This document shows, one piece after another, positions 1 through 64,000 of a stretch of 64,000 nucleotides of DNA. The notes beneath the pieces are model-generated. The model made no database searches. It saw only the letters and a program-made list of their open reading frames with translations, and was not told the origin of the DNA. Origin of the DNA: Tetradesmus obliquus (taxonomy: Eukaryota > Chlorophyta > Chlorophyceae > Sphaeropleales > Scenedesmaceae); the NCBI GenBank assembly GCA_030272155.1, contig CP126207.1:806001-870000 (forward strand). Direction: 5' to 3'. Position 1 is the first letter of the stretch. Every line of letters starts with the position of its first letter. Position numbers and translations under genes: made by a program.

Positions 1-513
1 AGTAGCTTGCTGCCGGCTAGGCGCTGGCAGCGGAGTCACTCACACAGCCCATATGGAGGCAACAGCAGCCTAGAACAGCAGCAGCAGCAGCAGCGACTGC
101 CTTTGACCAGCCCAGGTGGAGAGCCGCTGCCGCCTGGTGCTGCTGCTGCTGCTGGCGCTAGAAGCAGCTTATCAAATGGCGGCGGCTACAGCTCCAGTGC
201 GCCTTGCAGTCCCACTGCCAAGACCCAGGGTTTAGGCCCGGGAGGGTTAAGGTTTAGCAGCGCCTTAAGCCCTGGCGGCACTTTAACGCCTCCTGGGCAT
301 GTGAGGACAAGATCGGCTCTGGGATTGCAGTACAATGCTGACTCAGCAGCAGGTGCTGGCAGTACAAGTGGCAGTACAAGTGGCAGTACAGTTGCTGCTG
401 CTGGGGTGTGGGATGATGCTGCCATTGCTGCTGCTGTCAGCAAGGTGCTGAAGCGCATGGTAGATGACTTGTCGGTTAGTGAGGCGCGGAGCCAGCTGCA
501 GCAGCAGCTGTAG
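1..513 (+). CDS. 3' end of an unidentified gene (partial)
   Basis: Frame 1 is open from the first base of the window to a TAG at 511-513, so this is probably the last exon, or part of it, of a gene that begins to the left. The protein is low complexity: Ser/Gly/Gln/Ala-rich with a poly-Gln run near residue 25 and Gly-Ser-Thr repeats around residues 118-130. It ends in a more ordinary, probably helical stretch (KVLKRMVDDLSVSEARSQL, then poly-Gln). No family recognised. A TGTAA element 72 bases after the stop fits a chlorophyte-type poly(A) signal and supports this being a real 3' end. The upstream part and function cannot be seen. Confidence 0.5.
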   Translation, partial: SSLLPARRWQRSHSHSPYGGNSSLEQQQQQQRLPLTSPGGEPLPPGAAAAAGARSSLSNGGGYSSSAPCSPTAKTQGLGPGGLRFSSALSPGGTLTPPGHVRTRSALGLQYNADSAAGAGSTSGSTSGSTVAAAGVWDDAAIAAAVSKVLKRMVDDLSVSEARSQLQQQL

Positions 514-584
514 CTTGCGAGCGCGCGTTTAGTGCAGCAGTACACAGCCGCATGCTTCGTTGGCTGACGGATGCAACCTGTGAT

Positions 585-589
585 TGTAA
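585..589 (+). terminator. TGTAA poly(A) signal, candidate
   Basis: TGTAA lies 72 bases after the TAG at 513. TGTAA is the usual green-algal polyadenylation signal. Position is right, but a 5-base motif is weak evidence by itself. Confidence 0.4.
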
Positions 590-1366
590 CGTGTGGTGTG
601 TTTGCTGAAGAATTGATTGGATGTGTCTCTACCGGCAGTATTACTGATAAGCTGATCGATCAGCTTAAAAGATACATGATCCTGCAGCTGCGGCATGCCG
701 CATGCTGTGCAGCAGCTTCCATAGTGGCAGTAGCCTGCAGATCTCGGCCGCAGCACGCCATCGACCTTTTACTAACAATCTGCTTGCAAGCGTCATACTC
801 CCGTGGATTCAGCAAGTAAGGATCACTGCCCGCTGTGCAACACGGTGTGGGAACAGGGGTGCAACGTGTTGATCCTTGGTTAGGGCTTTGTCACGCTATC
901 GTGCAAAAGGCACCACTGTGCACACTGCATGGAGTCGGACCTGCCTGAACAGATTGGACAATTTTCCAGGCCTACAACGTAGCCTTGTCGCGCCCTTCGA
1001 TGCGTACAACGCCGCCGCGTCTAGCCTAACCTGTCGCCTGGACCAGGCGCTCTGTTTGTCGACGTTTCGTAGCACATGCGCGCTCCATGCTGATGTTTTG
1101 GTGCTGAACGTCTATTCAAACTTGCAAACTTCCAACTTTGCAAACTTACAAAATAATATATTTCACCATGCAGCACAGAGCCACAGCAGCAAATTCTGCA
1201 CACAGAGCAGCAACGACAGCACCACACACCGTGCCAATACGCAAGAGGGCAGCGACCAGTGTCACACGTGCTGTGCTCAACCCTTTCTGTGTGACTCTTT
1301 CAGCTGGTTGCGTGGCTCTGGCTGCTTCAGGTGGGTGTGTTGAGCTAGGCGGTGGTTGTTAGCCAA
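590..1366. other. Intergenic, no gene seen
   Basis: The open frames here have no recognisable family and no consistent splice signals. The stretch would hold the promoter and 5' UTR of the DUF7733 gene. No TATA box or other element could be named with confidence. Confidence 0.4.
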
Positions 1367-1373
1367 ATGCGTC

Positions 1374-1420
<47 letters not shown>

Positions 1421-2230
1421 GCTGCTGTCCCTGCAGCAACTGCAAATATGAATGTAGAATCGAATCTAGCCAGGCTCATAAGCAACATGCTGCAGTGTGG
1501 CGAATGCAGCACCTGTAAAGCAGTGCAACAACACAGTGCCGCTGCTGCCTCAGGTGCCGTGCCGCTGCATGATGTCGCTTTCAGCCTCGCATGGCCCGCC
1601 TACCTAGCAGCAGCCAATGCCCTGCGTTTCAGCAGCAATACAAGCCAGCAGCAGCGCCCCCCAGGGCCTCTGTATCCTGCAGCTTGGGTGAAGTATTATG
1701 CCGGCGCTGCAGCAGTTCTGGCACTGCTGCTGCCTGGTTTGGTGTACATACATGCTGCCTGTACCAGCAGCAGCAGTGGTCTTGGTGCAGCCTTCAGTGG
1801 AGAAGCAAGCAGCGAAGGCATGTTTGGGATCAGCCGTAACATCGTTACATGGCTTTCAAAAGCAGCAGGAGGTGCAGGATGCGGTGCTGATATAGCTAAG
1901 AGCAGCAGTAACAGCAGCGCTGTGTTGTGCATTCTGGGACCACACCTGTACCTCACGGCTATGCAAGTTCTTTGTGAGTTCCTCAGCAGCAGCAGCATCA
2001 CCGGCAACGCAACAGCGCTGCTGCCGCGGCTGCTAGTACCCATAGGGTTCAACACCTACCGCATGTGGGTTTTAGTGAGGTGGTGTGCTGCAGCTGCTGC
2101 AGCAGAGCTAGGGTGCTGGCATATGGTTTTGGCGGTGTCAAACCTGGGGTTTTGGGCTTACAACCTGTTTGTGTTTTTGCTGCTCAGGGTGGTGCCGCAT
2201 TACTTGGACCCTCAGAGGTGTGCGGTTTAG
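1367..2230 (+). CDS. DUF7733-like multi-pass membrane protein
   Basis: Single-exon frame of 287 aa from ATG 1367 to TAG 2230. After an Ala run encoded by a (CTG) microsatellite, the protein has several hydrophobic segments: about residues 70-85 (a Phe-Ser-Leu-Ala-Trp-Pro stretch), 108-130 (KYYAGAAAVLALLLPGLVYI), 185-210, 228-245, and a last one (LGFWAYNLFVFLLLRVVPHY) near the C terminus. The pattern of a Pro-His-hydrophobic segment, a Pro-Arg-Leu-Leu-Val-Pro segment with Asn-Thr-Tyr-Arg, then Asn-Leu-Gly-Phe-Trp-x-x-Asn-Leu-Phe resembles the plant DUF7733 family as I remember it; its biochemical role is unknown to me. A GTG 15 bases upstream is in frame but ATG 1367 is the natural start. An upstream exon is not excluded. 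Unlike its multi-exon neighbours it has no tandem exon-edge copies. Confidence 0.7.
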
Positions 2231-2342
2231 CGCCGCCAGACCCTGCGAGCACCTTTGAAATTCTGACATGATGATATGCCGATGGCGTTAGTACTACGGC
2301 TTACTTGGTAATTGGCTGGTGGTAAGTCTATTTTGACCTACT

Positions 2343-3370
2343 TACGAGCAACCATGCACCCAGTGCGCTTAAATCTGGCGTGCACCTAGAGCGTTTCTGT
2401 ATGGCATGCACCCAGCGCTTTCGTGTCTGGCATGCACCCAGCGCGTTTTTATCTGGTCCGCAAACAGCACACTTTATTCTGGCGTGCACACTGCTATATG
2501 GCGCCATGCACGCCGGCGTGCACCGCGCGCATTATCTGGCATGCATTCAGCGCACTTTATATCCTGGTGTGCACTCAGCGCGCTTGTATGTGGCATGCAC
2601 CCAGCGTGTCTTTATCTTGTGTGCACCCAGCGCACTTGCATCTTGTGTGCACCCAGCGCACTTGTATCTGGTGTGCACCCAGCACACTTTATTCTGGCGT
2701 TCACGCTGCTATATGGCGTGCACCCAGCGCACGTCATCTGGCAAGCGACCAGCGCACTTTGTAATCTGGCGTGCACGCTTCTATATGGCGTGCACCTGGC
2801 GCCTCTTTACCTGGCGTGCACCCAGCACACTCCTCATTCCGGCGTGCACGCTGCTTTATCGCGTGCACCCAGCGTGCATCATCTGGCATGCACCCAGCGC
2901 GCTTTGCTCTGGCGTGCACTATATGGCGTGCACCCAGCACGCATCATCTGACACTGTATGTCCTGGCGTGCACCCAGTGCGCATGTAGTTGGCGTGCACC
3001 AAGCGCACTTCATTCTGGCACGCATGCGATGCGTTTTTATCCGCCATGCACCCAGCGCGCTTGTATGTGGCATGCACACCATGTGCTGGCAGCGCGCTTA
3101 TATCTGCCATGCAACCAGCGCACTTTATTCTGGCGTGCACGCTGCTATATGGCGTGCGCCCAGCACACTTGTATCTGGCATACACCCAGCGCACTTTATA
3201 AACTGGCGTGTACCCAGTGCGCATTTATTTTGCGTGCACCAAGCGCACTTGTATCCGGCATACACCCAGCGCGTATCTACTTGGCGTGCACCCAGCGCGC
3301 TTGTATGTGGCATGCACCTAGAGCGCTTGCAATTGTTTGTGGCATGCACCTAGCGTGCTTTGTTTGACAT
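2343..3370. repeat. 26-bp minisatellite, about 1 kb
   Basis: Degenerate tandem array with core GCACCCAGCGCACTTGTATC and a GGYGTGC/GGCATGC spacer. The period is 26 bp: successive ACCCAGCG cores lie at 2599, 2625, 2651 and 2677. Some units are enlarged by an insert of the type TGCACGCTGCTATATGGCG, which recurs in several places and suggests a higher-order unit. As 26 is not a multiple of 3, all three + frames stay open for long distances and give overlapping Cys/His/Ala-rich ORFs that are artefacts of the repeat. Confidence 0.9.
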
Positions 3371-3386
3371 GCTGTGCAGCCGCTGA

Positions 3387-3391
3387 TGTAA
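3387..3391 (+). terminator. TGTAA after the minisatellite, candidate poly(A) signal
   Basis: First TGTAA seen downstream of the DUF7733 stop (2230). If used, the whole 26-bp minisatellite would lie in that gene's 3' UTR. Weak evidence. Confidence 0.2.
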
Positions 3392-4463
3392 CATTTAGAA
3401 CCATGTCATGATAACGTGGACGTGGCGACCCCAGGAAGGAGCTCATCTCGCCAGCAATTTAGAATTACCAGCAACCAAACTATTACAAACCCCGAACGCT
3501 GCTGCTGTGGTAGTGATGACGACAAAACTTGATAAAGGCTTGATCAAACTAATTCTACCCCCCAAGGTTTTCATGAGAGGCAAACCCCGGGGTGCGGGCC
3601 CGCACAGGTTGGAGTGTCTCACTCAAGGTCAAGAGCTGCCAGCCTTGACAAAGCACGCTGCGATACAACATGGAGCCTCATAAAATTGTCTTTTTACAAC
3701 GATTGTGATACTGCAAAGTTTGCGGCAGTGCAAGCAGCATCTGCGGCGGCGCACATCCTATGTGACGGTGCGCCAAGAGTCAGAATCATGCCTGGACAAA
3801 ATCACAAATACATAAGAAAGCAAGTGCCGCTGTTCGCAATGGGTGGCGACCTTGTCTTGGTGCGCCGCCACAACAATGCCACAACAATTGTTGCTGCGTG
3901 TGCTGCTGTGCTTGTTGAACTTGCGCTGCGTTGGCTGCAGATGAAGGTAACATTGCAATTGGTATGTTTGCTTGTAGCAGGCGAAGCCACCGCTGGCAGG
4001 AGTATCTTTGTTTTGTGGGCTGTGCGACTCATCTGTCAGGCAGAGTCAACGGGTCAACCAGAAAATCCTGCAAGTTGAAGTTCAACTCCTGCTGCAGCGG
4101 CAGACAACCACTGCAGCGGTTTGAGACTGTGTTGAAACCTTCAGATCGCAACAAAAGCCCCCACTCCAGCGTTTCACTGGGTGGCTCAGCCACTGCTGTG
4201 CTGCTGAGGAGGGTTCAGTGAGCAGTATGACCACGCCTGTTCCACGTCGCCAAGCCACCGCAACAGCGGGCACATCTACTGCAGCTGTTTCGAAAGTTTT
4301 ATTCGTTGTTGTGCATGCTAATGAGGCCAAAGGCCGGTTGCAGAAATACACTCATCGTTGGTACCTAAACTGGCCATAGGCCTCCACCCAAATCTGATAC
4401 TATGCTATTGCAAGTTTCTTGCGTTGGATTAATATTCTGAGAGGGGGTCGGGCAGGCTTGAAA
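3392..4463. other. Intergenic, no gene seen
   Basis: Open frames here lack family resemblance and splice continuity. The right part should hold the beta-amylase promoter and 5' UTR. No element identified. Confidence 0.4.
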
Positions 4464-13720
<9,257 letters not shown>

Positions 13721-13767
13721 TGACTGTGTCTGGTGCGTGTTATGATGACATGCTACTAACACATCAT

Positions 13768-13772
13768 TGTAA
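13768..13772 (+). terminator. TGTAA poly(A) signal of beta-amylase, candidate
   Basis: TGTAA 48 bases after the TAG at 13720; right motif and right place for a short algal 3' UTR, unverified. Confidence 0.35.
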
Positions 13773-16659
13773 CAGTAACATGCTGCTGCTGCTGTCAGCA
13801 CGCAGTGGCAGCAGCTGGCAGCGGGGCTTGCGCAGCTGCAGCAGAAGCCAATTGGCTGCTGTGTGCTTGCTGCCCCCAGCTCTCGCTTGCGTGATCGGTT
13901 GTGTGTGTGATGCTGCGACGGCTAGGGTTTGATGACGACTGGTAAGGTGGCGTTTGTCATTTTGCTGGATGTGGCGGCCTGGCGCCTCTTTACGTGTGGT
14001 GCTGGCCGCATTGCATGTGCCGATGTTGCGCCACATGTAGTATATTTCATAGGTGTGATGCCGGCTGTTGCATGTGGTTGGCTGAGCAGCTGCCCTTGCT
14101 GATGCTCCTTGTGCCTGCGCAGCTGCAGCGTGTGGCTGCTAGCGCTGCCTGGCTGTGTGCATTGTGTGCATTGCAGTTTGGTGTGTGCAGCTGTCTGCAC
14201 ACGTTCATGCATGTGTGCTAGAAGCTGGGGCACATGCCAGCAGCAGCAGCAGCAGTGGAGGCAGCAGCAGCAGGCAGCGCCATACGTGCCGTGAACAGTG
14301 CAGGCGCACAGACGTGGGTGATGTGCGCGGTGCAGTCTCAAGCCTGTGTGTAGACTCTTGCTGTTTGGTGCGTGCGTAAGGTTGGATCGCAAACCTCCTG
14401 CATGCAGGCCCCTTTTTGAGCCTGCGCCCTTCGCGTTGGAACATGTAAGTTTGGTGCAAGCAGCACGGTTGGACGCCGGTTGCGTGCTATCTCACTCTTG
14501 GCTGCAGCTGCCAACTCCTGGGCCTGGGGGGTGGGCATTTGCTTGACACGTGCAGCAATGCACCTCGTGTGTTGACCGAAGCTGTGTCCTGTCACCATGG
14601 GCTCTGCCACCGTCAGGCAGCACTCTTCGTGTGTTGACTGTGCTCCTAGGCGGCTTGGCTTTAGGTGTACCACTCATCGCTTATGGCAGCTGCATGCTGT
14701 GTTGCGGCGCTTGGCTGCAAGCCGCACGTGCCTAAGCCTTCCTCTGGCCTGCCTGCTAGTGCACTCTGCCAGGATTGGGGTTTTGAGGTTTGGGCTTGTG
14801 GGGTGTGCCTTTTTTGTGTCGGCACGCTCCTTCCTCTCTTACTTGGATCAGGCAGCAGTGCAGCATCTAGCCGCGATGATGCACGAGTTTGACGCCGCGT
14901 ACTTGCAGCCTCAGCAGCTGCGAAAGCAGCAGCACGCCATCAACAAGCGCAGCAGCAGCAGAAGCAGCAGCAGCAGAGTGTGCCGCTGCTTGCTTGGGCG
15001 CCTGTCTGTTGCTGCTGCTGTGGAAAGCCTGTATTGCTGCACCCCATTTTGCGACAGCTGTGCTGCCGTGCTGCAAGGCGCTGCTGTAGTGTGTGCTAGT
15101 GTTGCATGGGCACGGATCGCCGCGCATCAGATCACACCGTTGGCTGTGCTCAGGCTTTCGCTTGCACAGCGGTGCTACACCTGTTGTAAAGAGCAGTGAG
15201 CAGCTGCTGGCAGCGGCGTACAGCTGCACACTGCACACGCAGTGCAGCTGCCGGTGCTGATGCGTGCAGTGCATCATCATGCTTGGCTGCGGCCGTGGCG
15301 TAAACTTGGCTCTTCTGTGCGGTACGCGCCGCTCCTGCACAGCGCCGCTGTTCATGTGACAGCTGGCGGCAGCCGGGCGTGTGTGCCTGTCAGGGGTTGG
15401 TGTGTCACTGCGGCTACTCGCGCTGCTTCTGGCGGCGGTGGAGGCTTACCTAAGCGTGCTGTGGCTTCGCGTTTCGGCGTCAATGCCGGCCTGTCAGCTA
15501 CATACAGGCATGGCGCGTTTGGTACCAGCTTCGTTGTTGACTGCAGCCAGGGTTTGCTGCATGGGATGTCACTCTCTGTTGAGGTTTAGCCTTAACCCTG
15601 CGCTTCAATCCTCCTTGGGCTGGGGTTTAGCGCCCTGCGCCTCTGCCCACCTTGGGTTTGGGGTTCAAGAGAGCGGAGAGTGGCTGTTGTCTAGGCACAC
15701 TGCAAGGCAGGCATGGTGGCTGCATGTGCTTGCGCATGTGCTACTTGCGCATGTGCTGCTTGCGCGTGCACTGTGCCTGTGCTACTTGTGCATGTGCGAC
15801 TTGCCATGCATGTGCTGCTGGCGCGTGCATGTGCTACTTGCGCATGTGCTATTTGCGCATGTGCTACTTGCCATGCATGCGCTACTTGCGCGTGCATGTG
15901 CTACTTGCCATGCATGCGCTGCGTCTGCCACACATGCTACTTGCCATGCATGTGGGTCTTGTACCACATGTGCTACTTGTTCATGCATGTGCTGCTTGCG
16001 CCTGTGCTGCAGCAGCAGACCCCGCACACCCTGGTGTGCGTATCTCACTACTGCATTGCAGATGTCTCGCACGCGCCGGGCCCGTAGCAGTCCTCTGAAA
16101 GAAAGAAACGCGCTGCGCAGCAGAATGTCACTGCTGCAACGCATCACAATCTTGCTGGGCTGGTCCACCGCATAATGTGGGTGGCCAGTCGGCGTGTACT
16201 ATTATTAGATTGCGAAGCTGAGCATGCTTTCAGGGCGAGCCCATGGTTAATTTGGGTCTGTGGCAGTTGCTGCATTCCTGCTGTGTGCCGCGCCCTGCCC
16301 TGCCTTGTTTTGTGTGCATGTGACGTGTGTGTAATAGGTCAGAGGACGGCATGTGTGATCAACGCATGTGTGTGCGCGCGCGTGTTTGTTTGCAGCACAA
16401 CCGCTGCTGGCTGCGTCTGGGCTGCTGGCGCGTTCTTGGCTGCTGATTGTGTGTGAAAGGTGTGAGAAGGAAAGGGCGTTTGTAGGCAGGCTGCGTTTGG
16501 GGCAGCGTCAGCAGCAGCAGCAGCATCTGGGCATGTGCATAAGCATGTGTGGTAGGGTAGTATTGCTTTGTGTGCATTGCGGCGGGACGCTCTCGCGGCA
16601 CCCTCTGTTGTCGTGTGCATTGCATTTGCATTTAGGTTCAGTGCGAAGGGCGGCAGCGC

Positions 16660-16698
<39 letters not shown>

Positions 16699-18997
16699 AG
16701 TGCATTGTGCAGCCAGGGGTGCCAGCCATATGCATGTGCAGTCTTTTCAGATCTGCAGTCTGACCTGTGCAGCAATCTGAGTCGCCACGCGATACCATAG
16801 CTACACCAAAGATCGCCACGGCACATGTGGCTCTGCCGGCATGCTGCGCAGAGCGATGCAGCGTGCTGCCAACTATATGCCACAGGCAACGGCATTGCGT
16901 CAGACGCGAGTCAGCCGTCATGGGTTAGCTCTAGGGTTTCAAGATGTGCGCAGTTTTGGTCTTCTGTTGTCGCCTGTTGTGGTTCATCTTGTTTGGGCCC
17001 CGCGCTGGGCGCCTGTTGTGGTTGTCGTGCATCCCATGTTGCGCTGTGTGATGGTCGGGTTGTGTTGGCCGGGGTGCGCTGCAGATTTGTGCTGCAACTG
17101 GCCTACAGTGCATGCTGCTTTCCAGCAGCAGCAGCAGCAGGGGCAGCAGCGCTCGCTGCATGTGCTGCATCTGCATCCTCACCCTGCATGCTGCTGCTGC
17201 TGCTGTGCGTGTGCGGCGCACGTGCACGCATGGCTTCTGCTGTTTCCGCGTGCCTTCTTGTTTCGTGGACTCTGGTGTGTCGTGCATCGGCTTGTTTGCT
17301 GTGTGGTTGCTGCTTCGGCACGCTGCTGACCTTCGATAAGCAGCCCCTCCTTTCTTCTGGACAAAAAAAGGCGTGCAGGGTGTGCTATCTGCTGCGGCGG
17401 TTGTGCAAGAGCAACTGCCGCGGCCGTATCTGTCGCTGCGCGGGTTTTGACATTTTTGTGGTACCGCTGCTGCAGGCCTGGCTGGGAGAATTTCCTTTCT
17501 CGCCTGCGGCGATTTTGCTGAGGGATCACTGTACTTGTAACTCTAGTGTGCTTTTCTCCGGCACCCCTCTGCTCAGCTGGTAGGACATTGCTGATGTTGT
17601 AAGCGCAGTGTAGTTTGCCGTGAACTGGCAGCTTGCGGCACGTCTGCTGCTGGTAGTACTTGAGGCCGTACCGGTTGTAGCTCGTAAGCTGCGGCAGCGC
17701 TGCCGCTGCTGGCAAAGCTGTAGCACAGCCCTGATTTGAAGCACTGAAGGCTGCAGCAGCTGCGCCGCAATGTGCGTGCATACATGTGCAACGTGGATGG
17801 GAATATTATAAACATCTCCAAATGCCATGATGGACGGCAGCACCACATCGCAAAATCACGTCAATGTTCGAACTTGAATTCAGCCGCTGTTCAGGTAGCC
17901 TGAACATCGTTTCCTGGCAGCACGTATGCATGCAGTGGTAAGTTTTACCTTTGAAAAACGTCTAGACATCCAAAGGTCAAAGTTGCACGCAAGTTTAGTC
18001 AGCCTGCTTTTGCCAAGTTGGGGAATTGCATCGTAAAGGAAGCCCTAGCGGGCCGGGTTACACAGTGACACGAAGGTTTTAACACAACAATGCGATCGGA
18101 TTGAAAAACATCAAGTTATATCAAAGCCACAGGATTGCTTGCCTGGCAGACCTTCCGGTCAACGTGTTACCCCAAATGACCTTGGCTGCTGGTTACGCTC
18201 GCAGCCCTGCTTTAGCATTGCGACGTACCAGCGACATTGTAAATATATAAGTTTCTGGTATTAATTGTCATTTAAGTAAGCAACAGTACTGTGGTTTGTC
18301 GCAGAGTGTAGAGGTAACATTACACCACTGGTGACCAGTAGCATGAGCGGGACCACCCCAGACAGCTGACCCCGTCCGCAGCACAATTGTTCAGCAAGTA
18401 AAGTTCCTGATTAACTAGCTGCTTTAGTTAGCGAACCTGTCATGTTTCACGTGACATGCTGTGGGAGTTTTCCAGGGAATGCTACGATGCTTCTAACCTC
18501 CTATCGCCCGGGTTGCCTGCCAGCGTAAAGCAACATCCAGCTGTGCCAGAGAGTCATGCGATCACACACGTTCTGACCCAGCAGTAATCGAAAGGATCCG
18601 CACTTTCTCAGGTGCGTAAACCAATGACTCTAAGCAGTACTCCGAGGGCCGGGCGGCATCCTAGGTCCACAAGCAACTCGTGTACCTTATAAATGCGATC
18701 CGATCAGTTGAAGTGACAATCTGCAGCAGCTGCAGCGGCGCTGCGCCCTTGTGCAGCAAGCAATTGCTGCAACAACACAAGCAAGCCGGGGAGCTGCAGC
18801 AGCGCAGCGTGGCTTGCAGCGTCATTCATACATTTCAAAGCAATCGCTTTTACTCACCATAATCATTACCGCTGCGAACAATGCCCGCCTGCAGGTGCTT
18901 GCCTTCTGGCCACAAACCCCCTCAGCCCCTCACGTGCGAGTGCACTCGCACGTGCTTCAGCACCGGTCAAGCCTCGCTCGCTGCAATTCGCTACAAA
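13773..18997. other. 5.2 kb without a confident gene
   Basis: Several open frames exist (for example 14597-15199 + and 16825-17583 +), but they are Cys/Ala/Leu-rich products of TGC/GCA-biased sequence with no family resemblance. A possible minus-strand exon at about 17590-17740 is discussed under rejected items. From about 17850 to 18680 the sequence is less repetitive and has no frame over 60 codons, consistent with intergenic or promoter DNA of the next gene. Confidence 0.45.
15705..16010. repeat. Short-period minisatellite, CATGTGCTACTTGC family
   Basis: Imperfect tandem copies of a 15-18 bp unit (GCATGTGCTACTTGC with variants GCATGTGCTGCTTGC and CCATGCATGCGCTACTTGC). Long Cys/His/Ala ORFs in all frames are by-products. 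Confidence 0.85.
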
Positions 18998-21900
18998 ATG
19001 ACTCGCCCAAACGCAAGCGTCATGGCCTTTTTCGTGTCCGCGGCTGTCATCGGGCTGTGCGCGCCAACGGCCTTTGCCTGCACTGGCTCTGGATTCACTG
19101 TTGGGGACCAGCTGAACCCAGCACTGGCCACCCCTACGTTCAACGCTGACGAGACCTACGGACGTTACTCGGTGAGTGGCTTTGAGGATCAATGTAAGGC
19201 ATTTCTGCGTACCAGCTGCCTGCCTGCCTGCCTGCATGCATGTGGTGCGAAACAGCTCTGCGTGGGACGCAGCTGCACGTGAGACACATGTGCTCCAGCT
19301 GTCGTGCTTTTTGAGCATGGGTCCTGCAAGGCATCACTCAGCGCTTGCTGCCACTAACAGCATCAAAGCTTTGACACTGTAAGATGATGACAAACATGTG
19401 CGCGCGATTAGCGGCGCGTGTCACACTTGACACTGGCGCCAGCTGGCTGTATGCACCAGCACTGCTGCTGCTGCTGCTGCTGCTGTGTGGCAGGCTGCCC
19501 AGATGCGCACACATCATGTCGACCACAACATACGACCCAACCTGACCCTGCCGCCGCCGCTGCTGCTGCTGCTGCTGCTGCTGCTGTTTTCATCACAGGC
19601 TGCCCAGGTGCGCACACACTTTGCCGACCAGAGCTCCAGCCCTCCCCTGCGCTTCGCCAACAGCCGCGGGACATCCTTCTCCTGCGTGGACGCACGCGGT
19701 GACGCCGAGCTGCTGGTGAGTGCTGCTGTATGTGGCATTGTGGATCTGGCACCTGTGCCTTTTTCTCAAGCATGTTCTACTGCTGTGTGGACGCCCGCGG
19801 TGACGGCGAGCTGCTGGTGTGTGTTGTGTGTGTTGTTGTGAATGTTGTATCATTGTAACCTTTCTGCTACCAGTCAAACCAACAGCCGTGCAACATGTTT
19901 CTCTTGCGTGGACGCGCGCGGCGATGGCGAGCTGCTGGTGAGCGCTTCTTTCTTTTTTGTTACGTCAGGCAAACCCAGCGTCATGTGTGCTGGCTGTGTG
20001 GTGCACGAGTGTGGGCCGGTGCTGTTCTGCTTCTGCAGTCACGGCCTGGTTCAAGCTGTGGGGCCTACTGCCGCCCTTCTTTCTATGGCGGCCCTGAACC
20101 CCAACCCTGCTCTACCCTAACCCTTATTTAACATACTGATTGTTATTTGCATTGCTGTTGTGCAGGGCACACCCGGTGGTGACCTGGCCGAGCTGGTGTC
20201 TGCCATTATGGCCTGGTTCAAGGTGTAGGGCCTGCTGCTGTTCTTTTGTTGGTGACCCTAAACTCAACCCTACCCTCCCATCAACTTTATGTAAAACACT
20301 GTGTGTTATTTGCATTGCTGCTGTGCAGGGCACGCCTGGCGGTGACCTGGCGGAGCTGGTGTCTGCAATCATTGCCTGGTTCAAGCTGGAGCAGAAGCCC
20401 GTCAACAAGGCTGACATCAAGACACTGTTTGATGCCTTCATGGACCGTATCGCCAGGTGAGAGAAGTGTTACTAACATGTCATTTAACATGACCGGTGAC
20501 AAGGTGCTTGGGGGCATTCAGGCTGGCTGTTTCATGATGCCTTCATGCATTGCTTTGCTAAGTGGCACGCGTTTGACATATCAGGATGCATCACCGTAAA
20601 GTAACGATGGGCCGCTGTCGCTGCTGCTGTATGTAGCACTGCACTGTTGTGGCGCTAGCCACAATCTTATGTCATGCACAGGCACAAACACATCCTCGTG
20701 CTATCCGAAAGCTTCCCGGATGCCGCCGTTGCTGCTGCTGCTGCTGCTGCTGCAGGAGGGGTCGCCCTCTGTTCTTCCACACACAGATGACAGCCGCCTG
20801 AGGCAGATGTTTGCTGCCATCTCATGCTGCTGCTGCTGCCATCTCATGCTGCTGCTGCTGCCATCTCATGCTGCTGCTGCCTACACAGGAGGGGTCGCCC
20901 GCTGTACTTCCACACAGACGACGGCCGCCTGAGGCAGATGTTTGCTGCCCTGAAGAAGGCCGGCGTGGAGCCCCAGCCCTCCAAGCTGCCTGACACGTGA
21001 GTGATAGTGTTACAAATGTGCTGATTCTGTCACGATGTAACACGTTTGTAACTCTTTATCATGTGACATATTTTGTGTTAAAAGAGTTGCTGCTAAACCG
21101 GCATGCGCTCCATGTTTGCTGCTCGAAGAAGGCCGGCATAGATCCAAGCCCTCCGAGCTGCCTGACACGTGAGTGACATTGTAACAAATATGTTACTTTG
21201 ACATGTCACATGTGTTACGGCACAGTTGCACCACAGACATGATGTATGCGAAAAACTGCAGCAGGGCACAATGGCAGACAGGTGTGGGAGCTGGCTGGTG
21301 ATCTGATCAAGCACAGCTCCAGGGCTGCGGCCACATCCGACTCACTCCTTCTGCTGCTGCTGCTGCTGCTGCAGGGCCCCGACTGACGCCGCAGTTGCCA
21401 ACATGTGGCTGGAGCACCTCATCAAGCCTGAATTCCAGGGCTGCGGCCACATCAGGCTTATGCTGGGGGCTGCTACTGCTCCCTTTTACAGTGTGAAGCT
21501 CAACGGCACAGAGGTGGCAAACTGCGTGGATGTGCCGGCTGCCGACTGCATCAGCAGTGCCGAAGTGGCATCTGAGGTCATGACACTCTTCTACAAGTGA
21601 GCGCACTTGCAAATAGTAATAACCGTGTGGATCAGAGTCAGGGTTCATGGTTTTGTGTGGGTTTGTTTTGCATGGCCGTCCCAACAAGATGTGATCAGTG
21701 GCTGTCTGTGTGAATGGTGGAATGAGGGTTGCCGATCAGTCATCCTTGTTAAGGACTTCACGGTCGTCAAGGCTCTTTACGTACCGCTGACAACCACTTG
21801 CTTGTTTACAATCGCCAATTGTGTGGGTGTGCCTACTGCCAAGTGCAGCAGCAGCGCTAAGGTGGCGGCTGGGGTCACCACAACAGGCTTTGGTCAAGCA

Positions 21901-22502
21901 CTCACCACTGTGTTTCTCTACTTCTGCTGCTGCTGCTGCTGCTGCAGGTACTACTGGTTCATGCCTGCTGGCAGTGAGCAGCGCCAGAAGGTGAAGCTGG
22001 TGGTGGATCTGGGACCACTTGTTGGCAAGGCCGTCACCATCGTGTCTGCGTCCAACGGTAAGTGACACTGGTGTAACAGTGACTAGTTACACTGAGTACG
22101 AGTGACACTACGTCGCATATTGCTGCTAGCTGCATGGTGGTGGATCTGGGACCACTCGTGGGCAAGGCCGTCACCATCGTGTCTGCGTCCAACGGTGAGT
22201 GACACTGGTGTAACTAGTGACTAGTTACACTGAGTACGAGTGTCACTACGTCCCATATTGCTGGTTGGTGGTGGATCTGGGGTTACTTGTTGGCAAGGCC
22301 GTCACGATTGTGGCTGCATCCGACAGAGAAAGACACTGTCACTACTGGTGTCACTAGTTACATATGCATCGAGTGACGCTGCTGCTAGTTACGCCATGGT
22401 GGACCTGGGAGGCCCGCTGATCGCCAACCGCAAGCCTGTCAACAATGTGTCTGCATCCAATGGCGGCACGGCTGCTGCTGATGTGGCCAAGCACAACTGC
22501 AC

Positions 22503-22534
<32 letters not shown>

Positions 22535-22632
22535 AGGCAACGGCACCTGCCGCTTCCAGCACCCCCTCATCTTCCCCAACAGGGCCGGCAGCACCCTCTT
22601 CGTGTACCACTGCACACTCACACTGGCAACAC

Positions 22633-22667
<35 letters not shown>

Positions 22668-22950
22668 AGGCAACGGCACGTGCCGCTTCCAGCACCCGCT
22701 CATCTTCCCCAACAAGGCCGGCAGCACCCTCTTCGTGTACCACGACGCCGCAGTCAAGGAGTTCCGTGACATGGCTGTGCGCGTGGGCCAAATGACAACA
22801 GCCGCCAAGCGAGCGAGGATGATTGCCCTGTGGAATGGCGTGGCCGGATTGCAGCTTGGATCTACTCTGACCTATCTGGCTCCTGCAAACGACATCGGCA
22901 TCTTCCCGGTTACGATCAACACGGTGCCCAGTGCTGCTGCTGGCCGCTGA
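18998..22950 (+). CDS. Secreted 379-aa protein of unknown function (7 exons)
   Basis: Exons: 18998-19171, 19599-19715, 20329-20456, 20889-20996, 21375-21596, 21948-22057, 22670-22950; 1140 nt, phases all close, TGA at 22948. The start has a classic signal peptide: hydrophobic residues 9-26 (MAFFVSAAVIGLCAPTAFA), likely cut after Ala27. The mature part has evenly spread Cys (for example CTGSGF, SFSCVDARGD, GCGHIRLML, NCVDVPAADC, NGTCRF), suggesting disulfides and extracellular or lumenal life. Other marks are AWFKLEQKP, PLYFHTDDGRLRQMF, YYWFMPAGSEQRQK and a C-terminal LGSTLTYLAPANDIGIFPV. The GCGH..LML segment reminds me of uncharacterised algal and bacterial proteins, but I cannot name a family and assign no function. 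Acceptors of exons 5, 6 and 7 are (CTG)nCAG. All introns hold copies of adjacent exon edges. Confidence 0.85.
19486..19535 (+). repeat. Upstream copy of exon 2 start (secreted 379-aa gene)
   Basis: GGCAGGCTGCCCAGATGCGC duplicates the acceptor and first codons (AAQVRTH) of exon 2, about 110 bases before the true site, then decays. Confidence 0.75.
19765..19940 (+). repeat. Two copies of exon 2 donor edge (secreted 379-aa gene)
   Basis: The exon 2 end (SCVDARGDAELL plus GTGAG) recurs near 19775-19820 with donor GTGTG, and near 19878-19940 with donor GTGAGC. Confidence 0.85.
20166..20226 (+). repeat. Upstream copy of exon 3 start (secreted 379-aa gene)
   Basis: GCAG|GGCACACCCGGTGGTGACC to TGGTTCAAG is a near-complete copy of the first 20 codons of exon 3, then GTGTAG. 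The true exon at 20329 continues with LEQKPVNK. Confidence 0.88.
20755..20880 (+). repeat. Upstream copy of exon 4 start (secreted 379-aa gene)
   Basis: A copy of the exon 4 start lies at 20755-20825, followed by three short CTG-rich copies of GCCATCTCATGCTGCTGCTG before the true acceptor at 20888. Confidence 0.85.
21105..21178 (+). repeat. Downstream copy of exon 4 end (secreted 379-aa gene)
   Basis: The exon 4 end with donor (SKLPDT region, CTGCCTGACAC|GTGAGTG) is repeated with substitutions; the donor is intact. A further short copy of the exon 5 GCGGCCACATC segment lies near 21312-21338. Confidence 0.82.
21815..21890 (+). repeat. Copy of exon 5 3' part (secreted 379-aa gene)
   Basis: A diverged copy of the NCVDVPAADCISSAEVAS coding segment lies between exon 5 and exon 6, with GTGGGTGTGCCTACTGCCAA still alignable. 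Confidence 0.7.
22130..22465 (+). repeat. Three copies of exon 6 donor edge (secreted 379-aa gene)
   Basis: The segment coding VVDLGPLVGKAVTIVSASN plus donor and the following intron start (GTGACACTGGTGTAAC) recurs near 22137, 22267 and 22396. The first copy keeps GTGAGT; later copies have lost it. Confidence 0.88.
22535..22620 (+). repeat. Upstream copy of exon 7 start (secreted 379-aa gene)
   Basis: (CTG)nCAG|GCAACGGCACCTGCCGC to TTCGTGTACCAC copies the first 28 codons of exon 7 about 135 bases before the true (CTG)nCAG acceptor at 22669. The microsatellite acceptor was duplicated with it. Confidence 0.9.
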
Positions 22951-23164
22951 ATGGGCCTGTAAGCTGCTGCTGCTGCTGCTGCTGTGAATGCGGCATCACA
23001 GCACGCACTTGCAGGACCACTGCTTGACAGAGAGTCTGTTGGTTTGCTATGGCGTTGTTTAGAGGTTTGATTTGAATTAGGATTCTTTTGCGTGGTGTGT
23101 GTTGATTCTGATCAGGTGCTGCGGGGCGCCGCCGCACGGGCATGTGCTGCTTCTTGTGCACATG

Positions 23165-23441
23165 ACACGCCGTCTGTTGCGTGTCACACTTGCCTGTTTG
23201 CATGGTGCGCCGTCTGTTGCGTGTCACACTTGCCTGTTTGCATGGTGCGCCGTCTGTTGCGTGTCACACTTGCCTGTTTGCATGGTGCGCCGTCTGTTGC
23301 GTGTCACACTTGCCTGTTTGCATGGTGCGCCGTCTGTTGCGTGTCACACGTGCCTGTTTGCATGATGCGCTGTCTGTTGCGTGTCACACTTGCCTGTTTG
23401 CATGATGCGCTGTCTGTTGCGTGTCACATTTGCCTCTTTGG
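23165..23441. repeat. 40-bp minisatellite, seven units
   Basis: Unit CGTCTGTTGCGTGTCACACT + TGCCTGTTTGCATGGTGCGC begins at 23171, 23211, 23251, 23291, 23331, 23371 and 23411. Middle units are identical; end units carry C/T changes. It lies about 220 bases after the stop of the secreted 379-aa gene, so it could fall in the 3' UTR. As 40 is not a multiple of 3, all frames read through. Confidence 0.95.
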
Positions 23442-23449
23442 ATGCCAGC

Positions 23450-25000
23450 TCATGGGAGTTGCTGAACGCTTGCTTTCACGTTGGGTTGGACTAGCATGTG
23501 CTTTTCCGGCGTAACTTTCTGCTGTGTGTGTTCGGCCGCAGTTTGTTTTCAGGTGCATGGATCATGCTCTGCTTCTGCTTGCCAGGAGCATCTCGCAGCC
23601 AAGTTGCTTTTACTGGCATGTGGTGTCTTTCGGCATGTCTTGCTGATACACGTGTGTGGTGAGTTCCACATGCTGTGCTTCTGCAGTCCAGGAGCACCTT
23701 GCAGCCAAGCCGTGCTGTCTCTGTCACAGTGATGCATATGCCTTTCTCACAGTGATGCATGTGCCACAAGAGCACACTCTCAGCGAAGAATGATGTCAAG
23801 CAACTCTGTTTCAGAGATGTACACATGTGCAGCTGTACACATGTGCAGCGGTACACATGTGTCATGGATTGTGGCATTCAGCATCTTTCGTGGTGATGGT
23901 GTCCATGCACAGATTGCTAGGTGTGCACTTATGATGTGTCTGCTGATCACTGGCCTGATGTGTCTGTCTCCACATGTAGGAGTTCAGGCTTCTTGCAATT
24001 GCGGTTTAGGTGCGTCATTGCGGGTACATGCCATGCGTTGACGTGTGTGTCATTCTATGTGCACAGCTGCTTGCATCGGTGTTTGTTTGCGCAATCTGTG
24101 AGCAGTGCCCGGTCTGCGTGTGCCAACGCTTCTGCGCATTGTGTGTGTCGGCGTGTGCAAAATGCATGCGTCTGTAGATACCTCTCACATATCGGTTGAC
24201 AGCTGTTCAGCAGAGGGCAGTTGCGTATGCTTGAGAAAAGGCTAGCCACATGTGGATCATGCAGGCATTGCAGCACACTTGCCCGTGCCTGTGTGCTCAT
24301 ATACTTCAACAGAGCTTGCGAGGAATTTGTGTGGGTGCCGTGCTGCCTCGCATTTCTTGTATCTGTGCGGGTGCAAATAGCAGCACGGCAGGCGTGCAGA
24401 ACAGCCTGCTGTTGGTGTGTGAAGGAGACTTACAGGCACATGTGGTGCGCTGTGTGCACTATGCTGCCTTGCATTTCTTGTGTGTGTTCAGCGCACTTTT
24501 GTGTCATCTAGGCGGCTAATGGAGCTGTGTCGTGTGTGTGTTCTGTGCAACTTTGTGTCAGCTGTGCAGCTCAGAAAGCTGTGCATGTTGCTGATCCGTG
24601 GGGACCATGAGAGAGACGATGTGTGCTGTGCCGTGCTGCCTTGCATTTCTTGATTCTGTGCGGGTGCAGATAGCAACACAGCAGGCGTGCAGAAAGGCCC
24701 GCGGCTGGTGTGAAGGAGACTCTCCTTCAGTCAGTCAGTGACTGACAGGCAGATGTGGTGCACTGTGTGTGCCGTGCTGCCTTGCATTTCTTGTGTGTGT
24801 TCAGTGCAACTCTGTGTCAACTGCGCAGCTCCGAAAGCTGTGCATGTGGCTGATCCGTGCAATGTTGTGTGTGATAGAGGATGCATGTAGTGCATGCCTT
24901 TCATTTCTTGAGAAGTGCGTAAGCACATCAGCCAAACAACATCAAGGTGGGCGTGCAGAGCTGTGTGCGGCTTGTGTCAAGCGCCCTCACAGGCACATGT
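23450..25000. other. Intergenic, diverged segmental repeats, no gene seen
   Basis: TG-rich sequence without credible genes. A segment of roughly 300 bp containing TGCTGCCTTGCATTTCTTG is present about twice (24330-24600 and 24630-24880) with substitutions. GTACACATGTG recurs three times near 23818-23862. Confidence 0.5.
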
Positions 25001-25004
25001 AGCA

Positions 25005-25370
25005 CAACGTTGGGGCCACGTGGCACACCGTTGGCCATGTGACGCATTGTTGGGGCCACATGGCACACATGTGGCCATGTGACGCATTGTTGGGGCCACG
25101 TGGCACCCTGGTAGGCACATGTCACACATGTGGCCATGTGGCGCCCTGTCTGTCATGTGACGCACGGGTGGGGCCACCTGGCACACGGATACGCACATGT
25201 GATGCACTCTTGGCCGCGTGGCGCACTGATTGGAACATGTGATGCACGGTTGGTCATGTGCCGCACTCTTGGCCACATGGCACTTTCATAGGGACATGTG
25301 ACCGTGCGGTTGGGGCCACATGGCACAGTGATAGGCACATGTGGCACACTGATAGTGACGTATAATAATA
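25005..25370. repeat. Degenerate VNTR with GGGGCCACRTGGCAC core
   Basis: About a dozen imperfect units mixing TTGGGGCCACATGGCACA, GGCACATGTGRCGCAC and GGCCATGTGACGCAYTG. It ends in an (ATA)n run at 25361-25376. Confidence 0.8.
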
Positions 25371-25652
25371 ATAATAGTCTTCTTGTAAGCCATACCTAGT
25401 GATAGTGACGTATGACGCACTGTTGGGGCGCATGGATGCAGCAGATGCGCTGAGCATGCTGCTTGTCTCACGTGCGCCCGCATGTGATACTGCTGCGATT
25501 GAACAGTGAGTTACTGCATATTAACCCAAGCACAGTTAGAGCGCAGCCTGACAGGACTTTCTCCTCAGGCTTCTTCAGGCTGGTGCATACCCAATAGCAA
25601 CACAACCAGTACTCGGTTGGGTCGGCTTTGGTTACAGGTGGACAGCATTTGA

Positions 25653-26417
25653 GATGAGGAGTGTGTGTGCACAGGTTTGAATGACAACCAGAGCAGCCAA
25701 GAATGGCTGAAACTCTGCTTTGTGGGGCGGATGGTATTGGATGGTGTCTACAGTACTTATGAGCGGTGGTTTGCGGCATGCTCTTCTGCTGACATGCTGT
25801 CTGTGAGCCCAGCTTTATGGTGCCCAGATTATGTCTCTCAAACTGCTGGGATCAACAGAGAGCATCTGGGGTCCTTGACCCGTTTCCGTTTGGGTGCTCA
25901 TGATTTACGTGTCTGCAGTGGCAGGTGGCAGCGACCACCTGTGCCGCGAAGTGACAGGGTGTGCCTACGCCCTGGCTGCCAGTCTGAGGTTGTTGAGGAT
26001 GAGTTTCATATGGTCTTTGAGTGCCCTTTCTATGCACCAATCCGCGAGCGATTTGCTATGTTGTTCGAACCCTTCGGGGACTCGTCACAAACATGGGCTA
26101 CTATTGCTGGTTGCCACCCAGCAGGCGATGACATGATCACTTTTATGAAGCAGGCACCTGCTTTGGTGGCTGCTTTTGTGCACTGCTGCTATCTGATGCG
26201 GTGTCACCCGGACACTGATCCTGAGGTCTTTCTGTCCTCTCAGGCTATTGCTCAAGCTATTGATGATGCTGATGAGTTTTTTTCTGCGTTTTCGTCTGAC
26301 GGTTTGGACGATGATGAGTTGTTCTTCGATGTTTCCTCCCCCTATGAGCCTCTCGTTGGCTCCTGACTGGGGTTCCCACTCCTCGTTGAGTGGAGCATGT
26401 AATGTAATGTAATGTAT
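25653..26417 (+). mobile_element. 5'-truncated LINE (non-LTR retrotransposon) 3' end
   Basis: An open frame to TGA at 26366 has the hallmark C-terminal region of L1-like ORF2: SLTRFRLGAHDLRV, then a Cys-rich motif (CLRPGCQSE...VEDEFHMVFECPFY..IRERF) and a Leu-rich helix. Endonuclease and reverse transcriptase domains are absent, so the copy is a dead 5'-truncated insertion, as is typical of target-primed reverse transcription. Just after the stop the sequence ends in a short (AATGT)n tail (ATGTAATGTAATGTAATGTA, 26397-26417), as in LINEs that end in microsatellite-like tails. The left junction is not clear; 25653 is only where the frame opens. Target-site duplication not found by eye. Confidence 0.8.
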
Positions 26418-26624
26418 GGATTTGTGTGGATCGATTCACAGTGGCCTATATGCCTGCATGTTGCATGTGCACGTGACCGATTTCAAACTAGTAATACTTC
26501 TGTAGTAGAACACGGCTGTAGAGCTGTTGGAGAAAATGCTGTGTGTGCATGTGAATACAAAGTAGCAGTATGTTTGTGTGTACTACACGCGCTGAGGGCT
26601 GCTGTTGCGCATGCTGTGTATGCA

Positions 26625-26930
26625 TGTGGTTGAACGTGTTTGTGTGTGCGATGGCACTTTGTGAGGCCTGCTGCTCCCAAGAACACAACATGTTTGCGCA
26701 TGTACACGTGACTTGATGCCCATTCATGTGTGTGCAGATTGTGTGTCTGTGTGTTTGTGTGTTTGGCGACCTGAGGCCTGCTGCTGAACATGCATGGCAC
26801 TCCTACAAACACAATATGTGTGTGCATGTGTTTTGCATGTACATGAGACAGCATACCCATTCGTGTGTGTGCAGATTTTGTGTCTGTGTGTGGGTGTGGG
26901 TGTGTGTGCCAAGCAAAATGAGGCCTGCTG
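26625..26930. repeat. Tandem segment of about 130 bp, two to three copies
   Basis: The block GAGGCCTGCTGCT...ACACAAYATGTKTGTGC...CCCATTCRTGTGTGTGCAGAT recurs near 26665, 26770 and, in part, 26920. TG-rich, no coding signal. Confidence 0.75.
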
Positions 26931-27457
26931 CTTTGCATGCATGGCCCATCGGCAAACCCAAACATCGGACGAGGCGCTTCCCGCGGCCTCTCCTAAAAAA
27001 ACACATATCACCACCTAAAACATGTGGTTGAGGCATATCGTCTGATTGTGAACTACCGCTGTGCGCTAACAGCTTGCAGAGCAGCAGTGTCTGAGCCTTC
27101 TGCTGCCCCTCTGCATGGAGATTGCTACATGTAGCATGTGCATCCTGCACGTGCCACATTAGGGATGCATGTGCAGCTGCGATTGCATGTGCAGCTGCGA
27201 TTGCAGTGCGGTCTTGGAGGCAGCTGCAGCTGCTCAGGACACTGACAGGCATGCGTGCAAGCTGCTACAAACTGCAGGACAGCTGCTGCACAACCCATGA
27301 ACAATTTTCTTTGAAGCATACCTCACAGCTGCTGCCATGGCACCAGCTGCTGCAGATGTGACGGTATACACACATGCAATCACGCGGCTGATTGGTTGTT
27401 ACCAAATATGTCACATATGGTTCAAACAGTTCAAGCAGCTGCTCAAGGCACCCCTAC

Positions 27458-27841
27458 CTGAAGTACTGCTCCAGCAAAGTTGCTGCCTACTGCAGACATG
27501 TTCTGCATCTTAGCTGTGCGCAAGTCTGCGAACACAAAATTCACTCCATTCAAGGTGGCCCGTCGCATCTGTGCATCGCCCATCTGCGCCTGTGCAAAGT
27601 TTGCTCCGCTGATCCTTGCATCATCCAGGTTTGCATTGAAGAAAGTGGTACCAGCAAAGTTTGCGCCGTTGATGCTGGTCCTGCCAAAGCTACTCCCTGA
27701 GAGCTGGGCCCTTTGCAGGTTTGTTCCAGCCACTGCTGCTGCTTCAAAGCTGCATCCTGATAGGTTGCGGCCAGCGAGGTTCTTTCCTGCAAGCGGGACA
27801 GCAGCGCTGCAGCTAGGCTGTGCTGCGGCGCCCGGAAGCAT
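27458..27841 (-). CDS. Pentapeptide-repeat protein exon
   Basis: Minus-strand exon of 128 codons from ATG 27841 to CAG|GTAGGG (donor after 27458). About 20 consecutive A(N/D/x)LxX-type pentapeptides are visible: AGKNL AGRNL SGCSF, then AGTNL QRAQL SGSSF, then NGANF AGTTF FNANL DDARI SGANF and on to VGSNF AGAVL. Such repeats fold as a right-handed quadrilateral beta-helix; in plants and cyanobacteria they occur in thylakoid-lumen proteins, with mostly unknown roles. A short 3' exon is likely; one candidate at about 27331-27354 would add eight codons and a TGA, but this is not secure. The start is also provisional: an upstream leader exon for targeting is possible. No edge-copy array is seen here. 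Confidence 0.75.
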
Positions 27842-28602
27842 TCAAGACAGCAGGAGCAGCAGCATGATGAAGTCAGCAGCTAAATGACAACAGCAGGATG
27901 CAGATAAATTCAAGCTGCTGACGTGTGCATATGCTTGAAAAGCGCAGCATTGCAGTGTATGGGACTGCTTGCAGTGCAAGCAGCATACATGATGTACCTT
28001 CTCGACCTTCATGCCTGAGAAAGTGGCATGCAGAGGCAGCAGCTTCTCGAAGCAACCAGCTTATACCATCACCGCATCTAAAGGCCGCATCCTCATCGAA
28101 CGTTGTCCCTGTGGCGAGCCATTGCCGGTCAAGGCATGCACTTGCTTGTACAGTGGCAGTGCAGCACCGTCTAGCTGGCTGGCTAGGCAGGTGGGTGTAC
28201 TGCCTTCACGGTTTGAAGCCGCCTTACATGGCTTCATATAACAAAAGTCGCAACTGTTCAATTGGCCCATTTGATTTGTCTGTGAGCAGCAAAGCATCCT
28301 CAAAAGATTCTGCTGTGTATAGTGACCCGATCACCACCAAGGCAACACACCTGTAAACCAGTAACAATTACTACGAGCCTAAACACAAGGAAAACTAATC
28401 AATACCACAATTCAACATATAATAGCCGTGCAGACGATCACCACGCTTCTCACTTCTGTTACGCGCATTTGACTCCTGGCCAGAATCCCGGCAGCGCCGC
28501 GTTTGGCAACTACAAACAAGTTCAGCTCCCACCTTCAAACACAACTGTTTCACTAGGAAGCACCAACGCCAAGCGTTTGAGGCACCATACTCCACATCAG
28601 CA
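27842..28602. promoter_or_regulatory. Divergent intergenic region (pentapeptide gene / lectin gene)
   Basis: The 761 bases separate two genes with opposite directions and so should contain both promoters. Short frames here (for example 28011-28241 +, 28061-28303 -) have no recognisable family. No TATA box or named site identified. Confidence 0.4.
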
Positions 28603-31013
28603 ATGGCGAAGGCCGTGGCAGCAGCAGCCATGTTGCTGCTGTTCGCTGCAAATCAAGCTGCAGGTACGTGAAAATGACTTCATGGAGCCAGAACTGCATT
28701 TCTGGTAGCAGCAGCATGGCCAGCAGCACCTCTGGTGTCAACGGTGTGCACAACCAACTCCGTCGCAGCACCACTGGCAGCGTGTTTTAAATAGCTTCAT
28801 TGTAAAAAAGCATAATATTACTATTAGATGCGCTGGATTTACATGTGTATTGCTCAGCAGTACACCAGGACACAGGACAACACGTTGCTGCCTGCTGCTG
28901 CTCACATTTTGCACTGCACCCGATCCTCGCCTGCAGCTTGGAAGGACCCGAATTGCAAAGACGTAGTCGTTGGCGAGTCAAACACTCTTGGTGTGGTGGG
29001 CGAGAATAAGCCCATGCAGCAGGTTGACCACACAGAGCAGTGGAGGCAGTACGGCCAGATTACAAAGCTCAATCTGTACTACAGCTGGAATTACGGCTGC
29101 CTGCAAGGCATCAAGGTAGGTTGACATTTTGCATGCAGTTGTTTTTATATGGGCAGTAGGTTTTGTGCTGCAGTTGCTGGCATCATAGTTGATGCCAGTC
29201 TTGAGCCAGTCTCGAGCAATTCTTCTTTAGTAGCAGCAGCAGCAGGGGCAGCAGCAGCAGGTTGACCACACTGAGCAGTGGAGGCAGTACGACCAGATTA
29301 CAAAGCTGAACCTGTACTACAGCTGGAACTACGGCTGCCTGCAAGGCATCAAGGTAGGTGGACATTTGCATGCAGTCACGTAAAACCTTGATGCAGTTGA
29401 TTATTTGGTTGGACAGTAGGTGTTGTGCTGCAGCTGCTGGCATCATGTTTGACGCCAGTCTTGAGCAAAGGTAGGAGGAACACAGCAGATACTGTTGTGG
29501 TTTGCTTACAGCCGAGGTTACTGCAGCAGCTGCTGCGGAGGTGATGGAGGCTGTCTGGTGCAGCGCGCCAGCTGTAGCAGCAGCACCAACGCTGGCAGCA
29601 GCGGGGGCAGCAGCAGCAGCAGCGCTGGCAGCAGCAGAGGCCGCAGCTACTTCGAGGTCAGTTCTCCGCAACAGCTGTTGTTTTGATTAACCGCCCAGCT
29701 CAAGTTAAATGTAGTCACTGGTTGAGGTGATGTGCTGCCATCAGCAGTGTTGGCTGGCATAGTAATCTAGTACACTTGCATCCAACTACGTTGCTGCTGC
29801 TGCTGCTGCTGCTGCAGGCCACGTACAGTTACAAGGCAGGTAATGCTCTGATCATCGGGCACGAGAAGAACCTGTACAGTCGCATCTGACTGCTGCTGCT
29901 GCTGCTGCTGTTGCAGGCCACATACGGTTACAAAGCAGGCAATGCTCTGATCATCGGGCACGAGAAGAACCTGTACAGTCGCATCTGACTGCTGCTGCTG
30001 CTGCTGTTGCAGGCCACATACGGTTACAAAGCAGGCAATGCTTTGATCATCGGGCACGAGAAGAACCTGTACAGTCGCATCTGACTGCTGCCGCTGCCGC
30101 TGCTGCTGCAGGCCACATACGGTTACAAAGCAGGCAATGCTCTGATCATCGGGCACGAGAAGAACCTGTACAGTCGCATCTGACTGCTGCTGCTGCTGCT
30201 GCTGCTGCAGGCCACATACGGTTACAAGGCAGGCAATGCTCTCATCATCGGGCACGAGAAGAACCTGTACAGTCAGCATCTGGAGCTGGCAGACTATGAG
30301 CACGTGGTGAAGGCAGACTGGCGCCAGCAGCCCAACAAGTGAGCATCCTTGTCTAAGTTTAATATCTGCCAGATTTTGAGAGTAACATGGCAGCTGTGGG
30401 TCGATATCAGCTGGCGAGCACAGTACAAATTGGTTTTCACGAGCACATGGTCATACCTTGCTGCCGGCAGCAGCCGCGCAAGAGAGTATCTGCAGTGGTG
30501 GCTGCATCAGCGGCAGGCTAGCACCTGTACAGTCAGCACCTGGAGCTGGCAGACTATGAGCATGTGGTCAAGGCCAGCCAGCAGCCCAACAAGTGAGCAG
30601 GCTTACACCTAGTGTGCATTGGTTTGCATGTGTTCAAGTGTGCTGTGGCAGCTGTGGGCTGGTGTCTGCCGGCTGGTTGTACCCTGCTGCCGGCAGCAGC
30701 AGCGTAAGTATGTGCAGCAGCGGCTGCAGCAGCAGCAGCAGCAGCAGCAGCAAGTGACACTGGGAGCTGGCAGACTATGAGCATGTGGTCAAAGCGGTCT
30801 GGCGGCAGCAGCCCAGCATATGACTATATCTATATGTGCATACAACAGGCAGCCACACGTGATAGCTGCAGACGCAAGCGCAGCACAGCAGCAGCAGTTT
30901 ACACAGCAGCGGCAACAGCAGCAGCAGGGGAAGCAGCATCAGCAGTAGGATGCTGCAGTCAGCAGCGTGTGGTGAGATGTCTGTGCATTGCGCGGGCGCC
31001 CGGCATCGGCCAT

Positions 31014-31052
<39 letters not shown>

Positions 31053-31574
31053 GCAGCGCTGATCAAGCAAAAGCAGCAGTGAGGCATGTGGGCGGGGTAT
31101 AACAACAAAATCAGCAGCAGCGGCAGCAGCAGCGGGGCGTGCAAGCCTGGAAAGACAGGTACAGCAGCAGCTGCTTCCATGCAATTCTGGTATGAGATGA
31201 CTGATGGTATGTGGTCCGGAATATCACCAGCACATTCACTGCAGCAACTGACCCTACTGGAGTGGCAGCTATGGCAAAGGCAGCGGCGGCAGCAGCAGCA
31301 GCTATGCCATGCACCTAGCCAGTGCAGGAAGCAGGAGCCAGTGGAGGATAGCTGCTGCGCTGCTCATGGCCAGCAAGCAGTATTGCAGAAATCAGCAGCA
31401 GCAATGGTCTTGCCGACTTCTGCATGGCCCTGCTGCTGCTGCTGCTGCTGCTGCTGCGTAGGTGCATCGAGTTCATCAAGCTGTACACAAACAAGGGCAA
31501 GTCGCTTGCCTTTGGCAACAAGAAGTCAGCAGCGCTGTGCTATACACAGACTGCAGTGCGCTGACCACACTCCA

Positions 31575-31612
<38 letters not shown>

Positions 31613-34390
31613 GAACCACAGGTGCATCGAGTTCATCAAGTTGTATACAAACAAGGGCAAGTCGCTTGCCTTTGGCAACAAGAAGTCGACTGCCCTCTTC
31701 CAGACTGTCGCTGCACCCATTGGGGGCTGGCTGGCTGCACTGAAGGGAGAGCATGACATTGTGATGAGGGACGGCAAGAAGGTGAGAGTGCTTGCTACCT
31801 GAACAGCAGCAGCAGCAGCAGCAAAGCAGCAGTGCAATTGCCCTGTTTCTGTTGGTCTATCATCTTGTTTCACATACCTGCTGCGCCGGGCAATGGCAAG
31901 TCAGGTGCGTGTGAAAGCATTGAGGGGATTTGGCCGCGCTGTTCCAGACTGTCGCTGCACCCGTTGGCGGCTGGCTGGCTGCACTGAAGGGAGAGCATGA
32001 CATTGTGATGAGGGACGGCAAGAAGGTGCGTGCTCCCACAACACAAACAGTAGCCGCGCAGCAGCAGCAGCAGCAGAAACAGTGTGCTGTTTCTGCTGAG
32101 TGCTCCGGTGGTGTGTACATTCTTGCTGCGTCAAAGAAGTGGCAACAGTCAACACTGTCACATTAATTCAAAATGTCCCTGTAGGTGGCTGGCGGTCTAC
32201 AGAATCTGGTGTTCATCTGGGCAAAGGAGCAGTGCGAAGCCAGCCCTACCGGCACCCCCACTGCTAGCCACCTGTCATTTGAAACTTGCTTGTAACACTG
32301 TCATTATTGCTTGAATGCTTCCTGCAGGTGGCGGGCGGCCTGCAAAACCTGGTGTTTATTTGGGCCAAGGAGCAGTGCGAAGCTAGCCCTACTGGCAGCC
32401 CCACTGACAACCCCGCAGCTGCTGACTCACCAGTCGCCGATGCAGTGACGAAGCCGCCAGCGGCCGGTGACACTCCGGTGTCACCAGCAGCCGGTGACAC
32501 CCCGGCGTCACCCGCCGAGATGACAGAAGCCCCCACCTCCACCACTCCAGTGTCAGGCCCAGAGCAGCCTGTAGTGCCTGGCACTACAACAGATGACAGC
32601 AGTACTACACCTGCAGCAGCCCCGCCGGCAGAGCAGCAGCAGCAGCAGCCGCCAGCAGACGCACCCGCAGCACCGACAGCCGAGACGCCAGTGAGCGGCC
32701 CTCCTGACGCGACACCAGCAGTGACATCTGAGGTGACACCTGGAGTAACATCTGAGGTGACACCCGGAGTGACACCTGGGGTAACACCACCCGGAGTTAC
32801 ACCAGCAGCAGAGGCACAGCTGCCAGACATCCCAATCGACATCAACCCCATCGTCAACCCGGTTACACCGGTTACACCAGATACACCAGTGACACCAGAT
32901 CTCCCTGAAGTTCCCATTGGAGTTAACCCCATCATCCCACCAGGCACCCCCGGCCTCGGTGACACCCCGTCACTAGTGATACCGGTGACACCGGTGACAC
33001 CGCCCACCGGTGTGCCAACTGAAAGTTTCTCGGTGTGCCCGCCGGTGCCCAACATGTGCAGTGAGGCGGCGCCTGAGGGTGACTCAGCATTCTGCCCGGT
33101 GACAAGTCCTTTCACGAGGGCCCGGTGTGAGGGCGGCTGCTGCTTCAGCAGCGGACGGTGCAAGATGCCCTTGTGCAAACTCAACGGCCTTGGCGCAGGT
33201 GAGGGGCTTGGATCATGCGCAGGTCCTTGTATTGCGGCAATTGCTCGCCAGCTTTGTGGTATACAGCTGCTGATTTGGCAGCGGTGGCACCAGCGGCTGA
33301 GGGTGACTCAGCATTCTGCCCGGTGACAAGTCCTTTCACGAGGGCCCGGTGTGAGGGTGGCTGCTGCTTCAGCAGCGGACGGTGCAAGATGCCGCTGTGC
33401 AAGCTGAATGGCTTAGGCGCTGGCGAGTGACTGTGACTGGTCGAAGCTGGGCCTGAAGATCTTGTGAGTGCCTGGCCTGATTGCTTGCCTGTTGATTTGC
33501 GGAAGTGTTTCTGGATGGACACTGCTGCTGCCGACCGCTACTGATGCTGCCAGTGCTGCTGGTGCTGCAGATGTGATGGCATTGGACTTCATCTGCTATG
33601 GCAAGAACAATGGTCCTTTTGGCGGCCTGAACAAGTGCCGCAACCTGGCCTGCAAGCTTGCTAAGCCAGGATGCCAAAGCAGCCTGCTCGGCGGCAACTG
33701 CATTGGTGAGTGAGCCACGGCATCCACAGCAGCCGCAGCAGCAGCAGCCAGCAGAAGCAGCAGCAGCAGCAGCAGTGTTGTGTAGTGTCTTGCCGCCACA
33801 ACAAGCAGCAAGTTCTCCTGCCAGAGCAGCTGGGCAGCAACTGAGCCATGGCATTTGGCCGCCGCAGCAGCGTTCTCTATACTTCCGCATCCAGCCGCCG
33901 CAGCAGCGTTCATTAGCATTGCCTTTCCACATCCATTAGTAACGCAGACGTTCAGAGCAGCCTGCTGGGTGCCACATCAGCGAATGCTGGCAACTGTCTG
34001 AATATCATATCAGCATGGGTTGAAAATCCACCTACCTGGGGCTTGACCAATGTTGCTGCTGCTGCTGCTGCTGCTGCTGTCTTGCGCAGGCACTGTTGTT
34101 GCTGCCAATGACAACCTGGATGAGATGGCTAAGCAGTACATCGGTGAGTCAGCAGCAATGTACTGCCTGCTGTGACCGTGTGAAATAGATTCGTACTGCC
34201 TGTTTTATCGCCCTGGATGAGATGGCCAAGCAATGCATCTGTAAGTGACAGTACTGTACTGCCAAAAGGGGGGGATGCCTGCAGCATTGGACTGCCTTCC
34301 GCGGTTGCCGCGTTTGCTGCTGCCGGCCCTGTCTACCGAAATGAAGGCAGGCTGTGCTTAAACAACCACTGTAAGCTGGCGCCTTGTTTC

Positions 34391-34427
<37 letters not shown>

Positions 34428-37226
34428 ACAGGCAAGCCTTGTATTGAGGTGGTGAACCACCCCGGTCCACTGCTGCACATGCCGCTCAACAAGCCAGGCC
34501 TGCCAGTGCCCAACGGTGAGCAAACAGGTTGTTTCACGAGTACAGGATACAGTGTGGTTGTTATGTTGTGGAGTATGTTGACATGCATGCATGTATGTCT
34601 CTGCATGCTGCACATGCTGCTCAACAAGCCATGACTGCCAGTGCCAAATGGTGAGCAAACGAGTACAGGATACAGTGTGGTTGTTATGTTGTGGAGTATG
34701 ATGACATGCATGCTTGCTGTATCTGCAGCTGCACATGCCGCTCAACAAGCCAGGCCTGCCAGTGCCAAATGGTGTGATCAATCTACTTGTTAGGATGGTG
34801 TTCTACTCAAAACAAAGACCCCATTGGCACCTAGCAGTGCAGCATTCCACTTCGTACTCTTCATACATGATCGCTGGCAGCTCCGCTGGCTGCTGCCATC
34901 TGCAGCAGACTCATCCAACACTCCAGCCCACAAAGCGCTGCCGCTGTTGCTGCTGCTGCCGCAGGCGAGTACATGGGCAGCCTGTGGAGCATCTGCAATG
35001 TTCACTGACTCACATAATGCTGCTGCTGCTGCTGCTGCCGCTGCTGCTGCTGCTGCTGCTGCTGCAGGCGAGTACATGGGCAGCCTGTGGAGTGTGTGCG
35101 ACTGCGGTGCATCGCCAAGCCCGGTGCTGCCTGCGCTGCCGAGCTTTGATTTGTCAAAGCACCTCCTGGGCAAGATGCACCCTGTGTTTGCGGCGTTGGT
35201 GGCAGGTGGGTGTTATGTCCATTCTGTCAGCATGTGCTGTGCATGGAGGTGTTCTTTCTGGTATGTTACAGTGTGTTTGCAGGTGGGTTGGGCTATATGT
35301 GGGGTGTTGGGCATGAAACTGCTGCAATGTATCGCTGAGCCCAGTGCTCCCTGCGCTGCCCAGTTTCGACTTATCAAAACATCTGCTGGGCAAGATGCAC
35401 CCCGTCTTTGCAGCACTAATGGCAGGTGGGGTGGTGGCAGATTTGTGTTTGGGACTGGGTATCTTCAGCTTTGCAGTGCAGTGTGATGATGATGCTAGTG
35501 TTGCTGAGGGATGAGCTGTTATGTTGGCGCTGCTATGTCCAGCCCCGTGCTGCCAACTTTGAACGCCTGAGCAAGCACCTGCTGGGCAAGATGCACCTAG
35601 TCTTTGCCGCACAGGTGGGCGGGTGTGTGTCTGGGTGTATGTTTCTCGCTGTGGGTGCGTGCCTGCTTCTGCACGAGGTTTGTGTGTCTTTCCTGCTGTG
35701 CGCACCGCTGCCCCAGCATGTCTCATGCGCTGCTGATGCTGATGCCGATGCTGCTGCTGCTGCTGATGCTGATGCTGCTGCACACGCTGCAGGCATGGGT
35801 GACAACTCCTGCCAGGGCCCGCTGTGTGCGCTGCTGCCTCAGGTTCATTGGCATAATACATGCACTGTGGCTGACTGCACTTCTGCTGTTACTCTATATC
35901 CTGCTGCTGCTGTTGTTCAGGTATGGGTGACGGCTCCTGCCAAGGGCCGCTGTGCGCGCTGCTGCCACAGCTGCCCGTTCTCAACGCAAGCCTGCCAGAA
36001 ATCCAAATCCCAATGACGCTGCTGGCCAACCTGACAGCCCTGCTGAAGCCTAAACCTCTGCCTGATGTGGCGCCTCTGGCAGGTGAGCGCGGTTTAGGCA
36101 GCCCGCTAGTGTCTAAATCCTGTTGTTGTAAATATAAATCCCAATGACGCTGCTGGCCAGCCTGACAGCCCTGCTGAAGCCTAAACCCCTACCTGACGTG
36201 GCTCCGCTGGCAGGTGAGCGCGGTTTAAGCAGTGCGCTGGTGTCTAAACCCTGCTGTTCTACATATAGTTGACGCTGCTGGCCAACCTGACAGCCCTGCT
36301 GAAGCCTAAACCTCTGCCTGATGTGGCGCTACTGGCAGGTGACGGGGGTTAAGCAGTTCCGCACTGTCTTAAACCTGCTGGAAATTGATCTCCATGCAGC
36401 GCCCCGCTCCGTGCCCCACCTGTCGTTCTTCTGGCATGATCACATTTTGCAACACCATGCACATCTGTTATTTGGCTGGCCCTCGTCGCGTGGGTTTCTG
36501 CACTGCCCTGCAGGCCTCATCCCAGCCACCCAGATGCCTGATACATCCAAGTAATGCCCGTCACCCTGCCCGACCTGCCGCAATTTACAAATGATGATGT
36601 GCATGTGCATCACTCGAAGCGTGCACACTTCATGCTGACACCCCTTCTGTTGCTTCTGCCGCCCCTGCAGGCCTCATCCCAGCCATCCAGCTGCCAGAAA
36701 TTCAAATCCGCGCCACGCCCCTCACCCTGCCCGACCTGCCGCCATCCATGCACGATCACGTCTGACACACCATGTACATGTCCTGGCTGACCCCCGTTGT
36801 GTTTGTTTCTGCCGCCCTGCAGGCCTCATCCCAGCCATCCAGCTGCCAGAGATTCAAATCCGCGCAACGCCCCTGACCCTGCCTGACCTCCCTACCTTTG
36901 AAGACTGTGTCGCCAACTTTGTCACCATTGCCAAAACCCTGGCGCCAGCCATCCAGGCGGTTTTGCCGGCGCCACTTTCAAAACCTGATTTGGTGCACCT
37001 GGTTGCCAGCCTGCTGCCGCAGCTGCGCTTCGAAGCCCCGCAGATCGAGCTCGCCGCCGACGTTCAAAATTCGAATTCAAATTCAAACAGGTTTGAATTT
37101 TCGGACCTGGTGGGCCTGGTGAAAAAGGCGCTGCCCAAGCTGCCACAGTTCCCGGCTATGGCCGCGAACTTCCCGGGGATGCCGCGGGTGACAGTAGAGG
37201 TCAGCAGGAGTTCTTCGCAGAGCTGA
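28603..37226 (+). CDS. Secreted jacalin-like lectin with Pro/Thr-rich and Cys-rich regions (11 exons)
   Basis: Exons: 28603-28663, 28937-29115, 30211-30338, 31622-31781, 32328-33198, 33571-33705, 34090-34143, 34432-34515, 35068-35205, 35921-36082, 36823-37226; 2376 nt, 791 aa, every junction in phase. Residues 1-20 are a signal peptide (MAKAVAAAAMLLLFAANQAA). Residues about 21-190 resemble a jacalin-type beta-prism: WRQYGQITKLNLYYSWNYG, YKAGNALIIGHEK, CIEFIKLYTNKGKSLAFG, APIGGWLAALKG and a last strand GGLQNLVFIWAKE. Then come a long Pro/Thr/Val-rich linker with GVTPGVT and PVTPVTP repeats (about 195-425), a Cys-rich part (CEGGCCFSSGRCKMPLC and others), and a Leu/Pro-rich C-terminal half. Likely a cell-wall or extracellular glycan-binding protein; ligand unknown. 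Introns and the post-stop region hold many exon-edge copies. The lectin call is by fold pattern, not by sequence search. Confidence 0.8.
29249..29355 (+). repeat. Copy of lectin exon 2 donor half
   Basis: The second half of exon 2 (QQVDHTEQWRQYDQITKLN... to GIK|GTAGGT) is copied about 240 bases downstream with few changes, donor intact. Confidence 0.9.
29818..30210 (+). repeat. Four truncated copies of lectin exon 3
   Basis: Copies start at 29818, 29917, 30013 and 30112; the true exon is at 30211. Each begins (CTG)nCAG|GCCACRTAC and codes ATYGYKAGNALIIGHEKNLYS, and each ends at the same place in CGCATCTGA, where the true exon reads CAGCATCTGGAG. The shared loss suggests one founding truncated unit that was then amplified. 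Unit length is 95-99 bp. Confidence 0.95.
30525..30835 (+). repeat. Two copies of lectin exon 3 donor edge
   Basis: The exon 3 end (LELADYEHVVKA...QQPNK|GTGAGC) recurs at about 30528-30596 with donor intact and at about 30762-30825 with the donor lost. Confidence 0.88.
31461..31545 (+). repeat. Upstream copy of lectin exon 4 start
   Basis: GTAG|GTGCATCGAGTTCATCAAGC to AACAAGAAGTCAG duplicates the first half of exon 4 (CIEFIKLYTNKGKSLAFGNKK), again preceded by a CTG run. Confidence 0.9.
31925..32026 (+). repeat. Copy of lectin exon 4 donor half
   Basis: The exon 4 end (LFQTVAAPVGGWLAALKGEHD to GKK|GTGCGT) is repeated with an intact donor. A diverged copy of the exon 5 start (GTGGCTGGCGGTCTACAGAA) also lies at 32185-32260. 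Confidence 0.9.
33313..33430 (+). repeat. Copy of lectin exon 5 donor edge
   Basis: The Cys-rich end of exon 5 (GDSAFCPVTSPFTRARCEGG and on) recurs about 230 bases downstream. In the copy the donor G|GTGAG has become GGCGAG followed by TGA, so it cannot splice. Confidence 0.9.
34600..35015 (+). repeat. Copies of lectin exon 8 end and exon 9 start
   Basis: HMPLNKPGLPVPNG plus donor recurs near 34608-34655 (with an in-frame TGA) and 34730-34775 (donor GTGTGA). The exon 9 start (GCAG|GCGAGTACATGGGCAGCC) is copied at 34966-35005 before the true exon at 35068. Confidence 0.88.
35330..35845 (+). repeat. Copies of lectin exon 9 end and exon 10 start
   Basis: The exon 9 end (FDLSKHLLGKMHPVFAA) recurs at 35335-35425 and 35535-35615. 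The exon 10 start (GCAG|GCATGGGTGACAACTCC to CTGCTGCCTCAG) is copied at 35793-35842, before the true exon at 35921. Confidence 0.88.
36133..36765 (+). repeat. Copies of lectin exon 10 end and exon 11 start
   Basis: Two donor-side copies of exon 10 (MTLLANLTALLKPKPLPDVA plus GCAG|GTGA) lie at 36139-36215 and 36269-36340. Two acceptor-side copies of exon 11 (CTGCAG|GCCTCATCCCAGCC) start near 36511 and 36670 before the true acceptor at 36822. The two array types meet in the middle of the intron. Confidence 0.9.
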
Positions 37227-37304
37227 GAAGTTCCCGGTGAACTTCCCAGCGGCTGCGGTGAACTTTCGGGTGATAGTGGTGAACTTCCGAGCGCTGCTAA
37301 GGCT

Positions 37305-37835
37305 TCCGGAGATGCCGCGGGTGACAGTAGAGGTCAGCAGGAGTGCTTCTCAGAGCTGAGAAGTTCCCACTGAACTTTATGGCGACTGCTAAGGCTGCCG
37401 GAACTGCTGAGGCTGCCTCTGGTGACGGTGGAAGTGAGTCGGAGTGCTTCGCAGAGCTGAGAAGTTCCTGGTGAAGTCTCCAGCAGCTGCGGTGGACTTC
37501 TTGGCAATGGCTGCAAACTTCCCGGGGCTGCTCAGGCTGCCGGAACTGCCTCGGGTGACGGTGGAAGTGAGCCGGAGTGCTTCGCAGAGCTGAGAAGTTC
37601 CTAGTGAACTTCTCAGCGTCTGCGGTGAACTTCTGGGTGATAGTGGTGAACTTCCCGGGGCTGCTAAGGCTGCCGGAGCTGCCTCGGGTGACGGTGGGGG
37701 TCAGCTAGAGTGCTTTGCAGAGCTGAGAAGTTCCCGGTGAAGTTCCTGGCAGCTGCAGTTCCTGGTGAACTTCCTGCCCCTGCTGCAGCTGCATGAGTGA
37801 TGCTGGAAGTCAGCGGGATCATTTCGCGGAGCTAG
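37305..37835 (+). repeat. Five copies of the lectin terminal exon end, beyond the stop
   Basis: After TGA 37226 the last coding stretch and stop context (GGTGACNGTRGARGTCAGC...GCAGAGCTGAGAAGTTCC) recurs at about 110-130 bp spacing near 37318, 37424, 37555, 37682 and 37797, decaying rightward. They would lie in the 3' UTR. Confidence 0.88.
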
Positions 37836-39010
37836 CGTGTGTGAGCTTTGATTATGTGAACTGTTTGAACCGTGCTGAGTGACTTGATACTTGACAGCGG
37901 GTGCAGGAGACCATTCAATCTGGCAGACAGTTGCAGTTTGAGCTGAGCACAGCAATTTCAGCACCAGCGATGTTTGACTCAATGCGCAGTGCAGGTCTTG
38001 TTTGCGTTTCGAATTGAGCACAGTGAAGATGAGTGGATGCGGCAATGCAGGATGACAGTACTGTCACTGCAGTATTGCTGCTGCAGTGCCGCATATCAAT
38101 TGGCGCACTAGCAGCAAAAACCGGCAGTGTACTGCTGCAGGATCATCCAGAAGTTCTGGCAGCTGGGTTTGATGCTGGACCCAGCTGGGTCTGCTGCTCA
38201 GCAGGCTGCAGCTAGCTGCACAGTAATGTGCATGTTTGTGCTATATGCTGTAACTATGGTGTAGTCTTATCATGTTTGGTATGCCGTCGTGTGAAGCGCT
38301 GAAATACGCGCCGACAGAAATCTGAAATTTGAAGTTTTGCTGTCACCCTCATCATGACACAGTTTGGCTACACATTCACCTCGTCGTTTTCCCAATGTAA
38401 GTTCAGCAACACAGCTATTGGACCGGGGGCTCCCTTGAGTGCAAGGAGGGGGAGCACTGCTCCGTGTTACTAGCACGTACTCGAACAACGTCGTGTTATC
38501 AGTCGGTTGTCACTTGCGGCAACTCTATACAGCATGCCTGCCCGCAACAGAGCTGTGCGTGTGAGACGTGTGATGAGCAAGTGCACATCCTGTGGTGCAA
38601 AGATGTATGATGCAAAACACTGACCAAAGACTGCAGCGTGTAAGCGCCAGTCGTTTTCAAGGCCATTACATACCATCAAAGACATGAAAGCCATTCCCAG
38701 CTCATGTACAGGAATGCAGCAACACACTTCAGCGGTAGACGCTGGCAAACATGCTTAATTCCAGGTGCAAACTGCATTCTATTCGCACTATTTGTACTAC
38801 GTAGCAGTATACTGCTGTACTACATGAGTGCCAGCTGCACGATACACTGTGCACTGAGAGCAGTGCGGCATGCAGTACTGGTGGATCTCTGCACATGCAC
38901 CCCTGCTATGCGGCCGTATGTATATCCCCTTGTACAGGAATCCCTGTCTAAACACACCACTATGCATAATCAAAACTTATGAGAGAGGTTTTGAGTTTTT
39001 TTTCATCCAA
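37836..39010. other. Convergent intergenic region, no gene seen
   Basis: Lies between two convergent genes. The first TGTAA after the lectin stop is at 38249-38253, a possible though distant poly(A) signal. Open frames are short and unrecognised. Confidence 0.4.
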
Positions 39011-39440
39011 GCAGGTTGGGGCCACCGGCCATGCCCGGCATAGCGGGCAGCGTCACAGGCTGCACTGCGCCAGGCACAGCCAGCCAATTTGAACAACAAC
39101 AAACCCGTATCAAGGTGTTTGAATCCATTCAAATCAGAGCATGCCTGGTTCAACCAAGCAGGCTGGGTGCACCAGCAATTCCTGGCATTGCGGGGAGTTT
39201 CACAGGCTGCGCTGCACCGGGCAGCTTCCCAGTTGTGCCCTTACTAAGTAGTACTAAAAACAGGCCAGCACCCAGCACAACCATCAAACAATCAGCAACA
39301 ACATCGGATCCACCGCCTGCGCTATCTGAACTGACGGCTTTGCCTAACCCAGCAGGCTGGGTGCACCTGCCATTCCCGGCATTGCGGGAAGAGTAACCGG
39401 CTGCGCTGCACCGGGCACAGCCAGTCAATTCCAACCACAA
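39011..39440 (-). repeat. Three copies of the 3' end of the secreted repeat-protein gene, beyond its stop
   Basis: Copies of the minus-strand terminal coding segment (GAAQPVNLPAMPGMAGAPSLLG then TGA, sense on minus) lie near 39350-39425, 39150-39225 and 39011-39075, spaced about 140-190 bp. The true end is at 39491. Between them recur copies of TTGAACAA/ATCAAGGTGTTTGAAT sequence. Confidence 0.88.
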
Positions 39441-39490
39441 CAAACCCCGTATCAAGGTGTTTGAATTTATTGGATAAAACCATGCCTGGA

Positions 39491-41554
39491 TCAACCAAGC
39501 AGGCTGGGTGCACCAGCCATTCCCGGCATGGCGGGGAGGTTCACTGGCTGCGCCGCACCAGGCAGCCTCACACTCGTGCCCTGAGCAGTGCTGGTCACCT
39601 GGCCCAATGGTGTAGCAGTAGTAGAGGAAACAACCTCTCCCTTTGCATTGCGGATGGTGGTGCTGTTGCTGAGCCCGGCAGGGGCCTGCACTGTCTCCTT
39701 TGAGCCCACGCCCTTCACTGTAGTAACAGTAGTGGTGGATCCAGCAGCCTGCAAATTAACACAGAGCGGGTATAGAGCGTGGATTAACAGCATAATGGAA
39801 ACCTTAAAACCAGCACTGTGCTGTCAGGGTGTTTGAAATGGTCAGATCGGAAAAGTTGGGGAGTTTTGGTGGTGGTGCTGTTGCTGAGCCCGGCAGGGGC
39901 CTGCACAACCTCCTTTGAGCCCACGCCCTTCACTGTAGTAACAGTGGTGGTGGAGCCAGCAGCCTGTAGGCAAAAATGAGGAAAAATAACATTATCAGTG
40001 TGTGTTGTTTTAGTTGCTGAGACCTGCGGGGGCCTGCACTGTCTCGGTGGATCCCACTCCCTTGATTGTGGACACGGTAGTTGTAGACCCGGCCGCCTGC
40101 AAGCACACAGCAGCACAGCTGTCGTGTAAGTTTATGATGCGCTGAGGCCAGCTGGGGCCTGCTCTGTCTCGATTCACAATAAGGTTGGGGGGGGGGGGGG
40201 GGGGAGTGTTGGTGGTGGTGCTGTTGCTGAGGCCTGCTGGGGCCTGCAGCACCTCTTTCGAGCCCACTCCCTTCACCGTGGTGACAGTGGTGGTGGATCC
40301 AGCAGCCTGCAGGCAAAAGCGTCACATTTGTGTCAGCATGTGGAAGGGTTGGAATAGTTTTGATGGAGCTGGCGGCCTGCAAGGAGGAACGCCAAAAGCA
40401 GAAAGTATGAGTGGCTTGGAGCCTCGGCTCCGGTTGCTGTTGCAGAGGCCTGCGGGGGTCTGCGCTAGGCAATTGAGCCTACTCCCTTGACTGTGGACAC
40501 GGTAGTTGTGGACAGCATGCAGGGAGCGGCTTCAGACTTCACACACACTTTGATATAGGGGTGTGCACCATCACATCTGTTGGGGGCGCTGTAGCTTCCG
40601 CTTGTTGTGTTGCAAGCGACTACTCTCAGTCCACACCCTATGACATGCATTATAAGTTACTTCATCAAACATAATCCATGTATTCTGGTAAAAAGCAGCA
40701 GCCCGCACCTTCACGACGGTCTTGCTGGTGGTGTTGGTGGTCTGCACGTTCACGTCAGTGAGGGGCGCCTTCACAGCGACCGCCACCTTCCCATTCTTGT
40801 TGGTCTTGACTCCCACACTGCAAACAAAAACAGAGATAACATTGTATTCAATTAAAAATTGATGTTGCACAAATGGCATCAGTCAGGGGCGCCTTTATAG
40901 CGACCGTCACCTTTCCATTCTTGTTGGTCTTGACTCCCACAGTGCAAACGGCAACAAAAAACATTGTAAAGATGGACAGTCTTGTGTTTAATACATTATT
41001 TGTTGTTGTATAAATGACATCTGATGAGGGGCGCCTTCACTGCCACAGCCACCTTGCCGCCTTTGTTGGTCTTGACTCCCACACTGCAACACACAACACA
41101 CAGATGTGATTTTGAATTGGTTTGAATTTTTCAAAAAATCATTTTTCTTCTTCTTCGACTCCTTCAAAAAGCATTTTCAGTGAGAGACGCCTCGACAGCC
41201 ACCGCCACCTTGCCATTCTTGTTAGCCTTGACTCCCACACTGCAGCACACAGCACACAGATGTGATTTTGAATTAGTTTGAAATCTTCAAAAAACATTGT
41301 CAGTGAGAGGCGCCTCGGCAGCCACGGCCACCTTGTCGTTTTTGTTGGTCTTGACTCCCACACTGCAGCACAGGGGACACAGAAACAAAACAAATCAAGA
41401 AAATGGTTCAGATGATGTCATTGACCAGGGTGTGGGCAATGATTTGATGGCTCTATATCTGCTAGAACCACAGAAATGCAACTCACTTAGTGAAGGGGGC
41501 AGCAACCTTGGTGTCAGTCGTGGTGTTGGTAGTCTTGACTCCCACCCTGCGCGC

Positions 41555-41587
<33 letters not shown>

Positions 41588-42592
41588 TGGTGAGCACAAA
41601 CAGCAGCAACCTTTATTTTGTGTGGTGTTGGTGGTCTTGACTCCCATCCTGCACATGCAGCAGCAGCAGCAGCGGATGCAGCAATGGACAGCAAGCCACA
41701 GCAGCAACAGCAGCAGCAGCCTTGGCGTCTTTGACATAAAAGGCGCGGCAACCTGCACTTGGTTGAAAAGGCAGCAATGCGCCCTGCCACACAGCACAAC
41801 AGCACAGACAAAACTAAGGAGTCATAAACCACACTCACTTTGTGAAGGGCGCAGCGACCTGGGTGCTGGTGGCGCCAGCCACACAGCATGACAGTATATA
41901 ATCTTCTATATATTCGGACAAATCGTTAAAAATGTCCGTCCGAAGCTGTAACAAAAACTTGTCAGACACCCTTACCCAAATCAACGACACCTTAAGCGCT
42001 TGAGTATACACACTCACTTTGTGAAGGGGGCGGCGACCTGGGTGTTGGTGGCGCCAGCCTTGGTGGTGGTGACAGCGACGTTCACCTTCCGTGCATTTAA
42101 AACGTCAAACTTGGTCAACCCGGTCAAACTTGGTCAAACAAAGAGCAAGGCTACACTCACTTTGTGAAGGGGGCGGCAACCTGGGTGTTGGTGGCGCCAG
42201 CCTTGGCGGTGGTGACAATATGCTGCACTGCAGCCCGTCTGTAGATGACAAGGAGGCAACACATAGTCACACCCACCTTGTGGAGAAGGCAGCGAGGTAC
42301 CCTGCCTCACAGCACAACAGCACAAACTAACAGCACACTCACATTGCTTTATTACAACCACACTCACTTTGTGAAGGGCGCAGCGACCTGGGTGTTGGTG
42401 GCGCCAGCCTTAGTGGTGGTGACAGCGATCTTTGTTGCGACAATAGGAGCATCAACTTTTGTGCTGTTGGAGCCCTTGGTGCTCTTTGTGACTGTCTTCA
42501 CACCGACTGCAGCTCCTGCTGCTGCTGCTGCTGTTGCAGCAGAGGGCTTGGGGGTAGCAGGGGCAGCCAGCAGGCGCCTGGGGGACGCATCT

Positions 42593-42648
<56 letters not shown>

Positions 42649-43204
42649 GGCACAGACAGTTTCAGCTTCAGCACAGTGCTGCGAATGCAGACCCAATGGT
42701 TAGGGGCAGCAGGGGCAGCCAGCAGCCGCCTGGGGGACGCAGCATCTACGGACAGACAGAGCAGCAGCAGCGGCACAGCGGTACAAGCAGTGCCAGCTGG
42801 AGTGTGCCCCTGCGCAGTCTATAAGCACAAAGGTGCCTGGTTGCACTCTTTTTGGCACGGGCTGCTGCAGCAGCACAGCAGTGGTGTTGCTGGCACCCCC
42901 TCACAGCAGTGACTGCTGTGTCACTGCAGCAGATCAAGTGCTGCATCATGCTGGAGCATGCTGCCAGTGAGGCGTATCGCGCCGTGCTTGTTTCGAAACT
43001 CATCACATGCAATATAAAATTGCTTTTAGGCCTCGAACAATGAAAATGCCGGCTCTAAAAGGCGCTGCTCTGCTGTGTCCCACCACAAGCTCGCTGCACA
43101 GGGCGAGGCACTGCTTGCTGCTTGCCGCTCTCACCTGCCTGCACCGCCAGCAGCAGCACAAACACAGCAGCGAAAGCCATAGCTGCAGCAGCTGCGGAAT
43201 TCAT
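39491..43204 (-). CDS. Small secreted Thr/Lys/Val-rich repeat protein (5 exons)
   Basis: Minus-strand exons, 5' to 3': 43204-43135, 42590-42368, 41546-41487, 40817-40709, 39748-39491; 720 nt, 239 aa, all phases close. The N terminus MNSAAAAAMAFAAVFVLLLAVQA is a signal peptide. The mature chain starts with an Arg-Arg/Ala-Pro-rich segment, then three imperfect repeats of VGVKT...K-V-x-A-P, then a Gly/Ser/Thr part (GSTTTVTTVKGVGSKETVQ) and a C terminus of PAMPGMAGAPSLLG. Cys is absent from the mature part and Thr, Lys and Val dominate; a cell-wall or extracellular structural role is a guess. Exon 2's acceptor is (CTG)nCAG. Because many near-identical exon copies exist, other splice combinations would also be in frame; this is the set in which every junction has a good site. 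Confidence 0.65.
39870..40500 (-). repeat. Copies of the terminal exon start (secreted repeat protein)
   Basis: The minus-strand exon 5 start (GCAG|GCTGCTGG... coding AAGSTTTVTTVKGVGSKE) recurs near 39965, 40095, 40310 and 40515 with the same VQAPAGLSN sequence in three of them. These lie upstream of the real exon in transcript order. A run of 18 G (40187-40204) sits inside one intron copy. Confidence 0.88.
40880..41365 (-). repeat. Four copies of exon 4 acceptor edge (secreted repeat protein)
   Basis: Minus-strand copies of CTGCAG|TGTGGGAGTCAAGACCAACA (VGVKTNKNGKVAVAVKAPLTD) lie near 40940, 41085, 41240 and 41365 before the true exon at 40817. The nearest copy reads CACTG instead of CAG and has lost its acceptor. 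Spacing 125-155 bp. Confidence 0.9.
41600..42240 (-). repeat. Copies of exon 2 donor edge and exon 3 start (secreted repeat protein)
   Basis: The minus-strand exon 2 end (AGATNTQVAAPFTK|GTGAGT) is repeated near 42155-42225, 42018-42075 and 41838-41882, all with good donors. One exon 3 start copy (GCAG|GATGGGAGTCAAGACCACC) lies near 41620-41650. A decayed exon 2 acceptor copy lies at about 42705-42745. Confidence 0.88.
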
Positions 43205-43689
43205 TTCCAGATCACGGTTGAAAAGGCTGGGGCGGTTCCGTAGCACTACAGAAAGGCTTGCTGTGGAGTTCGATCGGCGATAGCACGTGCAAGGAATGTT
43301 AATAACGTGAATCGTAAGGTGATGGTGTGGATGTTAAGTTGAGCAGCAGGCGTGGGACACAGGCAGCGCGATTTGCTGCAGACTGTTACTAGGTAGGCCG
43401 GAGCGAGTGCTACCTAAAGCGTGCTTTCAGAGTATGTTGCTGTGTATGTTCGTGCAAGGATACAACGTAGAAACAGTAGCATTGTGCTTTTATGGCTTCA
43501 AGTTGATAACCACCGTGGCTGTTAGAGGGGACCAAAAGAAGGTCACTGGGGTGTTACTTCTAATTAGAAGTGGTTATAACCACTGCAGAGCAGCAAGGGT
43601 TTGGCGGTTGTGGGAAGCTGCGGCGTGCGCGTGCTTAGCGGTGAGCTTCACGTAACCTTTGCTTAGTTTTTTTGTTTTAAATTGGTGCC
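43205..43689. promoter_or_regulatory. Divergent promoter region (secreted repeat protein / SDR)
   Basis: Only 485 bases separate the two opposed start codons (ATG 43204 on minus, ATG 43690 on plus), so promoters are close or shared. T-rich sequence precedes the SDR start (43658-43685). TTCTAATTAGAA at 43558-43569 is a perfect 12-bp palindrome in the middle; its role is unknown. Confidence 0.5.
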
Positions 43690-44428
43690 ATGGCTTCTCC
43701 GCGGCTGTGCCTGATCACTGGGGGCAACACAGGTTCGTTCGAAACACATCACGCTTGCAGGAGCAGCATGCAACGACAGCTACGGCCTTGGACTGACTTG
43801 TAACACATTGTTGTACCGACAGGCATCGGTTTCGAAGTTGCACGGCAGCTGCTGCAGCGAGGGCATGAAGTAATCATTGCCTGCAGGTGGGCAAGCAGCA
43901 GCAGCACACAGCAGCATCACAGCCATGCAACAACCGCTTCTGCGCACAACAAGCAGCGCAACAGATCAGAACATCAGTGAATACACTGCGTTAGCAAGAC
44001 GAGTCTGACTGTAGCTGCCTGCTTGCGTTTCCTGCAAGATCCTAGCAGCAGGTCAGGGCAGCAGCATGCTCAGAACCAAAGCCGCAGCGTAGTGCAGCAG
44101 CACAATTTGCAAATTGTGCTGCTGCTACAGCATGCAAGCAATGCACAGCTCACCCAACACCATTCTAGCACAGCAGCCCAATGTGCACACAGCCGCTGTT
44201 GTAAGACCTGTATGTAAGACCAGGCACCAAGGCAATGCCACTCTGCGCGCAAGCTGCATTGCATTGCCTTCTGCAAACGAGGCAGCCAAACCAGGAGCAT
44301 TGCTTCACATATATTTAAATCAATATCAACAAAGTGACAGCGACAGCCAGCAGTCCCTATAAATTTGTATATGCGTGCAGGGACGACAGCAGAGCCAAGG
44401 CGGCATGCGAGCGCCTACAGGCTGCTGC

Positions 44429-44460
<32 letters not shown>

Positions 44461-45828
44461 TCAGCGCTGTGCGGTGTGACCTGGCGAGCCTGGCGTCAGT
44501 GAGGGAGTGTGCGCAGCAGGTGGCGGCAAAGTGGCCGCGCCTGGACCTGCTGGTGTGCAATGCAGGTGCACGGATGCACATGATATGCAATGCTTGACAA
44601 TGTATGTGCATTCGTTGAGAATCCAGGCTTAGGAGAGATAGCTGTGTTATTAGGTGAGGTTGCATGGCAGCAGCAGGTGGCGGCACGGTGGCCGCGCCTG
44701 GACGTGCTGGTGTGCAATGCAGGTGTGGTGTGCATTTTTTTAACCCTACTTTTAACATATGTGTGAAGTGTGTGCTTCGAAATCAGCATAGTTTTAGGAT
44801 GGTTAGGTGAGGGACAGGTGTGCTGGATTTGGGTTCGTGTGGGATGGCAGCAGCAGGTGGCGGCGAGGTGGCCGCGCCTGGACGTGCTGGTCTGCAATGC
44901 AGGTGCATACATATGTTTTTAAGATGCAGGTTTAGGTCTTTATTGTAATTTCTTCTAAAATTTGAAAGTTTGGATTGGCAGCAGGTGGTGGCAAAGTGGC
45001 CACGCCTGGACGTGCTGGTGTGCAATGCAGGTGCGTGTAACGCTCAAAACCTACATCTGACAGACGTGTTGTATCCTTTGCATCCAAAAGCACAACTGAT
45101 GAAACAACGGAGAGATAGCTGTGTTCTGCTGTGGGTGAGGTAGGGTTGCAGCAGCAGGTGGCGGCAAAGTGGCTTCGCCTGGACGTGCTGGTGTGCAATG
45201 CAGGTTTGTACTGATATGTTGAAGATGCAGGCTTTGGGGGTGATGTGGCTGTGTGGTATTCGCTTGAAAGTTTGCAGTTGCAGCAGGTGGCGGCAAGGTG
45301 GCCGCGGCTGGACGTGCTGGCGTGCAATGCAGGTGCGCAGGCCTTTTGTGGAACTATGTAGGTCATAAAACATGTAGCTCCCTGTTGAAAGCCCTACAAA
45401 ATGGTGTGATGGAGGCGTTGCGTAGTTATACGTATTATGCAGACAATACACCTAAATCAACTGCCTGTTGCGGCTTCTGCTGCTGCTGCTGCGGCGGCGG
45501 CTGCTGCTGCTGCTGCTGCTGCGGCTGTTATGCAGCCATCATCACTGCACAGCCCACCCTCACTGGCGACGGCTTTGATACCATGTACCAGGTGGGTGCT
45601 GCGGCTGGTCAAACATCAGTCAACCGCCAGTCAAACATTGGTCAAACATCAGTCAACCACCATTCACGTCTTGGTCAAACTTCAGTCAACCAGCCGCTTG
45701 CCTTGAAACTAGTCATGCCTTTTTCAACCACCTCTCACAATGCTGAATCTGCAGGGGTTCATGCCCTCCAGCTGTCCCAATGGCTGCTCAACTTCTGCTG
45801 CTGCTGCTCCTGCTGCTGCCGCTGCTGC

Positions 45829-45863
<35 letters not shown>

Positions 45864-46042
45864 CTGCTGCTGCAGGTGAACCACCTGGGGCACTTCCTGC
45901 TGTCCCACCTGCTGCTGCCGCAGCTGCTCAATTCGGACGCTGCTCGGCTGGTGGTGGTGGGGTGAGTCGTTATATATCTTGAATTTTAAGAGTGAATGCG
46001 GTGCCTTCTGCAATAATCATAATCCCAAAAATTCCCTGCAAG

Positions 46043-46077
<35 letters not shown>

Positions 46078-46858
46078 GGCTGGTGGCGGTGGGTGAGTGA
46101 GACAGCATTTTCAATCTGGCCCATCAACACCTCACTTGCGCTGTCGCTTCTGCTGCTGCTGTTATGCTTTGGAGTGCCTGCTGGTTCAGATGCGGCTCCC
46201 ACATGATTATGCATTTTGTTTGATATCAACACTTTCAGAATGCAAAAGCATTTGCGTTGACGCTGCATGCTGTTTGAGTATTGAAAGCTGCTGCACAGCT
46301 CAAAGATGTTTGAGTGCATGCCGACCTTGCGCCTACTTGTGCCTGTGATTTTACTTGTGGTCATGTCGTAAAGGGAGAGTTTTCATTTTACAACATGTAG
46401 CGAGCTTTGCTTGAAGGTGCGCAGCTTTGCTTTTTTCATGCTAGACTGTCCATCTTTACAACATGTAAGCAGGCTGAAGCTGGCTCTGGCGCCCAAAGGT
46501 TGTGTTCATATTCACCACCAGGTCGCAGCTGTACAGCACTGTTCTGCTGGAGCTGGCAGACCCTCATGGGCACTCATATGTTAAATTTGAACATGTTTCT
46601 CAACTACCGTGCAGTCCTTTTGTTGTTGCCGCAACAGGTCACAGCAGTACAGCACAGTGCCGCTGCAGCTGGCAGACCCTCATGGGCACTTCAAATCCAA
46701 ATTAAATTAGACTGTTGTGTGATTTCAAAGTTCAGTTCAAGCAACCTGTCCGCCAACTATTTTGTACTATTCCTGTTCTTGCTGCAACAGGTCGCAGCAG
46801 TACAGCACTGTTCCACTGGAGCTGGCAGACCCCCTCTTCTTCCACAAGCTAGCCGCAC

Positions 46859-46889
<31 letters not shown>

Positions 46890-47201
46890 CACGGCAGCAG
46901 CAGCAGCAGCAAGCGCAACAGCAATGCAGCGCTACAGCCTCACAAAGGTATATGAGGAGCACTGTTGTACATCGATGTGTGTAGAACCTCCTTTTGCTTT
47001 GTGTTGGGTTAAATAGGCATCAAGCCGATCTCTATGCATGCTGCGTTATGCATAACTGTATGCAGCAGATCAGCAACCACCAGACAAACGGATGCCGGTA
47101 CTACAGCTGTATCTGCTGCTGTCGCCGCGGTGCTGCGGCTGTCGCCGCGGTGCTGCGGCTGCCGCCGCTGCTGCTGCTGCCGCCGCTGCTGCTGCTGCCG
47201 C

Positions 47202-47238
<37 letters not shown>

Positions 47239-48044
47239 TGCAGCTCTACAACCTGTGGTTCACCAAGCACATGGCTGCTGCTGTGCTTCTGCCCGCATTG
47301 TTGCATTGTTGCACTGCTGTTGCTGCTGCTGCTGCTGCTGCCTGCAGCTCTACAACCTGTGGTTCACCAAGCACATGGCAGCTGCTGTGCTGCCCCAGCT
47401 GGAGCACAGCAATGACAACGGCAGCAGCAGCAGCAGGCGGCTGGTTGTGAACGCCGTAACGCCTGGCTTTGTACCCACCACAGGTAAGCAGCAAACACGA
47501 ACATGAAAGCAGCAGCAGCAGCGACAGCAGCAGCAGCAGCAAGCGCCTGGTTGTGAATGCAGTGACTCCTGGCTTTGTACCCACCACAGGTGAGCGGCAA
47601 ACACGAACATGAAAGCAGCAGCAGCAGCAGCAGCAGGTGGCTGGTGGTGAGTGCAGTCACGCCTGGCTTTGTACCCACCACAGGTGAGCAGCAAACCGGA
47701 ACACATTTCAATAGCAGCAGCAGCAGTTGGCTGATGGTAAATGCAGTCACGGCCGGCTTTGTACCTACCACAGTTAAGCAGCAACGCTGCCTCCGCCGTA
47801 ACGCCTGGCTTTGTACCCACCACAGGTGAGCTACGACCACGAACAACCAGAAACAGCAGCAGCAGCAGCAATCGCCTGGTTGTAAACGCCGTAACGCCTG
47901 GCTTTGTACCCACCACAGCTGAGCAGCAGCAGCAGCAGCAGCTACAGCTACAGCAGGAGCAGCAGCAGCAGGTGGCTGGTGGTGAGTGCAGTCACACCCG
48001 GCTTTGTACCCACCACAGGTGAGCAGCAAACACGAACAACCAAA

Positions 48045-48082
<38 letters not shown>

Positions 48083-49522
48083 CGACAGCAGCAGCGACAG
48101 CAGCAGCAGCAAGCGCCTGGTTGTAAATGCCATAACGCCTGGCTTCGTACCCACCACAGGTGAGCAGCAAGCTCGAGCATGAAAGCAGCAGCAGCAGCAA
48201 AGCAATGGCAGCAGCAGCAGCAGCAGCAGGTGGCGGCTGATGGAAAATGCAGTTGCACCTGGCTTTGTGCCCACCACAGGTGAGCAGCATGCTATGTAAG
48301 CCATTTCAGCAGCAGCAGACGGCTGGAGGTAAAAGCGGTTACGCCTGGCTGTGTACCCACCACAGGTGAGCAGTAAACCTAGTCAGGCTATGACATCTGC
48401 ATTGCTACTCTGTGTCACAGGTATGCTGTGCCCAGCGGAACAACAGTGAATTGCTGCTGTAGCGTGTCACGCGCTACCAGTGCTGTAGTTACAATGCCTG
48501 CAATGCCCCCTGACATCTTGCTGCTGCTGCTGCTGCTGCTGCCGCCGCCGCCGCAGAGCTGAGCCGCTATGCTGGACCGCTAGGGAGGTTTGCCATGAAG
48601 CGCATCATCTCATGGGCCCCCTTTGCCGTCACGGTGCAGGTGAGACATCAGCTGTGTTTTGTAAAGATGGACAGCCTAGCATAAAAAAAAGCAAAGCTGC
48701 GCACCCCGCCCAGCACATGGCATGTGTGTTGTACGAGCAGCAGGTGGCTCATCACCGCTTCTGGGGGTGGAACAAGAGGTTTGTGGTGAAGCACGTCACA
48801 TCATGGGCACCCTTCGCCATGAAGCACATCATCTCATGGGCCCCCTTTGCCGTCACGGTGCAGGTGAGGGTGTGAGACGCCATGCTTCCGAGGCATGGAC
48901 TAAAGGGTTTGCTGTGCAGCACATTAATTCATGGAGCATTTTTTGAGGCACGAATTGTGAGGTTTGCGATGAAGCACATCATTTCCTGGGCGCCCTTTGC
49001 CGTCACGGTGCAGGTGAGCCAGCAATACACCAGCCGTGGTGTGTTGACTGTGTGATTGGACACGTCAGGGCAGGCCTGCGGGTGGCTCTGAGTCAACGCC
49101 TTCTGCTGTTGCTGTTGCTGTTCCCCTGCAGGAAGCTGTGCGCTGCTGTAATTTGTGCTGCACATGCTCTGAAGTGCCGCGCCAGAATCACCGGCTGCTG
49201 TCTTGGTTCTGCTGCTGTATCTGTGCCTGCAGGAGGCCGCAAACCGCGTGGCTGCTGTTTGTGATGGCGCAGCAGAGGGCAAGACGCTTGCCAGTGGCTA
49301 AGAATTTGTTGTTACTGCTGTTGGTTTTGCTCACAGGAGTCAGCAAGCCGTGTGGCAGCAGTGTGCGATGGCGCAGCGGAAGGTGAAAGCTGTGGCCAAC
49401 TGTACAGCAGGCGGGCAGTGGCGGACACTTCAGTCGGGCCTGCGGGTGATGCTGAGGCAGCAGCAGCGCTGTGGCAGCAGAGCTGCATGGATGTTGGGAT
49501 CCAGCAGTACCTGCCGCAGTAG
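43690..49522 (+). CDS. Short-chain dehydrogenase/reductase, retinol-dehydrogenase/WWOX-like (9 exons)
   Basis: Exons: 43690-43732, 43823-43886, 44381-44565, 45536-45591, 45876-45961, 46791-46947, 47348-47483, 48557-48639, 49337-49522; 996 nt, 331 aa, all phases close. The start is in a strong Kozak context (GCCATGG). Rossmann features are complete: TGGNTGIG (residues 10-17, cofactor binding), a basic ACR end of beta-2, [16 protein letters not shown] (94-98), [23 protein letters not shown], catalytic YSLTK (Tyr193, Lys197) and [10 protein letters not shown]. This is the layout of classical SDRs near the retinol dehydrogenase, WWOX and POR-like group; NADP(H) preference and substrate cannot be told. 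Ser/Ala/Gln runs near residues 50 and 175 come from (CAG)n. No transit peptide or membrane segment seen. Confidence 0.9.
44668..45334 (+). repeat. Five copies of SDR exon 3 donor edge
   Basis: The exon 3 end ([18 protein letters not shown] plus GTG donor) recurs near 44676, 44850, 44980, 45155 and 45283, spaced 130-175 bp. The catalytic-fold motif CNAG is kept in all; most keep GCAG|GTGYR, and the copy near 45206 reads GCAG|GTTTGT. Confidence 0.93.
46515..46695 (+). repeat. Two copies of SDR exon 6 acceptor edge
   Basis: CAG|GTCGCAGCTGTACAGCACTG and AACAG|GTCACAGCAGTACAGC copy the exon 6 start ([14 protein letters not shown]), then GGGCACTTCA, before the true exon at 46791. Confidence 0.9.
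47225..47300 (+). repeat. Copy of SDR exon 7 acceptor edge
   Basis: CCTGCAG|CTCTACAACCTGTGG ([14 protein letters not shown]) is present just over 100 bases before the true exon at 47348, each after a long CTG run. Confidence 0.9.
47545..48370 (+). repeat. Nine copies of SDR exon 7 donor edge
   Basis: The exon 7 end ([16 protein letters not shown] plus donor) recurs nine times at 85-120 bp spacing, separated by CAG runs. Most donors read CACAG|GTGAGC. Two are broken (CACAGTTAAGC near 47770 and CACAGCTGAGC near 47918). Coding changes are mostly conservative. Confidence 0.95.
48770..49018 (+). repeat. Copies of SDR exon 8 donor edge
   Basis: The exon 8 end ([22 protein letters not shown]) recurs at 48779-48864 (itself containing two partial copies) and 48958-49014, donors intact. 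Confidence 0.92.
49120..49285 (+). repeat. Copies of SDR exon 9 acceptor edge
   Basis: CTGCAG|GAGGCCGCAAACCGCGTGG to GATGGCGCAGCAGAGGG (near 49231-49280) copies the exon 9 start ([16 protein letters not shown]). A weaker one begins at about 49132. Confidence 0.82.
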
Positions 49523-49612
49523 TGAAGCTATGGTTTGTTGTGGTTTTGGTTGGGTCCCAATTTGGGTGCCTGCTCCTTTGTTTGGTGGGTGCTGATCGCC
49601 ACGTTGCTATGC

Positions 49613-49617
49613 TGTAA
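49613..49617 (+). terminator. TGTAA poly(A) signal of the SDR gene, candidate
   Basis: TGTAA 91 bases after TAG 49522, at the spacing expected for an algal 3' UTR. Confidence 0.4.
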
Positions 49618-49644
49618 CCATGAAATGCATCTTGCATGGGGCTA

Positions 49645-49748
49645 TGGTGGACACGTCAGGGGTGCCTGCTGGTGATGCTGAGGCGGTGGCAGCGCTGTGG
49701 CAGCAGAGCTGCAAAGATGCCGGCATCCAGCAGTACCTGCAGCAGTAG
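49645..49748 (+). repeat. Copy of the SDR C-terminal segment beyond the stop
   Basis: The final coding stretch ([20 protein letters not shown]...GIQQYLQQ, TAG) is duplicated about 220 bases after the true stop. It was first considered as the real last exon, but 49337-49522 reads through without splicing and is preferred. Confidence 0.85.
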
Positions 49749-50390
49749 CTGTTTGGCTTGTTGTGGTTTCGGTTGCCTACAGGCCGTGCTGATGTTGCAT
49801 TGTGCTTCACTGCATTGTTTTGCACTGCAACTCATAGTAGTGCTTGCACTGCCGTAGAAAATAGCGGCTTGCAGGGCTGGGCTGGTGCACGTGCCTACCA
49901 GTAGGGTCAGGGAAGCTTTTAAGGGTCAGGTTTCAGGCCTAGGCGTGTATATGATCATGATGTATGAAGTGTACAATATGGCTGATATGCATCTATGGTG
50001 GCCCCTGTGGCACTGTTGTTGACCAGTGTGAAAAGTACGCGATCATGCAGGATGCATATGAAGCCTGATCACGTTACGTTGCCTTGCTTTACTCAATCAA
50101 GGAGGGGGAACCCCTGGGGGACAACACACCTGCCCGGCTAGGCTAGGCTGCTGGGGCTACTCGGCTGCAATAGTGACGTTGCATTGCATTGCATGAATGC
50201 AATCAATCAATACTGAAAGGTGTCACGCATTCACCTGGATGCAGTGAAGGAATGTTACAACCAACAAAGACAGTCACAGTTCAAAGCCCGCTCAAAGCCC
50301 GCTCAAAGCCCGCTCAAGAACTCTGGCCCACATGTGCATCGGTATCACGAGAATGGCTGTTACATCACGACAAACGACAGGATATCACGG
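49749..50390. other. Convergent intergenic region, no gene seen
   Basis: Lies between the SDR and the minus-strand fusion gene. Low in repeats apart from a triple AAAGCCCGCTC near 50283-50312. No ORF of interest. Confidence 0.45.
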
Positions 50391-50394
50391 CAAT

Positions 50395-50634
50395 CATCCG
50401 ACGCTGCGTCCATCACTGCCGCACAGGCGTGCCTGTGCCGGCAGGCTTGCACCCAACACTGCTGCCTGCAGGCAGTTGTTGTCGTCATTAGCAAGTTGCT
50501 GCTGCTGCTGGTTTGACAGCTGTCAAACCAGCAGCACCAGCAACTTGCTACGTTGAACGTGATATCACAAAAATGACAAGGTCACAACTCCCTGGCACTG
50601 CGTCAATCACTGCCTCACAGGCCTGCCTGTCAAG

Positions 50635-50666
<32 letters not shown>

Positions 50667-51019
50667 GCCGCCTGTTGGCCCAGCCGTCACCGGCACAACA
50701 GCATAACCGCCGCCCCAACCACCACAACACATGCCAATTGACAATGATTGTGAAGACAACAACAGAAATTGCTTCTAGATCACAGGCTAAACATTGATCA
50801 CCGCCGCACAGGTGCGCCTGCGCCAGCTGGCTTGCACCCAGCACTGCCGCCAGTCAAGCCAGCAGCAGCAGCGACTTGCTACGTTGAACGTGATATTGCA
50901 AAAATGACGAGGTCACAACTCCCTGGCACTGCGCCAATCAATGCGTCAATCACTGCCTCACAGGCCTGCCTGTGCCAGCTGCCCTGTGTGCGGCTCTGCT
51001 GCCAGTCAAGCCAGCAGCT

Positions 51020-51071
<52 letters not shown>

Positions 51072-51233
51072 TGCCGCCTGTTGGCCCAGCCGTAACCGGC
51101 ACTACAGCATAAACGCCTCCCCAGCCCCCTCCCCAGCCGCCACAACACATGCCAATTGACAATGATTGTCCACAGCGAAAAACTTGTGAAGACAACAACA
51201 GAAATTGCTTCTAGATCACAGGCTAGACGTTAA
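50395..51233 (-). repeat. Copies of the ENTH-ARF GAP terminal segment, beyond its stop
   Basis: On minus, the last codons and stop context ([10 protein letters not shown] then TGA region) recur near 50800-50870 and 50405-50460, and the [18 protein letters not shown] part near 51075-51130 and 50670-50725. They lie in the 3' flank of the fusion gene in register with each other, at about 400-bp spacing. Confidence 0.82.
50489..50550. repeat. 62-bp near-perfect palindrome
   Basis: Two 31-base arms (50489-50519 and 50520-50550) with one mismatch and no spacer, centred on GACAGCTGTC. It lies about 690 bases past the stop of the minus-strand fusion gene and could form a hairpin in RNA of either strand or a cruciform in DNA. 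Confidence 0.9.
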
Positions 51234-51441
51234 TCACCGCCGCACAGGGGCACCTGCGCCAGCAGGCTTGTACCCAGCATTGCTGCCCGTCAAGCCAGCA
51301 GCAGCAGCAGCAGCAGCAGCGCCGCCTGTTCGCCCCGCTGCAACTGGCACTACAGCATAACCGCCTCCCCACCCGCCTCCCCAGCCGCCACCAAACCCTA
51401 CCGGCGCATAGTAAACCCTAGCTGGGGCGCCGCCAGTAAAC

Positions 51442-51475
<34 letters not shown>

Positions 51476-51762
51476 AACCGCCTGTTGCTCCAGCAGCTGT
51501 GGCAAAAGGTGGCCTGCCGGTCCGCCCTGCTGCTGCTGCTGCTGCTGCTCCTGTTAGCTGCTGCTGGTACGGCCTGTACCCTCCGGTGAACCCTGCTGCT
51601 GCTGCTGCTGCTGCTCCTGTGAGCTGCTGCTGGTAAGACCTGTACCCTCCGGTAAACCCTGCTGCTGCTGCTGCTGCTGCTGCTGTGTGGGGGTTGTAGC
51701 TGGGAGCAGTAGCTGTAGCAAAGCCAGGGGTGACTGGTATCAGCGGTACTGTGCTTGCAGGC

Positions 51763-51795
<33 letters not shown>

Positions 51796-51920
51796 TTAGC
51801 AACAGCAGCTGCTGATTGGCCATTGCTGCTGCTGTTGTTTAGAGGGCCAGGACCACCATTGCTGCTGCCTGGTGCTGTAGCAGCACCAGCAGTAGCAGCG
51901 GATGCAGGACTACCCTGTCT

Positions 51921-51960
<40 letters not shown>

Positions 51961-52014
51961 GTCAGTGCTGCTACTCCAGCCTGTCCTGAAGCACCGTTGG
52001 CCGTCACCGCAGCT

Positions 52015-52049
<35 letters not shown>

Positions 52050-52229
52050 ATCCTCTTCATCATCTTCCTCATCACTGCTGAAAGTGTACTCATAGGTGCT
52101 GATCACGCCACCCCCTGCCCCGAACAAATGCACCCCTATGTGACTGTGGCCGTGGCTGTGCCTGCTACCAAGATGATGGCTAATGGATTGCAGGAGAGAT
52201 CTGGCAGGAGGAGCAGCAGCAGCAGGAGG

Positions 52230-52262
<33 letters not shown>

Positions 52263-52435
52263 TGGGGCTTGCTGCTGCTGCTTCTGCTGGATGCTACTGC
52301 TGGCAAACGGGTTGGATGCAGACAGCTGTTGCTGCTGCTGCTGCTGCTGTGGTGCGTCCCCGTTCACAAACGGATCAAACACATACTGCTGCTGCTGCTG
52401 CTGCTTGACCTGGCACCCTGTAACACCACCACCAC

Positions 52436-52478
<43 letters not shown>

Positions 52479-53505
52479 GTGATGTCGCTGCCGCTGGTGC
52501 CGTGCTGCATCTGCTGCTGCTTGGGCTGCAGCATCAGCACCAGTTGCGATGCGCTGCTCTATCCAATCTATGACTGACATTGCAGGCCCTGGCACATCCA
52601 TTGGGGCGTCCATGACGTCAAAAATGACACTGTTAGTAACAATGTTACTTCTGCTGCCACCCGACTCATCGAGCTGGAGGAGGTCTGCCACAGGAGCAGC
52701 AGCAGCAGCAGCAGGCGCTGCTATTGTTGCTGCTGCTGATGGGGTCGTGCTAGGAAAGGCAGCATCTTCAAAGCCTGCTGCTGCTGCAGGCTTTGACTCC
52801 TGCTGCGTCAGCTGTGCCTGCTGCTGCTGCTGTGGCGGCTGTGGCGGTGCTACTGCTGTTGCTGCCACAGGCGCTGCTAATTGCTGCTGCTGCTGCTGGA
52901 TTGAGGGAGGCCATGTGGTGCCTGGCTTGACCCACCTACAGGCGGCAGCAGCAGCACCGGCAGCAGCAGTAGCAGCATCAGCAGCAGATCAATCAGCAAT
53001 TTAGTACACACACGACCTTGCAGCACCAGCCAGCAATGCACACCAAGCAACGTTGATGACGCCCAACGTACAAACACTCCGCCCTTGAGTTATCATTCAC
53101 ACTGTTTGCAAGCACAGCGCCATGCTGTGGAAGTGCATCGAGATGCGCAGATCACAAACAACTTATCAAACAAGAGAAGTAACATTGGTTTTGTGATTTT
53201 AGAAGCGAGCTCACCCCTGGTCGATGTATTTCTGCCGGATGAAGGCAGCCATGTCAGGCGAGTCCCTGGCAGGCCTCCTGTGGGGCCCAGGGCTCAGCCC
53301 GCCACCAGCACCAGGGTTTAAGCCGGCGCCGGCGCCAGGGTTTAGGCCGCCGCTGCTGCTGCTGGTGGGGTTTTGGTCTGCTGGTGGCAGCAGTGCCTCA
53401 AAGTGAGCATTGGCTGCTGCATTGCCTGTACTTGCCATGAACACGACTTGCTCAGGTAGCCAGGTGTCGAGGGTACAGGAGCGCACCTGACATTTATAAC
53501 AATGT

Positions 53506-53547
<42 letters not shown>

Positions 53548-53663
53548 CCAGCAGCAGCAGCACCAGCAGCACCAGCAGGGAAAACAATCAGCAGTGCCAT
53601 AAAGACTTGCTCTGGTAGCCAGGTGTCCAGCGTGCAGGAGCGCACCTAAAAGTAACAACACGT

Positions 53664-53723
<60 letters not shown>

Positions 53724-53945
53724 CCGGCAGGGACAGCTTAGCAGTGCCATAACACGACTTGCTCAGGTAGCCAGGTGTCCAGTGTGCAGGAGCACACCTG
53801 ACACTGGAAAAAGTTTGGCAGCAGCAGCAGCAGGGGGGGGGGGGGGGGGGGGGGGGCAAGTTAGCAGTGCCATGAACACGACTTGCTCAGGTAGCCAGGT
53901 GTCGAGGGTACAGGAGCGCACCTGACAGTCACAATACAGTTATGA

Positions 53946-53977
<32 letters not shown>

Positions 53978-56900
53978 AACTGGACAGGTGATCCCTGCTG
54001 CAATATCTATCACCAACTTGAAGACCTGATCTGGCCAAGAGTGTGTTCAGGGTACACCAGCTGTGTGACAGCACTTGTGGACTTCTGCACCATCACTGGT
54101 GTGCCTAATTGCAGACATGTTTCATACTTCTCTGTACCTTGGATATGTGTGCGCCCAGGCCCCTGTGCGTGCCGGCGCACCGCATGCAGATGAACACCCC
54201 AAGATTGACCGACGCCCAGCTAGCTGTCTCCTTGCAATCGTTGTTGTTGTCATCACACGTGTTACTAAGTTTGTAATGAATATTCAGACTGTGTCCGTAT
54301 TCTTTTTTATCAGACATTTACCTTGGATATGTGTGCGCCCAGGCCCCTGTGCGTGCCGGCGCACCGCATGCAGATGAACACCCCAACATTGACCGACGCC
54401 CAGCTAGCTGTCTCCTTGCAATCGTTGTTGTTGTCATCACACGTGTTACTAAGTTTGTAATGAATATTCAGACTGTGTCCGTATTCTTTTTTATCAGACA
54501 TTTACCTTGGATATGTGTGCGCCCAGGCCCCTGTGCGTGCCGGCGCACCGCATGCAGATGAACACCCCAAGGTTGACCGACGCCCAGCTAGCTGTCTCCT
54601 TGCAATCGTTGTTGTTGTCATCACACGTGTTACTAAGTTTGTAATGAATATTCAGACTGTGTCCGTATTCTTTTTTATCAGACATTTACCTTGGATATGT
54701 GTGCGCCCAGGCCCCTGTGCGTGCCGGCGCACCGCATGCAGATGAACACCCCAAGATTGACCGACGCCCAGCTAGCTGTCTCCTTGCAATCGTTGTTGTT
54801 GTCATCACACGTGTTACTAAGTTTGTAATGAATATTCAGACTGTGTCCGTATTCTTTTTTATCAGACATTTACCTTGGATATGTGTGCGCCCAGGCCCCT
54901 GTGCGTGCCGGCGCACCGCATGCAGATGAACACCCCAACATTGACCGACGCCCAGCTAGCTGTCTCCTTGCAATCGTTGTTGTTGTCATCACACGTGTTA
55001 CTAAGTTTGTAATGAATATTCAGACTGTGTCCGCATTCTTTTTTATCAGACATTTACCTTGGATATGTGTGCGCCCAGGCCCCTGTGCGTGCCGGCGCAC
55101 CGCATGCAGATGAACACCCCAAGGTTGACCGACGCCCAGCTAGCTGTCTCCTTGCAATCGTTGTTGTTGTCATCACACGTGTTACTAAGTTTGTAATGAA
55201 TATTCAGACTGTGTCCGTATTCTTTTTTATCAGACATTTACCTTGGATATGTGTGCGCCCAGGCCCCTGTGCGTGCCGGCGCACCGCATGCAGATGAACA
55301 CCCCAACATTGACCGACGCCCAGCTAGCTGTCTCCTTGCAATCGTTGTTGTTGTCATCACACGTGTTACTAAGTTTGTAATGAATATTCAGACTGTGTCC
55401 GCATTCTTTTTTATCAGACATTTACCTTGGATATGTGTGCGCCCAGGCCCCTGTGCGTGCCGGCGCACCGCATGCAGATGAACACCCCAAGATTGACCGA
55501 CGCCCAGCTAGCTGTCTCCTTGCAATCGTTGTTGTTGTCATCACACGTGTTACTAAGTTTGTAATGAATATTCAGACTGTGTCCGTATTCTTTTTTATCA
55601 GACATTTACCTTGGATATGTGTGCGCCCAGGCCCCTGTGCGTGCCGGCGCACCGCATGCAGATGAACACCCCAACATTGACCGACGCCCAGCTAGCTGTC
55701 TCCTTGCAATCGTTGTTGTTGTCATCACACGTGTTACTAAGTTTGTAATGAATATTCAGACTGTGTCCGCATTCTTTTTTATCAGACATTTACCTTGGAT
55801 ATGTGTGCGCCCAGGCCCCTGTGCGTGCCGGCGCACCGCATGCAGATGAACACCCCAAGATTGACCGACGCCCAGCTAGCTGTCTCCTTGCAATCGTTGT
55901 TGTTGTCATCACACGTGTTACTAAGTTTGTAATGAATATTCAGACTGTGTCCGTATTCTTTTTTATCAGACATTTACCTTGGATATGTGTGCGCCCAGGC
56001 CCCTGTGCGTGCCGGCGCACCGCATGCAGATGAACACCCCAAGGTTGACCGACGCCCAGCTCGGCCGCCCGGCAGGCGATGCATCCTGGCAGTCCGCGCA
56101 GCGCCTGCAGTGCATTGTAAGTGCAGCACGGCACAGTACAGACAAGTTGTTGTTACAGCATACCCAAGTTGACCAAAACCCTAAAACCCCAGCTGGGGCG
56201 CCCAGCAGGCGATGCATCCTGGCAGTCTGCGCAGCGCCTGCAGTGCAGTAGAAGCAAAATAACACAGCACGGCACAGTAAAGGTTTCTTCCTAACCACAA
56301 CATCACCATAAGGCTGGAATTTCGTTTCATTTTGTTTCATCTCTACTAGGGTTGACTGACGCCCAGCTGGGGCGGCCAGCAGGCGATGCGTCCTGGCAAT
56401 CCGCACAGCGCCTGCAGTGCAGTAGAAGCAAAATAACACAGCACGGCACAGTAAAGGTTTCTTCCTAACCACAACATCACCATAAGGCTGGAATTTCGTT
56501 TCATTTTGTTTCATCTCTACTAGGGTTGACTGACGCCCAGCTGGGGCGGCCAGCAGGCGATGCGTCCTGGCAATCCGCACAGCGCCTGCAGTGCAGTAGA
56601 AGCAAAATAACACAGCACGGCACAGTAAAGGTTTCTTCCTAACCACAACATCACCATAAGGCTGGAATTTCGTTTCATTTTGTTTCATCTCTACTAGGGT
56701 TGACTGACGCCCAGCTGGGGCGGCCAGCAGGCGATGCGTCCTGGCAATCCGCCCAGCGCCTGCAGTACAGTAGAAGCGAAATACCACAGCACGGCACATT
56801 AACGACAACGTTTTTTCTAACCACACCATCACTATAAGGCTGGTGTTTCGTTTCATGTTGTTTTGTCTGTACTTGGGTTGACCGACGCCCAGCTGGGGCA

Positions 56901-59900
56901 GCCTGCAGGCGATGCGTCCTGGCAATCTGCACAGCGCCTGCAGTACAGTACAGCACAGCACAGCGCAGCACCCGTTTGCAGACAGGTTGTTGGTTCCTGA
57001 TGAAATGTCAGTAGGCAGTGGATGGTTTCCTTGATTGCAGATTGCAGATGCACCCTGGCAGTCTGCACAGCGCCTGCAGTACAGTACAGCACAGCGCGTC
57101 CACCGATACAGTAACATGGCAAGTTGTTTGTTGTTGATTGTATACCTAATTGAATTGGGTGGTGAATTGGTGTTCCAACCGCAGGCAGGTCCAACCGCAG
57201 GCAGGAATTGGTGTCCCAACCAGATTGTCACAAGTCTGATTGATGCCCAGCTCAGCCTGCCGGCAGGCGATGCATCCTGGCAGTCCGCGCAGCGCCTGCA
57301 ATAAGTTACAAGTGCAGCATGTCATAGTACAGACAAGTTGAGTCGTTGTTGTTGATGTTGTCTCACTGGTGGTGGGGTAGCTTTCCACCCACAGATTGTC
57401 CCAAGATTGACCCACGCCCAGCTAGGCCTGCCTAACTCATCACCCGGTTTCTGGCCTGGTCAGCAGCTCCGCCAACCGCAGCGTGTTCCCCTATTCATAA
57501 CATTTATGCAAGATAACAGCAAAACTGTGCAGATATCCAAATCATGTGGAGCAGCACGCCCTCAAGTTACCGTTTCTTTGGCTCAGGCCGCAGCTGCCGC
57601 AGCTCTGCTAACCTCAGCTGCAGCAATGCAGGGCTGTATGACCAACACAGCAGAAGGTCAAACTCTCCAATACGGCATATTCAAGGCAAGTTCAAGACAC
57701 GCAGTCACCTGTTTTCTGGCCTGGCCAGCAGCTGCCGCAGCTCCGCCACCCGCAGCTTATTCTGCTCACAACAGCACAGCAAGATAAGATAGCAGCCGGA
57801 CTGCGCAACTAACAAGTAATGTGGAGCAGCACGCCCTCAAGTCGCCTGTCTCTTGCTCACGCCGCAGCTGCCGCAGCTCTGCTAACCTCAGCTGCAGCAA
57901 TGAAGTCTCTTATGGATAACACAGCAAATATTCAAAATCTAGTGCCAAAAAAATCACGCCCCAAATATATGTTCAATCACCTGTTTTCTGGCCTAGCCAG
58001 CAGCTGCCGCAGCTCCCCCACCCGCAGCTTGTTCTCCTCAAAACTAACACCCTTGGCCTCCCCAAAACCGCCGCCTCCAGCTGCTAAACCCCGCCCAGGG
58101 CCGGCCGCTAAACCCTGATCCACTGCCGCAAAACCGCTGCCGGCGGCGCTGCTGCTGCCGCCGGGACGCAGCAGTGCGGCGCTGCCGCTGCCTGCGCTGC
58201 CGCCTGCATAGCTGCTGTTATACTGACTGTTATAACGGTTATTATACATGTCATTTGTCGAGACAGCTGCGGGTGCTGCTGCTGCTGCTGCCACGAAGGG
58301 ATCACGTCCTGCTGCTGCGTAGCTACTGCTGCTGCTGCTGCTGTACTGCTGCTGCTGCTGCAGGCCGGTTGGTGACAGCGCCCGCAAGCGGTCTGCTGCT
58401 GCAAATCTGCGCTGCTGCAGTAGCTGAGGGTCCTGCAAGAGCTCCAGCACCGCTGCAGCCCTGCACAATGAAACAATGGCACAAAATCACAAAGGTTGAG
58501 TTGGAGATAAGTGTTTTATCGAACCCTTTCAGCCTCAGTGCTGCAAGTTAACACTGCAGCTGGGGGTCCTGCAAGAGCTCCTGCACTGCTGCAGCCCTGC
58601 ACAATGAAACAATAAGCATAAAATCAGAATAGCACAAGCAACTATACGGATAGACCTCATACTCAGCACTGCATGTTACAACAACAGCAGCTGAGGCTTG
58701 TGCAGCGAATGCGCATCTGGCAGCTTGCCAGCAGCTGCTGCAGCAGCACCTGCAGCACCCTACGGCTATGCAACACACGTCATAGATGACACACATAGTA
58801 AAACAAGATTTAAATTTTGATCCACCTGATCCTGACGTTTGACCCGCAGTCAACGCCGCAGTGTCCGATTGACTCAAAGTTGACCAGCTGCAGCAGCAGC
58901 CCCGGAAGCTCCTTGTAATTACTTTACATGTTATGTAGTAGCAGGAAGAGCGTGTGATGCCCTGGGACTTTTAGCCGACTTTTAGCACTGTTACCACAAG
59001 TCCGGAAGGTAGTCGAATGTTTGACCCACCTGATCCTGACGTTTGACCCGCAGTCAATGCCACGGTGTCCAATGGACTCAAAGTTGACCAGCTGCCGCAG
59101 CAGCGTCTGCAGCTCCCTGCTGCCAGCCAGCTGCACCGCTGCGGTTGAACCGCGCACCAAAAAGAACTCAAGTGCCTACAAGACAAAAGAACAAGGTTTG
59201 TGCAGTTAGCTTTAAGTGGAGGCTCTGAAACCTTAGGGCCCTGCAGCTCTCTGCTGCTGGCCAGCTGTACTGCAGCGCTTGACCCGCACACCAGAAGGAA
59301 CTCAAGTGCCTGCAGGACAGAAGGACAGGGTTTTGGAATTCATGTCAATTTAGGACTCAAGCAAAGCTGTGAAACCTGAAGCCGCTGCAGCTCCCTGCTG
59401 CTGGCCAGCTGTACCGCTGCGCTTGACCCGCACACTAGCAGGAATCCAAGTGCCTGCAGGACAGAAACAACAAGATTTGTGAGGCTAAGGTTCAAATCGA
59501 GGCTCTGAAACCTTAGGGCCCTGCACCTCTCTGCTGCCGGCCAGCTGCACCGCAGCGCTTGAGCCCCGCACCAGCAAAAAATCAGTGCCTGCAGGACAAA
59601 ACAACAGGGTTTCCCGTTTTTCAGGGATTTCATAGCCCCTGCAGCTCCCTGCTGCCGGCCAGCTGTACTGCAGTGCTTGAACCACGCACAAACAGAAACT
59701 CCAGCGCCTGCAGGCGCCCGCCGCACCACTTTTAATTCACAGATTGAGGCTGCCAAAGCTGGAATTGACAGCGCACGCAGCTGCCGCTAATTCTCTCATA
59801 CATCAGATGGTTCTGTGTATTGTGTTCAAAGCCGACTCACCAGCAGTGCCTTGTACACGTTGCGCCACTTCTCAGGACCCCGTGACAGCCGGAACTCCAG

Positions 59901-60188
59901 CACTGCCTGAATAACAGGCAATGTAACACAAATGACATGTTACCAAACGTGTCACAATTTATGGCAGCTCTGCAATGGGCCAGAAAGTTCTGTCGTGAGT
60001 GCTTGAAAAATTTACAACAGCAGAAATTATCCACATGTGCAGCAGGAGGCACATGGGTTTGACAACTTCATTGCAGAGTTACATCAGAAGGTTGTGAAAA
60101 ACTTGTTACTTACAAAAATAACGTAGCAGTGCTCCGGGTTGTGTGACAGGTCAGCCAGCTCAGCCAGCTGCAGCCCAGTGGGTCCCCT

Positions 60189-60236
<48 letters not shown>

Positions 60237-62453
60237 GCGGCGGTGGCTGCAGCTATCAGAGTGCAGTTGGCAGCAAATATGGCATGTCTGTCAGCCATAT
60301 ACACACCCATGTACCAGCACCGCCTACAAACCTGCTGCTGCTGCTGCTGCTGCTGCTGGCTCTGCTGCTGCTAAAAATAACATGCACCATCAAAATACAA
60401 GAGCTCCACAATTAGCCAACACAACAGTCACACTGCAGCTGCAGAACCACAGCCGACTGCAGCCCAGTACTCTATAACTGCCGATCTGCCTAAACCCCAG
60501 GAGGTGTGCACTGTAAACCAAGCGAACGTGTGCATAAAGGGCAAACCACGCACCAAGGGTCCTTTCGTGTGGCTTCTCTTGCTTTTCTCTCCACTGTGGT
60601 GAAGGAGCAAAGGAGCAAAGCCGCTGCCCTGCCTAGAACCCACACTCGTTAGTCAAACCCCAACAATACTAGGCTCCACTGAAGCCCCAAAAACGCACGC
60701 ACCATGGGTCTTTGCGTGTAGCTTCTCTTGCCTTCCTTTCCACAGTGGTGAACGGGTGCAGACGGGCACACCTGACGGCTGTGTTCCCAAAACCCAACAA
60801 ACAACAACAACCCCAAACAACTGTTGTTGTGAGCACAGCGGTTCGTATCTCAAACACGCACCAAGGGTCTTTGCGCGTGGCTTCTCTTGCTTTTCTCTCC
60901 ACAGTGGTGAAAGGATGCAGGCGGCCATACTTGATGGCTGTGCAGTAGTCCCGCAGCCAGGTGTAACCCTCGCGCGTCACCTGTGTTACAACATGATTGT
61001 AAAAGGGCAGAATGACATGTCACCAACTGCGGAGGGGGGATGCGTTGTGTGACCCGCAATTGTCCCGCAGCCAGGTGTAACCCTCGCGCGCCACCTGTGT
61101 TTCACACCCAACGCAACAAGCAGATTGACATGTCACCAGCTGCAGAGAGGGGATGAGTTGTGTGACCCGCAGTAGTCCCGCAGCCAGGTGTAATCCTTGC
61201 GCGTCACCTGTGTTATAACACAAATATGACAAGCAAAGAGACATGTTACGAATTGCGGAGGGGGGATTCGTTGTGTGACCCGCATTAGTCCCGCAGCCAG
61301 GTGTAACCCTCGCGCGTCACCTGTGTTACAAACCCAATGTAACAAGCAGATTGACATGTCACCAGCTGCGGAGAGGGGATGAGTTGTGTGACCCGCAGTA
61401 GTCCTGCAGCCCAGTGTAAACCTCGCGCTTCACCTGTGTTATAACAAAAAAACATAATAATTGCAACATGCAGAGTGACATGTCACAAATTGCTGCCGCA
61501 AAGCAAAATGAGTTGATTGACCCCAGCTGCTGCTGTTCAGTGCGGCAGCTGCCGCGGCCGCCCCCGCCACGGCGCCTCCGCCGCTGCTGCTGCTGCTGAG
61601 TGTGTACTGACGTCCGCGCAATGCGCCAGTGAACCAGGTTGTGCTGCTGCTCCTGCTGCTGCTGCTGCTGCTGCCAGCTCACCTCAGCTACACGCTCCCC
61701 AAGCGCCGCCTTGTTGCCGCCAGGTGGCATGTAGTCACCTGCTGCTGCTGCTGCTGCTGTTGCTGCCTGATCACTTCAGTGATGCGGCTGTTCCGTAACA
61801 CTCGCATGCTGCTGCTGCTGTCAAGTTTCTTGGCGCCTGCTCACCTCAGCCACGTGCTCTCCTGTTGTAATGCAGCACACGTCTGAATGCATGTACATTA
61901 ATGAGTGGAATTTGAATGTGTGTGCCAGCTCACCTCAGCGACACGCTCCCCAAGCCCCGCCTTGTTGCTGCCAGGTGGCATGTAGTAACCGCCACCAGCA
62001 GCCATCATGCCGCTGCTGCTGCTGCCTGCTCACCTCAGCGTCACGACCCTTACACACCAGATGCATGCTGTTGCTGCTACATAACTTTTGCTGCGCCTGC
62101 CCACCTCCCATTGACTACCGAATTCAAATGCTTGTACAAATAAGATGTGGCCATGCAGGCCAGCTCACCTCAGCTACACGCTCCCCAAACCGTGCCTCGT
62201 GCTGCTGCTGCTGCTGCTGCTGCTGTTGATGCTGCTGTGTTACTTTCTACTGCCGGCTCACCTCAGCAACACGCTCCCCAAGCCCCGCCTTGTTGCCGCC
62301 AGGTGGGATGTAGTAGCCGCCACCAGCAGCCATCATGCCGCTGCTGCTGCCGCTGTTGATGGCACCAGGGTACATGCTGCTGCTGCTGCTGCTGACGCCG
62401 GTGTGCATCATGCTGCTGCTGCTGCCGCTGCCGACGGCACTGCTGCCGTACAT
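51234..62453 (-). CDS. ENTH-domain + ARF GAP fusion protein (9 exons, 1058 aa)
   Basis: Minus exons, 5' to 3': 62453-62262, 60980-60862, 60186-60114, 59906-59841, 59175-59030, 58460-57981, 56104-55978, 53486-53215, 52935-51234; 3177 nt, all phases close. ENTH, about residues 65-230: [104 protein letters not shown], about 345-495: [35 protein letters not shown] (zinc Cys 361, 364, 385, 388; Arg finger 393), [32 protein letters not shown], closest to plant AGD5/NEV. The tail is Gln/Ala-rich with clathrin box LLQLD (about 577), DPF (252 and about 680) and NPF (about 701). Exon 6 is one open frame holding the ENTH end and the ARF GAP start, so fusion does not rest on a guessed splice. Expected role: clathrin-coated budding and Arf GTP hydrolysis at TGN/endosomes. 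Odd: Cys364-Cys385 spacing is 20, not 16. ATG 62453 is provisional. Confidence 0.88.
53590..53930 (-). repeat. Three copies of fusion exon 8 acceptor edge
   Basis: On minus, copies of the exon 8 start (AG|GTGCGCTCCTG coding [16 protein letters not shown]) lie near 53600-53648, 53750-53802 and 53877-53922, separated by CAG runs and a 24-G run (53833-53856). The true acceptor is next to 53486. Confidence 0.92.
54127..55977 (-). repeat. 184-bp tandem array: ten copies of fusion exon 7 donor half
   Basis: A 184-bp unit recurs ten times with very few differences. Each codes, on minus, [19 protein letters not shown]...HISK followed by the donor GTAAAT and intron start, but lacks the first two zinc Cys. 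Unit starts step by 184 (for example ORF ends at 54310, 54494, 54678 and so on to 55966). Two variable spots (AACATTGACC/AAGGTTGACC/AAGATTGACC and CCGTATTC/CCGCATTC) show a partly alternating pattern. Confidence 0.97.
56165..57305 (-). repeat. Seven copies of fusion exon 7 acceptor half
   Basis: On minus, copies of CTGCAG|GCGCTGYRCRGAYTGCCAG ([21 protein letters not shown]) lie near 56190-56235, 56355-56415, 56530-56590, 56704-56765, 56880-56945, 57048-57080 and 57245-57300. Three successive units (56351, 56525, 56699) are exactly 174 bp apart and nearly identical. They lie upstream of the true exon in transcript order; the donor-half array lies downstream. Confidence 0.95.
57435..57905 (-). 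repeat. Copies of fusion exon 6 donor edge
   Basis: Minus-strand copies of the exon 6 end ([15 protein letters not shown]) lie near 57705-57765 and 57440-57480, with weaker CGCAGCTGCCGCAGCTCTGC copies near 57585-57610 and 57861-57890. ATGTGGAGCAGCACGCCCTC recurs at 57543 and 57820, so the repeat unit is about 277 bp. Confidence 0.85.
58550..58915 (-). repeat. Copies of fusion exon 6 acceptor edge and exon 5 donor edge
   Basis: A copy of the exon 6 start (minus GCAG|GGCTGCAGCAGTGCAGG) lies at 58557-58605. A copy of the exon 5 end ([23 protein letters not shown]) lies at 58826-58911, downstream of the real donor at 59030. Confidence 0.88.
59235..59715 (-). repeat. Four copies of fusion exon 5 acceptor edge
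   Basis: On minus, copies of CTGCAG|GCACTTGAGTTC ([20 protein letters not shown]) lie near 59240-59310, 59385-59455, 59525-59590 and 59638-59710, before the true exon at 59175. The ENTH alpha-helix coding is well kept. Confidence 0.93.
60545..60800 (-). repeat. Two copies of fusion exon 2 donor edge
   Basis: Minus-strand copies of the exon 2 end ([19 protein letters not shown] plus GTGCG) lie near 60700-60760 and 60548-60600, downstream of the true donor at 60862. Confidence 0.88.
61065..61445 (-). repeat. Four copies of fusion exon 2 acceptor edge
   Basis: Minus-strand copies of ACACAG|GTGACGCGCGAGGG ([17 protein letters not shown]) lie near 61065-61102, 61182-61210, 61300-61330 and 61413-61442, spaced about 116 bp, before the true exon at 60980. 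Confidence 0.92.
61675..62245 (-). repeat. Copies of fusion exon 1 donor edge
   Basis: Minus-strand copies of the exon 1 end ([21 protein letters not shown]) lie near 62165-62195, 62028-62055, 61930-61995, 61840-61865 and 61680-61725. The copy at 61930-61995 is the longest. All keep GCTCACCTCAG (donor, as read on plus). Confidence 0.9.
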
Positions 62454-63430
62454 GCTGCTGTTGCTGCTGCTGGTGCCGCTGCACAGCTGCTGTGTCAGTG
62501 GCCTGCAGCCGGCAGCATGCTGAGCTGCAACTGCATCGCTTGCTGCTGCTGTAGCTTCGTGCTTTGCGGAATTTCGGTCAAACTGTGGTCAAACGGTGGT
62601 TGCAGGAAACCCAAGCGGGATTGCATGAGCAAGGCCAGCACAGCAGCGCTGTTGAAGTGCAAGCGCACTGTATGCACTTGGATACCAAGGCTGTAATGTT
62701 CAAGTATGTGTAAGGTGACACATTGTTTGCTGTCTGGATGTGGTCCGTCCATGGTGCCAATGCTGGAAACAGGTCAGCAACAGGACCACGACAGGGCAGT
62801 TGTGCTGCAGGCACGTGGGGTTTGCAGGCATTGCTGTGCTCATGGAGCATCATCAGCCCTCTATTACCAGCAGGAAGATTTGGATACAGCATTCATTGCT
62901 TGCAGGAGAGTGTAGCTGGCTGCAATCATACTGTATCCATGCACACCTGCTAGTGCTGCTGTTGCAGCACGGCCAGCAGGTCCTGGCGCCAGCCCAGCGC
63001 TGTTCAGCCGGACCAAAAGAATCCTTAAAGCGGTCAAAGTCAAAGGGCAGGTTTTGGGAGTACCGTGCAGCACTGCTGTGGTCAGATAACGGTGTCGAGC
63101 TGGCAACCTCAGTGCAACCCCCTTTGTGATGTATGGTTGACTGAGCCACGTAATCGAGCGGCAACAAGAGTGAACGCTTAACGCAGTCATGGAGGCCGTT
63201 CAGGACGCATGCGAACAAACGAAACAATGACAACAAGGGCTGTTCACAGGGTTTGCTGAGAAGCTTATGGCCGCTGGCGTGGCAGAAAGAAAACGATCGC
63301 GCACTCTATTTCACTTTCAACGAGACACGTTCATCAACAGCTGCATCAAGCGCACTCCTGCTCCCCTTGTGTAAGCCCTTTGTCACGCAATCCTTGCTGT
63401 GCACGCATCCCACCACACAAAACACACACA
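62454..63430. promoter_or_regulatory. Divergent region between the fusion gene and NF-YB
   Basis: 977 bases between two opposed starts, so both promoters should be here. The minus frame upstream of ATG 62453 is open for about 50 codons without ATG, so an extra 5' exon ending in a CAG acceptor is possible. No named element found. Confidence 0.4.
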
Positions 63431-63609
63431 ATGAGTGGTGAGGCAGAAGAGGCTGGTGCTGCGGGACGCGAGCAGGACCGCTACCTGCCGATTGCCAACA
63501 TCAGCAGAATCATGAAGAAGGCATTGCCTGGCAACGCAAAGATAGCCAAGGATGCAAAAGAAGCAATGCAAGAATGCATTTCGGAGTTCATCAGCTTTAT
63601 AACGAGCGA
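63431..63609 (+). CDS. NF-YB: NF-YB (HAP3/CBF-A) histone-fold transcription factor subunit, first exon
   Basis: DNA-binding subunit of the CCAAT-binding NF-Y trimer; nuclear. From ATG 63431 the exon codes a short acidic/Gly leader ([12 protein letters not shown]) and then the N-terminal half of the NF-YB core: [48 protein letters not shown]. These match the DNA-contacting segment and helix alpha-2 of the family. The exon ends at GA|GTGAGT after 179 bases (phase 2), which fits the usual next residues E-A-S-D-K-C. No continuation is seen before 64000; the window ends in a CTG run that may be the approach to the next (CTG)nCAG acceptor. So the gene is partial in this window. Confidence 0.92.
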
Positions 63610-64000
63610 GTGAGTGCGGCAATGGGCTTACAAACAAGCAAGGAAGCAGCGGGTCAGGCAGTGGCAGTGCTGGCGAGGGTGGCACATCTTACTGTGTGGT
63701 GAAATTTCAGCTGTTGGATGTGTTTGCCGCCTAGACTGTTACATTAAGGTCAAATCAAACACATGGTGCACACCATCAAGCGCCTGCAGCAGCACCCTTG
63801 AGTCTGAAGATGCATGTGTGTTGCCATGGCAGCGGACCCCTGCACTGTGCCAAACTCACAGCTAAGCCTCATTGCATCATGCATCCCCGGTGCAATCATG
63901 CTTGCTTTGTACCACATGCACTGTGCCAAATGGTATCACACAAATCACAGCTTAGAGTCGCTCACCAATGCCGCTGCTCACTGCCTGCTACTGCTGCTGC
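63610..64000 (+). other. NF-YB intron 1, partial
   Basis: Starts with GTGAGT; no copy of the expected second-exon sequence (ASDKCQREKRKT-like) is visible. It ends in CTGCTACTGCTGCTGC at the window edge. Confidence 0.5.

Follow-up and report, generated by a model that had tools for sequence, protein, structure and literature searches.

An epsin-type ENTH domain and an AGD5/SMAP-type Arf GAP in one predicted protein of Tetradesmus obliquus, an architecture found across green algae

The window (the whole stretch of 64 000 nucleotides of Tetradesmus obliquus DNA that was analysed) contains a predicted gene at 51234..62453 on the minus strand. In its predicted product, an ENTH domain of epsin type is followed by a low-complexity linker, then by an Arf GAP of the AGD5/SMAP type and finally by an extended low-complexity tail bearing clathrin-box, DPF and NPF motifs. 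We consider it rather probable that this is a real gene, present in a single place, whose two domains were joined once, early in core green algae, and that its product is a clathrin adaptor with a built-in Arf GAP. The observations behind this explanation are the two domains, their order and conservation, an intact GAP signature, clathrin boxes and the retention of separate paralogues.

The gene model comprised nine exons, all on the minus strand, with GT-AG junctions throughout and one stop; all nine spliced in frame to a product of 1058 aa, in agreement with the coordinates, phase and length proposed in an earlier reading made from the sequence only. An independently predicted T. obliquus protein, OEZ85_013522 (P0043), was identical at 484 of 495 positions (98 %), and all the exon 1–8 junctions were identical. 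Exon 1 (62262..62453) encoded the start Met and a Ser/Gly-rich N-terminus (residues 1–64), its 3′ junction agreeing with P0043. The ENTH domain began in exon 2 (60862..60980), whose conserved sequence WLRDYxTAIKxGRxHPF is the putative helix 0 of ENTH, and continued through exon 3 (60114..60186; GPTG to YVIF), exon 4 (59841..59906) and exon 5 (59030..59175; from a 10-residue stretch to GSNVR). Exon 4 included the sequence WRNVYKAL, which by analogy with epsin we take to be the putative phosphoinositide-pocket region. Exon 6 (57981..58460) held the end of the ENTH domain, the low-complexity linker with a DPF motif (58295..58303, minus strand, residues 252–254), a conserved 12-residue element and the start of the ArfGAP domain. 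The zinc-finger cysteines (C361, C364, C385 and C388) and Arg393, presumably the catalytic Arg of the ArfGAP domain, were encoded by exon 7 (55978..56104), the remainder of the domain, from a 13-residue stretch through FIRQKY, by exon 8 (53215..53486), and the long Q/A/S-rich tail with the stop by exon 9 (51234..52935). P0043 has 498 aa and stops early in exon 9, whereas the 1058-aa model has a longer tail; this tail is supported by a motif, resembling a 14-residue sequence, that it has in common with P0001 and P0004 in the alignment. The first Met of the 1058-aa model is uncertain, since P0043 starts 26 residues downstream of the modelled start, and the exons were chosen on the strength of homology because the introns hold 33 partial copies of exon edges.

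Both domains scored well above the curated Pfam cut-offs, ENTH (PF01417) at residues 89–213 (E 1.4e-25, 90.1 bits against a cut-off of 24) and ArfGap (PF01412) at residues 349–444 (E 4.2e-33, 114.4 bits against 28.7), as the profile search proposed in the sequence-only reading was meant to establish. Exon 6, which encodes residues 199–359 with its first and last codons split, is a single open frame bridging the two domains, and its translation and the Pfam limits bore out the uninterrupted passage from the end of ENTH to the start of ArfGAP that had been described. At full length, exon 6 matched one genomic place (40 of 201 candidates scored); the other 66 matches comprised two copies of its own edges and 64 matches in the CAG-rich stretch (query positions 12–198).

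At least 54 different database proteins carried both ENTH and ArfGAP, a tally made from 25 of the 36 matches of one search and 50 of the 120 listed of 319 found in another. Among the matches listed, all the double-domain proteins for which an organism was given came from green algae, representing four classes, and the order of the domains was identical in all 21 double-domain proteins that were aligned. These relatives included Arf-GAP domain-containing proteins of Chlamydomonas, Volvox, Chlorella, Coccomyxa, Tetraselmis and others, which have the same two domains as the T. obliquus protein and grouped with it in the tree of each domain. The hallmark of the family is ENTH followed by ArfGAP with conserved WLRDYxTAIK and AGExKGV elements, and the T. 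obliquus protein fits it, the second element reading FGEAKGV. Existing function names of the fused relatives (AGD15, arf-gap domain 5), where listed, cover the GAP half only. Five of the fused relatives (P0002, P0019, P0020, P0024 and P0057, including those of Tetraselmis astigmatica and Picochlorum oklahomense) bore MMETSP labels, and we assume these sets to be RNA-derived. That two adjacent genes were wrongly merged by the gene model seems scarcely credible: decoy splice sites are abundant in the introns of this predicted gene, but exon 6 is one open frame across both domains, the junctions of P0043 are identical and the same architecture recurs in at least 54 proteins, five of them with MMETSP labels. 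A gene-model artefact was rejected on the double-domain proteins and the P0043 junctions, and a private, recent fusion on the number of green-algal proteins with both domains. The fusion thus appears to be old and common to several main green-algal groups rather than a one-off, and it may be a character common to most core green algae. The sequence-only reading knew of no described protein with both domains and suggested a search of other algae; the architecture is in fact common in databases across core green algae. No description of an ENTH-ArfGAP fusion was found in the literature searched, which was covered in part, nor in the available sections of PMC3473312, PMC9402974, PMC9274083 and PMC9828777. 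The ENTH protein survey among these (PMC3473312) took in Chlamydomonas, Volvox and Chlorella, and its main text made no mention of ArfGAP.

The ArfGAP half belongs, by sequence, to the AGD5/SMAP subfamily. Its best named ArfGAP-only matches were land-plant AGD5 proteins (among the 120 matches listed of 319) and its nearest solved structures were those of SMAP, in line with the AGD5/NEV type originally assigned to it. NEV/AGD5/MTV4 of Arabidopsis and SMAP1/SMAP2 of animals therefore have the same type of ArfGAP domain as the fusion, although the AGD5 matches carry ArfGAP without ENTH (Pfam columns) and the fused ArfGAPs group apart. In the ArfGAP tree, which rests on few columns and has many weak forks, a branch with SH-aLRT 95 set 56 fused rows and one Trebouxia model without ENTH apart from the rest; this group was separate from that of land-plant AGD5 (98), and orthology with land-plant AGD5 was not recovered.

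The ENTH half was of epsin type, yet it is not an EPSIN orthologue. Its closest unfused matches were land-plant EPSINs (58 ENTH matches), and the ENTH profile matched 16 epsin-family sequences in the PDB with epsin 1 chains at the top; no tepsin-named entry was present among the 29 PDB sequences matched up to E 10, and none of the 58 ENTH matches was named MTV1, although MTV1 may have escaped the search if it has no search words in common with the query. In a tree of 38 rows, built without an MTV1 sequence, an epsin side of 13 rows (100/100), including the stand-alone EPSIN of T. obliquus itself, left out all 24 fused rows used, and it is this placement outside the epsin clade that argues against orthology. 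Epsin tails bear clathrin, DPF and NPF motifs, and the fusion shares these, as well as the epsin-type ENTH sequence, with land-plant EPSIN1/2/3 and animal and fungal epsins; the EPSIN matches differ in having no ArfGAP (Pfam columns) and in lying within the clade from which the fused ENTH is excluded. Outermost on the fused-ENTH side of the 38-row tree was P0118, an ENTH-only protein from Pedinophyceae sp. YPF-701, which may display the unfused state. The branch joining the fused ENTH domains without P0118 was weak (85/71 in the 38-row tree, 59 in an 87-row quick tree), and P0021 and P0057 lay near P0118 in the quick tree. P0118 may represent loss or mis-annotation rather than a pre-fusion form, because NCBI taxonomy places Pedinophyceae within the core chlorophytes.

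MTV1 is tepsin-like, and the suggestion that the ENTH half is MTV1 found no support in the structure, sequence and profile searches, which returned epsins and land-plant EPSINs instead. A fusion of MTV1 and MTV4 (NEV/AGD5) orthologues, bringing a TGN-to-vacuole function into one protein, is very unlikely. The AGD5-like character of the ArfGAP half would suit it, and so would the partnership of Arabidopsis MTV1, likewise an ENTH protein, with AGD5 at the TGN, the two being clathrin-linked TGN proteins that cooperate in vacuolar transport (PMC9274083, sections available); however, the ENTH half matches epsins, Arabidopsis EPSIN1 and MTV1 occupy different TGN zones according to the available part of PMC9402974, and the AGD5-like gene retained in this genome pairs with an unfused protein and not with the fused clade.

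That AGD5-like gene stands alone on contig C5, the pairing away from the fused clade being seen in the ArfGAP tree, and a stand-alone EPSIN gene was found on contig C11, in a genome in which the Pfam ENTH profile performed poorly on split exons (two exons of one gene were found and the ENTH domain of the window itself was missed). The persistence of both genes rules out the loss of separate AGD5-like and EPSIN partners. It also answers in the negative the question of whether a separate AGD5 was missing, and tells against the idea that two partners had been replaced by their fusion. Most likely, a distinct pair of paralogues became joined in a single event, early in the core green algae, and the fusion has been retained since beside EPSIN and AGD5-like.

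The T. obliquus tail has all three epsin-like motifs, namely the clathrin box LLQLD (52668..52682, residues 577–581), DPF (52368..52376, residues 679–681) and NPF (52305..52313, residues 700–702), all identified by motif scan on the minus strand. A clathrin box was present in 34 of 53 tails compared with a mean of 4.45 and a maximum of 10 in 200 shuffles, and the stricter form [DN]L[LIM]x[FLM][DE] in 24 of 53 compared with 0.16 in shuffles; 19 of the 53 tails had no clathrin box, NPF occurred in nine and gamma-ear-like motifs in 12. The fusion protein is probably a clathrin adaptor carrying its own Arf GAP, at the TGN or endosome. In the available text of PMC8655793, SMAP proteins are regulators of TGN clathrin and the SMAP2 C-terminus interacts with clathrin. 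A role in endocytosis at the plasma membrane, resembling epsin 1 with an Arf6-type GAP, is unlikely; the top-scoring epsin 1 chains and the DPF and NPF motifs of the tail would be consistent with it, but AGD5 is linked to the TGN in plants (PMC9274083, in part).

The GAP signature, comprising the zinc-finger cysteines and the arginine, is intact. The CX2C...CX2C zinc finger was present in all 56 ArfGAP domains tested from the 57 proteins matched by both profiles, and the arginine of the HR pair was invariant in an alignment of 47 rows (H365 and R366 of P0043, the latter equivalent to Arg393 in the 1058-aa protein). Such conservation makes it improbable that the fusion is genuine but one of its halves no more than a scaffold, with the GAP serving as a non-catalytic Arf- or clathrin-binding module, even though the sorting role of C. 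elegans SMAP-1 seems to be independent of ARF-1.2 (PMC8655793, sections available).

In an adaptor–GAP protein of this sort, the ENTH domain would bind phosphoinositide membrane at the TGN or endosome, the tail would bind clathrin and the GAP domain would turn over Arf-GTP on the same patch of membrane, and recruitment of the adaptor could thus be coupled to the release of Arf within one molecule; we infer the single origin in time, the location, the lipid binding, the GAP activity and this coupling. The 1:1 linkage of coat adaptor and Arf GAP put forward from the sequence stands, because both domains are in a single polypeptide. In plants and animals, to our knowledge, an Arf GAP and a coat adaptor of this kind are two distinct proteins. 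The conserved covalent fusion indicates that the adaptor and Arf GAP steps can be one, and this natural fusion makes their coupling testable for the question of the relative timing of coat adaptors and Arf GAPs. A more tentative possibility, which we regard as doubtful, is a self-timing coat adaptor of core green algae in which ENTH would sense the bud and act in cis as a gate on the Arf GAP. The conserved extra N-terminal stretch of ENTH might sense a curved or phosphoinositide-rich bud, and Arf release would then be confined to sites of membrane bending by the adaptor. Arf GTP hydrolysis is linked to membrane shape by ALPS motifs (ArfGAP1) and by BAR domains (ASAP/ACAP); a self-timing adaptor, if real, would be a third way, maintained in one lineage from what may be an early stage of its history.

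The introns of the gene were filled with tandem partial copies of exon edges (33 in total), each with a splice site, a feature on which the sequence-only reading did not remark. A search with an actin profile (17 matches) revealed no evident stacks of one part of the profile within a gene, and such copying is therefore not present in every gene. All the copies lay on the minus strand. Those of exon tails with their donors were located downstream of exon 1 (two copies, 61683..62025), exon 2 (two, 60554..60783), exon 5 (one, 58826..58915), exon 6 (one, 57709..57772) and exon 7 (10 copies of a 184-bp unit with 98 % matches, 54138..55877). Copies of exon heads with their acceptors were located upstream of exon 2 (three, 61056..61320), exon 5 (four, 59241..59707), exon 6 (one, 58558..58596), exon 7 (six copies of a 174-bp unit, 56188..57295) and exon 8 (three, 53595..53921).

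The ENTH–ArfGAP gene (minus strand, window 62453–51234) comprised nine exons with GT–AG junctions and a single frame encoding 1058 aa, as the sequence-only reading had described correctly to the base. Comparison of the protein with Pfam-A (E ≤ 0.001) returned exactly two families, both above their cut-offs: ENTH (residues 89–213, 90.1 bits against 24) and ArfGap (residues 349–444, 114.4 bits against 28.7). The fusion exon, exon 6 (residues 199–359), ran from the end of ENTH through a low-complexity linker to the first ArfGap residues. The database protein P0043 (OEZ85_013522, Tetradesmus obliquus) was 98 % identical to the product (484/495) and had identical exon junctions up to exon 8, ending early in exon 9. 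Exon 9 of the gene contained in-frame 66-bp repeats (window 51525–51687) flanked by long polyQ/polyA runs.

Fused proteins were found across green algae. With residues 55–460 as query, 25 of 36 matches possessed both domains, and a profile search gave 319 matches, with both domains in 50 of the best 120; each search scored the 8000 candidates sharing most words with the query, inside set length limits. Among the matches listed, the pooled searches yielded at least 54 different two-domain proteins, as judged from precomputed Pfam labels. An organism was given for 31 of these, all green algae, and 23 showed none; no named fused protein from outside the green algae was present among the matches listed in either search (8000 candidates scored in each). 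The hosts included Chlorophyceae (Volvox, Gonium, Chlamydomonas and Tetradesmus), Trebouxiophyceae (Coccomyxa, Chlorella, Trebouxia and Picochlorum), Ulvophyceae (Ostreobium and Bryopsis) and Chlorodendrophyceae (Tetraselmis); placement was looked up for five species, and P0006, P0047 and P0053 were identified by database code only. Micractinium tetrahymenae resembled the present genome in having, among the matches listed, both a fused protein (P0038) and an unfused one with ArfGAP only (P0026). The sequence-only reading had named transcripts split between exons 5 and 7 as evidence against a fusion; this was answered in part, and by proxy, by five fused relatives (P0002, P0019, P0020, P0024 and P0057) with MMETSP labels, which denote transcript sets. 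Public databases name the fused proteins hypothetical or Arf-GAP domain-containing proteins, and no described ENTH–ArfGAP protein was found in searches of a collection of open-access literature.

When the ENTH half alone was used as query, the fused family ranked first, ahead of epsins that included land-plant EPSINs (the best an entry named EPSIN 2, at 5e-34), and the name MTV1 was absent from the 58 matches. Against PDB, the ENTH profile matched 16 epsin-family sequences (1.3e-37 to 8.8e-6) and, from 0.03 on, ANTH proteins and unrelated ones, with no tepsin-named entry up to E 10. A careful 38-row tree placed plant, animal and fungal epsins on one side (100/100), together with the T. obliquus EPSIN of contig C11, and 24 fused ENTH domains plus P0118 on the other. 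P0118 (Pedinophyceae sp. YPF-701), an ENTH protein without ArfGAP by Pfam, was outermost on the fused side, weakly (85/71); in a larger, quick tree the fused branch received just 59, and P0021 and P0057 lay near P0118. The Pedinophyceae are inside the core chlorophytes in NCBI taxonomy, and P0118 could possibly represent a pre-fusion state, a loss or an annotation error. From the searches and the ENTH tree, the fused ENTH is, by sequence, a separate green-algal lineage of epsin type, and none of the matches linked it to MTV1, the identity proposed for this half in the sequence-only reading; this is the main correction to that reading. The distinction bears on function, since EPSIN1 and MTV1 occupy different zones of the Arabidopsis TGN (PMC9402974).

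The AGD5-type assignment of the other half held. The closest named ArfGAP-only matches, among the best 120 of 319, were land-plant AGD5 and its likes, and the nearest solved structures were SMAP2 (listed as SMAP1-like) and SMAP1, indicating the AGD5/SMAP group. All four zinc-finger cysteines were retained in 56/56 ArfGAP domains (57 proteins matched both profiles, and one with low coverage was dropped), and in a 47-row alignment the HR arginine never varied. In a 92-row ArfGAP tree with few columns and many weak forks, the fused domains formed one group (SH-aLRT 95) with P0067, a Trebouxia model without ENTH, whereas land-plant AGD5 (98) stood apart, as did the AGD5-like protein of the same genome (a clean gene at G000:C5:538597–538941), which paired with another unfused protein (97). 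Further ArfGAP genes lay in this genome at C4:7543945–7544211, C11:3526937–3527086 and C2:4710615–4711108.

The fused ENTH retained the WR...YK core and carried an added conserved stretch, WLRDYxTAIKxGRxHPF, at the position that helix 0 occupies in epsin. The tail of the gene product contained a clathrin box (LLQLD), one DPF and one NPF; of 53 tails across the family, 34 had a clathrin box, 22 a DPF/DPW and nine an NPF, where shuffling gave 4.45, 3.1 and 1.4, respectively. Taken with the action of SMAP proteins on TGN clathrin (PMC8655793) and the location of AGD5 at the TGN (PMC9274083), these motifs make a clathrin adaptor bearing its own Arf GAP the likeliest function by analogy. Such a protein would act at the TGN or endosome, its ENTH would bind lipid, and this would be coupled to GAP activity.

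Parts of exons 1, 2, 5, 6, 7 and 8 recurred as 33 copies in the introns of the fusion gene (window 53595–62025; BLAST, E ≤ 1e-6), derived from 10 of its 16 exon–intron junctions. A single rule held for all: heads (17, every one with its acceptor AG) stood only on the upstream side of the real exon and tails (16, every one with its donor GT) only on the downstream side, the real exon being the innermost pair. The tail of exon 7 was present as 10 nearly identical tandem copies of a 184-bp unit. Among 16 intron-only repeat pairs, five had at least one member outside the set of 33; their location suggests that these are additional edge copies in a decayed state. A tandem duplication that spans a junction does not disturb the reading frame, and selection can therefore explain the placement rule, though not the absence of intron-only arrays in this gene. 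The 3′ end of the gene was itself partly repeated just beyond the real stop, at window 50798–51170, where 50812–50798 matched its last 15 bases, stop included, as if the tail of the last exon had also been duplicated.

The same kind of duplication was seen in a beta-amylase gene (Glyco_hydro_14, window 7607–13363), with arrays at 9583–10122, 11332–12331 and 12375–12651. One of its exons had eight head copies upstream (seven from the edge itself, the eighth from two bases inside it) and four tail copies downstream (GT kept in two, AT in one, one match short of the edge), and another had four head copies upstream. The C11 EPSIN gene had two tail copies downstream, and two other window genes, with exon limits assumed, had four and one head copies upstream, the former also with two partial matches downstream. 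Tandem copies of exon-edge appearance, those of the separate C11 EPSIN included, lay at window 29792–30282, 22504–22743, 36005–36380 and 47421–48293 (the last two read by eye only) and at L011 4579–4952. The genome searched comprised 104.66 Mb in 17 contigs (the window being C17:806001–870000). Twenty stretches of 9.9 kb, hand-picked at round coordinates on the 17 contigs, contained 20 arrays of 60–600-bp period, exon-edge or not, in 12 stretches (4.2 % of bases), and the window contained 18 (14.3 %). The habit may be genome-wide, because the picked stretches hold about one array per 10 kb, though no stacks of exon-edge type were seen in actin genes in an actin search of the genome. Growth of such copies could have produced the long introns of T. 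obliquus, with a mean of 462 bp against 230–302 for three further members of the order (one table of PMC5966456).
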